From an uncultured Mollicutes bacterium (lineage in GTDB: Bacteria; Bacillota_I; Bacilli_A; Acholeplasmatales; Anaeroplasmataceae), in NCBI GenBank assembly GCA_945923475.1, contig CAMELE010000006.1, positions 1 through 64,000 of the forward strand: a stretch of 64,000 nucleotides of DNA. Direction: 5' to 3'. The notes under the pieces are model-generated. The model was not told where the DNA came from, ran no database searches, and saw nothing but the letters and a program-made list of their open reading frames with translations. Positions 1 through 64,000 of this stretch are shown here, one piece after another (the first letter of the stretch is position 1; each line of letters opens with the position of its first letter). The translations under genes and the position numbers were made by a program.

Positions 1-76
1 TCAAAACGGTGCTAATGTTTAATAAATTTTAGGAACTTTTCATAAGTTATTGACAACAAAATCAAACAGAAAAAAT

Positions 77-116
77 AAAAATAAGCCTAAATGTAAAATC
101 AATTAGACTTATTTTT
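77..116 (-). terminator. Terminator after frr
   Basis: On the minus strand a hairpin with a stem of about 13 bp (arms near 77-90 and 103-115, one G-T pair) is followed by a T-rich tract. It lies just past the frr stop codon and closes the rpsB-tsf-pyrH-frr cluster. Bases 1-76 hold nothing else I can name. Confidence 0.75.
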
Positions 117-124
117 AATTATTA

Positions 125-670
125 CTAAATATTCATTAATTCTTCTGATTTAACTTTAGCTATTTTTTCAATCTTTTCGATGTATGTATCTGTTAGCTTT
201 TGAACATCATCTAAATAGCCTTTTTCCTCATCCTCTGGTAATTCAAGCTTTTTCAATGATTCATTAGAATCACGACGGATATTACGTATAGCAACCTTAC
301 CTTCCTCAGAAACACGTCCAACAACCTTTACTAATTCACGACGACGTTCTTCAGTCATAGCAGGAAGAACAATTCTAATACCCACACCATCACCTTGAGG
401 ATTTAAGCCTAGATTAGCAGTAGAAATTGCAACCTGAATATCTTTTAATGATGATTTATCAAAAGGCTTAATATAAAGTTGATTAGCTTCTGGTGTTGAA
501 ATAGATGCCATTTGTTTTAATTGAGTTGGGCATCCATAATAGTTAACAAAAACCGAATCTAAAATAGCTGGATTAGCTCTTCCTGTACGAACTTGGGCTA
601 ATTCATGTTCGAATGCTTCAATAGACTTAAGCATTTTTTCTTCAGCTTCCATTAAAATCATATCTGGCAT
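125..670 (-). CDS. frr: Ribosome recycling factor
   Basis: This 181-residue protein matches ribosome recycling factor over its full length (family norm about 185). RRF acts with EF-G to split the post-termination 70S ribosome in the cytoplasm. Family hallmarks are visible: an N-terminal helix containing VRTGRANP, the ASISTPEANQLYI strand region, and the IRNIRRDSNESLKKLE helix. The ATG at 670 follows AAAGGAG at a good distance. The gene is 18 bp behind pyrH and ends the cluster before a hairpin terminator. The order rpsB-tsf-pyrH-frr is the classic bacterial arrangement, so the identification is very secure. Confidence 0.98.
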   Translation of the reverse strand: MPDMILMEAEEKMLKSIEAFEHELAQVRTGRANPAILDSVFVNYYGCPTQLKQMASISTPEANQLYIKPFDKSSLKDIQVAISTANLGLNPQGDGVGIRIVLPAMTEERRRELVKVVGRVSEEGKVAIRNIRRDSNESLKKLELPEDEEKGYLDDVQKLTDTYIEKIEKIAKVKSEELMNI

Positions 671-688
671 ATTATATATCTCCTTTAA

Positions 689-1399
689 TTATTTATTATT
701 TACAAATGTACCGATTTTTTCGCCTTTAATAGCCTTAACAATGTTACCTTGCTTGTTCATATTAAACACTAAAACATTCATACCATTGTCTTTGCAAAGG
801 CTCGCAGCAGTTGAATCCATTACCTGTAAATTTTTATTTAATACCTCAGCGAAGGAAAGATTCTCGTACATTTTAGCGTTTGGATTCTTTCTAGGATCAG
901 AATCATAGACTCCTTCTGTACCATTTTTTGCCATTAATACAATCTCTGCACCAATTTCAATTGCTCTTGTTGCAGCTGCAGTATCTGTAGAATAGTAAGG
1001 ATTACCAATTCCTCCAGCAAAAATACACACACGGCCTTTTTCTAAATGACGAATAGCTCTTCTTCTAATATATGGTTCAGCAACAGCTTGAACATCAAGT
1101 GCCGATAAAACACGAGTTGGTACATCAACCTGCTCTAAAGCATTTTGTAATGCTAGTGCATTCATAATTGTTGCAAGCATTCCCATATAATCGGCTTGAG
1201 CACGTTCAATTCCTAACTCCTCACCTGTTTTTCCACGCCATATATTTCCGCCACCGCAAACAATACCAATTTCACATCCAAGCTCATATGCTTCCTTGAT
1301 TTGAATGGCAGTTTCCTTAACAGTTAATGGATTAATTCCGTAAGAGCTATCTCCTTTTAAAGCTTCTCCCGAAAGTTTTAATAAAATTCTTTTGTACAT
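689..1399 (-). CDS. pyrH: UMP kinase
   Basis: The product has 236 residues, normal for bacterial UMP kinase, which phosphorylates UMP to UDP in pyrimidine nucleotide synthesis. It is an amino-acid-kinase fold enzyme: the N-terminal [12 protein letters not shown] strand-loop, the nucleotide-loop motif GGGNIWRG near residue 50, and the downstream [20 protein letters not shown] segment are all typical. The start is supported by AAGGAG upstream. A strong hairpin separates it from tsf, so its level may depend on partial read-through or on a local promoter that I cannot identify. Confidence 0.97.
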
Positions 1400-1425
1400 A
1401 AGAACAACTCCTTCTTTTAAAAAAA

Positions 1426-1449
1426 GAGGAACAACCTAAGTTGCTCCTC
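1426..1449 (-). terminator. Intra-operon terminator between tsf and pyrH
   Basis: The minus strand carries a 9-bp stem (arms 1426-1434 and 1441-1449, one mismatch) followed directly by seven T residues. It lies between the tsf stop and the pyrH ribosome-binding site. It looks like a real intrinsic terminator and would lower pyrH-frr transcription relative to rpsB-tsf. Confidence 0.7.
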
Positions 1450-1455
1450 AAAAAA

Positions 1456-2358
1456 TTACTTATTTAAGCCAGCTTGAGCAGCAACTTCAGCAGCGAAGTC
1501 TACAACTTCTTTTTCAATACCTTCACCAACAGCTAAACGAATAAATGATTTAACTGAAGATTTAGTATGAGAAAGATATACGCTTACTGTTTCATCTGGA
1601 TTCTTAACGAATGGTTGATCTACTAAGCAGATCTCCTTTAAATACTTAGCTAAACGTCCAGGAACGATATTGTTTTCAATAATATTTTCTGGCTTTGGTT
1701 TAGCAGCCTTTGCATTTTCATTTAATGCCTCTGTTAAAATAATTTGCTTTTCATTAGCAAGAGTTTCAGCAGAGATATCATCTTGACAAACATATGTAGG
1801 TTGATTTGCGGCAACATGCATAGCAATATCCTTTGCAACAACTTCATTTGCATTATCAAGAATTGTAACAACTACAATTTTTCCACCCATGTGCTTGTAA
1901 GCCCCAAATGTTTGAGAATCTTCTTTAACGATTCTTTGAACACGACGTAAAGAAATTTTTTCACCGATTACTGATGATTCTTCAAGAATAACTGTAGCAA
2001 GAGTCTTACCATTTACATCAATTGCAAGAGCGCTTTCTGTGTCATTTGCATTAGAAGCAATAATGATTTGTCCAACCTTTGCTAATAAATTTAAGAACTT
2101 CTCATTCTTAGCAACGAAGTCTGTTTCAGAGTTTAATTCGAAAACAACACATTCATTACCGTTAATTTCATATGAGCATAGACCTTCAGCAGCTACTCTA
2201 GCAGCCTTCTTTTCAGCCTTTGCAATACCCTTTTCACGTAACCAAACAATTGCCTTTTCCATATCGCAATCGCAAGCCTCAAGAGCTTTCTTGCAATCCA
2301 TCATACCAGCCATTGTTCTATCACGTAATTCTTTTACTAATTGTGGTGTAACAGTCAT
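1456..2358 (-). CDS. tsf: Elongation factor Ts
   Basis: This 300-residue protein is EF-Ts, the nucleotide exchange factor that regenerates EF-Tu-GTP. The N-terminal UBA-like segment (RDRTMAGMMDCKKALEACD, near residues 12-30) and the TDFVAKNEKF core motif near residue 80 are diagnostic. Length is close to the Bacillus protein (about 293). The ATG at 2358 follows AGGAGG. It lies 27 bp downstream of rpsB in the conserved rpsB-tsf pair and is followed by a hairpin that may attenuate transcription into pyrH. Confidence 0.98.
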   Translation of the reverse strand: MTVTPQLVKELRDRTMAGMMDCKKALEACDCDMEKAIVWLREKGIAKAEKKAARVAAEGLCSYEINGNECVVFELNSETDFVAKNEKFLNLLAKVGQIIIASNANDTESALAIDVNGKTLATVILEESSVIGEKISLRRVQRIVKEDSQTFGAYKHMGGKIVVVTILDNANEVVAKDIAMHVAANQPTYVCQDDISAETLANEKQIILTEALNENAKAAKPKPENIIENNIVPGRLAKYLKEICLVDQPFVKNPDETVSVYLSHTKSSVKSFIRLAVGEGIEKEVVDFAAEVAAQAGLNK

Positions 2359-2385
2359 GTTAATCCTCCTAAAAATTTATGCTAA

Positions 2386-3252
2386 TTACTTTGTTTCTTC
2401 AACCTTTGGTTGATCCTTTGGAGCATCCTTCTTTACAAAAGGCTTCTTATTTCCAGGTTTCTTATCACCCATAGGCTTACGGTTCTTTGGAGCATCCTTC
2501 TTAGGTTGTTCCTTGTTGATTTCCTCAGATAGATTTACAGTTTCATCCTCGAACTTTTCAACAACTCCACCGTTAGCTTCGATTACTGCATTGTTCATAA
2601 CCCAAGTTACAAGCTTAACTGCTCTAATTGCGTCATCATTTGCAGGAATTACATAATCAACATCATCAGGATCACAGTTTGTATCTACGATACCAAATAC
2701 TGGGATGTTTAACTTACGAGCCTCAAGGATTGCATTACGCTCCTTACGAGGATCTATGATGAATAATGCTTGAGGAAGAGCCTTCATTTCCTTGATACCA
2801 CCAAGGTTCTTTTCTAATTTTTCTCTTTCTTGAGAAATCTTAGCAACTTCCTTCTTAGTTAACTTTAATTGTTCAATAACTCCGTCTTCGAACATCTTAT
2901 CAAGATCGTTTAATCTCTTAATTCTCTTACGGATTGTCTTGAAGTTAGTTAATGTACCACCTAACCAACGGTTATTGCAGTAAAATTGACCACTTCTTAA
3001 TGCTTCTTCCTTTACAGCCTCTTGAGCTTGCTTCTTAGTACCAACGAAAAGTACCTTTCCGCCTTCCTTAGCAATATTAAGAAGTTCTACATAAGCCTTC
3101 TCAATTTCATTAGCTGTTTTTTGAAGATCAATGATATAAATACCATTTCTTGCTGTGTAGATGTACTTTGCCATCTTAGGGTTCCATCTACGAGTTGCAT
3201 GTCCAAAATGAACACCAGACTCTAATAATTGTTTCATTGAAACTACTGACAT
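2386..3252 (-). CDS. rpsB: 30S ribosomal protein S2 with a charged C-terminal extension
   Basis: The first 240 or so residues are canonical ribosomal protein S2, including the [15 protein letters not shown] start region, the [14 protein letters not shown] segment and [14 protein letters not shown]2 sits in the 30S head-body junction and is needed for binding S1 where present. The total of 288 residues exceeds the usual 230-250 because of a tail of about 45 residues rich in Lys, Pro, Asp and Glu, with repeated KKDAPK-type units. The ATG at 3252 is preceded by GGAGG. Transcription starts from a good promoter near 3376-3405, leaving a leader of about 115 nt. Confidence 0.98.
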
Positions 3253-3370
3253 ATTTTTTCCTCCATTTTATTTTGTTTTTTACCTCTGCTTTTTTCAACG
3301 CTGTGACCTCCACAGAAATGTCATTCTGCACTGGACGGTGAGCTCCAAAAACATGTGTATTTTAATGCCT
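3253..3370 (-). promoter_or_regulatory. Structured 5' leader of rpsB (possible autoregulatory element)
   Basis: The rpsB transcript begins around 3369, so about 115 nt precede the start codon. This stretch is less AT-rich than its surroundings and can form mutually exclusive short stems on the minus strand, for example CAGAA/TTCTG around 3313-3330, CTGTG/CACAG around 3300-3316 and TGGA/TCCA further upstream. Ribosomal-protein leaders of this sort often bind the encoded protein. I do not recognise a catalogued family, so this is inference from position and pairing. Confidence 0.4.
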
Positions 3371-3375
3371 TTAGT

Positions 3376-3405
3376 ATTTTAACATTATATATTATTATTT
3401 GTCAA
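3376..3405 (-). promoter_or_regulatory. Sigma-A-type promoter for rpsB operon
   Basis: On the minus strand a perfect TTGACA (3405-3400) is separated by 18 bp from TAAAAT (3381-3376). This is the only strong promoter seen upstream of rpsB. Confidence 0.75.
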
Positions 3406-3441
3406 CACTATTTAAAAAAAAATAATACTAATTATAAAGAA

Positions 3442-3470
3442 ACAAAGGAATTGAATTCCAATCCCTTTGT
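3442..3470 (-). terminator. Hairpin after the DUF4234 gene
   Basis: An 11-bp stem with one mismatch (arms near 3442-3452 and 3460-3470) lies just past the stop of the small membrane protein. The T-tract is interrupted, so it may be a weak terminator. Confidence 0.5.
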
Positions 3471-3490
3471 TCTTTAATTTGTCATCTTTT

Positions 3491-3841
3491 TTATAGATTA
3501 ATTAAATTATTTTTTCTTTCAATATATGAATTGATCGCACTTTGTGTTATTGCTTGTGAAACTATGCCAAATCCAATAATCTGTAAAATAAAACAAATAA
3601 TATAATTATCTGATTCCACTACATAATCAGCCTTTTTATAGAACTTATAATACCAATAAATACCATAAATTCCACAAGTAACTATAGATAATAGTAGTGC
3701 TACAAGAAAATTTTGAAGATTTTCTCCAGTTTTATCTTCGTCGTTCATTTCTTCTGTAGTTACATAATACCAATAAATACTATAAATTCCACATGTGAAA
3801 ATAGATAATAAAATTACAGATATGACCTCTCTTTTATTCAT
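3491..3841 (-). CDS. DUF4234-type small membrane protein
   Basis: The 116-residue product has hydrophobic segments carrying two near-copies of a motif: LLSIFTCGIYSIYWYY near residue 12 and LLSIVTCGIYGIYWYY near residue 50, then a third hydrophobic stretch. The CGIY-IYWYY signature is what I associate with DUF4234 membrane proteins, whose function is unknown. The repeat suggests an internal duplication of a helix-turn unit. It is a single gene between rpsB and an epimerase, with its own downstream hairpin. No function is assigned. Confidence 0.75.
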   Translation of the reverse strand: MNKREVISVILLSIFTCGIYSIYWYYVTTEEMNDEDKTGENLQNFLVALLLSIVTCGIYGIYWYYKFYKKADYVVESDNYIICFILQIIGFGIVSQAITQSAINSYIERKNNLINL

Positions 3842-3918
3842 AACATTCCCTCCTATAGTCTTATTTTACATTATTAATATGAAAAATCAATTTTTTTGTA
3901 AAAAAATATATTAAATTA

Positions 3919-4797
3919 TTATAATTTATTTATTAATATAGAATATCCTGTATGATATTCCTCATTTTTATTAAGCTTTATAATTTCATTTTTATTTTTA
4001 AGCTCTAAATATGGATTATCATTATCAGGTAATCCCCACCATGGCTCAATACATATAAAATTACCAGTGTTTTTCATTGACCATATTGCAAGTATTGGTG
4101 CTTTGCTAACATCAAAGATGTATTCATATCCATTAGTATATAATGTTACCTGTTTCAAATTGCTCGCATCATATATTAAAGTTTTATTCTTTTCAATATC
4201 ATTTTTATCTAATACATATTTACCAGTTATATTTACTGTTTTACTTCCTGTTATTTGATCTCCAGAATCATTTAATGTGTATTGCTTCGATATTATTCCT
4301 AAAAATGTACAATATGTATTTTCAAAATCAAAATGATTATCTACATATCTTCCCGTTGCCTTTAAAGCTGGATGTCCTCCAAGGGAGAAATACATTTCCT
4401 TATCATCTTCATTTTTAACATTATATGAAATAATGATTTTGTTATCTTCTAATTTATATCTAACAGTAAGCTTAAACCTATATGGATATAGTTCTAGGCT
4501 TCTTTCATTATAATCATAATATATCTCTAAGGCTTCATCGTTAATTACATTGTATTTTACCATTTCATATCTAATTATACCATGATTCTTTAATGTGTAT
4601 TCCTTTCCATCTACCATATATTTATGATTTTTAAGTGCTCCTATAACTGGAAAAATCACTACATCCTGCCCCGACCAGCTTGTTCCATTTGGTTGATATA
4701 ATATTTCATCATTATTTTTCTTATCATATATAGATTTAAAGCAACCACCTAATTCATTTATTTCTACTTTAAAATAATCATTTTCAATTTTTGGCAT
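3919..4797 (-). CDS. Aldose 1-epimerase family protein
   Basis: This 292-residue protein resembles the galactose-mutarotase superfamily, which interconverts alpha and beta anomers of aldoses in the cytoplasm. Typical features are the early DVVIFPVIGALK segment, the GIIRYEMVKYN region, the GGHPALKA motif near residue 140 holding a conserved histidine, and the C-terminal CIEPWWGLPD motif with its acidic residue. It looks closest to the LacX-like branch, and its substrate cannot be told from sequence. It follows a lipoprotein gene but is separated from it by a short terminator hairpin; AAAGGAG precedes the ATG. Confidence 0.85.
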   Translation of the reverse strand: MPKIENDYFKVEINELGGCFKSIYDKKNNDEILYQPNGTSWSGQDVVIFPVIGALKNHKYMVDGKEYTLKNHGIIRYEMVKYNVINDEALEIYYDYNERSLELYPYRFKLTVRYKLEDNKIIISYNVKNEDDKEMYFSLGGHPALKATGRYVDNHFDFENTYCTFLGIISKQYTLNDSGDQITGSKTVNITGKYVLDKNDIEKNKTLIYDASNLKQVTLYTNGYEYIFDVSKAPILAIWSMKNTGNFICIEPWWGLPDNDNPYLELKNKNEIIKLNKNEEYHTGYSILINKL

Positions 4798-4820
4798 TTT
4801 ATATCTCCTTTAAAGCAAAA

Positions 4821-4840
4821 AATAGCCCAAATGGACTATT
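4821..4840 (-). terminator. Terminator after lipoprotein gene
   Basis: An 8-bp stem (4821-4828 with 4833-4840, one G-T pair) is followed on the minus strand by a run of Ts. It overlaps the lipoprotein stop codon at 4839 and precedes the epimerase ribosome-binding site. Confidence 0.6.
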
Positions 4841-5558
4841 ACTTTGCAGAATTACTTACAATTACATTACTAGAAAATTTCCAATCAATAACCATATCTA
4901 AAGTACTAGTAACAAAATCATTACTATACTTTTTAACATCGGATTCAACCTCATATGTTGCAACAACAGTTTTAACTGGTACAAACACAACAGAAATAAT
5001 AGCTTGAACATCAACATTTGAATAATATGTAAAAATCACAGGTAAATATGCGGCATATATTACTTGATTATCCTCATTCTTTTTAACATCAATTTTTGCA
5101 TACCATTCAGATTGAATATCAGCATCAAACTTAGTTATCTTTGAAGAAATTACATCCTTTTGAGAATCAACTATTGCCACAATATCAGATGCGAAAGAAG
5201 CTATACCTGCATTCATAATTCCATATTGAACATTTACGCTTCCTTCTCTAGTGTGCTCTTTAGATAAATTAGATATATGAGTTCTTATAATATTATCGTT
5301 AAAATATTCATCCTTTGGTAAACGTAAAGTAAAATAAGCACCAGTCTCAGGCTTTTTCCCCTCAAGTGAAGGTGCATATAGTTCTTCTCCATACATTTCG
5401 CCAACAGGATTAGCTTCATTCCACTTATCCTTTAAAAACCAATCTCTAGCAAGCTCTGTACTTAAAGCGGTATTATCAAGTGTCACTTTACTATTGCTAC
5501 AGCCTACAAATAATAAGCATATTAATAAACAAGAAATTATTGTTGTTATTTTCTTCAT
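4839..5558 (-). CDS. Uncharacterised lipoprotein (239 aa)
   Basis: The N-terminus is a lipoprotein signal: two lysines, a hydrophobic stretch and a lipobox ending LLFVGC, which would place Cys20 at the membrane anchor after processing. The mature part (about 220 residues) is soluble, with alternating hydrophobic strands near the C-terminus; I recognise no domain. It has its own promoter with an extended -10 at 5593-5620 and a terminator at its end, so it is probably a single-gene unit. Location should be the outer face of the cytoplasmic membrane. Confidence 0.8.
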   Translation of the reverse strand: MKKITTIISCLLICLLFVGCSNSKVTLDNTALSTELARDWFLKDKWNEANPVGEMYGEELYAPSLEGKKPETGAYFTLRLPKDEYFNDNIIRTHISNLSKEHTREGSVNVQYGIMNAGIASFASDIVAIVDSQKDVISSKITKFDADIQSEWYAKIDVKKNEDNQVIYAAYLPVIFTYYSNVDVQAIISVVFVPVKTVVATYEVESDVKKYSNDFVTSTLDMVIDWKFSSNVIVSNSAK

Positions 5559-5592
5559 AATAAAAATCCTTTCTTAATTTGATACGATAATT

Positions 5593-5620
5593 ATTATAGC
5601 ATATCTAAAATAAAATGCAA
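5593..5620 (-). promoter_or_regulatory. Promoter for lipoprotein gene at 4839
   Basis: TTGCAT (5620-5615), a 16-bp spacer and TATAAT (5598-5593) with an extended TGC before the -10 are seen on the minus strand, about 35 bp before the start codon. Confidence 0.65.
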
Positions 5621-5623
5621 TTT

Positions 5624-6541
5624 TTATTTTTTTCTTGCCCGTGGATGACACGCTGCATACTCGCTCTTCATCTTTTCAATACTTACATGTGTATATATTT
5701 GAGTTGTAGATAAATTAGTATGTCCAAGTAATTCTTGTACACTTCGTAAATCTGCACCATTATCCAGCAATGCCGTAGCAAAGCTATGTCTTAGCATATG
5801 CGGAGTAATATGAAAAGTATCCCCCATATGCTCTATTATCCCGTTCAAAATAACTCTTACACCTCTAGGTGTTAAATCATTACCATGATTATTAATAAAT
5901 ACCTTTCTACTATTTTCATTGCTTCCCTTTTGGAGCAGTTTAATCCTTTCATGTGAAATATAATGTAATAAGTTTTCTTTAAGCTCATCAAACATTATAA
6001 CAATTCTGTCCTTATCACCTTTTCCATGAACCAAAATAGTTTCATTCGAAAAATCAATTTGAGATATTTCTAAATCGCACATTTCTGAAACACGAAGTCC
6101 GCATCCATATAGAATTTCTATGATAATATAATTTCTAAAGCCTAAAGGATTTGACTTATCTATAGATGACATCATATCCATTATTTCCTTATTCTTTAAT
6201 ATTTCTGGCAATCTTTTAGGCTTTTTTATAGAGTTAATTTCTTCAAAATAATTTTTATTAACAACATGTCTTTTAAGCAAAAAGTCATAAAACGTTCTTA
6301 ATGATGATAAGTGTCTATTAATTGTTGTCGCTGAATACTTTAATGAATTCATATATACTAGATAATTCTTTGCAGGGAGTGGGTTCATAATTTTAGTTAA
6401 TGAAGGAGCCATTCTTTTCTTTGTAATAAAATCCTTAAAGGCTAATATGTCATTTTTATAGCTTATTACTGTATTATCACTATAGTTTTTTACAGAGAAT
6501 AAATAGTCTGTAAAATTATATATTGCTTCTTCATCATTCAT
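5624..6541 (-). CDS. xerC: Tyrosine recombinase XerC
   Basis: This 305-residue tyrosine recombinase resolves chromosome dimers at dif. The complete catalytic set is visible: Arg150 (CGLRVSEM), Lys174 (HGKGDK), His248 and Arg251 ([12 protein letters not shown]), His274 ([10 protein letters not shown]) and the nucleophile Tyr283 (QIYTHVS). The N-terminal SAM-like DNA-binding domain occupies roughly residues 5-90. It overlaps the trmFO stop by 8 bp; trmFO-xerC (gid-codV) is a conserved Bacillota pair, which supports a housekeeping recombinase rather than a phage integrase. It could only be confused with XerD. Confidence 0.92.
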
Positions 6542-7862
6542 TTAAAGCCTTCACCTCTTTTTCCATTTGGCTAATGGCAACCTGACCATATAAAGCTTTA
6601 CGTTCTTTCTTTTTATGCTTAAATTCTAAATCTGCCATAATGCCAAAATTAGCATTCATTGGCTCGAATCCGTTTGGATTTGCATTGCATATATATGATG
6701 CCATAGCACCAATTGCAGTTTTAGTAGAAAAAATATGAGGTTCCTTACCTTGTAAATATCTATCCATATTTATTGCCGCAACAATACCTGAAGCAGCCGA
6801 TTCAACATATCCCTCTACTCCCGATATTTGTCCTGCAAAAAAAATATTAGGATATAGCTTTGTTTGATAATTAGGATTTAAAATCCTAGGTGCGTTGATA
6901 AACGAATTCCTATGCATTACACCATATTTAACAAAGGTTGCATTTTCAAGACCTGGTATCATTTGAAATACTCTTTTTTGTTCTGGCCATTTTAAATGAG
7001 TTTGAAATCCTACTAAATTATACATTGTTTTAGCTGCGTCATCCTGGCGAAGTTGGACAACAGCGTATGGCTTTTTACCATCTGGGGTTTCAAGACCTAC
7101 AGGCTTTAGTGGTCCATATAATAATGTTTGTGGTCCTCTCTTAGCCATTATTTCTACAGGCATGCAGCCTTCAAAAACCTTTACTTCATCCTTTGTACTT
7201 GTTGGAATCTCCTCAAAAGAATGAGGGACAACACCCTCTGCATGAATAAGTTCTTCATAGAAGGCTTCAAATTCTTCCTTTGTCATAGGACAATTTAAAT
7301 ATGCTGCCTCACCCTTGTCATAGCGAGACTTTAAGTATACCTTAGAATAATCAAGTGTATCAGCAAGCACTATAGGCGCGGCTGCATCATAAAAATGAAA
7401 ATTATCACTATGAAACATTTCAATAATATTATTTGCCAAATCATCGGCAGTTAAAGGTCCGGTTGCAATTATTGTAGGCTCACTAGGGTCAATTTCTGTA
7501 ACCTCATCACAAATAATCTCAATATTTGGATTGGATTTAATCACATTTGTAATTGCTTCCGAAAACCCCTCACGGTCCACGGCAAGTGCTCCTCCAGCAG
7601 CAACCTGATGATTTCTTGCTTCCTTAATAATTAAAGAGCCAAGCATTTCCATCTCTTTTTTCATAATACCAACAGCATTCTCAAGTCCGTCCGCTCTTAG
7701 CGAGTTTGAGCATACTAGCTCTGCAAACTTTTCAGTCTTATGAGCTGGCGTCATTTTCTTTGGTCGCATCTCATATAATTTTACTTTATAGCCCTTATTA
7801 GCTAAATAGTTAGCAGCCTCACATCCAGCAAGGCCTGCCCCGATAACTTTAATTACATCCAT
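6534..7862 (-). CDS. trmFO: Folate-dependent tRNA U54 methyltransferase TrmFO
   Basis: TrmFO methylates uridine 54 of tRNA to ribothymidine using methylenetetrahydrofolate and FADH2. The N-terminal FAD-binding dinucleotide motif ([13 protein letters not shown]) and the family segments [47 protein letters not shown] and [17 protein letters not shown] are all present. An in-frame GTG-region codon at 7874 is possible, but GGTGAT lies just upstream of the ATG at 7862, so I start there (442 residues, normal length). The gene overlaps xerC downstream. Confidence 0.97.
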
Positions 7863-7920
7863 ATTAATCACCATGTATTTCTAATCAAATTATATCATTT
7901 TGAAATTAATTATAAAAGAA

Positions 7921-7950
7921 AAAAGATAATCTATTTAATAATTATCTTTT
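7921..7950 (-). terminator. Terminator after LysM gene
   Basis: A perfect 10-bp stem (7921-7930 with 7941-7950) followed on the minus strand by a T-rich tract lies at the end of the LysM protein gene. Confidence 0.7.
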
Positions 7951-8389
7951 CTCCTGGCTTAAGCCAATTATTTTTATTTAATACTAATATTTGATATGGT
8001 GTAAGTCCTGTCTTAGACATAATAGTATCTAATGTATCTGAATGTAATACCTCATATATATTTGTTCCTGTTGAATTTGTTACTTTACCAATTATTTCTA
8101 AATCAAGAATATCACTTGGGAATGTTGATATATCATAATTGAGACTTTCTAAATATGATTTTAATGTCATTTTAGATGTATCATATTTTTTCCTTGTTGG
8201 AATAAATAATATTTGATTTGGATAAATCATAGTTGACGCTAGGTTATTTAACGAAATTATCTCTTGAACAGTAACACCATATGCTTTTGCTATTTCATAT
8301 AAGGAATCTCCTTCTTTAACTATATACTTAATTGTATTTCTTAGCTCAGGACGATTAATATATTTCTCATAGCCATAATTTTGGTACAA
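7931..8389 (-). CDS. Protein with two LysM domains and no signal peptide
   Basis: The 152-residue protein has one clear LysM near residues 20-65 (YIVKEGDSLYEIAKAYGVTV, then NLASTMIYPNQILFIP) and a second, more divergent one near 108-152 (YEVLHSDTLDTIMSKTGL, then NWLKPGEKIIIK). LysM domains bind N-acetylglucosamine polymers such as peptidoglycan or spore cortex. No signal peptide or membrane segment is visible. In a sporulating organism a signal-less LysM protein recalls SafA-type proteins made in the mother cell, but I cannot prove this. It sits alone between gap and trmFO with its own terminator. Confidence 0.8.
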   Translation of the reverse strand: MYQNYGYEKYINRPELRNTIKYIVKEGDSLYEIAKAYGVTVQEIISLNNLASTMIYPNQILFIPTRKKYDTSKMTLKSYLESLNYDISTFPSDILDLEIIGKVTNSTGTNIYEVLHSDTLDTIMSKTGLTPYQILVLNKNNWLKPGEKIIIK

Positions 8390-8452
8390 ATTTCACACCT
8401 CATTTTAGGATATGTTTCAATTAAAATATAGTGTGGGCGAAAGACATAAGAA

Positions 8453-8477
8453 AAGGCCCTGAATTGAACAAGGCCTT
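8453..8477 (-). terminator. Terminator after gap
   Basis: GC-rich arms (8453-8460 and 8470-8477, AAGGCC/GGCCTT core) form a hairpin followed by TTTTC on the minus strand, about 10 bp past the gap stop. Confidence 0.75.
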
Positions 8478-8486
8478 AAATAATTA

Positions 8487-9545
8487 TTACTTAACGTTTT
8501 CAGCAAAGTATTTGATTGTTCTAACCATTTGGCTAGTATATGAATTTTCGTTGTCATACCAAGAAACAACTTCTACTTGATATGTATCCTCATCAATCTT
8601 AGATACCATTGTTTGAGTAGCATCGAATAATGAACCAAAAGTCATACCGATAACATCTGAAGAAACAATTTGATCAACGTTGTATCCGAAAGTTTCAGGA
8701 TCAGATGCAGCCTTCATAGCAGCATTTACTGATTCAACAGTAATATCCTTACCCTTAACTACTGCAATTAAAATAGTTGTAGAGCCTGTAGGAACAGGAA
8801 CACGTTGAGCAGCTCCAATTAGCTTACCCTTTAATTCAGGAATAACTAGACCAATTGCCTTAGCAGCACCTGTTGAGTTAGGAACAATGTTAACTGCACC
8901 AGCACGGCTTCTTCTTAAATCACCCTTACGTTGAGGACCATCAAGAATCATTTGGTCTCCTGTGTAAGCATGAATTGTAGTCATAATACCACTTTGAATA
9001 GGTGCATAATCGTTTAATGCCTTAGCCATAGGAGCTAAGCAGTTTGTTGTACATGATGCAGCAGAAATAATCTTATCTCCGTCAGCAAGAGTTTTATGGT
9101 TTACATTATAAACGATTGTCTTAGGCATAGCGAAGTTTTCAGCATCCTTCTTGTTAGCAGCAGGAGCAGAAATAACAACCTTCTTAGCACCTGCTAAGAT
9201 GTGCTTGTTAGCATCAGCTACATCAGTATAGAATCCTGTACATTCAAGTACAACATCTACGTCTAATTCTTTCCATGGACAATTGATTGCATCCTTTTCA
9301 GCATAAATCTTAATTGTCTTACCTTTAACAGTGATTGTTCCTGCCTCATCATCAGCAGTAACATCATTTTCATGACCAATCTCAACATATCTTCCTTGAG
9401 CTGTATCATACTTTAATAAATGAGCTAGCATGTGTGGACTAGTTAAATCGTTGATAGCAACTACTTCATATCCTTTAGCTCCAAACATTTGTCTGAAAGC
9501 TAAACGACCAATACGTCCAAATCCATTAATAGCAACTTTTACCAT
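8487..9545 (-). CDS. gap: Glyceraldehyde-3-phosphate dehydrogenase (type I)
   Basis: This glycolytic enzyme oxidises glyceraldehyde 3-phosphate to 1,3-bisphosphoglycerate with NAD+. The N-terminal Rossmann motif ([15 protein letters not shown]), the catalytic SCTTNC with Cys165, the following [13 protein letters not shown] with its active-site histidine, and the C-terminal [14 protein letters not shown] are all canonical. At 352 residues it is somewhat longer than the usual 335-340, mainly from extra residues around positions 60-75. It is monocistronic, with GGAGG before the ATG, a promoter near 9588-9615 and a GC-rich terminator. Confidence 0.98.
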
Positions 9546-9587
9546 ATTAAAAAATCCTCCTAAAAATATTGATTTTCATCATTTATT

Positions 9588-9615
9588 ATTTTACCACTTT
9601 TTTAGAAATATTCAA
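9588..9615 (-). promoter_or_regulatory. Promoter for gap
   Basis: TTGAAT (9615-9610), 16-bp spacer and TAAAAT (9593-9588) on the minus strand, about 43 bp before the gap start codon. Confidence 0.55.
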
Positions 9616-9780
9616 CTAATTTTAAACTATAATGTCAGTTTTATTTAACATTTCCTTGTATCGCTAAGTAAGTAACATTTATTTATAATAAAATAGAATT
9701 ATTTTTTTTTAATTTTCTTCCATATATTTACATTTTATTTATAAACCTAATTCTATAATTAGCTAGAAAGGATGGATAAA

Positions 9781-10362
9781 ATGAATTTTGTCCCATATGT
9801 AGTTGATCAAAAAAATGAAAGAGCATATGATATATATTCAAGATTATTAAATGATAGAATTATAATGCTTGTAGGAGAAATTAACGACCAAAGTGCTTCT
9901 ACCATTGTAGCAATGCTTTTATATTTAGAATCTATTTCTCATGATAAAATTAGCTTGTACATTAACTCTGGTGGAGGTAGTGTTACAGCAGGGCTTCAAA
10001 TCATCGATACTATGAACTTTATTTCGTCTCCGGTTGAAACAATATGCATAGGTGCAGCAATGTCTATGGCTGCAGTGATTCTAGCATGTGGTGAACATGG
10101 AAAACGATATGCCCTCCCAAACAGTGAGGTTATGATTCATCAGCCAAGTGGTGGCTTTGAGGGCACAGAGCTTGATGTTAGAATATATGCTGCTAGACTT
10201 TTAAGGATTAAAAACCGACTTTACGAAATACTTGCAGAAGCTTGTAATAGAAGTATATCTGAAATAGAAGAAAAATCCCAAAGAGATTGCTTTCTTACAA
10301 GTGATGAAGCCAAGGACTTTGGGATTATTGATAAGGTTATAGAAAAATTAAAAGCTAGATAA
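9781..10362 (+). CDS. clpP: ATP-dependent Clp protease proteolytic subunit
   Basis: ClpP is the serine peptidase core that degrades proteins unfolded by Clp ATPases. The ATG at 9781 is chosen over 9772 because the AGAAAGG ribosome site would abut the earlier codon; this gives 193 residues, the family norm. The catalytic triad is intact: Ser95 (IGAAMSMAAV), His120 (MIHQPSGG) and Asp169 (SQRDCF). The usual GMAASMG motif reads GAAMSMA here, a mild divergence. The gene is convergent with nadK and their ends overlap by 8 bp. Confidence 0.95.
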   Translation: MNFVPYVVDQKNERAYDIYSRLLNDRIIMLVGEINDQSASTIVAMLLYLESISHDKISLYINSGGGSVTAGLQIIDTMNFISSPVETICIGAAMSMAAVILACGEHGKRYALPNSEVMIHQPSGGFEGTELDVRIYAARLLRIKNRLYEILAEACNRSISEIEEKSQRDCFLTSDEAKDFGIIDKVIEKLKAR

Positions 10363-11125
10363 AATTCTTTGTTAATCTGTTGATAAATGTAATATGGTTT
10401 TTAGCATATTTAACCTTCTTATCAGATAAAGATATAGCAATAGAATTAAAATTATCAATGTTAATACTTTTAGAATCAACAGTTATCCAAATTGTTGAGT
10501 TTCCTTCTGATTTAAACTCAACCTCATGCTTTTTGGATAAAACAATTGGTGATGATAATGTATGAAAAATTTTTGAGTTGATACTAGCGATTTCTGTCAC
10601 CTGAAAAGCCTCTAGCGATGCATCTATAACAGCACCACCTAAAGATTTATTATATGCTGTCGAGCCTGCTGGAGTCGAAACACATATACCTGTTCCTCTA
10701 AAATGCTCAAGCAGAACATTATCCATATATATTTCTAGCATTAAGGTTCTAGTTGGATTAATAATAGTAACCTCGTTTAAGGCTCTTCCTTCTATCAATC
10801 CATCAGTTGTAGATATTCTATAATCTAGCATTGTGTAGGTACCAACTCTATAATTATCAGAATTTACCGCTTCTATTAAAGCGTCAATTGTATCATCTTC
10901 ATAATTTGAAAAGTATCCTAAATGGCCAGTGTTATAAATAAAAAAGGTAACATCATCTATAATTTTTTCATAGGTATGAACAGCCTTCAAGAAAGTTCCA
11001 TCTCCTCCAACAACAATCACCTTTTGAGGATTACTAGTATTATACTCATCGTGGATCTTATCAACTAAAAAATCTCTAACCTTAAGGCTTTTTTCATCAT
11101 CTTTATTAATAATTACATAGCTCAA
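10355..11125 (-). CDS. nadK: NAD kinase
   Basis: NAD kinase makes NADP+ from NAD+ in the cytoplasm. The GGDGTFLKAVH motif (near residue 40), TGHLGYF, LNEVTI and the GICVSTPAGSTAYNKSLGGAV nucleotide-binding segment identify it. I place the start at the TTG at 11125, giving 256 residues: AAAGGGTG lies a few bases upstream, whereas the in-frame ATG at 11155 has no ribosome site and overlaps a probable extended -10 element (TGCTACAAT, -10 hexamer 11151-11146). It is divergent from the CYTH gene, as in Bacillus, where yjbK and ppnK are neighbours. Confidence 0.95.
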   Translation of the reverse strand: MSYVIINKDDEKSLKVRDFLVDKIHDEYNTSNPQKVIVVGGDGTFLKAVHTYEKIIDDVTFFIYNTGHLGYFSNYEDDTIDALIEAVNSDNYRVGTYTMLDYRISTTDGLIEGRALNEVTIINPTRTLMLEIYMDNVLLEHFRGTGICVSTPAGSTAYNKSLGGAVIDASLEAFQVTEIASINSKIFHTLSSPIVLSKKHEVEFKSEGNSTIWITVDSKSINIDNFNSIAISLSDKKVKYAKNHITFINRLTKNFI

Positions 11126-11212
11126 AATATCACACCCTTTATTTAATTGTAGCATATACCTTGATTTTTTGCTATAAATAAACGATAATTATCATAGAAT
11201 GTGAGGTTAACC

Positions 11213-11776
11213 ATGGCTGATAGAATAAATATAGAGATTGAATTTAAATGTCTTATAGATAAAGCAAAATATGATGCCCTAATTAAAAATTTTAATATTT
11301 CAAAGGATCAAATTAAAACTCAAACAAATTACTATTTTGATACAAAGGATTTAATGCTTAGAAAAAAGCACGTTATGTGTCGGATTAGACAAAAGGGTGA
11401 CCAATATAAGATAACAGTTAAAACAAAAACGCCTGATAACGATAATCTAGAAACCCACTATTTTCTTACAAATGAAGAAGCGAAGCTAGCAATAGAAAAT
11501 GGTTTAGATGGAAAATATGCTAATTATCCTGATAAATTATTTAATGTTGCCACACTAACAACAAATCGTGTATGTCTTGAATATAGAGGAGGAAAATTAT
11601 TCCTAGATGAATCAAAATATGGTTCAATTACAGATTACGAAATTGAATACGAGGTTATAGACAAGAAAAATGGTGAAATAATTTTTGATGAATTTCTAAA
11701 AGAAAACAATATTGTAAGGACTAATCCTATATCAAAATCCTCAAGATGTCTTAAAGAAGCCGGATACAATATATAA
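11213..11776 (+). CDS. CYTH-domain protein (YjbK-like)
   Basis: The 187-residue product carries a CYTH triphosphate-tunnel domain: the EIEFK signature at the N-terminus, then basic and acidic strand residues such as RIRQKGDQYKITVKTK and FLDESKYGSITDYEIEYEV. Such proteins bind or hydrolyse inorganic or organic triphosphates. The closest named relative by context is Bacillus YjbK, which neighbours NAD kinase. The start is the ATG at 11213, six bases after GTGAGG; an earlier in-frame GTG overlaps that site. A shared terminator separates it from uxaC. Confidence 0.88.
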   Translation: MADRINIEIEFKCLIDKAKYDALIKNFNISKDQIKTQTNYYFDTKDLMLRKKHVMCRIRQKGDQYKITVKTKTPDNDNLETHYFLTNEEAKLAIENGLDGKYANYPDKLFNVATLTTNRVCLEYRGGKLFLDESKYGSITDYEIEYEVIDKKNGEIIFDEFLKENNIVRTNPISKSSRCLKEAGYNI

Positions 11777-11780
11777 AAAT

Positions 11781-11807
11781 AGCTTGAATCAATTACTGGT
11801 TCAAGCT
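11781..11807. terminator. Bidirectional terminator between CYTH gene and uxaC
   Basis: An 8-bp stem AGCTTGAA/TTCAAGCT (11781-11788 with 11800-11807) has T-runs on both strands and lies between two convergent genes. Confidence 0.75.
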
Positions 11808-11826
11808 TTTATTATTTATTATTTAA

Positions 11827-13239
11827 TTAGAATCCAAAATAATCCTTAGCATTGTTGTAGCATACATCTTCAACAATTTGACCAAGAGTATCTAATTCTT
11901 CTTCTGGATATTGACCAGACTCTACTAGGTTACCTAACATTTGACAAAGAATACGACGATAGTATTCATGACGAGGATATGCTAGGAAGCTTCTTGAATC
12001 TGTAAGCATACCTACTGACTGAGAAACTAAACCAACTTGCATTAATGTTTCAAGATTTTGTTTCATTCCATCTTGTTGATCAAGGAACCACCAAGCTGTA
12101 CCAACTTGAACACGGCCCTTAACTCCTTCCTCCTGGAAGCAGCCAGCTAATACTGTTAAAGCATAGTTGTCACGAGGATTTAAGCAATAAAGGATTGTCT
12201 TTGGTAAAGCATCTGCCATATCTAGAGCTCCTAGTAATGCAGAAAGCTTCTCCATATAATTTTGGTCTTCGATTGCATCAAAGCCTGTATCTGGTCCAAT
12301 CTTTTCAAGCATTGTTTTAGAGTTGTTACGTAGGGCACCAATATGATATTGTTGTACCCAACCGTGCTTCTTGTATTCTTTTCCTAAGAATACTAATATA
12401 TAGCCCTTATATTGATCTTGCTCCAAATCAGAAATAGTTTCATGCTTCATACCCTTTAAGAATACTGCGTTTGCCTCATCATATGTAGCTTTTGTATAAT
12501 GAACAACATCTAAAGCATGGTCAGAAACACGTGCACCCATTGAATGGAAGAATTCAATACGCTCAGCTAAGCAATCAGTTAAATCTTTAAGTGACTTAAT
12601 TTCCTTACCACATACTGTTCCAAGTTGATTAACCCATGATTCAAACCATGATAATTCAACGTTAATTGCCTTATCAGGACGGAATGCTGGACGTACAGTA
12701 ACCTTTAATGTTTTATCCTCCATCATCTTCTTATGCCATTCAAGAGAATCAACTGGATCATCAGTTGTACAAACAGTCTTTACATTGAACTTGTACATCA
12801 TTTCGCGAGCAGTTAATGTTTCAAGCTTAGCATTAGCCTCATCCCAAATCTTTTTAGCATTTTTAGAATTAATAACATCATAAATACCAAAATATCTTTG
12901 CATTTCTAGATGAGACCAATGGTATAATGGATTTCCAACAAAATATGGCATAGATTCAACGAATTGAAAATATTTCTTATAATCGTCATCTGGTCCAGAA
13001 ATAGAATCCTCTTCATATCCTCTAGCACGAAGGCTTCTCCACTTATAGTGATCACCATAACGATCTCCTGCACCAAGCCATGCCTCAGCTAAATTACGGA
13101 ACTTTTTGTCCTCGTAAATCTCTTTTGGCTGAAGATGACAGTGATAATCAATAATAGGCATTTTTTCAGCATGCTCATGATATAGCTTCTTAGCGGTTTT
13201 TGTTGTTAACAAAAAATCTTTATCCATAAATTTTTGCAT
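11827..13239 (-). CDS. uxaC: Uronate isomerase
   Basis: UxaC converts D-galacturonate to D-tagaturonate (and glucuronate to fructuronate), the first cytosolic step after pectin breakdown. The 470-residue length is standard. Recognisable features are the metal-site DYHCHLQPKEI near residue 30, the WSHLEMQRYFGI segment, VCTTDDPVDSLEWH, and the C-terminal GMLTDSRSFLAYPRHEYYRRILC. It is the last gene of a uxaB-uxaA-uxaC operon (20-bp gap to uxaA) and supplies the substrate for UxaB encoded upstream. Confidence 0.96.
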   Translation of the reverse strand: MQKFMDKDFLLTTKTAKKLYHEHAEKMPIIDYHCHLQPKEIYEDKKFRNLAEAWLGAGDRYGDHYKWRSLRARGYEEDSISGPDDDYKKYFQFVESMPYFVGNPLYHWSHLEMQRYFGIYDVINSKNAKKIWDEANAKLETLTAREMMYKFNVKTVCTTDDPVDSLEWHKKMMEDKTLKVTVRPAFRPDKAINVELSWFESWVNQLGTVCGKEIKSLKDLTDCLAERIEFFHSMGARVSDHALDVVHYTKATYDEANAVFLKGMKHETISDLEQDQYKGYILVFLGKEYKKHGWVQQYHIGALRNNSKTMLEKIGPDTGFDAIEDQNYMEKLSALLGALDMADALPKTILYCLNPRDNYALTVLAGCFQEEGVKGRVQVGTAWWFLDQQDGMKQNLETLMQVGLVSQSVGMLTDSRSFLAYPRHEYYRRILCQMLGNLVESGQYPEEELDTLGQIVEDVCYNNAKDYFGF

Positions 13240-13259
13240 TTTTATATTCTCCTTGTATT

Positions 13260-14738
13260 TTATAATACTACTCCGTCTTTAAAAATTGATATTTCACGGA
13301 AATTATTCTTTTCATTCTTAGTTTGCTTACGTCCAGATGCAACATCACAAATTAAATCAATGAAGTTTTCAAGTAATTCATCCATTGATAATTTATCAAC
13401 TAAGTCACCAGCGTTAAAATCAATCCAATTAGATTTCTTAGTAGCTAATGCTGTATTTGTTGCAATCTTCATAGTTGGAACAAATCCACCAAATGGTGTT
13501 CCTCTACCTGTTGTGAATAATACCATTTGACATCCCGCACAACCAAGTGTTGTAGTAGCTACTAAATCATTACCTGGTGTACATAATAGGTTAAGACCGT
13601 GCTCTTTAATTCTTTCACCCATTTTAAGTACTCCATTAACAACAGCAGCTCCACCCTTTTGTGTACAGCCTAAGGATTTATCCTCAAGAGTTGTAATTCC
13701 ACCCTTCTTATTTCCTGGAGAAGGATTATCATAAATAACTTGATTATGATTTTTAAAGTAGATCTTGAAGTCATTAATTAAACTAACAATTTCCTCAAAG
13801 GTAGCCTCATCCTTAGCACGAGCCATCAATAGCTTCTCAGCACCAAACATTTCAGGAACCTCACCCAATACAGTTGTTCCTCCATTGATTGATAAGAAGT
13901 CAGATAAGCGACCTAAAAGAGGGTTAGCAGTGATTCCTGACATTCCATCAGAGCCACCACATTTAAGACCAATACGTAGTACGGAAAGAGGTTTTGTAAC
14001 TCTCTTATCATTAGCCATTTGATCATATAATTCCTTTAGAATCTTAGTTCCTTCCTCAACCTCATCCTCAACATCTTGAGCAACTAGGAAGCGAGTACGA
14101 GATTCATCATATTCTCCAAGTGTTTCTTTGAATGTAGATACAAGGTTTTCCTCACATCCAAGTCCAAGGACTAATACTCCACCTGCATTTGGATGCTTAA
14201 CCATATCCTGAAGTAATGTTCTTGTCAATGATAGATCAGAACCCATTTGTGAACAGCCAAATGGATGCTGGAATGTATATACTCCATCAATTTTGGAAGT
14301 ATCATACTTTTCTTTGAAATTTTTTATAATATCATTTGCCATACCAGACACACAACCAACAGTCTGAATAATCCATAATTCATTACGAATTCCATATTCA
14401 CCTGTTGAACGTTCATATACATCAACAGTTCTATCTGATTTATATCCTAAAACATTTGGATAATTTGGCTCATATTTATATTCAATAACATCATCAAGAT
14501 TAGTCTTAACATTATGAGTATGAACATGACATCCTTTTTGGATAAATGCTGTTGCATGTCCAATTGGATTACCATATTTAATAATGTCTTCCCCTTCATT
14601 AATGTCTTTAAGAGCTACCTTGTGAGCTTGAGGTATATCCTCAAGTAATGTAACGCCTTCTATTACCTCACCCTTAGAAAATGGACGAAGGCACACAGCA
14701 ACATTATCAATAGGATTAATAATAATATAATCTTTCAT
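13260..14738 (-). CDS. uxaA: Altronate dehydratase
   Basis: UxaA dehydrates D-altronate to 2-keto-3-deoxy-D-gluconate. The protein is 492 residues, typical for the fused SAF plus large-subunit enzyme. The N-terminal SAF-like region includes GHATAFIQKGCHVHTHNV; the main domain contains FQHPFGCSQMG, LGLGCEENL, LKCGGSDGMSGITANPLLG and TPGNDLVATTTLGCAGCQMVLF, with the cysteines expected for iron binding. Its start codon directly follows the uxaB stop (1-bp gap), indicating translational coupling. Confidence 0.96.
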   Translation of the reverse strand: MKDYIIINPIDNVAVCLRPFSKGEVIEGVTLLEDIPQAHKVALKDINEGEDIIKYGNPIGHATAFIQKGCHVHTHNVKTNLDDVIEYKYEPNYPNVLGYKSDRTVDVYERSTGEYGIRNELWIIQTVGCVSGMANDIIKNFKEKYDTSKIDGVYTFQHPFGCSQMGSDLSLTRTLLQDMVKHPNAGGVLVLGLGCEENLVSTFKETLGEYDESRTRFLVAQDVEDEVEEGTKILKELYDQMANDKRVTKPLSVLRIGLKCGGSDGMSGITANPLLGRLSDFLSINGGTTVLGEVPEMFGAEKLLMARAKDEATFEEIVSLINDFKIYFKNHNQVIYDNPSPGNKKGGITTLEDKSLGCTQKGGAAVVNGVLKMGERIKEHGLNLLCTPGNDLVATTTLGCAGCQMVLFTTGRGTPFGGFVPTMKIATNTALATKKSNWIDFNAGDLVDKLSMDELLENFIDLICDVASGRKQTKNEKNNFREISIFKDGVVL

Positions 14739-14739
14739 A

Positions 14740-16194
14740 TTAGCAACCTATAAATGCTAAAGCTTCGCGCATTGGCTTAGTTTCAATTTCGTATAAGCAA
14801 TCTGCAACAAAATCAGTAACACCCTTTAAATCATTCAAATTCATTTCCCAATGCTTTTCTAGGCCTAAGAAATCCTTAGTTATCTTTAAGCATGCTTCCT
14901 TTGAACCGTCAAAATTTGCCCATTCACTCTTGAAAAATTCAAGTGCCCATTCATCATCCTTAAGTGCAATATCTTGTTCGCCACGTTTACCACGATAGAA
15001 AGCCATTAATGCAGCTAAGCTGAATAGTACATGCTTAGGGAACTTACCAGCTTCAATATTTTCAACTAATGTAGGTAAATCACGAGTCTTAAACTTAGTA
15101 ACTGAGTTTAAGGCAATTGACATTAATTCATGACGAACGAATGGATTTTCATAACGTTCTAATACTGAATTAGAGTATGCAATCATTTGATCTTGTGGAA
15201 TATCAATTGTAGGAATTACCTCGTCAAAGATAAACTCACGAACAAAGCTACCAAGCTGAGGATCCTCGATAGTCTCACGTACTGTATCAATTCCTGCTAG
15301 ATAAGAAACAGGGACCAAGCAAGTATGAGAGCCGTTAAGAATCTTAACCTTTCTTTGCTTATAAGGAACAATAGAATTAACATATAAAACATTTAACCCA
15401 GCCTTTGGAGCAGGGAATGCTTCTTCTAATGCCTTAATATCATCGCCATCAATGCACCAAAGATGGAAAATCTCACCAACAACCATTGAATTATCAATGT
15501 AACCAAGCTCTTCTTGGCATTCTTTTTCGTTTGCTCTTGGATATCCTGGAACAATACGATCTACAAGAGTATTGTAGAACTTATTAGCCTTAGTGATCCA
15601 ACTAATAAACTCTTCAGGCATATTACATGTATGAGCAAGCTTAATTAATATTTCCTTCAATGTATCTCCATTATGGTCAATTAATTCACATGGAATAATA
15701 AATAATCCCTTACTTAGGTCTCCATTAAAATGATCATAACGAGCCTTTAAAAATGATAATAATTTACCAGGATAGCTCTTAGGACATACTGTAAAATCAG
15801 TATCTGTTTCATCATATGCAATACCCGCTTCAGTTGTATTAGATACAACAAACTCTAAATCTTCGCTTTTTGCATAATCAAGATAATGTTCATATTCAGT
15901 AAATGGATTGATTAAATCACCAATACAATCAATAACTTGATGAGTTTTAATTACCTTTCCATCCATTTTTCCTTGAAGATATAATGTATATAAGCCATCT
16001 TGCTTCTTCATTTCCTCAACGCGACCAAAAGGCATTGGTTGTACAACTGCAACATTTGAATTAAATACACCCTTTTTATTCATTGTGTCAATAATCCAAT
16101 CAACAAATGCACGAAGGAAGTTTCCTTCACCAAACTGTAAAACCTTAATTGGACGGTTTACCTTTTCAACAATTTTAGAACTTAAATTTTCCAC
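14740..16194 (-). CDS. uxaB: Tagaturonate reductase
   Basis: UxaB reduces D-tagaturonate to D-altronate with NADH. The 484-residue protein belongs to the long-chain mannitol-dehydrogenase family: the N-terminal VLQFGEGNFLRAFVDWIID cofactor segment, VVSNTTEAGIAY, and the KILNGSHTCLVPVSYLAG region with its catalytic lysine and conserved His are clear. Translation starts at GTG 16194, nine bases after GGAGG. It is first in the operon and stands directly behind a strong promoter and an 18-bp palindrome, so it is likely substrate-induced. Confidence 0.95.
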   Translation of the reverse strand: MENLSSKIVEKVNRPIKVLQFGEGNFLRAFVDWIIDTMNKKGVFNSNVAVVQPMPFGRVEEMKKQDGLYTLYLQGKMDGKVIKTHQVIDCIGDLINPFTEYEHYLDYAKSEDLEFVVSNTTEAGIAYDETDTDFTVCPKSYPGKLLSFLKARYDHFNGDLSKGLFIIPCELIDHNGDTLKEILIKLAHTCNMPEEFISWITKANKFYNTLVDRIVPGYPRANEKECQEELGYIDNSMVVGEIFHLWCIDGDDIKALEEAFPAPKAGLNVLYVNSIVPYKQRKVKILNGSHTCLVPVSYLAGIDTVRETIEDPQLGSFVREFIFDEVIPTIDIPQDQMIAYSNSVLERYENPFVRHELMSIALNSVTKFKTRDLPTLVENIEAGKFPKHVLFSLAALMAFYRGKRGEQDIALKDDEWALEFFKSEWANFDGSKEACLKITKDFLGLEKHWEMNLNDLKGVTDFVADCLYEIETKPMREALAFIGC

Positions 16195-16212
16195 AATATT
16201 TTTCCTCCATTT

Positions 16213-16230
16213 TGTCCGTAATATCGGACA
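16213..16230 (-). promoter_or_regulatory. Palindromic operator candidate in the uxaB leader
   Basis: TGTCCG, six bases, then CGGACA form a perfect inverted repeat about 20 bp downstream of the uxaB -10 and just ahead of GGAGG. The arms are the most GC-rich bases in the intergenic region. Position fits a repressor roadblock site, or a small RNA hairpin near the ribosome site. The cognate regulator is not in the window. Confidence 0.55.
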
Positions 16231-16248
16231 TGTTATATCATCAATCCC

Positions 16249-16277
16249 ATTGTAGCACGCTTTATTTTATTTTTCAA
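16249..16277 (-). promoter_or_regulatory. Promoter of the uxaBAC operon
   Basis: TTGAAA (16277-16272), exactly 17 bp, and TACAAT (16254-16249) on the minus strand form a good sigma-A promoter. Confidence 0.75.
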
Positions 16278-16288
16278 TAGATATAAAT

Positions 16289-16302
16289 AAAAACGTTTTT
16301 AG
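16289..16302. promoter_or_regulatory. cre/LacI-like palindrome upstream of uxa promoter
   Basis: TAAAAACGTTTTTA is a perfect 14-bp palindrome centred on CG, 12 bp upstream of the -35. It resembles LacI-family or CcpA sites and the other AAAACG sites near 47990-48046 and 53621. It could simply be AT-rich chance, so confidence is moderate. Confidence 0.45.
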
Positions 16303-16332
16303 CCGTAAAAAAGCCTCATAAATAAAACAAAG

Positions 16333-16355
16333 CCTACCATTTTATTTATGATAGG
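16333..16355 (-). terminator. Terminator after rlmH
   Basis: An 8-bp stem (16333-16340 with 16348-16355, one G-T) overlaps the rlmH stop codon and is followed by a T-rich tract on the minus strand. Confidence 0.65.
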
Positions 16356-16821
16356 TTTCGTTATTATTTATTTTAAATGAGCGATATATTTGTTCAATTA
16401 ATATCAGCTTCATTAGCTGATGTGGAAAAGTCATTTTTGAAAAGCACAGTCTATAATCTGCATGCTTTATTACCTCATTAGATAGTCCTAATGACCCACC
16501 TATAATAAATGTGATTTGACTTGCATTATAGGTTTGAATATCTAATATCTTATTTGCTAGTTCAACGCTATCTAGCATTTGTCCCTTTAAATCTAGAGCT
16601 ATAACATAGCTTTTTGAAGGAATAGCTTCAATTATTCTTTTGCCTTCCTTTTCTTTAATCTCTTCATTTAAAGTATCGTTTGTTTTATCCTTTATAGGCT
16701 CATCGTTTAATACAATTTCTTCAAGTTTAGTATACTTTGATAGCCTTTTAGCATATTCAGCAATTCCATCTATCAAGTAAGTTTCTTTTAGTTTGCCCAC
16801 TGATATAATAGTTATTTTCAT
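16342..16821 (-). CDS. rlmH: 23S rRNA pseudouridine-1915 N3-methyltransferase
   Basis: RlmH is a SPOUT-class enzyme that methylates pseudouridine 1915 in helix 69 of 23S rRNA. The 159-residue length is standard. The knotted SAM-binding motif FIIGGSLGLSNEV and the C-terminal FPHQLMKLILIEQIYRSFKI are diagnostic, as is the N-terminal ITIISVGKLKETYL. It overlaps the upstream metallo-beta-lactamase gene by 4 bp, the common walJ-rlmH arrangement of Bacillota. Confidence 0.97.
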   Translation of the reverse strand: MKITIISVGKLKETYLIDGIAEYAKRLSKYTKLEEIVLNDEPIKDKTNDTLNEEIKEKEGKRIIEAIPSKSYVIALDLKGQMLDSVELANKILDIQTYNASQITFIIGGSLGLSNEVIKHADYRLCFSKMTFPHQLMKLILIEQIYRSFKINNNETYHK

Positions 16822-17603
16822 ATCTCGAATACCTCTAATGGTGTTTGTGATGCATAAGAAAAAACAATATTTTTAGTTGATACTCCTAAATCATTAAATA
16901 CTCTACTTGATGTAATTTTTACTATTTGAACTAAATTACATTCTTCAGAAATATGAGCAAATACTATTCTTTTTGTATTAGGGCCGATAATATTTGCTAG
17001 CACATAAGAGCTATCCTGGTTTGATAGGTGTCCATGATCTGATAAAATACGGAGCTTTGTCTCGTATGGACGATCAGATTCCATCAATATCTCTGGATCG
17101 TGATTTGATTCAAAAATATAAGCATCTGCATCTGATATTTTTTCAAATAAGGAGTTATGGACATATCCAGTATCTGTAATATAAACTAATCTATGATTGT
17201 TTTCTTTAAATAAATAACCCACAGGATCAACAGCATCGTGGAATATTTGTAAAGCATTAATTGTTATATCATTAATATTAAAAACTGAATCTCTCTCTAT
17301 AAAATTTATTTTATTAATATCCAATCTTTCCTTAATACGACTAGACATACCATTATATGTCCCCTTCGTCATATAAATGGTAGTATTTAAAGCATTTGCT
17401 AAAACAGCTAATCCAGATATATGATCAGTATGCTCATGAGTAATCAAAATACCATCAATATTATCAAGTGACATATTGTTATTTGTTAGACATTCAACAA
17501 TTCTTTTTTTAGAAATACCACAATCTAATATTAGTTTAGTTTTTTCTGTCCAAATAAATGTACAATTTCCTTTTGAACCTGATGCAATTTGTAAAATCTT
17601 CAT
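16818..17603 (-). CDS. walJ: Metallo-beta-lactamase fold hydrolase (WalJ/YycJ-like)
   Basis: The protein is an MBL-fold phosphodiesterase or nuclease of the YycJ/WalJ type. It shows the N-terminal ILQIASGSKGNCT, the zinc motif THEHTDH near residue 55, a DTGYVH aspartate motif and a GHLSN histidine motif. WalJ proteins are often encoded with the WalRK system and act as nucleases in DNA metabolism. The start is the ATG at 17603, shortly after TGAGGTG; a TTG 12 bp earlier is less likely. It ends with TGA, showing TGA is a stop here. It is coupled to rlmH. Confidence 0.9.
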   Translation of the reverse strand: MKILQIASGSKGNCTFIWTEKTKLILDCGISKKRIVECLTNNNMSLDNIDGILITHEHTDHISGLAVLANALNTTIYMTKGTYNGMSSRIKERLDINKINFIERDSVFNINDITINALQIFHDAVDPVGYLFKENNHRLVYITDTGYVHNSLFEKISDADAYIFESNHDPEILMESDRPYETKLRILSDHGHLSNQDSSYVLANIIGPNTKRIVFAHISEECNLVQIVKITSSRVFNDLGVSTKNIVFSYASQTPLEVFEI

Positions 17604-17620
17604 AATACACCTCAAAAATT

Positions 17621-17645
17621 ATAGGGACTCATAAAGAATCCCTAT
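17621..17645 (-). terminator. Terminator after lipoprotein A
   Basis: An ATAGGGA/TCCCTAT hairpin (17621-17645, about 10 bp) followed by AATTTTT on the minus strand separates the giant lipoprotein pair from walJ. Confidence 0.75.
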
Positions 17646-17657
17646 ATTAATTACCTA

Positions 17658-20600
17658 TTAATCAATGTTAAAAGTCCAAGTTTTAGTGAACCAACCATAG
17701 AATAAGTCATCTTCAGTTAATTCTTCATAATTATCAATGGTACGTTCATTAATCGCCATCATTTTATTAAAACGATCAGACATTGTTTGATCGGCAAATG
17801 TTATTGTACCGATTTGTTTATATAATCTCCAAGTTTGGAATGTAGAATTTGAATATCTAGTGATAATATCAGCAAATACATTCTTAACTGCAGTTGTTGT
17901 AGTAGAACGTAATGATGAAACTGAACCATTATTTTGAGTTTCAATAAAGTAGATGAATAATTGTTCTAATGAAGCATATTTATCTTCACTATAGCCTGAT
18001 ACATATAGAATATCATCATCATCTGATGTGTCAGTATCATTTTCATATACAACAATATCTTGATATTGCCATGTTCCAATTGATGAAACCTTTGAATATG
18101 TTTTGTTAGAATCTTTTTCAGATTCGATACAAATATCATTCTTATCTGTTGTGTTTACATACCAAACATTACCATCACTATCTGTTACGCTCGAAGAAAG
18201 ATTTGAATCATTATCTCTAGTAAACTTACACTCTGTTTGACTTGTCATATCATATACATAAAGCATATGCCAACCATATGTTGTTTTTGTTAACTGAGAA
18301 TCAATTTCTCCATTAACATCAAGTTGATTTAATGGATTAATAGTATCCTCATACTTCCAATATCCATTATCCTCGATATCTTCTGCAACATCATCGTAGC
18401 TTTCACTACTTAAAACCTTATATAAGTTCTTTACTTCATTAGTAAATTCTTCAACATAGTTAGAACCATTAGAATTGTTAATTGTACTTAAATCCTCAGC
18501 ACGTAGGCTAAATTCAAAATTAGACTTGAAATCATCCCATACCATGCCTTTATATTTCTCACATTGTAATTTGTATTCATAACCATTATTGTTAAATACC
18601 TTAGCAATGTATTGTAATGCGCTAACCTTTGTATCAGTCTTAATTAGCTTAGATTCCTCAACAATAGCGTCAGCTAATGTTAGGATATCCTTTCTAAACT
18701 TTTCTTTGTTAACTGCATTTAATGCTTCATAGTACTTATCTGGATCATCATTATTTCCATCTCCATCATAATCAATTGAGATTAAAATATGACTAATATC
18801 AAGGCTGTAGTACATATCAAAATTTCTATCAGCAAATGCTTTAAAGTTCGTAAATAAACCAGTACTATCCTTAAATAAATACTTATCCTGTGTACCAAGC
18901 TGAACTTCTATTGCTTTGTTCTCAGCAGCATTTGTTCCTTCAAGTTTATCGCCCTTATAATCGCCATAGTATGAAGTATATTGGGAAATTAGGCTATTGG
19001 CTATTAAGCTATTATTTAATACATCATGCTGATTATCAAAACCATATTGTAATACTAAATAGTTCTCTAATCCCATTTTTTTAGAATATGATGTATCATT
19101 TTTCTTAAAGCTCTTAATTGCAGACTTAAGTCCATCCTCATATCCACTTATCTCAGAATCATCAATCTTGTCATATAGGCTTGTACTAGCTAAATACTTA
19201 GTCGCAAGTAATTCTGCTGCCTTTGATGCTCCATAAATATTATTTAGTTGCGTATAAGAATCATTAACACTATAGTTTACTGATACTGGATTGTTTTCAT
19301 TATTAGCGTAGGTATAAGTTAATGTAAAGACATATTTACCATTTGCATTCTTATAATCCTTAGAGCTAATAAAATCATAATAATCACTGTAAGAACTATA
19401 GTATTGATTTTCGTATATTGGATCATAGATTTTTAAATCTAGACTATCACGTTTTTCATCCTCTGTAACAGTTAGAAGAGTACCTTTAAGTCTTTGCTCA
19501 ACTAAACTATTAGCATAGGTTTCAGAAGCCCAATCTTCAATAACCATATCATCTAGAAGGCTATTTAATTTAATAGAGATATCACTTGCAAGTTCCAAGT
19601 CATCCCAATCATTACCTTCATAAATATTTATACGATAAGCCATATAATAATAATTATCGCCTGAAATATTGAATGGAGTTCTTAAATATGAAACACCTTC
19701 ATCAGAACCCATATCGACTAAATTTTCAGTCATAAAATTAATAGTTGAAGAATCAATTTTATCTGTAAACTCGTTTTCATCCTTTGTAATTGCAAATGAA
19801 GTATTTTCATTTGTCCAAACGTCATTTACACCTTCAATGATGTCATTTTTGTAAAACTCGTTATATAGCTTTACATAGAATTCTAATGCTTCTTCTTCAG
19901 TAGCATTTTCGCTTAATGGGCCACCAACTTTATTTATATACTTATCAGCCTGGGCTTTACTTGCAAATTTAATAACAATTGCATGATTCTTATATACTTC
20001 ATCTGCTGCTTGATTCTTATATTTAATACCAAACATATCAGCAGTAGTTGTATAATTTTGAATTGCTGCATATTTATTCTCTCGAATCTCGTAATCATTT
20101 TTAGCAAGATAATAAGAATTTTCTTGTTTTTGGCCATCTACATCATATAAATATTCGTAATCTTTAATTTTATTTAAGTATTCCTTAGCATAATTTACAG
20201 TAGCTACTGTATACTTATATAAGTCAACTAAATCAGCATTGTTAGCCCAATTTGAAACTAAATTACCTTCAGCATCAACTGTTGGAATAAAGATTTCTGG
20301 ATTATTTGCATACACGCTTGAATAATCAATACCATTATTGCTTAATTGATTATCAATAAACTTTTGAATAGATTTCTTCTTATCTTCATCTTTAAGATCT
20401 TCATAATCCTCGATTTCAGATACACCATATATATTACTTAACATATATGAATCAAAATCTTTCTTTAATTCGCTATCTGTTTTAAATTCAGAATTATTGA
20501 TAGCCGCAATTTCCTTTGAATAAACAGCTTTTTTAATTTGAGTTAAAACCTTTGAATATCCTTCCTTACGGAATAGATTATACATTTCTTTAACACTGAC

Positions 20601-20750
20601 ACTTTGTCCTGTAGCTAATGATGCATAATTACTATCTAATTTTAAATCTCCACTTGGCATCTTTGTGTTACGATTTGCATCACAAGAGGCAAGAGTCGTA
20701 ACTAATACAGCTGCAGCTAGGACGGAAACAATTCTTCTCGATTTTTTCAT
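17658..20750 (-). CDS. Giant parvulin-like lipoprotein A (1030 aa)
   Basis: The N-terminus is a lipoprotein signal with lipobox TLASC (Cys23). Residues 40-160 resemble the SurA/PrsA N-terminal chaperone region. A split parvulin-type prolyl isomerase core seems present: ISHILISID near residue 653, matching the ASHILV strand, and YGWHMLYVYD near 829, matching the GYHII strand, with about 170 residues between them instead of the usual 90. Right after HILISID comes DYDGDGNNDDPD, which fits an EF-hand-type calcium loop. PrsA family members are about 300 residues, so this is a very large relative. It follows lipoprotein B by 1 bp. Foldase function at the outer membrane face is inference. Confidence 0.7.
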   Translation of the reverse strand: MKKSRRIVSVLAAAVLVTTLASCDANRNTKMPSGDLKLDSNYASLATGQSVSVKEMYNLFRKEGYSKVLTQIKKAVYSKEIAAINNSEFKTDSELKKDFDSYMLSNIYGVSEIEDYEDLKDEDKKKSIQKFIDNQLSNNGIDYSSVYANNPEIFIPTVDAEGNLVSNWANNADLVDLYKYTVATVNYAKEYLNKIKDYEYLYDVDGQKQENSYYLAKNDYEIRENKYAAIQNYTTTADMFGIKYKNQAADEVYKNHAIVIKFASKAQADKYINKVGGPLSENATEEEALEFYVKLYNEFYKNDIIEGVNDVWTNENTSFAITKDENEFTDKIDSSTINFMTENLVDMGSDEGVSYLRTPFNISGDNYYYMAYRINIYEGNDWDDLELASDISIKLNSLLDDMVIEDWASETYANSLVEQRLKGTLLTVTEDEKRDSLDLKIYDPIYENQYYSSYSDYYDFISSKDYKNANGKYVFTLTYTYANNENNPVSVNYSVNDSYTQLNNIYGASKAAELLATKYLASTSLYDKIDDSEISGYEDGLKSAIKSFKKNDTSYSKKMGLENYLVLQYGFDNQHDVLNNSLIANSLISQYTSYYGDYKGDKLEGTNAAENKAIEVQLGTQDKYLFKDSTGLFTNFKAFADRNFDMYYSLDISHILISIDYDGDGNNDDPDKYYEALNAVNKEKFRKDILTLADAIVEESKLIKTDTKVSALQYIAKVFNNNGYEYKLQCEKYKGMVWDDFKSNFEFSLRAEDLSTINNSNGSNYVEEFTNEVKNLYKVLSSESYDDVAEDIEDNGYWKYEDTINPLNQLDVNGEIDSQLTKTTYGWHMLYVYDMTSQTECKFTRDNDSNLSSSVTDSDGNVWYVNTTDKNDICIESEKDSNKTYSKVSSIGTWQYQDIVVYENDTDTSDDDDILYVSGYSEDKYASLEQLFIYFIETQNNGSVSSLRSTTTTAVKNVFADIITRYSNSTFQTWRLYKQIGTITFADQTMSDRFNKMMAINERTIDNYEELTEDDLFYGWFTKTWTFNID

Positions 20751-20751
20751 C

Positions 20752-23700
20752 TTATTTTCCCTCCTTCATAGTTTTAACAAGTGCATTTAAATTTGTCCAC
20801 CAATTATCATATTGATTTTGAAGACTAAAGTATAATTTAACATTTTCTTCATCATCAAAGAATGTTAATGATGTTGAAGAGCTATAAACATTTTCAGTTA
20901 CTAAATAGCTATCAGCACTATTGTGATTTGTTTCAAGAAGCTTAGCAAACACTTCTGTAGAAGAATTTTTTGAATTACCAAATACAAAATATAAATAAGC
21001 ATCCTGATTCTTATTTTGAATTTCTCCCGAACTAATTAATGTATCTACTAAGAATTGAATTAATACTTCAAATTGAGATTCACTTGATGTAAATCTTGTA
21101 AATACAGGTTGAAGATATGTAGTTAATGCTGTTGTTACAGATGCTGGCAATGATGATGTTGAACCATTTGCTGCATATTCAAGCATAAATGCTAATACTT
21201 GATTTAAAGATAGCTTGTCTGAATAGTCGCCATTTTCATCAATAAGGCTATAAACGTCTGCAATCTTGTATGCGTCATCACCATAAATATAAACTAAATC
21301 TTTATAAATATCACTTTCTGGATAATCTTCAGGATCATATTTAGCACTTGCTTTTTCGGTAGCAGATGTTAAAACTAATAGATTGTATCCTTCATTTGTT
21401 ACTAATCCATTTTCTGTTCCTTCGTAATATTTAGTAATCATATACTCATTAGGCATTACCTCATCATTAAATAGGAATTCCTCTGTATATGCTTTATAAA
21501 TTGCAAGTTTTAAAACATCATAGCATGATGCATAATCTGTTGAATTAGAAACTGAAGCTAGCTCGCTTGTCTTGATGTATAAACCAGCCTTACGATATTT
21601 TGCCCACTCTCTTTCAGCAGCAGTTGGATTATAATCTCCATCCTCTGCTGGAGTATGGTTGTAATCATTGTCAAATCTTGATGCAGAGTTATACTCAGAA
21701 ACAATTTTTGATAACGCATCAACATTAGAATCTGTAGAATTATCAACAAGCTTAATAACCTTTTTGATTAATTCCTGAGCTAATTCACCATAAGTGCAAT
21801 TATATTCAGCGCCTGGTACAGGTTTTGACCAGTCAAAAATATCAATTCCGTCAATTTCAGTTCCAGCTTTATCAGGATTTCCATCCTCATTCATATCTAC
21901 ATATACTAATAAATTAGTTGCAGACACAGAGAAATATGAGTCATAGTAATTATTTGCATATTCTTGTAGGAATAATGCAAGCTTTTCAGATGAATAATCA
22001 TTTAATAATGTCGCAGATGCTTCGTTTACACAGTAAAAATTATGAACAATTTCTTCCATATCAGTTGAATGGAAATATAATTTTAAGAACTTATATTTTC
22101 CAAGAGATGATGAATAACCAGATGATGATAATTGATCGTTTGCAAAATTAGATAATAAATTATTTAAATTTTGATAATATGTATCAATTTTGTCCTTGTC
22201 ACCAGTAATTTTCTTATATGTATCTGTTTCCTTAATTAATTCTGTAGATAATAAAGATACTGCGCTGGAAATACCACTGCTAATTTCAAGCTCTTCCCAT
22301 ACATCACTAATTGTAACTGTAACAGTTTCGTTTTCAATGCCAAGGTCTTCATCCTCGTATTTAAATGTTGCAATTACATTGTAATCAGATTTTTTCTTAT
22401 TTCCTTTGTAATCACTATTTGAAGCCTCATATGCTATTTCGATATCTTCATCATAGATTCTTGCTTCTACATTTTCTTTTGCATTAGTAATGCAATTTGA
22501 AATATATGAAGATGTTAAAGTATCTTGCTTTAAGTTCTCATAAATTTCTTCTAGTAATTCATAATAAGCCTTCTTGCCTTCTGTTGATAACAATCCATTT
22601 AATGATTCATCATTTTCAGCTAATTCCTTTAATTTCTCATCTGAAATTTCAAGCTTAGAATTTCCATCATAGGTATATACCTTATATTCATTTTCTACCT
22701 TCTCAACATAATACAATTCATCTTCATTAGAATTCGTATAGTAAAGTTTTTTATCACTTTCTGGTGTATTTAGCTTATAAGCCATATAGTAAAAATCACC
22801 ATAATTTTGACCAGCGATAGAATAATTTGTTGTAGCACTTCCACTATTTTCAGTAATCTTTAATGTGTCATATAAATAAGTTGTAAGACTAGAGTTAATT
22901 TCATCTAATGCCTTCTTTGTGAATGTTGTATTTTCATTATCCTTTAGACCGTGCTCTAATGCATATTGATAAGTATATTTTGAAGCTTCCTCATCAGATA
23001 AAGTAGAATAAATTCTATATAAATCCTGTGTAATATTTCTTCTATTTGTAGTATTAGATGTTTCTATTGCTAATGATTGTAATGACTCTCTATATGAATA
23101 GATATAGTTATACATTTCAATGTAAAGAGCAAATACTAAGTTAGTGTTTGAAGTAAGCTTAACTGCATCATATGATACTGAGCTTAAATTGTTTGCAAAG
23201 TCATAATCATCATAATATTTAGAATATTGAGCATCAGTTCTATCCTTTTGAGGAATAAAATATAGTTCTGAACGATATGCCTTAACACCAAAAGCCTTAA
23301 ATACAGCATTTACCTCATCTTCATTGATAAAACGAATTAAAATCGCATTTACTGTAGATGAATACAAATAATCTTCCTTCCATTTTGCGATTATTTCAGA
23401 ATTGCTAAAATAACGATCCTCACCTTCTTCAAGTTCATCATTATGATCAGCAATTTCCTTCTCTAAAACCTGGTATGCATATAACTTTTGCGCATATGAT
23501 TCATAGTATGTTCTAAATAATTCCTTTTGAACATTTGAAAGATCGCTAAATTTATAAGCTGCTCTTCCGTTTTCTGACTTTGCTTCATACTCCTTTCCAG
23601 TTTTTGGATCAGTATATGATACTCTTGAAATCAAACGTGCAATATCCTTTGAATCAATGCTAATACGATGATTCTTCCAAACATTATCCTTATATTTTAA

Positions 23701-24099
23701 TTCTGATGAACTAAACAAATATGGATTATTAAATCCATCATAATCATCTATGCTTGAAAAACCATATACATCGCATACTAAAAGCTTCTGAACCTCATTA
23801 ATGTATTCAGGATTATTGTTTTCCTCAATTTCTTTTGTAACTTCAGTGATTTTATGAGAAACAATAGAAGTGTTAAGCTTTTCACCTAAATAGCTTGCTG
23901 AGCTCCACTTCATTTGGTCAAATAATTCTTTATTTGTTACAGTTCTGTTCCCTAATGTAACATATGCTTCATTTCCATTTATATCATCATATTTATCTTG
24001 AGCTTTTGAGCATGACGAAAGAGTCAATGCTAAAAGGCATGACATAAAAGTTAGACTTAATGGCTTTAAAAGACCCTTATTTTTATTTGATATACTCAT
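20752..24099 (-). CDS. Giant parvulin-like lipoprotein B (1115 aa)
   Basis: This is a paralogue of its downstream neighbour. The signal peptide ends in lipobox LTLSSC (Cys30). The N-terminal region has the same layout (ALGNRTVTNKELFDQ-type start, then an ...KLLVCDVYGFSSIDDYD segment that parallels NIYGVSEIEDYE in A). The strand LLVYVDMNEDGNPDKAG near residue 735 aligns with HILISIDYDGDGNNDD in A but lacks the parvulin histidine and has a weaker calcium-loop pattern, and the later GYNLLVLTS near 910 lacks GYH. It may therefore be a non-catalytic chaperone. AAGGAG precedes the ATG; with A it forms a two-gene operon closed by a hairpin. Confidence 0.65.
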   Translation of the reverse strand: MSISNKNKGLLKPLSLTFMSCLLALTLSSCSKAQDKYDDINGNEAYVTLGNRTVTNKELFDQMKWSSASYLGEKLNTSIVSHKITEVTKEIEENNNPEYINEVQKLLVCDVYGFSSIDDYDGFNNPYLFSSSELKYKDNVWKNHRISIDSKDIARLISRVSYTDPKTGKEYEAKSENGRAAYKFSDLSNVQKELFRTYYESYAQKLYAYQVLEKEIADHNDELEEGEDRYFSNSEIIAKWKEDYLYSSTVNAILIRFINEDEVNAVFKAFGVKAYRSELYFIPQKDRTDAQYSKYYDDYDFANNLSSVSYDAVKLTSNTNLVFALYIEMYNYIYSYRESLQSLAIETSNTTNRRNITQDLYRIYSTLSDEEASKYTYQYALEHGLKDNENTTFTKKALDEINSSLTTYLYDTLKITENSGSATTNYSIAGQNYGDFYYMAYKLNTPESDKKLYYTNSNEDELYYVEKVENEYKVYTYDGNSKLEISDEKLKELAENDESLNGLLSTEGKKAYYELLEEIYENLKQDTLTSSYISNCITNAKENVEARIYDEDIEIAYEASNSDYKGNKKKSDYNVIATFKYEDEDLGIENETVTVTISDVWEELEISSGISSAVSLLSTELIKETDTYKKITGDKDKIDTYYQNLNNLLSNFANDQLSSSGYSSSLGKYKFLKLYFHSTDMEEIVHNFYCVNEASATLLNDYSSEKLALFLQEYANNYYDSYFSVSATNLLVYVDMNEDGNPDKAGTEIDGIDIFDWSKPVPGAEYNCTYGELAQELIKKVIKLVDNSTDSNVDALSKIVSEYNSASRFDNDYNHTPAEDGDYNPTAAEREWAKYRKAGLYIKTSELASVSNSTDYASCYDVLKLAIYKAYTEEFLFNDEVMPNEYMITKYYEGTENGLVTNEGYNLLVLTSATEKASAKYDPEDYPESDIYKDLVYIYGDDAYKIADVYSLIDENGDYSDKLSLNQVLAFMLEYAANGSTSSLPASVTTALTTYLQPVFTRFTSSESQFEVLIQFLVDTLISSGEIQNKNQDAYLYFVFGNSKNSSTEVFAKLLETNHNSADSYLVTENVYSSSTSLTFFDDEENVKLYFSLQNQYDNWWTNLNALVKTMKEGK

Positions 24100-24279
24100 G
24101 TTTAAGTCTCCTTGTTGTGAATTTGGCTATAACCATAGCACTTACAATAATAACATTTTTATTGTCAAATTGCAATACAATAAATTTGTCTGAATTAAGT
24201 TATTTTTAACCATAAATTGGGCTATATTTATCTCATTAGTTTTTTTTATGAATATAATATATTGAAAAGGAGGGATAAA

Positions 24280-24378
24280 ATGGCATGTGACAACAGTCAA
24301 AGTACTAATACGTCTTGGGCATTAATCCTCGTTTTATTCATACTGCTTGTAATAATCGGTGCTTCATGGGCGCTATAA
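24280..24378 (+). CDS. YjcZ-family tiny membrane protein (32 aa)
   Basis: A very strong ribosome site (AAAAGGAGGG) precedes an ATG at 24280 that opens a 32-residue frame: a short polar head (MACDNSQSTNTSW) followed by one hydrophobic helix (ALILVLFILLVIIGASW). This layout matches the tiny single-helix YjcZ/sporulation mini-proteins of Bacilli, many of which are made in the sporulating mother cell. It is a single gene, ended by a perfect terminator. Spore association is inferred from the family type. Confidence 0.75.
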   Translation: MACDNSQSTNTSWALILVLFILLVIIGASWAL

Positions 24379-24380
24379 AA

Positions 24381-24410
24381 AAATAGTCTGTTATTTTTTA
24401 CAGACTATTT
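24381..24410. terminator. Bidirectional terminator between yjcZ-like gene and cca fusion
   Basis: A perfect 11-bp stem (24381-24391 with 24400-24410) has T-runs on the plus side and As that act as Ts on the minus side. It overlaps the stop codon of the minus-strand fusion gene. Confidence 0.85.
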
Positions 24411-26438
24411 TAATTTATAGAACTTAGTTTTATCCATAACCCCAATTGTATCAGTAAATTCTCCAGCCTTAATCTTTTCTAGCTCCTGACCTAGAACTCT
24501 AAACTTAGAATCGATTGTATCAATATACCAAATTGCTGCCGCTTCAGCAGTTTGGGGCTTTTTACAGGCACCAAATACTTGCTGTCCATGATGAGAAATT
24601 ACAATATGCTCAAGGATTAAAGCTTCTTCTGTTTTTTCAAGACCTAGCCCTTTTGCTATATCAAATATCTTTAGTCCACCAATTACAAGATGACCTAGTA
24701 ATTGTCCCTCAAGTGAGTATTCCGTATTTTCAACTCCTGTAAATTCTAGTGTTTTACCTAAATCATGAAGAATAACACCAGAGTATAAATAGTCCTTATC
24801 TAAATATGGAAAATTTCTTTTAAAATCTTGAGCTATCTCAAGCATACCTAAAGTATGATGGGCAAGGCCCCCTACATAATTATGATGTAATCGTTGCCCA
24901 GCAGGATATATGAAGAAGAGTCTTTCATATTGCTTTAATGCCTCTAATGTTATAGCCTTTATATTACTATTTTCAATCAAATCAGCATACCCATATATTT
25001 TACTTTTTAGCTCATCTAATGAATAAGGACAAGATGAATCAAACATCCTATATACCATATCAACTTCAGTTATATCCTCTATCTGTGAAACCTTTTGGCA
25101 CTCAAACAGATAATAAACCTCTTTTTCTGAATTACTATGGCGGCCAACCTTCATTTTATAAATATAGCCAATTTTTATATTATCGTTTTGTTCTTCAGTT
25201 TTAACATTTATATCTACTTGATTAGGTAATGTAACTAATAAATTGTACATCCCATCAGAAGTATTAATACCTTTTATTTTTCCATAATATGTGAAATACT
25301 CTACGTTTGCCATAAATTTTCTCCTAATATATTCTTCTATTTCAATGGAATCGTTTTTTATATATCCATTAAGGATATTTATTTCTAATTCTTTATATAA
25401 TTGTCCAAGCCATGGGCCATCTGATTTCTTTACAAGATCTACAATTGTATCTCTTGAAATCATCACATCCTTACGAGATGATATTGGTAAATTTTGCTTT
25501 TTATTTATAATCATTTCCTCTTTGACAAATGATAATGATAAATAATAATTTAATCTGTTTGCTAGAATCAATGTATCAATATCATTATTGTATAAATTAA
25601 TAGCTAATAAGATATCTTTTCCTATTAATTCTAATGCTCTATAGAATAGCTTTTTTTTGTGGTTCTCAATATTAAATGATATTTCTTTATTATAATATAA
25701 GGATAATGCTAGAATATCATCTAAGGTTGGGGTTAAATTCTTTTTTATAATTAAAGAAATTGCTTGGTCGATTTTTAAATATTTAGAAGCATTACAACGA
25801 TTTAAATACCCTAAGCCTTTAACATAATATTTTCCTTTTATTATTTTATTTAATTCATCTAAAATTCTTTCACTACTCAATGATTTAATACTTTTTACAT
25901 TTTTAAGCATTGCATCAAATGTGTTTTTTTCAATATCAAATCCTAATTTTGATGTAAAATGGCAAGCTCTCAAAATTCTTAGTGAGTCCTCATCAAACCT
26001 AATGTTTGGATCACCAATGGACTTAATTTGTTTGTTTTTCAAATCGTCTAAGCCTTGGAAATAGTCATATATTTTCCCATTTGCATCCATTAATAATGCA
26101 TTTATCGTAAAATCTCTTCTTTTAAGGTCTTCATCTAGGCTATTAGTTATTTCTGTAACTGGATGTCGATGATCTGAATAAGAAATATCCTTGCGAAAGG
26201 TCGTAACCTCAAACGAATATTCATCCTGATTTACAACAACGGATAAGTATTTTTCTCCATTGCTGTTTTTAATATCAAAAATTTCCTTAACATCGTTTGG
26301 AGTTGCATTTGTAGTAATATCGATATCATTAGAATCAATATTTAAAATACTATCTCTAACATAACCTCCAACAATATACGCTTGGAAGCCGTTATTATTA
26401 AGTTTTTTTAATACCTTAAAAGCAGATTCCCTAAGCAT
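24405..26438 (-). CDS. Fusion: CCA tRNA nucleotidyltransferase + YhaM-like 3'-5' exoribonuclease
   Basis: One uninterrupted 677-residue frame joins two enzymes. Residues 1 to about 365 are a bacterial CCA-adding enzyme or poly(A)-polymerase-type head: GGYVRD (24-29), catalytic DID (38-40), RRDFTINA (107-114) and FDEDSLRILR (148-157). Residues about 370-455 look like an OB fold (YYGKIKGINTSDGMYNLLV, then a YKMKVGR-type strand). Residues 455-677 are an HD hydrolase closely resembling Bacillus YhaM: LHHNYVGGLAHHTLGML, SGVILHDLGK, EGQLLGHLVIGG, HIVISHHGQQVFG and IWYIDTIDSKF, with all metal ligands. So a tRNA 3'-end polymerase is tethered to an RNA 3' exonuclease. GAGGTGAC precedes the ATG; a terminator separates it from degV. 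Confidence 0.88.
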   Translation of the reverse strand: MLRESAFKVLKKLNNNGFQAYIVGGYVRDSILNIDSNDIDITTNATPNDVKEIFDIKNSNGEKYLSVVVNQDEYSFEVTTFRKDISYSDHRHPVTEITNSLDEDLKRRDFTINALLMDANGKIYDYFQGLDDLKNKQIKSIGDPNIRFDEDSLRILRACHFTSKLGFDIEKNTFDAMLKNVKSIKSLSSERILDELNKIIKGKYYVKGLGYLNRCNASKYLKIDQAISLIIKKNLTPTLDDILALSLYYNKEISFNIENHKKKLFYRALELIGKDILLAINLYNNDIDTLILANRLNYYLSLSFVKEEMIINKKQNLPISSRKDVMISRDTIVDLVKKSDGPWLGQLYKELEINILNGYIKNDSIEIEEYIRRKFMANVEYFTYYGKIKGINTSDGMYNLLVTLPNQVDINVKTEEQNDNIKIGYIYKMKVGRHSNSEKEVYYLFECQKVSQIEDITEVDMVYRMFDSSCPYSLDELKSKIYGYADLIENSNIKAITLEALKQYERLFFIYPAGQRLHHNYVGGLAHHTLGMLEIAQDFKRNFPYLDKDYLYSGVILHDLGKTLEFTGVENTEYSLEGQLLGHLVIGGLKIFDIAKGLGLEKTEEALILEHIVISHHGQQVFGACKKPQTAEAAAIWYIDTIDSKFRVLGQELEKIKAGEFTDTIGVMDKTKFYKLK

Positions 26439-26457
26439 ACTTTGTCACCTCAAAAAA

Positions 26458-26477
26458 GAGGAAGCGTAACGCTTCCT
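26458..26477 (-). terminator. Terminator after degV
   Basis: GGAAGCG, three bases, CGCTTCC followed by TCTTTTTT on the minus strand; it lies between the degV stop and the start of the cca fusion. Confidence 0.85.
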
Positions 26478-26481
26478 TAAA

Positions 26482-27333
26482 TTAGTCCTTTAAAAAACAA
26501 CCTAAACCAATAGCATTTGGACCCACGTGACAGCCAACTACAGGAGAGCATGGAAGCTCAAGAAGATTTTCTAATCCTATTTTTTCTTTTATTACATCAA
26601 CAAAGAAATCTCTTAATCCTGGACCAGTATATACAATAAAAGGTATATACTCCTTACCCTCAACATAATCCTTAAATCTATCACATACAGCTTCTAATGC
26701 TTTTTTTGTTGTTCTAATTTTCTCAATTGCTTGAATTGTACCATCCTCACATAATGCTAAAAGTGGTTTAATCTTTAAGTATTTACCTAAAAAACCTGCA
26801 GCACCAGAAAGTCGTCCATTTTTTACAAGACATTCTAGTGAATCTACTGCAAACATTAAGAAATTTTGATTTTTTAATTGATCTAATTTCTTTAAAATAG
26901 CCTCTGTTTCTTGACCTTCTTCTATCATTTGTGCAGCTGTAAGCGCAAAATATCCTTCATTAAAGCATACCGTCTTTGTATCTACTGGATAAACCTTAAT
27001 TCTTTCCTCAACCATTTCAGCAGCCTTACAAACACCGTTATAAGTTCCAGATAATTTAGAAGAAATTGTTGTAACAATAACCTCTTCAAATCCCTCATCT
27101 GCATAGCCCTCAAATATTTCAACTAGTTCACCAATTGAAGGTTGACTAGTCCTAGGAACTAAATGCTTATCTGCTTCTAATTTTGCATAAAACTCATCAG
27201 CTTTAATCTCAGTACCATCTGCAAGTAATTCTCCATTGACATCTATTTTAATTCTAATTGTTCTAATATCATAATCGTGCTTATAATAGTCTAAACAGCC
27301 TGTTGAAGTTGTACACACTAAACGCTTTGCCAT
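26482..27333 (-). CDS. DegV-family fatty-acid-binding protein
   Basis: The 283-residue protein is a DegV-family member, cytosolic proteins that bind a fatty acid (FakB-type) and can present it to the kinase FakA. Characteristic features are the early TTSTGCLDYYKHDYDI region, RTSQPSIGELVEIFE near residue 60, SSKLSGTYNG near residue 87, and the C-terminal PVVGCHVGPNAIGLGCF. No FakA is in the window. It is a single-gene unit with its own terminator. Which fatty acid it binds cannot be told. Confidence 0.9.
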   Translation of the reverse strand: MAKRLVCTTSTGCLDYYKHDYDIRTIRIKIDVNGELLADGTEIKADEFYAKLEADKHLVPRTSQPSIGELVEIFEGYADEGFEEVIVTTISSKLSGTYNGVCKAAEMVEERIKVYPVDTKTVCFNEGYFALTAAQMIEEGQETEAILKKLDQLKNQNFLMFAVDSLECLVKNGRLSGAAGFLGKYLKIKPLLALCEDGTIQAIEKIRTTKKALEAVCDRFKDYVEGKEYIPFIVYTGPGLRDFFVDVIKEKIGLENLLELPCSPVVGCHVGPNAIGLGCFLKD

Positions 27334-27437
27334 AAAACATCACCCTATTTGTGATTATACCATTAATAATCCCAATTTTCAACATTCTTTTCGTTTACCA
27401 AAATGCCACATAATGATATAATTATTTTGGTGATTAA

Positions 27438-28067
27438 ATGAAAACAATTCAAAATACTACTTCTAATGAAATAGTAATTAATAAATCAATATTCATAACC
27501 CATTTATTTCGCGTTAATACAATCGATGAAGTAAATCAAGCACTTCAGTCTATAAGAAAAAAATATTATGACGCAACTCATAATTGTTATGCTTATATTT
27601 TAGGGACTAATGCTGAAATTCAAAAAGCTTCTGATGATGGAGAACCCCAAAAAACAGCTGGTATGCCAATGCTAGATGTTTTAAAAAAAAGGGAAATGAC
27701 TAATATTCTTGCGATTACTACAAGATATTTTGGCGGTATACTTTTAGGAGCAGGAGGACTAATTAGAGCGTATTCCTCTAGTGTTTCAGAAGCATTAAAC
27801 AAAACATCAATTTATGAATATCTTGATTATAAAACTATTGAAATTATCGTATCTTATGCTATATATAATAGTATCCTATCTTTTTTAAACGAGTATCAAA
27901 TATTCAATGTTGAATACCTTGACAATGTTAAAATAAAGATTGGGATTATTCCTGACCAGGAAGATAGCTTTAAGGAGAAAATTATTGATCTTGCTTGTGG
28001 ACAGGTTTCTTTAAAGGACCTTGGTATTTCTCAAATGGAAATTTTAGTAAAGCATAATGAATCTTAG
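27438..28067 (+). CDS. YigZ/IMPACT family protein
   Basis: The 209-residue product is an Impact/YigZ-type protein. The core shows YDATHNCYAYILG, SDDGEPQKTAGMPML and ITTRYFGGILLGAGGLIRAYSSS, all family hallmarks; the C-terminal 70 residues form the usual ferredoxin-like domain. The family is linked to translation and stress through yeast/mammal IMPACT, but the bacterial role is unclear. Its last 86 bp overlap the 3' end of the spoIIID-like gene on the other strand, an arrangement that would create complementary transcript ends. Confidence 0.92.
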   Translation: MKTIQNTTSNEIVINKSIFITHLFRVNTIDEVNQALQSIRKKYYDATHNCYAYILGTNAEIQKASDDGEPQKTAGMPMLDVLKKREMTNILAITTRYFGGILLGAGGLIRAYSSSVSEALNKTSIYEYLDYKTIEIIVSYAIYNSILSFLNEYQIFNVEYLDNVKIKIGIIPDQEDSFKEKIIDLACGQVSLKDLGISQMEILVKHNES

Positions 28068-28290
28068 TTGATTCTCCCCCTCTTATATGTCTTATTTCTT
28101 TGTTATATTCCAACAAATTACATACCTTTTGATATAATATCTCATCAATCAAAGGTAATTTTTCTCTTAAATCCTTATGAACCGTTGATTTTGAATATCC
28201 AACCTCTTTAGCAACATCTCTTACTGTGGACTTTTTTTCAAGTATTAGATTAGCCATAGATATCACTCGGTTTCTAACTTCATAATTCAT
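27982..28290 (-). CDS. spoIIID: Sporulation transcription factor SpoIIID
   Basis: SpoIIID is a mother-cell DNA-binding protein that switches on or off many sigma-E and sigma-K genes. The helix-turn-helix TVRDVAKEVGYSKSTVHKDL near residues 27-46 and the C-terminal EIRHIRGGESTKIHY are nearly signature sequences. The ATG at 28290 follows AGGTGG; the earlier GTG at 28302 lies in that site. The 102 residues exceed the usual 80-93 because of a C-terminal tail of about 25 residues that overlaps the end of yigZ antisense. It lies next to the spoIIQ-like gene, as in Bacillus. Confidence 0.95.
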   Translation of the reverse strand: MNYEVRNRVISMANLILEKKSTVRDVAKEVGYSKSTVHKDLREKLPLIDEILYQKVCNLLEYNKEIRHIRGGESTKIHYALLKFPFEKYQGPLKKPVHKQDQ

Positions 28291-28346
28291 AAGATAAACC
28301 ACCTCTATTATATCTTATGAATTTTTTTTATTTTCATACAAAAAAA

Positions 28347-28367
28347 GAAATAGCATTTCGCTATTTC
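28347..28367 (-). terminator. Terminator after spoIIQ-like gene
   Basis: GAAATAGC/GCTATTTC stem (28347-28354 with 28360-28367) followed by seven Ts on the minus strand; overlaps the stop codon. Confidence 0.8.
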
Positions 28368-29035
28368 TCTGTAAACATACTAGATACCTCTTCAATTGTT
28401 TTATCATAAATTAATTCAGGATCAACATACGTTCCGTTTACTTTTACTTCAAATGTTACGTGATTAGAGGCTTCCTTATCAAATACATTCATTCCACCAG
28501 CACCTAGCAAATCACCTTTTTTTACTACATCGTCAACTTTTACATTGCATGAAGCTAGTGATGAATAATATGTAACAATATTTTCATCATGTGTAATTTC
28601 TAGAATAGTACCAAATGCATCACTAACAGAAATACCTGTCACCTTACCATCATATACAGCATAGACATTTATTTGAGAATCATCACCATTTACATAAGTA
28701 ACTCCAGTTGATTCATATGCAATATTATTATTCATAATTACAGCAGTTTGTAATGTATCCTCAGATTTATCTGGACTATAATAGCATCTTATCATTGTTG
28801 CGTCATCTGTTACAGGTAAACCAAATAAGATTTTTTCTGGTTCTATCTGGGTTGGCTCAACAACAAGATTAGGGCCTGTTGTACCATTATTTATATCAAC
28901 AATTGGATCAGAATCATCATCGTTAAATGCAACTGATGCAATGATCATCACTGATGTAAATACAACAGCTAATATTCCTACAAAAAGAAGAAGTTCTTTC
29001 TTTTCACTTAAAAATCTTTTGACTTTATCCTTCAT
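28361..29035 (-). CDS. spoIIQ: SpoIIQ-like M23-domain membrane protein
   Basis: A short cytosolic N-terminus, one membrane helix (about residues 15-37), a linker rich in Asp and Pro, then a LytM/M23-type domain (about 90-215). SpoIIQ is the forespore half of the channel joining forespore and mother cell. The zinc site is degenerate: the HxxxD region reads STGVTYV and the HxH motif reads NHVTFEV, so only one histidine remains and enzymatic activity is unlikely. Non-catalytic SpoIIQ is known in Bacillus. Adjacency to spoIIID and closeness to the DUF1146/atp genes match Bacillus order. Another degenerate M23 protein is the alternative. Confidence 0.8.
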   Translation of the reverse strand: MKDKVKRFLSEKKELLLFVGILAVVFTSVMIIASVAFNDDDSDPIVDINNGTTGPNLVVEPTQIEPEKILFGLPVTDDATMIRCYYSPDKSEDTLQTAVIMNNNIAYESTGVTYVNGDDSQINVYAVYDGKVTGISVSDAFGTILEITHDENIVTYYSSLASCNVKVDDVVKKGDLLGAGGMNVFDKEASNHVTFEVKVNGTYVDPELIYDKTIEEVSSMFTEK

Positions 29036-29099
29036 ATATTCACCTCAATTTTAGTATTATCTAAAAATGTGTGATTATACAAAAAAATGGAAAAAATGA

Positions 29100-29318
29100 C
29101 TAATTAAAATTAGGAACTAATAATTCTACAAGTTTAAATATTCCTTCTGTTGTCAAATATGATAAAACAAACACCAAAAAAATATAAGCTAATCGTATTT
29201 CAAAAATATGCCCTTGTTCAAATAATCTTTCAATTTTAATAGATCGCATTAGCTTATAATATAAGTAAGCAAATATACACCAAACTGTTATATATATTAT
29301 TTTAACTGCTATATCCAT
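29100..29318 (-). CDS. DUF1146 small membrane protein (YwzB-like)
   Basis: This 72-residue protein has two hydrophobic helices separated by a charged IKIERLFEQGHIFEIRL loop, matching the DUF1146 family. In Bacillus its homologue ywzB lies just downstream of the atp operon and upstream of the spoIID/spoIIQ region, the same position as here. The function is unknown. It is separated from atpC by a terminator. Confidence 0.8.
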   Translation of the reverse strand: MDIAVKIIYITVWCIFAYLYYKLMRSIKIERLFEQGHIFEIRLAYIFLVFVLSYLTTEGIFKLVELLVPNFN

Positions 29319-29347
29319 ATATATTCTCCTTGTAATTTTTTAAAAAA

Positions 29348-29365
29348 GAATGGCTTTCACCATTC
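29348..29365 (-). terminator. Terminator of the atp operon
   Basis: GAATGG/CCATTC stem (29348-29353 with 29360-29365) followed by six Ts on the minus strand, just past the atpC stop. Confidence 0.8.
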
Positions 29366-29372
29366 CTATTAT

Positions 29373-29761
29373 TTATAAACTACCAGCTTTTGATTTACGT
29401 AGATTGTCAAGAATTTCTTTTTCCTTTTGTGTAAAATCTACATTTGTTTTTCGATTCAATTCTAGTCGTTCACTTCTAACTATGTCCAAATGCTCTTGGG
29501 CACTTTCCTTAGTATATCCAATATGTGCACCCTGAGCAATAATATTAATAACATTTTCATTAAATTGTAGAGTACCATTAACAACTGCTAAATATAGCTC
29601 TTGTTCTGGAACTACAAGCTTAACATACCCCTTTGGAATTACACAAACAATAGGGACATGATCCTTCATAATTGCAAATTCGCCATCTTCGTTTTTTACA
29701 ACTGCATAAGTTATTTCATCATCATATAGCTTTCCTTGATGAGTTGAAACACAAATTCTCA

Positions 29762-29762
<1 letters not shown>
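29373..29762 (-). CDS. atpC: ATP synthase epsilon subunit
   Basis: The 129-residue epsilon subunit is part of the F1 central stalk and can inhibit ATP hydrolysis. The N-terminal beta-sandwich (STHQGKLYDDEITYAVVKN, then FAIMKDHVPIVCVIP) and the C-terminal helical hairpin rich in Glu, Arg and Lys are as expected. It is the last gene of the operon, overlaps the atpD stop by 1 bp and is followed by the operon terminator. Confidence 0.95.
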
Positions 29763-32058
<2,296 letters not shown>

Positions 32059-32072
32059 TTAGCATCACTCTC

Positions 32073-33581
32073 CTAAATAAATTTATGCTTTTCAGCTTTA
32101 ATAAAATCATCAAGCATATTATCTTCTGGTAATGCCTTTGTTTCCTTAATAATCTTACTAATTTCAATTCCTTTAGGAGTTATATCCATTGAGCGATATA
32201 ATTCAGACTCAAATCTAGCAATATCATTAATTTCTATATTATCTAGATGACCATGAGTTAAAGCATATAAAATAACTGCTTCCTTTTGGAATGGAATAGT
32301 TTCATGAAGACCTTGCTTAAGAACCTCGATTGTTCTTTTACCACGTTCCAAACGGGCCTTAGTAGACTGGTCCAAATCAGATCCAAATTGAGCAAATGAT
32401 TCAAGCTCACGATATGATGCAAGATCAAGTCTTAAGGTACCAGATACCTTTTTAACTGCCTTTGTTTGGGCAGCTCCACCAACACGGCTTACTGAAAGAC
32501 CAGCATTAATTGCAGGACGAATACCTTTATAGAAATAATCAGATTGCAAGAAAATTTGGCCATCTGTAATTGATATTACATTTGTTGGAATATATGCTGA
32601 AATATCTCCAGCTTGAGTTTCAATTATCGGTAAAGCTGTGATAGAACCACCACCAAGCTCCTTTGATAATTTCGCAGCACGTTCTAGTAATCTAGAATGC
32701 AAATAGAAAACATCACCTGGATAAGCTTCGCGTCCTGGAGGTCTATGTAAAAGTAAGGAAAGCTCACGATATGCTACAGCATGCTTCGATAAATCATCGT
32801 AAACAATCAAAACATCCTTTCCTTGATACATGAAATATTCAGCGATAGATACACCAGAGTAAGGAGCTAGATATAATAATGGACCTGGATTAGATGCAGA
32901 TGCACTTACTATAATTGAATACTCCATTGCACCATAGCTTTTTAAAGTTTCATAAACGTTATTTACAGTTGATTCCTTTTGTCCGATTGCAACATAAACA
33001 CAAATTACATCCTTACCCTTTTGGTTAATAATTGTATCTACTGCAATACTTGTTTTACCTGTTTGACGGTCACCAATGATAAGTTCACGCTGACCACGAC
33101 CAATTGGAACTAGGGCATCAAGAACCTTAATACCAGTTTGAAGAGGTGTATTAACGCTTGAACGTTGCATAACACCCGTTGCTTTTTGCTCAATAGGACG
33201 ATATTCCTTAGCTTCGATTGGTCCAAGTCCATCAATTGGAGCACCTAATGGGTTAATAACACGGCCAATAAAATCTTCACCAACAGGAACATTTAAAATT
33301 TTACCAGTACACTTTACTGTATCCCCTTCTTTTACTAAAGAAGAGTCTCCTAGTAAAATTGCACCCACAGAATCTGTTTCAAGATTTTGAACCATTCCGT
33401 ATACATCATTAGGGAAGATAAGTAGCTCAGACTGCATAGCCTTGTCAAGACCATGAACGATGGCAATTCCATCACCAACCTCAACTACAGTACCAATGGT
33501 TTCTGTTTTAATATCATCTTTATAAGCTTCAATTTGTTTTTTAATTAAATTTGAGATTTCTAATAAATTAATATTGCTCAT
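32073..33581 (-). CDS. atpA: ATP synthase alpha subunit
   Basis: The alpha subunit carries the non-catalytic nucleotide sites of F1. The P-loop [15 protein letters not shown], the GQRELI segment before it, and the [31 protein letters not shown]-type region are canonical. I place the start at the ATG at 33581, nine bases after AAAGGA, giving 502 residues, the typical length; an in-frame ATG 18 bp earlier overlaps atpH and its codons contain the ribosome site. Confidence 0.98.
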
Positions 33582-33595
33582 AAAGCTTTTTCCTT

Positions 33596-34117
33596 TCATT
33601 CAATTTGATTCATAAGACTTTCTAATCTGTTAGTTAAAGATAAGTCAATTAATTTACCATCAGCTACAATCTTAACTCCACCAATCAAGGTTTCATCAAT
33701 AACCTCATTAATTATAACCTTTTTATTAGAAAAATATTTTGATAGATTATTAGCTAATAAGCTAAGCTGTGCCTTGTTAAGCTTTGATGCTGATGTTATT
33801 TTTGCATAAATCACATTATTATTTTGATCAATAATTTCTTTAAATTCATTGTATATATCTTTAACATTTCCAATACGATTATTATCAATTAGAACATATA
33901 AAAAATCTATAAAAGTTTTGTTCATCGATTTACATACATCAAAAATCGATTTTTTCTTTTTCGAGTTACTAATTTTTGGATATGTAAGGACCTTCATATA
34001 ATCCTCGTTTTCATTAATACCATCTAATAATATTTTAAAATTATCGTTGATTTCTGAAACACTATTAGATTCTAAAGCCAATTCATAAAGTGCTTTTGCG
34101 TACTCTTTAGCAAACAT
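33596..34117 (-). CDS. atpH: ATP synthase delta subunit
   Basis: This 173-residue protein is the delta (OSCP-like) subunit that ties the peripheral stalk to the top of F1. The N-terminal [18 protein letters not shown] and the C-terminal [35 protein letters not shown] are typical. It overlaps atpF by 1 bp upstream and ends close to the atpA start. Confidence 0.95.
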
Positions 34118-34689
34118 TATTTATTAGCCCCCTCGATGATTTCATTGACCATTTGAATATATTTATCCTTATCAACCTCATGTTCAAGAATTCTTGTGGC
34201 AGCTGCAAATGCAGTGGTTACAATCATATCTTGGATTTCTTGTTGCTTATTTTTTATCTCCTGATCAATTTCAACTTGAGCCTTATCTAAGCGACGCTTA
34301 GCTTCTGCTTTTGCATCATTAATTATTTCCTCACGACGAGCATTAGCTTCCATTTGTGCATTGTCTAAAATTGACTTTACCTCATATTGAGCCTTAGATA
34401 ATTGTTCTTTTAAATCTGCCTCTAGTAAAGCTGCACTTTCATTTTTAGCCTTTGCTTCCTCAAGCTCCTTATCTGCTGCCTCACGCTTTTGTTCAAGCAT
34501 ATTAGTTATAGGCTTCCATAATAAAAAGCGAACTAATAGAAATATAATTAATGTAGAGCAAAGTTGAACACAGAAATCACGAACGTAAATAGCCATATCC
34601 TTTGTCCCGCCACTTCCTAGAGGCCCTAAGCATTTATCAACAAATTCTGCAATAGCTTCTAGGACATCAGCTAATGATAAGATGTTCAT
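34117..34689 (-). CDS. atpF: ATP synthase b subunit
   Basis: The b subunit is the peripheral stalk of the enzyme. Its 190 residues show an N-terminal membrane helix (about 32-58, LCSTLIIFLLVRFLLWKPI) followed by a long charged coiled coil rich in Ala, Glu and Lys, ending in the delta-binding region. The short segment before the helix, about 30 residues, is slightly longer than common. A clear AAGGAG precedes the ATG. Confidence 0.96.
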   Translation of the reverse strand: MNILSLADVLEAIAEFVDKCLGPLGSGGTKDMAIYVRDFCVQLCSTLIIFLLVRFLLWKPITNMLEQKREAADKELEEAKAKNESAALLEADLKEQLSKAQYEVKSILDNAQMEANARREEIINDAKAEAKRRLDKAQVEIDQEIKNKQQEIQDMIVTTAFAAATRILEHEVDKDKYIQMVNEIIEGANK

Positions 34690-34725
34690 GATTATTTCTC
34701 CTTATTATTATTTTTAAATACCAAA

Positions 34726-35007
34726 TTACTTTGACATGCACATAATGGCAATAATCAAACCATATAAACCTGTTGTTTCAGCTACTGCTTGACCAATAAT
34801 CATTGTAACTGTAATCTTTCCAGATGCTTCTGGTTGGCGTCCTACGGCCTCTACAGCCTTTGCAGCAGCCATACCTTCACCTATACCTGAACCAACACCG
34901 GTAAATACAGCTAAACCAGCTCCAAGATATTGCATTCCTGATGCATGTGCTGCTAAAAATGATACTACGTTTAATAATCCATTTAAAATTGTTGTTAAAA
35001 TTTCCAT
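34726..35007 (-). CDS. atpE: ATP synthase c subunit with two carboxylates (candidate Na+ type)
   Basis: This 93-residue protein forms the membrane rotor ring. Helix 1 carries the glycine-rich GVGSGIGEG and helix 2 carries [16 protein letters not shown] in the loop contacts the F1 stalk. Aligned with the sodium-binding c subunit of Ilyobacter, the helix-2 ligands V63, E65, S/T66, T67, Y70 correspond to Val75, Glu77, Thr78, Thr79, Tyr82, while the helix-1 Q32 position is Glu44. Glu in both helices recalls the two-carboxylate c ring described in Fusobacterium. Sodium coupling is therefore a reasonable inference, not shown. There are about 20 extra residues before helix 1. Confidence 0.95.
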
Positions 35008-35027
35008 TATAATTATCTCCTTTATTT

Positions 35028-35759
35028 TTATTGAATATATATTTTTTCCTTATCATCTATCTTCATAGATGTAAATATTACTGTTAGCATTACAAATACT
35101 AACGTCTGAATAACACCTGACATTAAATCAAAGTAGGCGTTAATAAGTGGCATAACTGGGATAGAAAACCATCCACATACACCAACTATAAGTTTGGAAA
35201 TTACTCCACCTGATAATACGTTACCAGTTAAACGCAAGCTTAGAGAAATAGGCAATGCCAATTCACTAATTATATTAATTGGTATAAATAAGAAGGCTAG
35301 CCACCAAACCGGTCCAACAAAGCTTTTAAAATAACCAACAACACCTAGTGATTTAACACCTGTCACTTGAATAATACAGAATGTTATAATACCAAATGCA
35401 AGATTAATCATTATATACGAGGTTGGAGTTGTTTGACAGAATATTGCTGATATATTCAAAACGAATATATATAAGGCAACCGAAAATATATATGGGGCAT
35501 ATGACTTCCATCTTTTTCCAATGTTTGATTTAACAAAGTTGTTAACAATTGAAACTAACATCACAAGTGGTGTTAGCCATAATGGTGTTTTTTTCTTAGG
35601 ATCCACCTTGCGAATCAAAATTCCTAATATAATTATAATTATTGCGAGAACAATAGTAACCTTAATCATTGATGACATTTGATCACCAAAATGGAATTTT
35701 CCATCTTCACCTTTTGGAAACATACTTGACCAAAAGCTAGCCAAGATCAATGATTTCAT
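35028..35759 (-). CDS. atpB: ATP synthase a subunit
   Basis: The a subunit forms the ion half-channels next to the c ring. The 243-residue protein has five to six membrane segments. The essential arginine is in [20 protein letters not shown], and the last helix [23 protein letters not shown] is conserved. It precedes atpE by 20 bp. The first membrane segment follows a short, charged and probably external N-terminus. Confidence 0.96.
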
Positions 35760-36178
35760 TCATTTCTCACCTTACCTTTCATTACTAGGTAAACAATTAT
35801 TAAAATAATTTTTACACTACTATATCCAATTAAGGTTGCCCAAACATTAAATTTAGGACTATCAATATTATAGACAAATTGATCAAAAATTACCATTGCA
35901 AATATAGCTGCAAATAGCAATATTCTAAGTAAATAATATATCATATTCACCTTCACTGGATGGGCATAAGGATCACAAGCTTTATCTACGATATGCTTGC
36001 TGCCCTTAACCATAAGTCCTAGGTTTAGAAGTGCAGTAAGTATACCAAGCACAAAGCTTAATGACCAAGCACCTCTAATGCTTTTATCTAAAGCAAAGTA
36101 TAATATTAACCAACCAACTAATCCTACAATCCATGAAATAGGGGCGACAATCGCAGCCAATTTATGGGTTTCGTCCAT
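35756..36178 (-). CDS. atpI: AtpI-like membrane protein
   Basis: A 140-residue membrane protein with four hydrophobic segments at the position of atpI, directly before atpB (overlap 4 bp). AtpI proteins assist assembly of the c ring or magnesium/calcium handling for the ATP synthase; sequence conservation is low and assignment rests largely on topology and place. The ATG at 36178 follows GGTGGTGA, so two in-frame GTG codons upstream are ignored. Confidence 0.75.
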   Translation of the reverse strand: MDETHKLAAIVAPISWIVGLVGWLILYFALDKSIRGAWSLSFVLGILTALLNLGLMVKGSKHIVDKACDPYAHPVKVNMIYYLLRILLFAAIFAMVIFDQFVYNIDSPKFNVWATLIGYSSVKIILIIVYLVMKGKVRNE

Positions 36179-36389
36179 TTTTATCACCACCTATATTTAG
36201 CTTTAACATCATAAGAATCAAGGAAACAATACCAATTAGTCCACCTAATACAGATAGTATAATTGGCCAAACAGAATCTTTCCCTATCTTATAGCCAATA
36301 AAAAATCCTAGCCCTGCTAATACTAAAACTGTTATAAACCCTTGGGTTACTACAGCGTATATTTTAGCTAATTCATTTTGATTTTTCAT
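36162..36389 (-). CDS. atpZ: AtpZ/AtpI-type small membrane protein
   Basis: This 75-residue protein has two membrane helices, the first containing FITVLVLAGLGFFIGYKIGKD, a pattern typical of AtpZ, a small partner of AtpI encoded at the head of many atp operons. The gene overlaps atpI downstream by about 17 bp and meets the upp stop upstream at one base, so translation of the set is likely coupled. AtpZ-AtpI are thought to act together in magnesium or calcium transport or c-ring assembly. Confidence 0.75.
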   Translation of the reverse strand: MKNQNELAKIYAVVTQGFITVLVLAGLGFFIGYKIGKDSVWPIILSVLGGLIGIVSLILMMLKLNIGGDKNGRNP

Positions 36390-37015
36390 TATTTAGTACC
36401 AAATAAACGATCGCCACAGTCACCAAGTCCTGGAACAATATAGCCCTTTTCGTTTAATTTTTCATCTAATGCTGCTGTATAAATATCAATATCAGGATGT
36501 GCATTATGTAATGCTTCAACACCTTCTGGTGCTGCAACTAAACCTACATAACGGATATTTTTTACTCCTCTTTGCTTTAATGAATCAACTGCTGCAATAG
36601 CACTGCCACCTGTTGCTAGCATAGGGTCAACTAATAAAACAATAGATGATGCTATACATGCAGGGAATTTCTCATAATATGCATGAGGCTTTAATGTTTC
36701 TTCGTCTCTATACAAACCGATGAATCCAACCTTAGCAGTTGGAATAGTGTTTCTAATTCCATCAACCATACCTAAACCGGCACGTAGGATAGGAACAACT
36801 ACAACTTCACTAGCTAATTCCTTCTTAATAGTTTTACAAATTGGAGTTTCAATTTCAACATCCTTAAGAGGAAAATCCTTTGAAATTTCATAGGCCATTA
36901 AGCTACCAATTTCTTGAACAATATCATAAAAGTCCTTCGTTTTAGTATCTGCACGTCTTATTTGAGTGAGTTTATGTTCAATTAAAGGATGATTCACCAC
37001 TACAATTTTTCCCAT
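36389..37015 (-). CDS. upp: Uracil phosphoribosyltransferase
   Basis: Upp salvages uracil to UMP with PRPP. The 208-residue protein shows [16 protein letters not shown] at the start, [15 protein letters not shown], the PRPP-binding [16 protein letters not shown] and the uracil-binding [17 protein letters not shown] at the C-terminus. It sits 3 bp behind rpiB and directly before the atp genes, the same order as in Bacillus (ywlF region, upp, atp). Confidence 0.98.
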
Positions 37016-37018
37016 TAA

Positions 37019-37453
37019 TTATTCCTCCTCTATCATGTTAACTCGTCTAACATGCCGTTCTCCATTAGAAAATGGAGTTTCTAGCCAAATGTCTACAATT
37101 TCCTTTGCACGATCATATGAAACATTCTTCTGACCAAGTGCTAAAACATTAGTATCATTATGCTCTCTTGTGAGTCTTGCAGTTGTAACATCCGTTACTA
37201 ATGCACATCTAACGCCTTTAACCTTATTTGCAACTATTGAAACACCTATTCCTGTTGAACAAATAACAATACCTTTATCACATTCGTTATTCGCCACAGC
37301 CTTTGCAACCTTTTTCGCATAAATTGGGTAATCGCAAGAATCGTATGTATAGGTGCCTACATCAACAATTTCATTACCCTTTTCTTGTAAATATTTAACT
37401 ATAATATTTTTTAAATCTAGACCTCCATGGTCACATCCAATATATATTTTCAT
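37019..37453 (-). CDS. rpiB: Ribose-5-phosphate isomerase B
   Basis: RpiB interconverts ribose 5-phosphate and ribulose 5-phosphate. The N-terminal IYIGCDHGGLDLKN, DVGTYTYDSCDYPIYA and GIVICSTGIGVSIVANK, with the active-site cysteine, are family hallmarks; 145 residues is normal. The ATG at 37453 follows GAGGTG; the in-frame GTG at 37462 is part of that site. It is the first gene behind a good promoter, and tight spacing suggests it leads the upp-atp operon. Confidence 0.94.
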   Translation of the reverse strand: MKIYIGCDHGGLDLKNIIVKYLQEKGNEIVDVGTYTYDSCDYPIYAKKVAKAVANNECDKGIVICSTGIGVSIVANKVKGVRCALVTDVTTARLTREHNDTNVLALGQKNVSYDRAKEIVDIWLETPFSNGERHVRRVNMIEEE

Positions 37454-37484
37454 CGTTTTCACCTCTGCATATATATCTTATTAT

Positions 37485-37513
37485 ATTATATCTCAATTAT
37501 TTTGTTTTTACAA
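37485..37513 (-). promoter_or_regulatory. Promoter of rpiB-upp-atp operon
   Basis: TTGTAA (37513-37508), 17 bp, TATAAT (37490-37485) on the minus strand. It is the only clear promoter I see before the eleven co-oriented, closely packed genes down to atpC. Confidence 0.7.
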
Positions 37514-37589
37514 TAATTGTAGAATTGTAAGCGCTTATTTTTTCTAAATCATGATTTTTATTTTAATGATAATTTGGTAAATATAAAAA

Positions 37590-37613
37590 AAGATTGTGAA
37601 TGAACACAATCTT
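37590..37613 (-). terminator. Terminator of the pectin transport operon
   Basis: A perfect 9-bp stem AAGATTGTG/CACAATCTT (37590-37598 with 37605-37613) followed by seven Ts on the minus strand, just past the GH28 stop. Confidence 0.88.
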
Positions 37614-37619
37614 AATTAA

Positions 37620-39176
37620 CTATTCTCTAATTAAAGAGCCTACATTTTCAGTTTCAATCTCGTTTGATATGTTATTATCTAATGAAACATTTTTTATTAC
37701 AACCTCACCAACATTATTAAAAATCAAGCCTCGATTAGACATTGGTTCAAGACCTGTCATCATTGCTGGGATACCAGGCTGAGGATTATGATCAAAACTA
37801 AATTTAACGTTTTCAATTGTAATCTTCTTGATTGGTTGCTCAGGAAGACCATAGAATGTACCTGCAGCTACATTTACATTTGAGCAATCAATGTCTTTAA
37901 ATGTAAACTCTCCAAGATAAGGAGTTCTATCATCAATTGGAAGCTTATTTTTAGACCAAACATATTCAGTCTTTCCATCTGGGTCACAATAATAGAACAT
38001 ATTTATAACAAGAGGGGTTAATACTCTAATCATCTTTATATTACTAAATGTAATGCCATCAATAATTGCGTCCTTTCCTCTTCCTCTTCTTGTTTTGATT
38101 CTTAAACCTCTATCGGTTTCATTAAAAATACATTGCGTTACATTTATATCTTTAATTCCACCAGCCATTTCAGATCCAAGAACAACAGCTCCATGACCAA
38201 AATTCATTGAGCAATTTCTAATATTAAAGTTTTCAGATGGTCGTTTGAACTTACGTCCCATATAAATCTTTCCAGATTTAATGGCTATACAATCATCTCC
38301 TACAGAGAAGTGAACTCCAATAATATCAACATTTTTACATGATTCTGGATCACAGCCATCAGTATTTGGTGATGTTTTTGGAGATATAAGGTGCATATCA
38401 ATAAATCTAATATTTTCTGAAAAATATGGATGTAAATTCCATGATGGTGTATTGGTTACAGTTACACCCTGGAAATTAATATTGTTACATCTAACTAAGA
38501 AAACTCCTCTTCCTCTCCAAGCAATTCTCTTTGTGCGAACATCTTCCCACCAATCTCCGTTTTGAGCATTTCCATCAACAATACCCTTTCCGATGATATT
38601 AACATTTTCAACCTCAATACCTGTAATTATACTTGCGAAGCAATCAAGTGGGTTACCTTCCCATGAGCCTAAATTATAATCATCTGATTCATCTGTAAGT
38701 AGTGTCATACCTGGAAGAATAGGATATTTATTACGATCTGTATTTCCTAATAAATGAGCTCCTTCCTCTAATTCAATAGTAATATTGCTTTTCAAGAATA
38801 TTGGACATACACTATATGTACCTCTTGGAATAAAAACACGACCATTTTTAGGACAAGCATTAATACATGCTTGAATAAATAAGGTATCATCAGTAATACC
38901 ATCACCCTTAGCTCCAAACTTTGTTACATCTAACGTAACGTATTCTGGTTTTGTTTCAAATTCTATTATAATTTTCTCATTTTTAAAGCAGTACTCAACG
39001 CTGTAATTTGTAGAAGGCTCTAGATTATATATGGAATAAACATTTAATTGTACTTTTTCCTCATATTTTACACCATTTACATATACATCATACATTTCAT
39101 CTGAATAGTATGGTAATTTATTATCTAATTCTATCGTTACTGAACGTTGACCTAAAAATATAACATTAGCCTTCAT
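37620..39176 (-). CDS. GH28 polygalacturonase (cytoplasmic)
   Basis: This 518-residue protein is a GH28 beta-helix hydrolase acting on galacturonate polymers. After a short N-terminal Fn3-like region (about 1-80), the pectate-lyase superfamily start TKFGAKGDGITDDTLFIQ appears, then the catalytic motifs NTDGCDPES, GDDCIAIKSG, FGHGAVVLGSEM and RGLRIKTRRGRG, holding the three aspartates, the histidine and the Arg-Ile-Lys. No signal peptide exists, so it should trim imported oligogalacturonides in the cytosol, probably as an exo-enzyme. It is last in the transporter operon, overlapping the preceding membrane gene by 11 bp. Confidence 0.95.
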   Translation of the reverse strand: MKANVIFLGQRSVTIELDNKLPYYSDEMYDVYVNGVKYEEKVQLNVYSIYNLEPSTNYSVEYCFKNEKIIIEFETKPEYVTLDVTKFGAKGDGITDDTLFIQACINACPKNGRVFIPRGTYSVCPIFLKSNITIELEEGAHLLGNTDRNKYPILPGMTLLTDESDDYNLGSWEGNPLDCFASIITGIEVENVNIIGKGIVDGNAQNGDWWEDVRTKRIAWRGRGVFLVRCNNINFQGVTVTNTPSWNLHPYFSENIRFIDMHLISPKTSPNTDGCDPESCKNVDIIGVHFSVGDDCIAIKSGKIYMGRKFKRPSENFNIRNCSMNFGHGAVVLGSEMAGGIKDINVTQCIFNETDRGLRIKTRRGRGKDAIIDGITFSNIKMIRVLTPLVINMFYYCDPDGKTEYVWSKNKLPIDDRTPYLGEFTFKDIDCSNVNVAAGTFYGLPEQPIKKITIENVKFSFDHNPQPGIPAMMTGLEPMSNRGLIFNNVGEVVIKNVSLDNNISNEIETENVGSLIRE

Positions 39177-39771
39177 TTACTTCATTCTCCTTTGTAGTTT
39201 CATTACTACTATTGATTATTCTTTGAGCAATCTTTTCTTCTTTATTAAACTTATGTTTTTTATATGCGTTTATAATTGCATTTTTAATCAATACTGCAAT
39301 AGCATCATAAAAGATAAATACAAAGCCTGCAGTAATTGGCTCTATTGCTGGGACTTCAGGTAATGCAAATAAATTAACTACCAAATGATGATATGCTAAA
39401 AAATATAATGTACCATAAATCGGGAACATTATTATAAATGAATAAAAAATATGCAAAAACAATGATAATACACCTTTTCTATTGATAATATATTGCTTAT
39501 ATGTATTATCTCTGCTATTTCTCATTAATCTAACAATATTCTTAACAATATATTCAAGTAATAAAGATAATCCAAATGAAATCCAAATATAATATTGAAC
39601 AGGGGCGCCTGCAGAATCAGGATTAACTAGCGGATTTGCATTGCCAAAAAAGAAAAAGGCAGCAGCTGCTGCCCAATATTTTAGCAGAAGAATCTTAATC
39701 CATGATGGAATTTTCGCTAGCTTATCCGTTTGATAAGGATTAGGCTGTTTTAATTCTTCTTTTTTTTTCAT
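39166..39771 (-). CDS. Uncharacterised membrane protein in pectin operon (201 aa)
   Basis: I do not recognise this family. The protein has a charged N-terminus, an alanine/phenylalanine-rich segment (about 28-42), then hydrophobic helices near 62-82, 102-128 and 146-165, and a basic-acidic C-terminal tail, so about four membrane passes with both ends probably inside. It lies 1 bp after the preceding membrane gene and overlaps the GH28 gene. Membership of a sugar-importer operon suggests an accessory role for the transporter or a cation/energy partner, but this is inference. Confidence 0.75.
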   Translation of the reverse strand: MKKKEELKQPNPYQTDKLAKIPSWIKILLLKYWAAAAAFFFFGNANPLVNPDSAGAPVQYYIWISFGLSLLLEYIVKNIVRLMRNSRDNTYKQYIINRKGVLSLFLHIFYSFIIMFPIYGTLYFLAYHHLVVNLFALPEVPAIEPITAGFVFIFYDAIAVLIKNAIINAYKKHKFNKEEKIAQRIINSSNETTKENEVNEG

Positions 39772-39772
39772 A

Positions 39773-40429
39773 TTATAGCGTTTCCTTCTTATAATTTTTA
39801 TTTATGAAGAAAAATGAACCGATTGTACCAGCAACAGCCAATAAACATGAAATAATAACTGATATGAATGAAATCATACAATCAGAATCTGCATTTAATG
39901 CTGAAATGATAACTTCACTATTATTTGGATCTGGTAATTTTGAACTAATAAATGCTTTGCACCATAAAACTCCGCAAGTAACAAGAATTGCAGTACAAAT
40001 GGTAGCAAAAATTGAAGATTTCAAATTTCTCTTTTTAATAATTCCAAAACCAAATACAACATTTAAACAACCAGCCATTTCAAGAACAAACATCTGAAAT
40101 CCTGTTGAAGTGTAGTCTTTACCTAAAAAGAATGAAGCTTTGATATGAGTTGATAGCATAAATCCAATTAATATAGCAGGAATCATTAAACAAATTCCAA
40201 AAATAATATTTGGATTTTCTGAAATATCACGCTTGAAATCAAATGCAATTCCCTTTAAATACTTCCATAAAGGCTTTAGGATATGAATTAACATCCAATT
40301 ACCAATTACCTTAAAAACGGATTTCTTTTCAAGAGAAACATCTGAAGATTGAGGAGATTCAAGATTTTTGTCTACATTAACTTCTATTTCATCATCATTA
40401 ACTTTAACTTCTATTTTTTTCTCATCCAT
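39773..40429 (-). CDS. Uncharacterised membrane protein in pectin operon (218 aa)
   Basis: An acidic cytosolic N-terminus of about 40 residues (many Glu, Asp, Val and Lys) precedes four hydrophobic segments (around 75-95, 108-128, 138-156 and 185-208). The middle part PNIIFGICLMIPAILIGFML resembles no family I can name. It lies 15 bp behind the ABC ATPase gene and 1 bp before the next membrane gene. Together with its three neighbours it forms a set of small membrane proteins peculiar to this transporter operon. Confidence 0.75.
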   Translation of the reverse strand: MDEKKIEVKVNDDEIEVNVDKNLESPQSSDVSLEKKSVFKVIGNWMLIHILKPLWKYLKGIAFDFKRDISENPNIIFGICLMIPAILIGFMLSTHIKASFFLGKDYTSTGFQMFVLEMAGCLNVVFGFGIIKKRNLKSSIFATICTAILVTCGVLWCKAFISSKLPDPNNSEVIISALNADSDCMISFISVIISCLLAVAGTIGSFFFINKNYKKETL

Positions 40430-40444
40430 TAAAATTAAACCTCC

Positions 40445-41563
40445 TTAATCGTTAATTCTATTTTCTGTTTCAGGATCAAAGAAATGTACCTTTGACATAT
40501 CAAATACACATTCAACTGTTTCACCTGATGCTTGGTCACGATTGTATACTTTTGCAATACAACGTTCATCGCCAAACAAACCATAAACTAAATTATATGC
40601 ACCTAGATGCTCTTCATAATCCAATTTTAAAGTAAATTTACCACCAGGATATTTTGCAAAAGTTGCCTCATCCATATATACATAGTCAGGACGAGATGCC
40701 ATTATAACTTGTTTTCCTACATATCCCTTATTCTTGATACTTTCAAACATATCTGGCTCAATTGTTAAAACTGTACCACTTGATGTATGAGTAAATGTAC
40801 CATCTTCATTAATAATACCCTTATAGAAATTCATAGGAGGGGTACCAATAAATCCAGCAACGAATAGATTAACTGGATTATCAAACATCTCTTTTGGAGA
40901 TGAGCACTGTTGAATATATCCATCTTTCATTACAACAATTCGATCAGCTAAAGTTAAAGCCTCAATTTGGTCATGTGTTACATAAATAAATGTAGCATTC
41001 AATTGATGATGCAATTGAGATAATTCCTTACGCATTGATGCACGAAGCTTAGCATCTAGATTTGAAAGAGGTTCATCTAGTAAATAAACTACTGGATTAC
41101 GAACAATAGCACGTCCAACAGCAACACGTTGACGTTGACCACCTGATAATTGTTTAGGTTTACGATTCAAATATGGAATTAAACCTAGCATTTCTGCTGC
41201 AGCCATAACTCTTTTATGAATTTCATCTGAATCTATCTTTCTAATTAATAATGAGAAAGCAAGATTATGATAAACAGTCATATGAGCGTATAGGGCATAG
41301 TTTTGGAAAACCATCGCAATATTACGATCTCTAGGAGCCACATCATTACATAATTTTCCATTTATCCACAATTCACCACTTGAAATCTCTTCAAGACCTG
41401 CAATCATACGAAGTGTTGTTGATTTACCACAACCAGAAGGTCCAGCCATTACAATGAATTCGCCATCCTTAATATCAAGGTTAAAATCAAAAACAGCTTG
41501 AGCACCATTTGGATAAATTTTATTAACATTTTTTAAACTAATTATACTATTTTGATTTTCCAT
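40445..41563 (-). CDS. MsmX/UgpC-type sugar ABC transporter ATPase
   Basis: This CUT1-family ATPase energises carbohydrate importers. It has Walker A GPSGCGKSTTLRMIAGLE near residue 36, the Q-loop FQNYALYAHM, signature LSGGQRQRVAVGRAI, Walker B VYLLDEPLSNLDAKLR, and the C-terminal regulatory domain typical of MsmX/UgpC (residues 240-372). The start is the ATG at 41563, just after GGAGG; an in-frame GTG at 41575 is within that site. In many Bacillota one MsmX serves several importers; here it is encoded inside the importer operon. Confidence 0.93.
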   Translation of the reverse strand: MENQNSIISLKNVNKIYPNGAQAVFDFNLDIKDGEFIVMAGPSGCGKSTTLRMIAGLEEISSGELWINGKLCNDVAPRDRNIAMVFQNYALYAHMTVYHNLAFSLLIRKIDSDEIHKRVMAAAEMLGLIPYLNRKPKQLSGGQRQRVAVGRAIVRNPVVYLLDEPLSNLDAKLRASMRKELSQLHHQLNATFIYVTHDQIEALTLADRIVVMKDGYIQQCSSPKEMFDNPVNLFVAGFIGTPPMNFYKGIINEDGTFTHTSSGTVLTIEPDMFESIKNKGYVGKQVIMASRPDYVYMDEATFAKYPGGKFTLKLDYEEHLGAYNLVYGLFGDERCIAKVYNRDQASGETVECVFDMSKVHFFDPETENRIND

Positions 41564-41574
41564 AATGGCCTCCA

Positions 41575-42183
41575 CTATTTATTAATTGATTGTAAATAAG
41601 CATTTAGTTTCTTTTGCTTTATATAACAAATAACACCTGAAGAAATAAAACATGCAGCGGCAATTAATAACATAACAACTAATAGTACACCTCTAAATAT
41701 ACCATTATTCCATAAATAACCAGTTTGAACAATAGCATCCTGTGTATCATTTAGCTTTCCAATTATAGTTGCACCAAGAACTTTACTATACTTTTGTGAA
41801 GCAGCAGAGTAAACATCTGCAACACTTCCAGGTTCAGTCTTTATAAAGTGACTAAATTTGGCATAATTTACAATTAACATTAATGGGTATATAAAAATTC
41901 TAGCAATACATACTCCACCTAATCCATACATCATATATGAATAATTTTTTGAATAAGTTTTAACCTTTTCTGCTGATAAAAAGCCTAATAAAAATACAAG
42001 AATATTAATTAATACTATAACAAGTGTAAGAATTGAAGAAGGTGATAGGGAGTTTAAGCTTATAAAGCAAACTGCAACACTTAAAACTATACCTATTAAG
42101 CCTAATTTATAAGATAGGCTATTATTGGTATAACGCATTTTCTCCAAATGTAACTGTTCAAGAGAAACATCTTTATTATCCAT
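41575..42183 (-). CDS. Uncharacterised membrane protein in pectin operon (202 aa)
   Basis: I recognise no family. The 202-residue protein has four hydrophobic helices (about 27-45, 50-70, 85-107 and 160-188) and a soluble loop of about 50 residues between the third and fourth. The ATG at 42183 lies nine bases after AAGGAGG, and in-frame TTG codons upstream overlap that site. It overlaps the preceding gene by a few bases and ends next to the ATPase gene. It shares layout with the 241-residue neighbour (paired helices, an outer loop, a final helix), suggesting a related pair. Confidence 0.75.
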   Translation of the reverse strand: MDNKDVSLEQLHLEKMRYTNNSLSYKLGLIGIVLSVAVCFISLNSLSPSSILTLVIVLINILVFLLGFLSAEKVKTYSKNYSYMMYGLGGVCIARIFIYPLMLIVNYAKFSHFIKTEPGSVADVYSAASQKYSKVLGATIIGKLNDTQDAIVQTGYLWNNGIFRGVLLVVMLLIAAACFISSGVICYIKQKKLNAYLQSINK

Positions 42184-42901
42184 TAATAACAACCTCCTTA
42201 TTTTCTAGACTTGTCTGTTTATACTTCAAAACTGAAAAAACAGCAATTCCAACACAAAATACAATGTATATTGCAGGCACAATTATTCCAATCAAGCAAT
42301 TAGATGCTGAATATTGAGAAACACCAGCTGATTGTCCACCGATATCACAAGCTTTATAGTAAATATCTACATCATGAGTAATACTATTCAAATCAGAATA
42401 TAGAAGTATTGAACGAACTATCGTTACAATTGACAAAACAATACCAATAATACCAGTTCCAACTCCACATACTAAATTAGAAATATAATATTTCTTTCTA
42501 CTAAAGCAACCAACAATACCACAAACAGCAGTTAAAGCAAGCATAAACAAGCCAGAATAGAAAATCAAATTATTTACGCTTTGAATATTAAACCATAAAT
42601 CGCGGTAATATTTTAATCCAGATGCTTGGTCAGGATATAATAAAGTTTTGATTAATTCATCTGCAGTTTTATATCCAAAAACACTAATTGCTTCATTCTT
42701 TGTTGATGGTTTTTTGTAAACAATACTAATTTTTGTTGTTAAAGTAGTCCAAAAGCCTTGATCTTCGACACCCTTTTGAGCCTTCAAAAGAGTCCAAGAC
42801 GAATGAACAAAACATAAACTAGCAATTATTAGTGCAGCAGATGCAATTAGAAAAGCAAAAAATATTGCTTTTTGAATTTTTTTATTATTTATAATTTTCA
42901 T
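42176..42901 (-). CDS. Uncharacterised membrane protein in pectin operon (241 aa)
   Basis: This 241-residue protein starts with a membrane helix (about 11-33), then an extracytoplasmic loop of about 75 residues, helices near 108-130 and 142-165, a second loop and a final helix near 205-228. Tyr- and Ser-rich outer loops suggest surface exposure. No known family is evident. It is the first gene after the substrate-binding lipoprotein and follows an intergenic hairpin, so its expression is probably below that of the lipoprotein. Confidence 0.75.
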   Translation of the reverse strand: MKIINNKKIQKAIFFAFLIASAALIIASLCFVHSSWTLLKAQKGVEDQGFWTTLTTKISIVYKKPSTKNEAISVFGYKTADELIKTLLYPDQASGLKYYRDLWFNIQSVNNLIFYSGLFMLALTAVCGIVGCFSRKKYYISNLVCGVGTGIIGIVLSIVTIVRSILLYSDLNSITHDVDIYYKACDIGGQSAGVSQYSASNCLIGIIVPAIYIVFCVGIAVFSVLKYKQTSLENKEVVING

Positions 42902-42921
42902 ATTCTGCCTCCATAAAAATC

Positions 42922-42957
42922 TGGTATAGAAAGGCTACTGATAGTCTCTCTATACCA
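42922..42957 (-). terminator. Partial terminator after the substrate-binding protein gene
   Basis: TGGTATAGA/TCTATACCA arms (42922-42930 with 42949-42957) with further inner pairing form a stable hairpin followed by ATTTTTA on the minus strand. It lies between the lipoprotein gene and the next operon gene, a usual place for a hairpin that stabilises the upstream message and reduces read-through. Confidence 0.65.
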
Positions 42958-42970
42958 TATAAATAATTAA

Positions 42971-45244
42971 TTAATTTTTTGCATAGTATGCATCTTCATA
43001 TGCTTTAACATATGTTGATTTTACTTTTGCAAAGTTTTCTTTATAGCTATCGAATGATGTTCCAGTAACTGCAATTACTTCAGCTGCAGATTTACCTGAA
43101 ATAATCCATCTACAATATACAACTTTACCATCTGCACTTTTGTCGTCTTTCCAGAAATTATCTACTGGAGTATTTGCTTTTTCATTTTGAATAGCTGTTT
43201 GATCCTGAGCAGTAATTGCAAATACAGTTGGAACTGAATAGAAGAATAAATTATCAGGATTAATTGAACTACCAACAGTTGAAGCGCAAATTAAACCACC
43301 ATCTTGAATTGCAGCATTTAATTTTTCTAGACCAGCCTTAGCTTTTAATGATAATGTTGATTGATAATCAACTCCATCAGAACGAAGATGTCCAACACCT
43401 TGAGTAGATCCTACATAACCACGCATAAAGTTATTCCAGTTTCCTTGGAACTTATCATTATTTGTTTCACCAAGACTAGCATTTAATACCTTATCAGACC
43501 ATTTAACAACATCTTGACCATTTACTTTCATAGTACCAGCACCAGCAACACGATTACCATTTGCATCATATTGAGTTACAGCTGCACGATAATTAGTATC
43601 ATTTGGACCATAATCTTGAATATCAGCACCTTCTGGCATCCATAAGTAATCAGCTACAGCACAAGCTGCATCAACATCAGCAGTAACTGGCATAGCCCAA
43701 CCACCTGTCTTTAAAGATCTATTATCTTCAGTAAAATGATAATAGCCAGTAGAAGCTTCACCATCATTCCAATTAACAACTGGAGGTAGCATTGCAATCA
43801 TGTCAGATACAGAGTTTTTATTTACATCTGAATTATATACAGTTGAAGTTGCATTATAATCGTATAAAGCAAAAGTAGTACCTTCTTTAACGCATTGAGC
43901 TCTCCATTCAGTCTTAACTGCACCATTACCACCAATAAATTCAGCTGGGAAGAAGCCCTCATTATATAATACATTTAATCTATCAAGATTTTCATATGAA
44001 GAATCTTCAATTCTCATATCATGAAGATTTCCTTCATTATCAAAGTATAATTTACCTGATTCAGCAGAAACACCACGTTGTCCCCAAATATTCATGAATT
44101 CAGTCATTTGCTTTAATCGATTTCCTTCACCAGTTCTTGGAACAAATGCATATAAGTTTTGATCTTTTCCAGTTAAATATTGAGCATTATTAACAACACA
44201 ACGCATTAATGCGATTAAATCGTCAGCATTGTAGCAAGCATATTGAGATGTGAAAATTTCAGAATACTTAGCATATAATTTTCCTTGACCAACATATTTG
44301 CCATAAACATCTTGAAGATGCTCTCTTAAAGATTGAACATAAGTTTTACCATTCTTAGTAGAAAGTTCATTCTGCTTAGCAACTGCAGATTTTGAATATG
44401 TAACAGTTACTGATTTTCCACCACCAAGATCAATTTTTTCATTAGTCATAGAAGGAACAGCAGCTTGGAATGCACCTGGATTAGTTCCTTTTGCAGGGCT
44501 TTCACTTAGTCCAGCAACTTCATCAGTATCTAGTAACTTCTCAATATAAGCTTGATTCATTAGCCACATTTTTTCAACATTGTTATATCCATCAAAATAT
44601 GGTAAGAAATATACTTTACCATTGGCAGCTTTCATTGATCTCCATAATGCTCCATCAAGACCACCTTGAGTATCTAGCCATGTCTTAAAGTTAGGAAGCT
44701 TACCAGCTTCGACAAGAGCACCAATATCTTGAAGCTTTCCATTGTTTACAGCAGTAGTATAACCATGTGATGAACCCATACCATCAACCATAATAAGATC
44801 GATTCCACCAAATCCTTTATTAATGTCCTCATTGTAAGCAGCCCATTCTGCTTTGGCATCCTTCTTAGATACATCTGTAACATCTTCAATAGTACCATTA
44901 AGATTTTTTGCTATTGCTTGCCATGAAGGAAGAATGTTTCCCTTAATTAAAGATTCTCCACCAAGACCTGTTACAGCTGTTGCTCCTTGATAAGAAGGAG
45001 TTAAGTGTAATCCTGATGTAGTATAGTGAACACTTAATTGAACTGACTTTCCACCAAGATTTCCTTTTGTATATTTTAATGTGCTACCACCTGTTGTAGT
45101 AGTTGAACCACCTGCTGTAGTAGTTGAACCGCCAGCTGTAGTTCCACCTGCTGTAGTTGTATTATTTCCTCCAGAACATGCAACTACAGTTAATGCTGAG
45201 GCAGCAAGTGCGCCTGCAGCTAAAACTTTACCTAATTTTTTCAT
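42971..45244 (-). CDS. Large sugar-binding lipoprotein of the pectin ABC importer
   Basis: The 757-residue protein has a lipoprotein signal (lipobox TVVAC, Cys23) and then a low-complexity linker of repeated Thr, Gly and Ala (about 25-55). The rest resembles a large extracellular solute-binding protein of the LplA/YtcQ class used with LplB/LplC permeases for pectin- or rhamnogalacturonan-derived oligosaccharides, although at 757 residues it is longer than the usual 500-560. A segment rich in aromatic residues (VYFLPYFDGYNNVEKMW) near 200 fits a sugar site. A hairpin follows it. Substrate is inferred from the operon enzymes. Confidence 0.85.
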   Translation of the reverse strand: MKKLGKVLAAGALAASALTVVACSGGNNTTTAGGTTAGGSTTTAGGSTTTTGGSTLKYTKGNLGGKSVQLSVHYTTSGLHLTPSYQGATAVTGLGGESLIKGNILPSWQAIAKNLNGTIEDVTDVSKKDAKAEWAAYNEDINKGFGGIDLIMVDGMGSSHGYTTAVNNGKLQDIGALVEAGKLPNFKTWLDTQGGLDGALWRSMKAANGKVYFLPYFDGYNNVEKMWLMNQAYIEKLLDTDEVAGLSESPAKGTNPGAFQAAVPSMTNEKIDLGGGKSVTVTYSKSAVAKQNELSTKNGKTYVQSLREHLQDVYGKYVGQGKLYAKYSEIFTSQYACYNADDLIALMRCVVNNAQYLTGKDQNLYAFVPRTGEGNRLKQMTEFMNIWGQRGVSAESGKLYFDNEGNLHDMRIEDSSYENLDRLNVLYNEGFFPAEFIGGNGAVKTEWRAQCVKEGTTFALYDYNATSTVYNSDVNKNSVSDMIAMLPPVVNWNDGEASTGYYHFTEDNRSLKTGGWAMPVTADVDAACAVADYLWMPEGADIQDYGPNDTNYRAAVTQYDANGNRVAGAGTMKVNGQDVVKWSDKVLNASLGETNNDKFQGNWNNFMRGYVGSTQGVGHLRSDGVDYQSTLSLKAKAGLEKLNAAIQDGGLICASTVGSSINPDNLFFYSVPTVFAITAQDQTAIQNEKANTPVDNFWKDDKSADGKVVYCRWIISGKSAAEVIAVTGTSFDSYKENFAKVKSTYVKAYEDAYYAKN

Positions 45245-45270
45245 TTTTTTTCTCCTTTTTTTCTTTTTTT

Positions 45271-46137
45271 CTATTCTTTAACTCCACCAAGATTTACACC
45301 TGCAGCAAAATACTTTTGCATTTGAGGATATAAAATCAAGATTGGAATGATAGAACAAATTATCATCGCGAACTTCCATGAATCTTGCGCATAATCCGCA
45401 AGGTCAGTACCTTCACCATTATTTTCAATCATTTCGCGCATATAAACTTGTAATGGTTTATCTTCATCTTTTGCTAATAGCAATGATGCCCAATAATATC
45501 CATTCCAACGAGCTAGTGCATAAAACATTGTTACAGTCGCTATAGTTGATTTAGACATTGGAACATATATTTTTGTTAATAATTGGAATTCAGTAGCACC
45601 ATCAATTGTTGCTGCTTCTTCTATTTCTGAAGGAACACCCTTAAATCCATTTCTTAGCAAAATGATATTATAAGCATTGAATCCTAAACCAAAAATAAAT
45701 CCATACTTGTTATCAATATTCATATCTTTAAAGTTTTGATATGTAGCAATCAAACCGGCATTAAACCACATTGTAAATGTCAACAAGAAATTGAATCCTC
45801 TTCCCCACATTAATCTTGACTTTGACAATGCATATGCACCAGTAATTGCAACAAGCATTGAAACTAAAGTTCCATAGAATGTTAAGAATAAGGTATTACA
45901 ATAAGCTAACCAGAACATCTTATCTGAAATTACAGCCTTTACCGCATTCAAATTTATACCTATATGGCCATTAACAATAGGCCAAAGTACGACATTACCA
46001 CTTTCACCTGCAGCTTTATCAGATAAAGCGACAGCCAAGCAGTAAATTAATGGATAAAGACACATAAGAGCAAATAGAGTCAGCAATACATACGCAAAAA
46101 CTTTAAAAATTATCTCACTTTTATCAAGTCTTTTCAT
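45271..46137 (-). CDS. LplC-type ABC sugar permease
   Basis: A 288-residue permease with six predicted membrane helices. The cytosolic coupling motif EAATIDGATEFQLLTKIYVPMSKSTIAT (EAA loop) is clear near residue 175. The closing segment FAAGVNLGGVKE is typical of LplC/YtcP-type permeases of oligo-uronide importers. It sits 9 bp after the LplB-type gene and just before the binding protein. Confidence 0.92.
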   Translation of the reverse strand: MKRLDKSEIIFKVFAYVLLTLFALMCLYPLIYCLAVALSDKAAGESGNVVLWPIVNGHIGINLNAVKAVISDKMFWLAYCNTLFLTFYGTLVSMLVAITGAYALSKSRLMWGRGFNFLLTFTMWFNAGLIATYQNFKDMNIDNKYGFIFGLGFNAYNIILLRNGFKGVPSEIEEAATIDGATEFQLLTKIYVPMSKSTIATVTMFYALARWNGYYWASLLLAKDEDKPLQVYMREMIENNGEGTDLADYAQDSWKFAMIICSIIPILILYPQMQKYFAAGVNLGGVKE

Positions 46138-46146
46138 AATTACCTC

Positions 46147-47169
46147 CTAGAACAATGACGTATCTGACACACGTCTAGATATTGCATTTGCTCCAAGAAC
46201 TAAGCACATTGCAATCAATGAATTAAATAAATCCGCTGCTGTACCTAACATATAGTTAGTTGATGTTCCATCACCTTGCTGTTGACGATAAACGAATGTT
46301 GAAATAACATCTGCGGTTTCATAGCTTGCAGTATTGTACAATAACATTACTTTCTCGTAACCTATATTAAGGATTTGACCAATACGCATAATCAACATTA
46401 TTGATAAGGTTGGAGCCATTGCAGGTAGAGTAACATATCTGATTTGCTGTAATTTGCTTGCCCCATCAATCTTTGCTGCTTCATAGTTTGTTGGTGAAAT
46501 CGCTAATACAGCCGCGAAATAAACAATTGAACCATAACCAGAAGCTTCCCAAACACCAGAAATTTGATAAATAGGTCTAAAGAACTTATATGTACTCAAA
46601 ATATTTTGTCCAGGAGTAATCCAATTAAATGCCAAGAACATCTTTGTTAAAAGACCATTAGATCCAACTGTATCCATTCCCTCCATTACACCTTCTGTCT
46701 TACACCAAAGAGTGATAATTGAAGTCGTAACTACAGTTGATAAGAATTTTGGCAAGTATGTGCACACTTGTAGTACAGAACGATATCCATATGACTTTAT
46801 CTCACTAAATAATAAAGCTAAGAAAATTGGAATAGGAAATCCAAATACAAGACCATACATACTATTTACGAATGTATTACGTAAAGCTCTCCAGAAATCA
46901 TTATTTTGGAATAATTGCTTAATATACATCAATCCGTACCATGAATCCTGCATTACGATAACGCCTTCATCATTAAACTTAAACGCTTGAAGTACACCCT
47001 TAATTGGAAGATATTTGAATAAAAACATAAATACAAGCAATGGTACAAGCAATGCATAAAGACGCCAATCCTTAAGTAACTCCTTACCAACACGCTTCCA
47101 TTTTGTACGTTCTAGTTCATCTAGTATTTCCTCGCTTGTCTTCGCTGAATTTAAAGACATAGCAAACAC
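46147..47169 (-). CDS. LplB-type ABC sugar permease
   Basis: A 340-residue permease with a cytosolic N-terminus of about 35 residues and six helices. The coupling loop NYEAAKIDGASKLQQIRYVTLPAMAPTLSIML is present near residue 235, and GYEKVMLLYNTASYETADVISTFVYR is characteristic of LplB/YteP-type permeases. The start is uncertain: a GTG at 47169 lies very close to AAAGG, and an ATG at 47160 lies 12 bases from it. It pairs with the downstream permease. Confidence 0.92.
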   Translation of the reverse strand: MFAMSLNSAKTSEEILDELERTKWKRVGKELLKDWRLYALLVPLLVFMFLFKYLPIKGVLQAFKFNDEGVIVMQDSWYGLMYIKQLFQNNDFWRALRNTFVNSMYGLVFGFPIPIFLALLFSEIKSYGYRSVLQVCTYLPKFLSTVVTTSIITLWCKTEGVMEGMDTVGSNGLLTKMFLAFNWITPGQNILSTYKFFRPIYQISGVWEASGYGSIVYFAAVLAISPTNYEAAKIDGASKLQQIRYVTLPAMAPTLSIMLIMRIGQILNIGYEKVMLLYNTASYETADVISTFVYRQQQGDGTSTNYMLGTAADLFNSLIAMCLVLGANAISRRVSDTSLF

Positions 47170-47183
47170 GCACCTTTCTTTTT

Positions 47184-47825
47184 TTATTTTTTTGTATAAT
47201 ATTGTTTCTCGTTTTCCTGCTCTTCTTTCTTTTTAAGAAGTTTTTCCTTAACATCGGCTAAAACCTCTTGCTTTGAAAGAATAAAGGTACCTACTAGTAA
47301 TGCTAAATATCCAAAAATGTTATATAGAAGCATTCCGAGACATCTGGCCCAGAAATCATTTAACGAGAAAGTCCCACCACTCATTAAGCTTCCAATTAAT
47401 GAATATAAAACACATACTAATAAATTAACGAATACTATAGTTCCTAACATGCCTAACATAGAGCCATAATCTTTATACAATTCCCGAGTTCCCTTTTTTT
47501 TATACCATAAAAATGATACAAGAACAGCAAGTGTAGAAATCATAGTAAAGATAAAACTTGATAAATCATAAGTTGCTCTATAATTAATTGCATTTAATAC
47601 AAATCTCCCCATCAAAAAGTTAGCAAGTGTATTAAAAGGAACGACAATAATACCTAACAATCCCCATCTTGTAACAGCAACTAATGTCAACAACAATCCC
47701 AAGACGGGAAAAGGTCTGATAGTAGGAATAAACAAATTTACACACGGAGTCGTCAGCAACTCGATGGCAAAGGATAAAATGCATAATATAAGCAAATCAA
47801 TAATACGATATGTCTTAAATTTCAT
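47184..47825 (-). CDS. Uncharacterised membrane protein leading the pectin operon
   Basis: This protein of about 213 residues has five to six membrane helices and a long charged C-terminal tail (KEKLLKKKEEQEN). The region RPFPVLGLLLTLVAVTRWGLLG, then NTLANFLMGRFV, resembles S-components of ECF vitamin transporters, but I cannot be sure. The ATG at 47825 is preferred to an in-frame TTG at 47852; the ribosome site is poorly placed for either. It is the first gene of the ten-gene operon, behind the promoter at 47974-48002. Confidence 0.65.
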   Translation of the reverse strand: MKFKTYRIIDLLILCILSFAIELLTTPCVNLFIPTIRPFPVLGLLLTLVAVTRWGLLGIIVVPFNTLANFLMGRFVLNAINYRATYDLSSFIFTMISTLAVLVSFLWYKKKGTRELYKDYGSMLGMLGTIVFVNLLVCVLYSLIGSLMSGGTFSLNDFWARCLGMLLYNIFGYLALLVGTFILSKQEVLADVKEKLLKKKEEQENEKQYYTKK

Positions 47826-47973
47826 TCCCTTTACGATTCCTTCCTTTTGCAATCACTAAATATTACTTGTTATGTATTACCGAAAATAAAAAGTTCACAT
47901 TAAAGTCTTTTGCAAGCATTATTTTTTTATTAAAGCTTCCAATAAACAATAACATGCTTTTTATACATTACAT

Positions 47974-48002
47974 ATTCTATCACTTATGAAAACGCTAGTC
48001 AA
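47974..48002 (-). promoter_or_regulatory. Promoter of the pectin transport operon
   Basis: TTGACT (48002-47997), exactly 17 bp, TAGAAT (47979-47974) on the minus strand. The operator-like sequence at 47987-48001 overlaps the -35 and spacer, so a bound regulator would block polymerase. The resulting leader is about 140 nt and can form a long-range stem (47914-47923 with about 47948-47959). Confidence 0.7.
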
Positions 48003-48046
48003 CAATTTAATGAAAACTTTTTCATAAAAATTGCAAACGCTTTTCA
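47987..48046. promoter_or_regulatory. Three phased LacI/cre-like operators in the divergent pectin promoter
   Basis: Three related imperfect palindromes occur in the 312-bp gap between the transport operon and the pectin methylesterase gene: TGAAAACGCTAGTCA (47987-48001), ATGAAAACTTTTTCAT (48010-48025) and TGCAAACGCTTTTCA (48032-48046). Starts are 21-24 bp apart, about two helical turns. They resemble LacI-family or CcpA sites. The rest of this gap (48047-48165) is AT-rich and holds the pme promoter region. Confidence 0.6.
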
Positions 48047-48134
48047 TAATAAAATGATTAATATAAAAATCGTATGTTTTTTTTATAAAAACGCATTGAT
48101 TATGTATCTTTTTTTAAGATTATGTGCTATTTTA

Positions 48135-48147
48135 TATAATATATAAT
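48135..48147 (+). promoter_or_regulatory. Probable -10 region of the pectin methylesterase gene
   Basis: Two overlapping TATAAT hexamers (48135-48140 and 48142-48147) lie 19-26 bp before the start codon. No good -35 is seen, which would fit an activator- or regulator-dependent promoter. Confidence 0.4.
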
Positions 48148-48165
48148 GATTAGGAGATATCATAT

Positions 48166-49053
48166 ATGAATTACTATTTATCAATAAATGATTCAATAAA
48201 TGAATATTTAAAAAAATGTCAAAACGGCGACGTATTATATCTATCGGAAGGAATATATGAAGAAAAAATCAAGATTAGTGTTGAAGGCATAAAAATCATT
48301 GGTAACAATACTACTATACAATATAAAGATTATTATAATAAGGTTGGAAAAGATAATAAAGAACTTCTTACGGTTAGAACTTATACATTAATGGTTGCTG
48401 CCGATAATGTCACATTAGAAAATCTAACCATAAAAAATTTAGCTTTAGATAATAATAAATACGGTCAAGCCGTTGCTCTACATGTAATCGGAGATAATTT
48501 TAAAGCTAACCATTTAAAATTAATTGGTGGGCAAGACACACTTCTTGCAGGGCCAATCCCATATGATTTAACTATAAGATATAAGGATTTATTACCTCAA
48601 GATGAGCTTACACAAAAAAAATCTCATCAATATTATAAGGATTGCTATATTGAAGGAAATGTTGATTTTATCTTTGGCTGTGGAATTTGTCTTTTTGAAT
48701 CCTGTACAATTCATTCATCTGGCAAAGGATACATATGTGCACCAAGTCATCCACAGGAATACAAATATGGATTTGTATTTATCAACTGTAATTTAACTAG
48801 TTCTACGCAAAACGAAAACAATGTTTTTTTAGCAAGGCCATGGAGGGATTATGGTCATGCTACATTTATAGACTGCAAATCCGATAAGCACATTAAACCT
48901 GATGGCTTTAATAACTGGAATCCGGAGCGCGAAAAGACCTGTAAAATGGAAATCTACAAAACACTTGACTACAATAGTCTAGTGAAATTTGCCAAAATAT
49001 TAACTGAAGATGATCTAAAGAAATATACAAAGGAAAATATATTAACTTGCTAA
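48166..49053 (+). CDS. Pectin methylesterase (CE8), cytoplasmic
   Basis: The 295-residue protein is a CE8 beta-helix esterase that removes methyl groups from galacturonate residues. Family motifs are visible: GQAVALHV near residue 105, GGQDTLL with the conserved glutamine near 122, IEGNVDFIFG with a catalytic aspartate near 165, and LARPWRDYGHATF with the arginine near 222. No signal peptide is present, so it should demethylate imported short oligosaccharides, like the intracellular PemB-type esterases. It is divergent from the transporter operon and has its own terminator. Confidence 0.93.
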   Translation: MNYYLSINDSINEYLKKCQNGDVLYLSEGIYEEKIKISVEGIKIIGNNTTIQYKDYYNKVGKDNKELLTVRTYTLMVAADNVTLENLTIKNLALDNNKYGQAVALHVIGDNFKANHLKLIGGQDTLLAGPIPYDLTIRYKDLLPQDELTQKKSHQYYKDCYIEGNVDFIFGCGICLFESCTIHSSGKGYICAPSHPQEYKYGFVFINCNLTSSTQNENNVFLARPWRDYGHATFIDCKSDKHIKPDGFNNWNPEREKTCKMEIYKTLDYNSLVKFAKILTEDDLKKYTKENILTC

Positions 49054-49057
49054 ATTA

Positions 49058-49088
49058 ATAGATTATGGGTTATTTTATCATAATCTAT
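49058..49088 (+). terminator. Terminator after pectin methylesterase gene
   Basis: A perfect 10-bp stem (49058-49067 with 49079-49088) followed by TTTTTC on the plus strand. Confidence 0.8.
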
Positions 49089-49144
49089 TTTTCATTTTCT
49101 TCTTTATTATCTTATAATATATGACACCTAAAAGCATTTTATTA

Positions 49145-49215
49145 ATCGACAAAAAATGACATAGTCAAATTTTTTTGGTTTTAATTTTATAAAATTGTGT
49201 TTGTAATTTGTCGAA
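49145..49215 (+). promoter_or_regulatory. Two Spo0A-box-like sites upstream of spo0A
   Basis: TGTCGAA, the 0A-box consensus core, occurs at 49209-49215. An opposite-strand TTGTCGAT lies at 49145-49152. Both precede the spo0A promoter, as in Bacillus, where Spo0A-P acts on its own gene. The match is to a short consensus, so it needs experimental support. Confidence 0.5.
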
Positions 49216-49261
49216 GATTTAATTGCTCAAAAAGTTTTTTTTACTTTTTTAAATATTTTTG

Positions 49262-49290
49262 TTGTAATTAATTAAAGAAAAAACTATCAT
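49262..49290 (+). promoter_or_regulatory. Promoter of spo0A
   Basis: TTGTAA (49262-49267), 17 bp, TATCAT (49285-49290), 40 bp before the start codon. Confidence 0.55.
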
Positions 49291-49329
49291 ATAGTCAGTA
49301 TTAAATATTTTTTTAAGGAGGAATGAAAT

Positions 49330-50103
49330 ATGATACGAGTTGTTGTGGCAGACGACAACAAAGAGCTAACACTTATGATAAGTGAAAGCTTAAAAATGCA
49401 AGCGGGTTTTGAAGTATTAAATACATTTAATTCAGGAAAGGCGCTTCTTAGCTATCTTGAAGCTAATCAAATTGATTTATTGCTACTAGATATCTTTATG
49501 CCTGAAATCGACGGAGTTAAGGTTTTAGAAGAGATTAATGCTAAGCCTGAAAAATATCATCGTCCAAAGAAGATTGTTATGCTATCATCATTTAATAATG
49601 AATCATTAATTGCAAGATCTTCTAGCTTAGGTGCAGACTATTTCATTATCAAGCCTATCGATTTACAAAATATGTTAGATTCTATTAATGGCTTATTCAA
49701 AGAACTACCTAAAAAGCGCGACATATCCCAAGCCCCAAATTCTGAAGTAGATTTAAACGAAGAAATCACTAACATTCTTCATGAGATTGGTGTACCAGCT
49801 CATATAAAAGGATACTTATACCTACGTGAAGCTATAACAATGGTATATAAGGATATAAATGTTTTAGGCTCAATCACAAAGGTTTTATATCCAATCATAG
49901 CTAAAAAGTTCAACACAACATCTTCAAGAGTAGAAAGAGCAATTCGCCATTCAATTGAGGTTGCTTGGGGAAGAGGAAATGTTGATACAATTGCCTCAAT
50001 TTTCTCATATACAGTAAGCTATAGCAAATCTAAGCCTACAAATAGCGAATTTATCGCAATGATAGCTGATAAGCTTCGTCTTCAACACAAAGTCACTATG
50101 TAA
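49330..50103 (+). CDS. spo0A: Sporulation master regulator Spo0A
   Basis: This 257-residue response regulator governs entry into sporulation. The receiver domain (1-125) has the acidic pocket VVVADDN, phospho-acceptor Asp54 in [13 protein letters not shown], the Ser of MLSSF and the Lys of IIKPI. The C-terminal DNA-binding domain (about 145-257) contains [24 protein letters not shown], the recognition helix [19 protein letters not shown], and [17 protein letters not shown], all highly specific to Spo0A. AAGGAGG precedes the ATG. No kinase or phosphorelay gene is nearby. Confidence 0.98.
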
Positions 50104-50118
50104 ATAGCGACTTTTTTT
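50089..50118 (+). terminator. Terminator after spo0A
   Basis: AAAGTC and CTAT pair with ATAG and GACTTT across a GTAA loop, one mismatch inside, followed by seven Ts; the stem overlaps the end of the coding region. Confidence 0.75.
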
Positions 50119-50164
50119 GTATATTTTAAGCTTTCTCCTACATAATAATTACTAAGGTGATATT

Positions 50165-50344
50165 ATTAAATCATTTATTGGAAGTTTATTAATTATCTTA
50201 TCAGCTTTTACTTCTTTATTCATTTCATACACCATTTTGATATCTTTTAACATAATAAGCTATCATTGGTATATAACGGTATTACTATTTGCTATAGCAA
50301 TTATCTTCTCTATCGTACCAATACTTACTACTAAATCACGGTAA
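50165..50344 (+). CDS. Small two-helix membrane protein with apparent ATT start (59 aa)
   Basis: Downstream of spo0A a 59-codon frame encodes a convincing small membrane protein: Lys-Ser at the N-terminus, a hydrophobic helix (FIGSLLIILSAFTSLFISYT), a short polar turn with SYHWY, a second helix (VLLFAIAIIFSIVPIL) and a basic TTKSR end. AAGGTG lies five bases before an ATT codon at 50165; a stop at 50153 closes the frame upstream, and no in-frame ATG, GTG or TTG exists near the start. So either ATT is the start, or the start codon has been lost. The end overlaps glmS by 14 bp. A possible promoter is TTGTAT-18-CATAAT at about 50117-50146. Confidence 0.5.
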   Translation: MKSFIGSLLIILSAFTSLFISYTILISFNIISYHWYITVLLFAIAIIFSIVPILTTKSR

Positions 50345-51971
50345 CGCTTTTAGCAAGATTCCTAGGATGATCAGGATCTAATCCTTTCTCCTTTGCTGTG
50401 TAATATGAAATTAATTGTACATATCTTGCAAGAACTAAACCGCCTAAATATTTTCCCTTATATGGAGATTCTAAATAAAATATATTCCCATGTCTAGATT
50501 TAACCTCGTTCAGTGTTGCAAGCATATAGTTTTTAATCGATGATAAACCAATCACAGTAGTTCTTGAGTCAATCAAAGCAAGTGATCCATGCTTTAATTC
50601 GGATATCGAATATCCTTCAGTAGGAATATAAGCAATCTCTTTTAGCTTTAAAGCTCCTTCTTTACTTATAATATAATCATATCCTTGACCAATATAAAAA
50701 ACCTTATCCATTTCTGCTAATAATTTCGGAATTTTCATTTCGAAATTATTTTTAATTTTTCTTAAGCCTTCTACATATTCCCCTATTTCATCTTCTTTTA
50801 TATCCATAGCATTTTGAAAAAGCATATATGCTGCAATAATTGTTTGATTAAAGCTTTTAGTAGAAGCCACAGCTAATTCTGCTCCTGCTAAAACATCTAC
50901 AACATTTTTAATCATATTTCCTAAGGATGAATTTTTTCTGTTTGTAAATAAAATACATCTATCCTTATTAACATTATCAATTGCATTAATCAAATCTGCA
51001 GTCTCACCACTTTGTGATATTACTAAATAAATAGGATTATCATATAAATCTACATTTCTTAATTCCGTTGGTAAGAAAGCTCTAGCTCTTTTCTTTAAAA
51101 TGTCTTCACACATATAGCTAATATATTCTCCAGCATAAAAGGATGAACCACTACCAATAATAATTAATTCAGAGGCATTCCTAATCAGTTCTAATGTCTT
51201 GTTAGAAAATAAATTATTATTGTTCTTAAGCTTTAAGGCTAAAAGCTCCTCCTCATATATTTCCTTAATCATGACATCATTAGGGGTTTGAAATTCATAG
51301 TTAAAATCAAAATTCAAGAATCTTGATTCATCAGATAAGAATACATCAGCACCAATTCGTCCATAGCTTTTATCAGTTAAATGCTTATAATAACTACATT
51401 CATGTGGCAAAGCATATATATCCGATGCCATAAAATAAGAGTTTTGATTATAGCCAATAATAAGAGAAGATTTATTTTTCATAAAATAAATATTATTATC
51501 ATCTTTAATCATAAACAAAATTGCATATGCCCCTTTAATAACGTCCATAACATCTAATATTGCTTTTAAGGGAGAGCTACTCCTTAGAAAATAGGCTAAC
51601 AATTCTGCAATCACCTCGCTATCCGTACTTGATTTAAACTCATGATTCTTAAAATAGGTTTGCTTAATAATACCTTCATTTTCTAAAACCCCATTATGAA
51701 CCAATACTACTTTACCATCACTAGACATTTGGGGATGTGCATTAGCTAAAGAAACCTCTCCATTAGTTGCCCATCTTGTATGACAAATTGCTCTTATTGC
51801 GTCGTAATTCTCCTCCTCGCTAAACAATTTTATTCTACCTACTCTTTTTCTTATTTCATTATTATTATAGCTTATACCGAAGGAATCATATCCTCGATAT
51901 TCTAGCCTTTTCAAACACTCAAGAGCATCATTTAATTTAAAACTACCAAATTGAGCATATATTCCACACAT
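50331..51971 (-). CDS. glmS: Glutamine-fructose-6-phosphate aminotransferase (short form)
   Basis: GlmS makes glucosamine 6-phosphate for cell-wall synthesis. The N-terminal glutaminase begins MCGIY with nucleophile Cys2, then LEYRGYDSFGI, CHTRWATNGEVSLANAHP and HNGVLEN; two SIS domains follow with GSGSSFYAGEY, SQSGETADLINAI and AVASTKSFNQT, and the C-terminal DPDHPRNLAKSVTV is diagnostic. At 546 residues it is about 55 shorter than typical GlmS. Only about 65 bp separate it from the upstream gene, so no glmS ribozyme fits. It is convergent with the small gene after spo0A. Confidence 0.92.
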   Translation of the reverse strand: MCGIYAQFGSFKLNDALECLKRLEYRGYDSFGISYNNNEIRKRVGRIKLFSEEENYDAIRAICHTRWATNGEVSLANAHPQMSSDGKVVLVHNGVLENEGIIKQTYFKNHEFKSSTDSEVIAELLAYFLRSSSPLKAILDVMDVIKGAYAILFMIKDDNNIYFMKNKSSLIIGYNQNSYFMASDIYALPHECSYYKHLTDKSYGRIGADVFLSDESRFLNFDFNYEFQTPNDVMIKEIYEEELLALKLKNNNNLFSNKTLELIRNASELIIIGSGSSFYAGEYISYMCEDILKKRARAFLPTELRNVDLYDNPIYLVISQSGETADLINAIDNVNKDRCILFTNRKNSSLGNMIKNVVDVLAGAELAVASTKSFNQTIIAAYMLFQNAMDIKEDEIGEYVEGLRKIKNNFEMKIPKLLAEMDKVFYIGQGYDYIISKEGALKLKEIAYIPTEGYSISELKHGSLALIDSRTTVIGLSSIKNYMLATLNEVKSRHGNIFYLESPYKGKYLGGLVLARYVQLISYYTAKEKGLDPDHPRNLAKSVTVI

Positions 51972-52017
51972 TTATAATCACCTGTATATAATATATGCTT
52001 TCTTCTACATAAATAGA

Positions 52018-52045
52018 AAAAGTAAAAGCTTTTGCTCTTACTTTT
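52018..52045 (-). terminator. Terminator after the methyltransferase
   Basis: AAAAGTAA-AGC/GCT-TTACTTTT arms (about 52018-52029 with 52034-52045, one mismatch) followed by Ts on the minus strand. Confidence 0.65.
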
Positions 52046-53164
52046 CATTAAATAGCATATTATAAAGTGCTTGCTCCAATTGATAGGCTTTAAGCACCTC
52101 TTGAACTCTTTTTAATGCATCCTCATTTCTATTCCCTTTATATTCTGCTCGAATAAGTAAATTCTTAGGAGAAGCATCAAAATCAACAAATTCTAAAACA
52201 TCTACATCATATCCAAAATACTTAAGCAAATCCGCTCTTATAGAATCTGTCAATAAAGCACTAAATCTTTCTTTAATAATACCATATTCAGTTAATATTC
52301 CATTTGAAGAAAGCTTTAACTGCTTATTAATCTCATGCTGGCAGCACGGAACACTTAATAAATACTTAGATTTTAATTTAATTGCATGATACATTGCCGC
52401 ATCTGTTGCAGTGTCGCAAGCATGTAATGTAATGATTAAATCGACATCAAAGCTTGGCTTATAAAGTGAAATATCACCGATTTCAAAATGAAGGCTTTCA
52501 TATCCGTAGCGTTTAGCAATTTCATTACATTTTAAAATGACATCCTTTTTTAAATCTAAACCCACAATATTAGCCTTAATACCCTTTATATTAACTAAAT
52601 AGTAATAAAGAATAAATGTTAAATATGACTTCCCACAGCCAAAATCAATAATATTAATAACATCCTTAGGATATTTTTTATAGTATCATCAAATATTTCT
52701 AAAAATCTATTAATTTGTCTATATTTATCATAATAAGCTTTTACAACCTTGCCATCCTTAGTCATTACACCTAAATCTACTAAGGCTGGTACAGCCACGC
52801 CTTCCTTTATTAAATATTTTTTCTCTTTATTATGAGATATTGATAAAAAGCTTTTGGTTGTATTTTTAGTCTTGTTAGTTAAAAGATGCTCCTTAGATGT
52901 TAGCTTATATCCATAAACATAATTTTTATCCTGTATGGTTAATTGATAAAACTCTGTTTTTAAAACTTTTTCTAGTTCTATACCGATTATATCTAGACTA
53001 TAATTTTTATGAAATGTTTGAGTACTTGTAAAAAGTTCAATTTGGATATATGGATTCCCAGATAATTCGATTTGCCGAATATTTCCTTTAATAAAATTAG
53101 AGCTTTTTCTTGGTTTAGATAAGCTGCCTTTATAAATTTCTTTAAAATCAATTGATGAAAACAT
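52038..53164 (-). pseudogene. SAM-dependent methyltransferase interrupted by a frameshift at A6
   Basis: Two frames encode one protein. The first (53164 down to the A-run at 52679-52674) holds an N-terminal domain of about 160 residues; it then runs into a stop near 52619. In the -1 frame, beginning with TAT CCT right after the A-run, the sequence continues YPKDVINIIDFGCGKSYLTF, a perfect SAM-binding motif I, then GLDLKKDV, IITLHACDTATD, VPCCQHEIN and so on to the stop at 52038. Joined, they give about 375 residues typical of a broad Methyltransf_32-type family. The junction heptamer A_AAA_AAT is a legitimate -1 slippery site, so programmed frameshifting, mutation or a base-calling error are all possible. 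Confidence 0.8.
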
Positions 53165-53183
53165 ATTATACTCCTAAAAAAAT

Positions 53184-53203
53184 AAAGCGGCAAATGCCAC
53201 TTT
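53184..53203 (-). terminator. Terminator after small coiled-coil membrane protein
   Basis: AAAGTGGC/GCCGCTTT-type stem (53184-53191 with 53196-53203) followed by ATTTTTTT on the minus strand, ahead of the methyltransferase ribosome site. Confidence 0.75.
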
Positions 53204-53207
53204 TATT

Positions 53208-53414
53208 TTATTCATTTACTTCTTTATTCTTAGCTTCCTGATTTGCCAAGAAACCTTCCTCACGCTTTTTTAACGCTTCTCTTTGCTGTCTATACTTCTT
53301 TTGATTTAGTACAGGAATTAGGAAATATAATGCAACACAAATTCCTATAATAACTAATATAGATATAAAGAAAACGATGTCAACGCTTTTTAATGCTAAA
53401 GCAACTGATAACAT
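53208..53414 (-). CDS. Small membrane protein with charged tail (68 aa)
   Basis: One hydrophobic helix (about residues 10-36, IVFFISILVIIGICVALYFLI) is followed by a highly charged, probably coiled-coil tail rich in Lys, Arg, Gln and Glu. I recognise no family. GAGGTGATT precedes the ATG. The gene has a perfect-spacing promoter at 53444-53472 and its own terminator, which support it being real and separately expressed. Confidence 0.75.
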   Translation of the reverse strand: MLSVALALKSVDIVFFISILVIIGICVALYFLIPVLNQKKYRQQREALKKREEGFLANQEAKNKEVNE

Positions 53415-53443
53415 AATTTAATCACCTCATAATATCTATCATT

Positions 53444-53472
53444 ATTATATAATAGATATTCGTAGTTTTCAA
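53444..53472 (-). promoter_or_regulatory. Promoter of the 68-aa membrane protein gene
   Basis: TTGAAA (53472-53467), exactly 17 bp, TATAAT (53449-53444) on the minus strand, directly after the terminator of the candidate small RNA. Confidence 0.75.
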
Positions 53473-53474
53473 GA

Positions 53475-53565
53475 AAAAAAGAAAATGCTGATCATTTTGA
53501 CCAGCAAAGAAAAAAGAAAAAGAAAAGATTTACAGGAAGTATTCACTTAGAAAATGTGAATACGT
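53475..53565 (-). ncRNA. Candidate small regulatory RNA
   Basis: Between ung and the 68-aa gene, the minus strand holds a full transcription unit without an open frame. A promoter (53571-53598) would start RNA near 53565. The RNA would begin at once with an 8-bp hairpin (53556-53563 with 53539-53546), followed by a single-stranded pyrimidine-rich stretch starting CTTCCTG (53538 to about 53506), then a terminator hairpin (53498-53505 with 53487-53494) and a T-tract. Total about 90 nt. The CUUCCU segment could pair with Shine-Dalgarno sequences. A cre-like site lies upstream at 53621-53634. Confidence 0.45.
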
Positions 53566-53570
53566 GATAT

Positions 53571-53598
53571 ATTATATATATTTTTTTTAAGTTTGCAA
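53571..53598 (-). promoter_or_regulatory. Promoter of the candidate small RNA
   Basis: TTGCAA (53598-53593), 16 bp, TATAAT (53576-53571) on the minus strand. Confidence 0.55.
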
Positions 53599-53620
53599 CT
53601 ATTTTTTTATCTTTTTTTAA

Positions 53621-53634
53621 TGAAAACGTTTTTA
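53621..53634. promoter_or_regulatory. cre/LacI-like site upstream of the candidate small RNA
   Basis: TGAAAACGTTTTTA, centred on CG, lies 22 bp upstream of the small-RNA -35 and just past the ung stop. It closely resembles the sites at 16289-16302 and 47987-48046. Confidence 0.45.
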
Positions 53635-53641
53635 ATATATT

Positions 53642-54319
53642 TTATATTGTAAAAAGGTCGTATATCTCTTCTTTTTCTGCCCATTCTATAGGAATTTGAT
53701 TATTTTTTAGCAGATATTCGTTGGCTCTTGAAAATGGTTTTGAACCAAAAAAGCTTTTACTAGCACCTAAAGGGGACGGATGAGAGCTTTCTATAATTAG
53801 ATGAATAGGATTTGTTAATAGTTCCTTCTTTTTTCTAGCATCATTTCCCCACAGGATAAATACAATAGGATGAGTTTGATTGTTTAATTCCTTGATAGTA
53901 TTATCAGTAAACTCCTCCCATCCTCTTTTTTTATGGGATAATGATTCACCATGTCTTACGGTTAAAATTGTATTTAACAAAAATACACCCTGCTTAGCTA
54001 AATAAGTTAGATTACCTTGCTTTTTAACCTTATAACCTAAATCAGTTTCCATTTCCTTGTATATATTTTTTAGTGATGGAGGTAAACTGTTATTTTGAAC
54101 ACTGAAGGCTAAGCCATGAGCTTCGTTATAATTTATATACGGATCTTGACCTAATATTACTACCTTAACATCCTCAAGTCTAGTAAGCTTATATGCATTA
54201 AAAATTTCATCATAATTAGGATGACAAACATAGTTTTTATATTCTTCATTTACAAATTCCATTAATTTCTTAAAATATTCCTTTTGTGATTCAGTATTAA
54301 TAAAACTTTCCCATGTCAT
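53642..54319 (-). CDS. ung: Uracil-DNA glycosylase (family 1)
   Basis: Ung removes uracil from DNA in base-excision repair. The 225-residue protein carries the catalytic water-activating motif VVILGQDPYINYNEAHGLAFSV near residue 55, LLNTILTVRHGES near 115, FILWGNDARKK, and the minor-groove motif HPSPLGASKSFFGSKPFSRAN with the active-site histidine near 181. Length and motifs are standard for family 1. It is a single gene followed by the small-RNA region. Confidence 0.97.
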   Translation of the reverse strand: MTWESFINTESQKEYFKKLMEFVNEEYKNYVCHPNYDEIFNAYKLTRLEDVKVVILGQDPYINYNEAHGLAFSVQNNSLPPSLKNIYKEMETDLGYKVKKQGNLTYLAKQGVFLLNTILTVRHGESLSHKKRGWEEFTDNTIKELNNQTHPIVFILWGNDARKKKELLTNPIHLIIESSHPSPLGASKSFFGSKPFSRANEYLLKNNQIPIEWAEKEEIYDLFTI

Positions 54320-54427
54320 TAACCCATTACCATCCTTTGCATATAATATTGTGGTGATACTATTAGAGATTATTTTGTGTTTTCCTTAGTCCTTTTTATT
54401 ATTTTAGTTATGGCTTTAAAACAATAA

Positions 54428-54446
54428 AAGGGCATATAAAGCCCTT
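54428..54446 (-). terminator. Terminator after lipoprotein gene at 54451
   Basis: AAGGGC/GCCCTT hairpin (54428-54433 with 54441-54446) followed by TTATTGTTTT on the minus strand. Confidence 0.7.
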
Positions 54447-54450
54447 AATA

Positions 54451-55044
54451 TTATCTAACTGATGTTAAATTTTTAAAGCAGTTTTGAGCTAACTGATATG
54501 TTGATAATGCTGAACTTCCAGAAACTCCATCCTTTGTATTACATTTAACTGATGTAGAATCAAAGAATATACTTCCGTTTTGAATTGATACTATTGCAGT
54601 AGTATTAGACTTTAAAGAACTTGCCATTGGTAAAATGTTGTTTAATTTTTCTAGCTTTTTAGATGATAAATCTAAATCTACCCAATAAAGAATTGTAAGT
54701 CCATATTGCTTAGCTTGCTCATCATAAATAGTTACAGCAGTAGTGGTTGTTGAATTAGTTACGTTTCCTAAGAAGATATAAACATATTCTGCTTCAATTG
54801 TCTTATTTCCGTCCTCTTCTTTATAAGTTACAACCTCACCCTTATCTACTTTAGAATTTTTTGTATCCTTAATTAAATCCTCAACGTCACCAACAGATAT
54901 TTCCTTAATAATATGTGACTTAGATAGATTTGAGCCATTGTTTTTAAATTTATTATAAGTATTTGCATGATTACAGCCTGTTAATGTTATTACTGCTACA
55001 AACGCAATCACAACAAGTACAAAATTTCTAAATGTTTTTTTCAT
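54451..55044 (-). CDS. Uncharacterised lipoprotein (197 aa)
   Basis: The signal peptide ends in lipobox ITLTGC (about Cys24). The mature domain is soluble, with a lysine-rich first part (DLIKDTKNSKVDKGEVVTYK) and later strands containing runs of Thr, Ser and Val; no domain is recognised. It would be anchored outside the cytoplasmic membrane. A strong promoter lies at 55074-55102 and a terminator follows, so it is a single-gene unit. Confidence 0.8.
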   Translation of the reverse strand: MKKTFRNFVLVVIAFVAVITLTGCNHANTYNKFKNNGSNLSKSHIIKEISVGDVEDLIKDTKNSKVDKGEVVTYKEEDGNKTIEAEYVYIFLGNVTNSTTTTAVTIYDEQAKQYGLTILYWVDLDLSSKKLEKLNNILPMASSLKSNTTAIVSIQNGSIFFDSTSVKCNTKDGVSGSSALSTYQLAQNCFKNLTSVR

Positions 55045-55073
55045 GATATCCTCCGTTTTATTTGCATATAACT

Positions 55074-55102
55074 ATTATAAAGTAAATGCACTCTTTTGAC
55101 AA
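55074..55102 (-). promoter_or_regulatory. Promoter of lipoprotein gene at 54451
   Basis: TTGTCA (55102-55097), 17 bp, TATAAT (55079-55074) on the minus strand, with GGAGG close to the start codon. Confidence 0.7.
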
Positions 55103-55116
55103 GGAGTAAAATTAGT

Positions 55117-57072
55117 TTATTCTTCTTTTTTAACCAAATATTCTCCTCGGTAATTTGAATAAGCATTATCGGGATAGTGCTTATGAAGCGCACCTTTAGT
55201 AAATTTACTGGCCTTGTATATCCATAGCTGATATTCATCAAAGGCTAATATTTCATCTATACCATCGTTATCAATATCAATAACCTCAGCTGTAAGCGTA
55301 GGATGTCCATCATCAGGAAATTTAACAACTACATCTAAATTAGCATCTAAAAGGCCGCCTAATGTAGGTGAGCAATTTGATAGGATTAAATTATGGTTTC
55401 CATCATATGCTACTGGGCATACTAAATTACCATTACCCATCATTTCTCTTTCCGATAACAAATTGCCATCTCCATCGAACAAATACAAAAGCATATCAGC
55501 ACCCCAGAATGATGTGACTGCAACCTGCATTTTTCCATTATCCATATATGGGGCAACGCTTATTCTTTGAGCATGCCCAACATCATTAGATTTAATTATA
55601 TTTCCATCTAAATCAACAATATTAAACCCCTCGTTACCTGATGCTAAATATAATCTTTTTTCGCCACCATCTTCAGTATTAGTGTAAATTATCTCATCTG
55701 TATGATCCGAATTAATAGGTAAGCTCCATAATATTTCTCCCTTTGAAGAAACCATATCGTACCCAACAAGCATCTCATCACATCCATCATTATTAAAATC
55801 ATAAATATAGGGAAAATGACCTGTATTCTTATGATTATATCGCCATAAAAGCTTAAAATCAGATGCTCTATATGCCCAAACGTTTTTATATCTATCCTTT
55901 AGAATAAAATCACCCTGGTATCCTTTCCCTTCAAAATCAGCTAAACGCATTCCGTCAGGATTTAAATAATCATAAGGATAATCTCCAACAAGAGGGTCCC
56001 CTTTAACATAAGGAGTCTTCATTTTAGAAATAATCTCTCCTGTTTCTAAGGATGCTATATAAACCATAAAATCAGATGCAAAGATTACCTCATTTATTCC
56101 ATCCCCATTTATATCCCCAATTTGAAAAGGTAGATCACAGCTGATTGGTCCATTCTCCTCTGGATTTGGGCTACCATATTGCCACAACAAATCCCCATCT
56201 AAATTGTAAGCAGATAGGCAGGAAAGCCTAGCAAACGCATCTCTATACATTCTTTTTTGATGCTGAGCAAACAATAACACTGGTTGATTATTTCGATCAA
56301 GCCCATATCTAAATTGACGTCCAGAACCATTTCCATTTAAATTTATCCTTTTAATACATTCTAATTCCGGATATTTATCCTGCTTAGCTTTTAAATTAAG
56401 AGCTCTTTCTTCCTCTTTTTTAAGATGTAAAGAATAATTTTTATCCTCCATAGACACCGTTAAATCAGAATATCTACAGGCGCTTTTAGCGATAAACGCA
56501 ATAAATCCTGGCTGAAATTTAATATCTATAGTGCAAATAAGCTCATTATTAATATACACCTTTAAAGAATCTCCAAGCTCTAGCTTAATATGATTAGTAT
56601 CTAACGAATCAACTTTAAAGGGAGCTTTATAGTATTCAACAACCTCTTCTTGATTACGTCTATAAATAACTAGATTATTGCCATCAATAGCTAAGCTATC
56701 ATATTTTCTATTATGTATATAATTAAAGCATATACCACATAAATTTTTTGTTTCAAATAAGGCAATATCAAATTCTAATATATATGGTGCAAATAATTCC
56801 TGCTTATGAACTAAAATTGCACTAACGGATGAAAAATGACCACTTGCGTGATCTCCACGATTTTGCTCAAGATAAGACTTGCCAAATGCCTTGGTAATAA
56901 GCCATGAACCTCCTAAGCTTCGCCATTGATGTAATGATATTGGATCATAAAACGACCCAGTATATCCCTTTGGCATTATATGATGATATTCCCCTAAAGC
57001 GCTATGCTCATGGTCATAAGGAAATTCCGTTGCTTTAAAATCTTCAAAATTCTCATTAATTATAATTTTCAT
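55117..57072 (-). CDS. Beta-propeller FG-GAP protein, rhamnogalacturonan-lyase-like
   Basis: The 651-residue protein has an N-terminal jelly-roll or concanavalin-like domain (about 1-205) and a propeller with repeated FG-GAP-like calcium motifs: DINGDGINEV, DFNNDGCDEM and DIDNDGIDEI. This combination recalls rhamnogalacturonan lyases and related proteins of pectin loci, but I do not see enough to name a polysaccharide-lyase family. No signal peptide exists, so it would be cytosolic. The start is the ATG at 57072, six bases after GAGGGTG; an earlier in-frame ATG overlaps that site. It overlaps the HAD gene by 17 bp, in a WYL-HAD-propeller operon. Confidence 0.65.
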   Translation of the reverse strand: MKIIINENFEDFKATEFPYDHEHSALGEYHHIMPKGYTGSFYDPISLHQWRSLGGSWLITKAFGKSYLEQNRGDHASGHFSSVSAILVHKQELFAPYILEFDIALFETKNLCGICFNYIHNRKYDSLAIDGNNLVIYRRNQEEVVEYYKAPFKVDSLDTNHIKLELGDSLKVYINNELICTIDIKFQPGFIAFIAKSACRYSDLTVSMEDKNYSLHLKKEEERALNLKAKQDKYPELECIKRINLNGNGSGRQFRYGLDRNNQPVLLFAQHQKRMYRDAFARLSCLSAYNLDGDLLWQYGSPNPEENGPISCDLPFQIGDINGDGINEVIFASDFMVYIASLETGEIISKMKTPYVKGDPLVGDYPYDYLNPDGMRLADFEGKGYQGDFILKDRYKNVWAYRASDFKLLWRYNHKNTGHFPYIYDFNNDGCDEMLVGYDMVSSKGEILWSLPINSDHTDEIIYTNTEDGGEKRLYLASGNEGFNIVDLDGNIIKSNDVGHAQRISVAPYMDNGKMQVAVTSFWGADMLLYLFDGDGNLLSEREMMGNGNLVCPVAYDGNHNLILSNCSPTLGGLLDANLDVVVKFPDDGHPTLTAEVIDIDNDGIDEILAFDEYQLWIYKASKFTKGALHKHYPDNAYSNYRGEYLVKKEE

Positions 57073-57718
57073 TTGTTTCACCCTCATTTACTACATAATT
57101 ATAAAACTCTTCAAATGAAGATACAATCCTAGTACCAGCATTTTCTAAAACTCTTCTACTCTGATGACCCTTATCATATAATACACAAGCAATTCCCATT
57201 TTAGTAGAAACCTCATAATCATGTAATGTATCGCCAATCATAATTGCTGATCTTGGATCTATATTCATTTCCTTCATATATTTTAGTCCTATATCTACTT
57301 TACTTTTAGCATATACATTACTAATACCTAAAATTGCATCAAAATATGTATCAATTTTAAAATGAGCTAATTGCTCCTTAAGATTATCGATTTGTGAAGC
57401 AGACAAGCAAACTAACCTATATCCAAGCTGACGAAATTTAGCAAATATATCTGTAATGCCTTCATGCAAGGGACATTCAAGTGAAGCCTGCTGATAAGCA
57501 TTGATAAATTCATGCGAATAGTCTTCAAAGGACTTTGTCTCAAATGTCATTCCAGCCTTACGATAATACTCAATAATTGGGAAAGTAAATATATCCTTAT
57601 ATCTATCTATGGTAATTTTTTCTTTACCAGAGGCTTCTAGCATATTATTTAGAATATTAAAGCAAAGTTCTAAATCATCTAATATCGTTCCATTAAAATC
57701 AAAAAAAATTGTTTTCAT
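57056..57718 (-). CDS. HAD-superfamily phosphatase (phosphoglycolate phosphatase-like)
   Basis: This 220-residue protein has the HAD fold: motif I DFNGTILDD near residue 7, motif II CLSAS near 107, a motif III lysine in VYAKSKVDIGLKYM, and motif IV MIGDTLHDYEVS near 163. In motif I the second aspartate, normally the general acid (DxDGT), is asparagine, a variant seen in some DFNGT-type HADs. Substrate unknown. The ATG at 57718 follows AGGA; an ATG at 57736 overlaps the regulator stop and is less likely. It lies in an operon after the WYL regulator. Confidence 0.85.
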   Translation of the reverse strand: MKTIFFDFNGTILDDLELCFNILNNMLEASGKEKITIDRYKDIFTFPIIEYYRKAGMTFETKSFEDYSHEFINAYQQASLECPLHEGITDIFAKFRQLGYRLVCLSASQIDNLKEQLAHFKIDTYFDAILGISNVYAKSKVDIGLKYMKEMNIDPRSAIMIGDTLHDYEVSTKMGIACVLYDKGHQSRRVLENAGTRIVSSFEEFYNYVVNEGETNENYN

Positions 57719-57725
57719 AGTTTTC

Positions 57726-58670
57726 CTACATTTCATAATTTGTCTTTATTTTATTTATTATTTCCTTAAGCTTCTCTTTAACAATATCTGGTGCAAGAAC
57801 TAAAGCTTTATCTCCACATCCTAATACGAAGCTTACAATATTATCAAGGTTTTGCATTCTACATTTTAATATTGTAGTTTTGTCATCTATGACCTCAAGA
57901 ACCTGATTTTTACCATAGATTCGTTCTTTTATAAGTGCCGCATATGGATTTTTAAATTCGATTTCAACATCATAATAATCTCCATTATTTTTCATACCAA
58001 ATTGATCTAAATAATTTGATTCATTGAATGTTTTCAAAACCGAAAAGTGATTATTTGTTTTATTAATTTCTTCTATACGATTAAGCTTAAAATAGCCTAT
58101 GTCATTAATCGTTTCATTATATGCTAATACATACCAAGCTAAATTATACATATATAGCTTATAGGGATGAATTATATGCTCACTAACCTTATTTTTACTT
58201 GATAGATATTTTATAATAACCTTTTGCTTATTTCTTTGTGCGTTAAAAATAATGTCATATCTTTCCTTTATATCCTCATTTTTCATTGCAAGTGGAAAAC
58301 GATCAATAATCATTGGATAATCATCATCGGTGGTATGATATACACTATTTAAAACCTTACCAAGTGCTAAATTGAAATCCCTTTTATCAAGGAAATCATA
58401 ACGATTATTTAAATATTGTGAGGCATTACCTAATGCTTTTTTTTCGATATCAGTAAGTCTAGGATTAGGCAATAACGAATCCTTTTTTAGTCGATACCCT
58501 CCGCCTAGCCCTCTTATCGTTTCTATTTCATAGCCTGCATATTCAAGTTCCTTTTTATATTCAATAATATTTCTTGCGTTAGTATCAAGGATAATAGCAA
58601 GCTCTTCTTTTGTAACTATATCACGTGATGCAAGTGTATTAAGCATTCTTATTGCAAGTGCTACCTTCAA
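57726..58670 (-). CDS. WYL-domain transcriptional regulator
   Basis: The 314-residue protein has an N-terminal winged helix (IRMLNTLASRDIVTKEELAIILD, then RNIIEYKKELEYAGYEIE, then GLGGGYRL) and a C-terminal WYL domain (about 140-225) with YNLAWYVLAYNETINDIGYFKLNRIEEI, followed by a WCX-like end. Such regulators often sense nucleotides, sugars or DNA damage signals. It is first in the operon with HAD and propeller genes, so it may regulate carbohydrate use. The ligand is unknown. Confidence 0.88.
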   Translation of the reverse strand: MKVALAIRMLNTLASRDIVTKEELAIILDTNARNIIEYKKELEYAGYEIETIRGLGGGYRLKKDSLLPNPRLTDIEKKALGNASQYLNNRYDFLDKRDFNLALGKVLNSVYHTTDDDYPMIIDRFPLAMKNEDIKERYDIIFNAQRNKQKVIIKYLSSKNKVSEHIIHPYKLYMYNLAWYVLAYNETINDIGYFKLNRIEEINKTNNHFSVLKTFNESNYLDQFGMKNNGDYYDVEIEFKNPYAALIKERIYGKNQVLEVIDDKTTILKCRMQNLDNIVSFVLGCGDKALVLAPDIVKEKLKEIINKIKTNYEM

Positions 58671-58726
58671 ATTATCAGATCCTTCTATAAAATTCTACCA
58701 CATTTTATTCTATTTACAAATAAAAA

Positions 58727-58748
58727 TCTTCTTCACAATTGAAGAAGA
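58727..58748 (-). terminator. Terminator after small ECF-linked membrane gene
   Basis: A perfect 8-bp stem TCTTCTTC/GAAGAAGA (58727-58734 with 58741-58748) followed by TTTTTATTT on the minus strand. Confidence 0.8.
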
Positions 58749-58759
58749 CCTTTACATTA

Positions 58760-58957
58760 TTAATCACTATTTTTATTACAGAAATTATAAATGCCATAGG
58801 CAGCATTTAAAATAATACCAACACCTAATAGATCATTTATAACAGTTTTAACCACTTTTGATGAAAAGCTTGTATATCTATTGATAAGAATCATTGCAGT
58901 AACTAAAATAATAGTAGAAATAAGTGTAATAATTAGTTGAACCAGCTTCTTATTCAC
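58760..58957 (-). CDS. Small two-helix membrane protein (65 aa)
   Basis: Two hydrophobic helices (about 5-25 and 40-58) with a basic N-terminus. The gene overlaps the end of the ECF S-component gene by 8 bp, so translation is coupled, and the pair ends at a perfect terminator. No family is recognised. A helper or regulatory subunit for the transporter is plausible but unproven. Confidence 0.7.
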   Translation of the reverse strand: MNKKLVQLIITLISTIILVTAMILINRYTSFSSKVVKTVINDLLGVGIILNAAYGIYNFCNKNSD

Positions 58958-59756
58958 AATCCTCTACCTCCTTTAGATATTCCTCAACGTCAATGTCATT
59001 AATATGATTTAAATTCTTTGTGGCTAAATATACACGATAGTAAATCAAAGAAATAATTACTACTGTTAAAGAGCCAGTAAGAATACAAGATGGCATTGTT
59101 GAAATACCTTTAATTAAGGCTGGCTTAACCGCAAGCATTTCAACCCACATATTATAAAATAATTTCCAAATAAATTCTAAGACAATATTAACAATTACTG
59201 ATATTGTAGTCGCAAACATTACAGCTTTCGTAACGCTCTTAAGCTTAACTGAGAAAACCCCAGCAAGAACAAGTAATATACTAAATAAATAACCAAAAAA
59301 TACTACAATAGAAATATACAATGTTGTTTTGGTGATTGACTTTGAAAAAGATATTAAATCTATATTATAAAAGATAATTACTAGCGTAGTTAATACAGCA
59401 AGTGCTACTCCTAAGGAAGCTAATATTAAGCTAAATTGTAGTTTTTTCTTACGATTAATTATTAATCTAAATATAGTTCCAACAACGATTCCCATTACAA
59501 ACTTCAATAAAAAATATTGAAAGAAGCCAGGAAGACTATTATAAATAATTAAATCATATAGGCCACAACCAATTCCTCCAGCAAGACCACCTATAATTGG
59601 ACCACATAATAATGCACCTAAGACACAAACAAAATTTCCTAAATGAATCATACCACCAGATGGTAAAGGGATTTGCACTAAAGTTCCAACAAATGCCAAT
59701 GCTGCAAATAATGCACATATAATAATTTGATATAATACCTTCTTATTTTTACTCAT
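58950..59756 (-). CDS. ECF transporter S-component (candidate vitamin B6 uptake)
   Basis: The 268-residue protein has about six to seven membrane helices. The N-terminal half, ICALFAALAFVGTLVQIPLPSGGMIHLGNFVCVLGALLCGP, then GGLAGGIGCGLYDLI, is typical of substrate-binding S-components of energy-coupling-factor vitamin transporters. It lacks the A and T components here, as usual for group II ECF systems that share them. It stands divergently to a MocR/PdxR-like regulator, whose family commonly controls pyridoxal phosphate supply, so vitamin B6 is the best guess (PdxU type). That substrate is inference from context. Confidence 0.8.
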   Translation of the reverse strand: MSKNKKVLYQIIICALFAALAFVGTLVQIPLPSGGMIHLGNFVCVLGALLCGPIIGGLAGGIGCGLYDLIIYNSLPGFFQYFLLKFVMGIVVGTIFRLIINRKKKLQFSLILASLGVALAVLTTLVIIFYNIDLISFSKSITKTTLYISIVVFFGYLFSILLVLAGVFSVKLKSVTKAVMFATTISVIVNIVLEFIWKLFYNMWVEMLAVKPALIKGISTMPSCILTGSLTVVIISLIYYRVYLATKNLNHINDIDVEEYLKEVEDCE

Positions 59757-59776
59757 AATTTTCTCCTCTTGATTAG

Positions 59777-59806
59777 ATTATATTTTTTATATATAATATT
59801 AAACAA
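59777..59806 (-). promoter_or_regulatory. Promoter of the ECF S-component gene
   Basis: TTGTTT (59806-59801), 18 bp, TATAAT (59782-59777) on the minus strand. Confidence 0.5.
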
Positions 59807-59813
59807 TAAATGT

Positions 59814-59831
59814 GGTTCTATTTAAAGAACC
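59814..59831. promoter_or_regulatory. Inverted-repeat operator between ECF gene and mocR-like regulator
   Basis: GGTTCT, six bases, AGAACC form a perfect inverted repeat, the most GC-rich spot in the divergent region. It lies 7 bp upstream of the ECF -35 and 28 bp before the regulator start codon, an apt place for the regulator to activate one gene and repress its own. Confidence 0.6.
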
Positions 59832-59859
59832 AGTTTTAAAATAAAAAAAGGTACCAGAT

Positions 59860-61191
59860 ATGAAACTATTTACATATGAATTTAAAAAAACCAAACCTAA
59901 ATATCAGGAGCTAGCAAGCTATATAGCAAATGAGATTAAAAATAAACAAATAAAAACAAACGAGGCATTACCATCTAAAAGAATTTTAGCCTCTCATTTA
60001 GGTGTAAGTATAAATACAATAATAAACGCTTATAATATTCTACTTGATGAAGGTTATATTTTTTCAGTACCTAAAAAAGGCTATTTTGTAGCAAACTTAA
60101 ATATTGAAACCAAGCCTATCAAAAGGAAAGAATCATCTCTTCCTGTTTTACAGGATCAAATTATCTATAATTTTACAACGAGTGATGTAGATTCCACCTT
60201 AACTCCAGCTAGTACCCTAAAGAAAATTTACAATGAGGTATTAAATGATAGCTCATATTTGAGAAAGGGAGACTTTAAAGGCGAAACTTCCTTAAGAGAG
60301 GCAATTAGAAATTATTTATACGAGGTCAAGGGTATTGAGGTATCAATAGAACAAATTATAATATCCTCAGGCATAGATACATTATTAAGCCAAATAATTG
60401 AAATTACTAATTCAAATATAATTGCAGTTGAAAATCCCGGTTATCAAAAAATTAGTAACCTGCTTCTTTCTGCAAATAAAAGGGTGATTTATACACCTGT
60501 TGATGATAATGGAATGACTATACCTAATGAGAAGGTTGATTTAATTTATCAAACGCCCTATAGTCAATTTCCCTTAGGCATTAAAATGACCTTAGATAGA
60601 AAAAACGAGTTTATAAATTATGTGAATAAAAATAATTCTTATATCATCGAGGATTCCTTTGATAGTGATTTTAAATTGACTCCAGGCATAACAAGATCAA
60701 TGTTTTCAATGTCAGATAAGGTTATTTACTTAGAATCCTTCTCAAGAAGTATAGCTCCATCCTTTAGAATTAGCTTTATGGTTTTACCTCTTGAGCTTTT
60801 ACATACGTATGAAAAAAGATATCGTTATTTTTCTAATCCTGTTTCAACTATTACGCAGCTTGTAATATGTGAATACATCAAATCAGGTCAATACTTAAGC
60901 CATATTAATAAAATGCGTACCTCCTACCGTAAAAAACGTAAGCTTATTATCGAGCAGCTTGATAAAAATAAATTTGAGATTATCTCCTCTGAATCATATC
61001 TTGCAATTATTGTTAGGCCACATAATATACCAGCAAATTGGCAATCTATATGTAATAAATATAAGCTAAGGATTCATTTTATAAGTGATTTTATGATAAA
61101 TGGTATTTCTAATTTACTAATGATTGGATACAGTTCTATTCCAATTGAAAAAATAAAAGATGGAATCAATATCTTAAATTCCATCTTCTAA
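59860..61191 (+). CDS. MocR/PdxR-like regulator with PLP lysine replaced
   Basis: The 443-residue protein has a GntR-type winged helix (about 10-80: YQELASYIANEIKN, LPSKRILASHLGVSINTIINAYNILLDEGYI) and a fold-type I aminotransferase domain (110-443), the MocR layout. Motifs such as LREAIRNYLYEVKGI and IIISSGIDTLLSQI are typical. However, where the family has the PLP-binding lysine (GTFSK) this protein reads ESFSRS, with Arg296 in its place, and the EDDYDSEF motif reads EDSFDSDF. It may sense PLP non-covalently or another ligand. Divergent from an ECF gene. Confidence 0.88.
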   Translation: MKLFTYEFKKTKPKYQELASYIANEIKNKQIKTNEALPSKRILASHLGVSINTIINAYNILLDEGYIFSVPKKGYFVANLNIETKPIKRKESSLPVLQDQIIYNFTTSDVDSTLTPASTLKKIYNEVLNDSSYLRKGDFKGETSLREAIRNYLYEVKGIEVSIEQIIISSGIDTLLSQIIEITNSNIIAVENPGYQKISNLLLSANKRVIYTPVDDNGMTIPNEKVDLIYQTPYSQFPLGIKMTLDRKNEFINYVNKNNSYIIEDSFDSDFKLTPGITRSMFSMSDKVIYLESFSRSIAPSFRISFMVLPLELLHTYEKRYRYFSNPVSTITQLVICEYIKSGQYLSHINKMRTSYRKKRKLIIEQLDKNKFEIISSESYLAIIVRPHNIPANWQSICNKYKLRIHFISDFMINGISNLLMIGYSSIPIEKIKDGINILNSIF

Positions 61192-61193
61192 TC

Positions 61194-62669
61194 CTATTTA
61201 ATTGATGTTTTAAAATATTTACAAATAGCACTACCGCCATTTCCTCTAGCATAAATACCATAGGTAGCACCTATCCAACGACCAGCAGAAGCCAACATCG
61301 CTTCTGTTTTTTTGCCATTTGGCAAAATATAATAATATTTTAAATCATAAATATTTTCATTTTTAGCAACTAGCTTAAACTTAATTTCATTATCCTCTAG
61401 GTCCATTTTGAATAAACATTCATCGTCTGAATTAAAGGATCCCTTATAAAGTGATAATAGCTTCTTGCCATTTACACCCTCTACCTCAAGATAACTATAA
61501 TTAGTACCCATCATTGTAAATCCAACCTTATCTCCATCCTTGATGTTACTTAAATCAATTAAAGACTCAGCTTTAAAATTAAGTGCAGGGACCTTTTGAG
61601 TTAAAAGCTGCGGAACAAGGTGTAGATTTTGCTCCTTTGTATCAACACAATTAAGCACAAGTCCATCATTAAATGAAAACCAGTTATCCTTCCTATTAGC
61701 TTGGGTTTGCCAAATAAGAGATAGCTTATTCTTTTTAAAATCATCCTTAAGTGCTATTTTATAATTAGTTTTTTTCATGATTGGATATAATCCATCTGAA
61801 ACTGGAGTTCCCGCAAGTAATAAATCACCAGCTCTACCACAAATTGGCCAATCATTATGCCATGTAACAGGCTGGAGATGAACAACTCTTCCATACGCCC
61901 ACATATCCTGGAAATGAATAAATGCCCAATTATCATTATCGTCTAAATCAATAAGTGCACCCTGGTGTGGACCATTTATCTTTGTACCATTTTGCATAAG
62001 TACAACCTTTGACTCATATGGTCCATATATATTTTTACTTCTAAGTGCTACCTGCCATCCACCCTTTACAGAGCCTGCAGGTGCCATAATATAATAATAT
62101 CCATTCCTATAATTGAACTTAGGACCTTCTATCGTTGGATTATTGTCATGACCATCATATACAATTTCATAGCTTTTTGATATTTGTTTAGTTAAATCAG
62201 TACTTACCTCAAAAATACCAATACATGAATTAAATCCACATCTACTCTTTGCAAATCCAATTGCCATATAGCATTTATCATCTACCCATATTGGACATGG
62301 ATCAATATATCCCTTACCTGGAATAACACACCACATATCTGACCATTTACCCTTAGGATTCTTAGTCTTGGATACAAAAATTCCCCGATCTGGATCAGGA
62401 ATAATGCAATAATACCATCCATTATTATATCTAATAGCTGGTGCCCATAATCCTTCACCGTGTCTAACCTCGTCAAATTCCTTAAATGGTAGTTCATCTA
62501 CTACATAATTAACGAGTTCCCATTCAACTAAATTCTTAGAATGAAGTACTGGAATACCAGGTACATAATTAAAGCTAGACGCAACCATATAAAAATCATC
62601 ACCAACTCTTATAGCATCAGGATCAGAAAAATCATATTGTAAAATTGGGTTTGTGTATTTTAATTCCAT
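61194..62669 (-). CDS. GH43 family glycosidase (arabinofuranosidase/xylosidase type)
   Basis: A five-bladed GH43 catalytic domain fills residues 1-290: catalytic base in YDFSDPDAI, pKa-modulating Asp in GYIDPCPIW and catalytic Glu in PTIEGPKF; the GPHQGALID segment is typical of GH43 subfamilies such as 12. Residues about 305-491 form a C-terminal beta-sandwich with an aromatic-rich concanavalin-like look. No signal peptide is present. It would remove arabinose or xylose side groups from imported oligosaccharides. It lies after galU, past a strong hairpin, and GGAGG precedes the ATG. Confidence 0.93.
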   Translation of the reverse strand: MELKYTNPILQYDFSDPDAIRVGDDFYMVASSFNYVPGIPVLHSKNLVEWELVNYVVDELPFKEFDEVRHGEGLWAPAIRYNNGWYYCIIPDPDRGIFVSKTKNPKGKWSDMWCVIPGKGYIDPCPIWVDDKCYMAIGFAKSRCGFNSCIGIFEVSTDLTKQISKSYEIVYDGHDNNPTIEGPKFNYRNGYYYIMAPAGSVKGGWQVALRSKNIYGPYESKVVLMQNGTKINGPHQGALIDLDDNDNWAFIHFQDMWAYGRVVHLQPVTWHNDWPICGRAGDLLLAGTPVSDGLYPIMKKTNYKIALKDDFKKNKLSLIWQTQANRKDNWFSFNDGLVLNCVDTKEQNLHLVPQLLTQKVPALNFKAESLIDLSNIKDGDKVGFTMMGTNYSYLEVEGVNGKKLLSLYKGSFNSDDECLFKMDLEDNEIKFKLVAKNENIYDLKYYYILPNGKKTEAMLASAGRWIGATYGIYARGNGGSAICKYFKTSIK

Positions 62670-62690
62670 ATGAATATACCTCCAAAAAAA

Positions 62691-62722
62691 ATATGCTAGA
62701 ATACTTTATTATTCTAACATAT
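62691..62722 (-). terminator. Terminator or attenuator between galU and GH43 gene
   Basis: A 13-bp stem (62691-62703 with 62710-62722, one mismatch) is followed by eight Ts on the minus strand, and the GH43 ribosome site comes directly afterwards. It terminates galU and could also attenuate transcription into the GH43 gene, as no clear promoter lies below it. Confidence 0.75.
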
Positions 62723-62770
62723 ATTACATTCAATTTTAGATAAATTCGTATTATTTTTTATAAGTTTTGA

Positions 62771-63640
62771 CTATTTAAGACTATTAATTAATTCTTTAAC
62801 GTCATTTTTAAGATCATCACGCTTTAAGGCAAACTCTAATGTAGCCTTAATAAATCCTATTTTAGATCCAATATCATAACGTGCTCCATCAACTTCCATA
62901 GAATATACAGCTTCCTCTGACATCATTCTTAAAATAGCATCTGTAAGCTGAATTTCATTTCCAGCTCCACGTGTTTGAGTCTCTAAATATTTAAATATAG
63001 TTGGAGTTAAGATATATCTTCCACCTATTGCTAAATTCGAAGGTGCATCTTCTAATTTTGGTTTTTCTACAACTGATTCAAGCTTTTGAACTCTACCAGT
63101 TTCATTAGCACATGGCTTACAAATACCATATTTTGAAACATCCTCATCAGCTACCTTTAATGTACCTAAAATTGAGGCTGATGTTTTATTATAAGCGTCA
63201 ATTAATTGAGCTAATGCAGGCTTCTCATTACCTACATATACATCATCACCTAAAAGTAATGCAAATGGCTCATTACCTATAAATTCCTTTGCACATAATA
63301 CAGCGTGTCCAAGTCCTAGCTGCTCATGCTGACGAACAAAGTGAATATTAAGCTTTTTAGGTAGTTCTGTAATTCTTTCTAATTCCTTAGTTTTTCCCTT
63401 TTGAGCTAATTGATATTCTAGTTCAAAATTATTATCAAAATAATCAATAATAGCATTCTTATTACCTGATACAATGATTAAAAACTCTTCAATTCCGCTT
63501 TCCATTGCTTCTCTAACAATATACTCAATTGTTGGAGTATCAATAATTGGTAGCATTTCCTTTGCTACTGATTTTGTAACTGGTAAAAATCTTGTGCCAT
63601 ATCCAGCTGCTGGGATAACAGCTTTTCTAATTTTATTCAT
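62771..63640 (-). CDS. galU: UTP-glucose-1-phosphate uridylyltransferase
   Basis: GalU makes UDP-glucose for glycolipids and cell envelope. The 289-residue protein has the nucleotidyltransferase motif IPAAGYGTRFLPVTKSVAKEMLPI at the start, TIEYIVREAMESGIEEFLII, the uridine-site LLGDDVYVG near 128, the sugar-site VVEKPKLEDAPSNLAIGGRYILTP and GAGNEIQLTDAI, all standard. It has a good promoter at 63670-63698 and a terminator. Confidence 0.97.
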   Translation of the reverse strand: MNKIRKAVIPAAGYGTRFLPVTKSVAKEMLPIIDTPTIEYIVREAMESGIEEFLIIVSGNKNAIIDYFDNNFELEYQLAQKGKTKELERITELPKKLNIHFVRQHEQLGLGHAVLCAKEFIGNEPFALLLGDDVYVGNEKPALAQLIDAYNKTSASILGTLKVADEDVSKYGICKPCANETGRVQKLESVVEKPKLEDAPSNLAIGGRYILTPTIFKYLETQTRGAGNEIQLTDAILRMMSEEAVYSMEVDGARYDIGSKIGFIKATLEFALKRDDLKNDVKELINSLK

Positions 63641-63669
63641 ACTATAACTTCCTCACTTTTACTTAGTAA

Positions 63670-63698
63670 ACATTAACATATTTATTATTTAATGTCAA
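63670..63698 (-). promoter_or_regulatory. Promoter of galU
   Basis: TTGACA (63698-63693), 17 bp, TAATGT (63675-63670) on the minus strand. Confidence 0.7.
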
Positions 63699-63705
63699 CC
63701 TTTGT

Positions 63706-64000
63706 CTATTTTTCTAATCTAATAATCTCTGTATATGCCATTATAAACGGTCCCACACCCTTAGCATCATTTTCTACAATTGGCTCTGAAATATAATACT
63801 CAAAGCTCCCATCTCGCTTAGGATCATTTCCAAGACCAGCTAGAAGACAAATACCTCCAAGATTAATACCATTTTCTCCTTCGGTTAGATACCTCCTACA
63901 AATACCATCAAAGATATCTAAGCCTATCCTTTGATATTCAGACGATAAAGCATTTAATCTCACGCCCTTTAATATCGCGTATGATATCATTGCAGAGCCT
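63706..64000 (-). CDS. GH105 unsaturated uronyl hydrolase, C-terminal part (cut by window end)
   Basis: Reading the minus strand from the window edge, the frame is open and continues GSAMISYAILKGVRL, then GGICLLAGLGNDPKRDGSFEYYISEPIVENDAKGVGPFIMAYTEII to the stop. This is the C-terminal end of a YteR/GH105-type hydrolase, which removes unsaturated galacturonate from rhamnogalacturonan oligosaccharides after lyase action. The ATG at 63990 is internal; the true start lies beyond position 64000. Its presence extends the pectin gene set beyond the window. Confidence 0.88.
   Translation of the reverse strand, partial: GSAMISYAILKGVRLNALSSEYQRIGLDIFDGICRRYLTEGENGINLGGICLLAGLGNDPKRDGSFEYYISEPIVENDAKGVGPFIMAYTEIIRLEK

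Follow-up and report, generated by a model that had tools for sequence, protein, structure and literature searches.

Several described systems resemble parts of the locus reported here. The Bacillus-type CCA-adding enzyme, which lacks an HD domain, is represented by the profile PRK13299 and by the structures 6ibp and 7otr, and E. coli-type Cca joins a nucleotidyltransferase to an HD domain in one chain. The tRNA nucleotidyltransferase of Thermotoga carries Nrn (nanoRNase-like) and CBS domains in the order Nrn-CBS-CCA (PMC8208693), with the 880-aa A-adding enzyme of NCBIfam NF041569 as a comparison for this type. YhaM of Bacillus and Staphylococcus (PRK13480; structures 9h3f and 9o7t), with an OB fold and an HD domain, is normally a free protein; in S. 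aureus it is an active, Mn-stimulated hexamer that trims single-stranded RNA, and in vivo YhaM can partially replace tRNA-processing enzymes (PMC11347170). Finally, phage endolysins provide a proven case of one gene that, by means of an in-frame internal start, gives two polypeptides forming hetero-oligomers (PMC9430671).

Here we describe a gene that joins a Cca to a YhaM-like protein, found in a 64,000-nucleotide stretch of DNA from an uncultured Mollicutes bacterium (hereafter the window). With the Thermotoga enzyme it shares a class II tRNA nucleotidyltransferase and an RNA-degrading-type domain on one chain; in Thermotoga, however, the Nrn (DHH) and CBS domains precede the nucleotidyltransferase core, whereas here an OB-HD unit follows it, and the available portion of PMC8208693 describes no internal start. 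E. coli-type Cca likewise has a nucleotidyltransferase and an HD domain in one chain, but its HD domain belongs to a different family and comes without an OB fold. No report of a fusion between YhaM and a tRNA nucleotidyltransferase was found in open-licence papers, and the cca-yhaM fusion is apparently undescribed. The first-pass annotation of this DNA likewise knew of no description, and in this narrow sense it holds; it had missed the CCA enzymes with another RNA-degrading domain that are already on record (PMC8208693).

Results

The fused gene occupies positions 24405-26438 on the minus strand, with its ATG at 26438 (preceded by GAGGTG), its stop codon at 24407-24405 and no internal stop, and it encodes 677 aa. 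The single 677-codon frame reported in the first-pass annotation is therefore real, although the annotation had missed that it lies on the minus strand. Residues 1-375 (25314-26438) form the Cca module, recognised by profiles, invariant catalytic residues and a structure model, and residues 376-677 (24408-25313) form the YhaM-like module, an OB fold (about 376-450) followed by an HD exoribonuclease domain, recognised by profiles and fold match. Upstream lies degV (DegV family; 26482-27333, minus strand), which serves as a synteny anchor, and downstream a lipoprotein-like protein of 1115 aa (20752-24099, minus strand), without a Pfam match, whose counterpart also follows yhaM in the relatives G001, G011 and G015.

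Two hairpins flank the gene. A consensus terminator scan marks a terminator-like hairpin with a T run between degV and cca (26459-26477, minus strand), some 20 nt upstream of where cca starts. Transcription of cca would then either begin at a promoter within degV or read through this hairpin. Direct reading of the sequence reveals a second hairpin with a T run (TAGTCTGT / ACAGACTA; 24377-24407, minus strand) that overlaps the stop codon of the fused gene; it is absent from the list returned by the terminator scan and is the probable terminator of the gene. Convergent with the fused gene, a small ORF of 32 aa (MACDNSQSTNTSWALILVLFILLVIIGASWAL) is found behind GGAGGG at 24280-24378 on the plus strand, and its product presumably resembles the YjcZ-type tiny membrane proteins.

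The Cca half matches PRK13299 (NCBIfam, Bacillus-type Cca) over residues 4-373 with 311.8 bits, above the curated cut-off of 290, and the Pfam families PolyA_pol, PolyA_pol_RNAbd and tRNA_NucTran2_2, so that head, RNA-binding neck and C-terminal domain are each covered by profile matches. When the protein is compared with E. coli-type Cca, the PRK10885 match is confined to residues 19-220. The closest solved structures for residues 5-375 are the CCA-adding enzymes 7otr and 6ibp. The motifs GGxxRD, DxD, RRDFxxN and EDxxRxxR are present, with TTFRKDISYSDHRHP as the loop between motifs A and B, and the columns G24, G25, R28, D29, D38, D40, R107, R108, D109, N113, E150, D151, R154 and R157 are invariant among the aligned relatives, fused ones included. 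Judged by these profiles and residues, the Cca half is an intact class II CCA-adding enzyme; its active site looks alive, and CCA addition is its predicted activity. The complete class II nucleotidyltransferase proposed at first pass is thus recovered, with the motifs named there falling in invariant or nearly invariant columns. Architecture, motifs and above-cut-off score are those of the Bacillus-type enzyme without HD domain; unlike that enzyme, the fused Cca has no stop of its own and continues into the protein of the next gene.

The full-length structure model is confident for Cca to about residue 370 and poor for the HD part, where the alignment is shallow, so that the packing of the domains is not to be judged from it. 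In this model the last Cca helix (364-376) leads to the first OB strand, which begins at residue 380, with about three residues between them. A separate model of the YhaM half (pLDDT 89.9) has a five-stranded barrel in residues 376-449 followed by an all-helical HD domain. Residues 376-449 have no Pfam match, and their barrel finds its fold matches among OB proteins such as RPA and Stn1-Ten1.

A profile search places the HD domain at residues 526-641, and residues 447-675 align to residues 81-309 of YhaM (PRK13480; E 4e-61, 207-210 bits). The PRK13480 equivalog cut-off of 460 bits is missed by this half and reached by none of 60 relatives, for which reason we call the module YhaM-like rather than YhaM. 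The best PDB sequence match of the C-terminal half is the cryo-EM structure of YhaM, 9h3f, which is also its best fold match (TM-score 0.94 on the target, rmsd 1.2 Å, 208 columns, 39% identity). Counting along the YhaM half, H143-H144, H153, H183-D184, H208, H236, H241-H242, D265 and D268 are invariant in 32 aligned proteins, both fused and free; the HD active site looks alive, and exoribonuclease activity is predicted. Compared with Bacillus and Staphylococcus YhaM, the protein thus shares the domain layout, the fold and all conserved HD residues, and it differs in its N-terminal Cca, its divergent OB fold, its HD sequence and its sub-equivalog score. The PRK13480 and 9h3f matches, together with named motifs in invariant or nearly invariant columns, bear out the earlier assignment of everything after about residue 370 to an OB-HD unit of YhaM type, distinct from the HD domain of E. 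coli-type Cca. No second yhaM was found in the genome.

The in-frame ATG at codon 376 (25311-25313) occupies the ancestral yhaM start position: an ATG stands at the same YhaM-relative position in the three other fused genes (in G002, G003 and G009), and it corresponds to the yhaM start of the unfused congener G001. Each of the four fused genes has a strong Shine-Dalgarno sequence just ahead of this ATG, where its YhaM part starts: AGGAG in the window (25321-25325, 7 nt before the ATG), AGGAGG in G002 and GAGGAG in G003 and G009. A six-base Shine-Dalgarno context precedes just 2 of 359 internal in-frame ATGs in the window, one of them the site in the fused gene, versus 19 of 53 start codons. 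AGG makes up 5.9% of arginine codons in the window and 1.6% in sampled G002 genes, and both genomes use it in the internal Shine-Dalgarno; 60 of 113 fourfold sites differ between our genome and G002. In the second genus (g2) the fractions of GAG among glutamate codons (0.585) and of AAG among lysine codons (0.688) are high, which makes GAGGAG there less remarkable than AGGAG in our genus (g1), and the motif shared by G003 and G009 is weak evidence for selection because the two genomes are close. RNA folding around the internal start revealed no special structure (z -0.99). Taken together, these features indicate that the gene probably makes both Cca-YhaM and, by internal initiation, free YhaM, a probable pair of products that the first-pass annotation overlooked. 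Mixed assemblies of the two are plausible by analogy, since YhaM is a hexamer elsewhere. As in the phage endolysins, we would have one gene, two nested proteins with a shared C-terminus and possible hetero-oligomers; the enzymes are unrelated, and the two products are proven in the endolysins and inferred for cca-yhaM (PMC9430671).

A survey of relatives for fused versus separate genes, as the first-pass annotation had proposed, found the fusion again in G002 (L109, same genus), G003 (L107) and G009 (L108), the latter two belonging to a second genus, with the genes separate in most relatives. In all, 4 of 55 family genomes carry it, two in each of these genera, and none was seen among the best-scoring matches listed for the other sampled genomes of the class. 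The fusions in G003 and G009 are complete at 677 aa each; that in G002 runs for 580 codons to a contig end, and its final 89 residues open another contig. Frames in the phytoplasmas G127, G130, G134, G138, G139, G140 and G143 (522-809 aa) that had looked like further fusions were rejected, having at least one stop between the genes. Several phytoplasmas (g26; e.g., L173, L177, L178) have, close to yhaM, a short Cca frame of about 250-310 aa whose C-terminal domains look reduced. Genomes of another genus (g3; e.g., G018:C4:57358, G014:C20:16687) apparently have no operon cca beside yhaM and carry a longer Cca of about 450-460 aa elsewhere. An alignment that combined fused with single-domain proteins placed the Cca tails wrongly and was set aside.

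The order degV - cca - yhaM - lipoprotein is common to the fused genomes of our genus and the unfused G001, G011 and G015. Database hits that carry names (Paracholeplasma vituli, Acholeplasmataceae and Acholeplasmatales bacteria) put our genome in or near the order Acholeplasmatales. Across this order cca and yhaM are operon neighbours, frequently overlapping or separated by a few bases: direct adjacency prevails in family f3, and in our own family and f5 the two mostly flank a single gene of about 2 kb, a pullulanase (CBM_48, PulA_N1 and alpha-amylase domains). Equally spaced pairs occur in other orders of the class (e.g., G192, G265), which suggests that the cca-pullulanase-yhaM order is old. 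Among the 48 unfused pairs examined whose genes lie within 200 nt, 6 overlap, and many share one reading frame, the genes being separated by hardly more than a stop codon. In G001 the end of cca and the start of yhaM share 13 nt in different frames, and the Shine-Dalgarno of yhaM (GGAGG) falls within the final codons of cca; a small frame shift at an overlap of this type is predicted to yield the fusion.

In a concatenated tree our genome (G000) and G002 are sister to the unfused G001 (support 96), followed by the unfused G011 and G015 (76) and then by the fused G003 and G009. A constraint grouping the four fused genomes is rejected (AU p=0.020), and since the fused lineages do not group together, the fusion probably arose twice; one ancestral fusion followed by two fissions would be less parsimonious.

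The same locus has also fused cca to its other neighbour. In a sister genus (g5), G022 (L099:1209-4385) and G061 (L102:1366-4542) each encode one in-frame Cca-pullulanase of 1058 aa with both domain sets, and G069 (L103:1215-3131) has a Cca-pullulanase frame cut by a contig end. In a quick tree G069 groups with unfused relatives and not with G022 and G061 (support 0.883), hinting at another independent event. No ATG, GTG or TTG stands at the old pullulanase start in these fusions. The 1062-aa Cca-pullulanase frames of G020 and G023 were discarded for a stop inside. We see no functional tie between adding CCA and debranching starch, and the argument from fusion to function is weakened accordingly; as read from these gene arrangements, this is a locus that fuses Cca in frame with whatever adjoins it, by position and not by shared function.

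In 41 of the 45 tRNA genes scanned the CCA is encoded, so that Cca would mainly repair ends. The genome also has RNase R and PNPase, which speaks against the idea of YhaM as its sole 3' exonuclease. Trimming by a YhaM-type enzyme with subsequent CCA repair would make chemical sense but is required by nothing seen. Elsewhere in the genome, contig C59 (L117:2628-7396) carries an RNA-repair-like cassette of RtcB ligase, the nucleotidyltransferase RlaP (PF10127) and another Cca, this one of the HD type and 447 aa long, in which the loop separating motif A from motif B is shortened. On contig C1, at about 839-12983, some 20 mostly lower-scoring tRNA genes lie in one array, which perhaps belongs to a phage or other mobile element.

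Discussion

We favour, with a probability of roughly 0.7, a reading in which the fusion followed from gene position and the two enzymes retain ordinary, separate jobs. Here cca and yhaM, adjacent in one operon, would have lost the boundary between them in our lineage and separately in a second genus, such that the last Cca helix now continues directly into the first OB strand of YhaM. Ribosomes would make the 677-aa Cca-YhaM and, by internal initiation, a 302-aa free YhaM, and the two could co-assemble through the YhaM hexamer interface. Each enzyme would keep its usual task, tRNA CCA repair for the one and limited, Mn-dependent trimming of RNA 3' ends for the other. The fusion would not answer a need to join the two activities, any effect of tethering would be secondary, and continued production of free YhaM may be what makes the fusion tolerable.

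The first-pass annotation had suggested instead a one-protein machine for tRNA 3'-end proofreading, maturation or turnover. Spelled out, this reading would have the tethered YhaM trim damaged or misprocessed tRNA 3' ends and pass them to Cca, with the covalent link itself under selection. Both active sites are fully conserved, the Cca of a genome whose tRNA genes mostly encode CCA would be chiefly a repair enzyme, YhaM partly replaces tRNA-processing enzymes in vivo (PMC11347170), and nanoRNase-type domains sit on other CCA enzymes (PMC8208693); furthermore, the same pair fusing twice, as it probably did, could be a hint of benefit. However, cca also fuses to a pullulanase, the two genes are operon neighbours across the order and separate in nearly all relatives, the congener G001 included, the start for free YhaM is kept, RNase R and PNPase are at hand, and CCA addition by the Thermotoga enzyme does not depend on its Nrn and CBS domains (PMC8208693). 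On this evidence we regard a dedicated machine as unlikely.

A bolder variant, which we rate a long shot, would place trimming and CCA repair on one particle after all: a hexamer of both products, free YhaM subunits carrying a small number of Cca-YhaM chains, whose composition would be set by the ratio of the two start sites. It would amount to a bacterial particle for tRNA 3'-end turnover that evolved twice.

It is also conceivable, and in our view distinctly improbable, that the 677-aa protein alone is made, the two enzymes being inert neighbours on one chain and the internal Shine-Dalgarno a relic. The Cca-pullulanase proteins, whose genes have lost any start codon where pullulanase used to begin, demonstrate that such a chain is tolerated, and the motif could be an ancestral leftover; yet it has been kept with rare arginine codons despite strong synonymous divergence between our genome and G002, and it is found in the second lineage as well. 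Six copies of Cca on each YhaM hexamer would, we infer, also be bulky.

An artefact of assembly, frameshift or contamination has a negligible chance of explaining the locus, as all four fused genomes are many-contig drafts but the same in-frame junction recurs in separate assemblies of four species and two genera with conserved surroundings. Equally negligible is the prospect that the C-terminal part is simply the HD domain familiar from E. coli-type Cca: both are HD domains, but the best profile, PDB sequence match and fold match are all YhaM (9h3f), this part is preceded by a whole Cca, body and tail, and the real Cca-HD protein of this genome is encoded on contig C59.

The locus offers a natural fusion series: among close relatives one pair of genes is found apart, overlapping or fused, and in a sister genus cca has also been fused to an unrelated enzyme. 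It warns clearly against the Rosetta Stone argument, in which fusion by itself is taken as a guide to function, and it presents a two-product design that can be tested. If trimming and CCA repair proved to be coupled here, the locus would provide a compact system in which to study tRNA 3'-end turnover.
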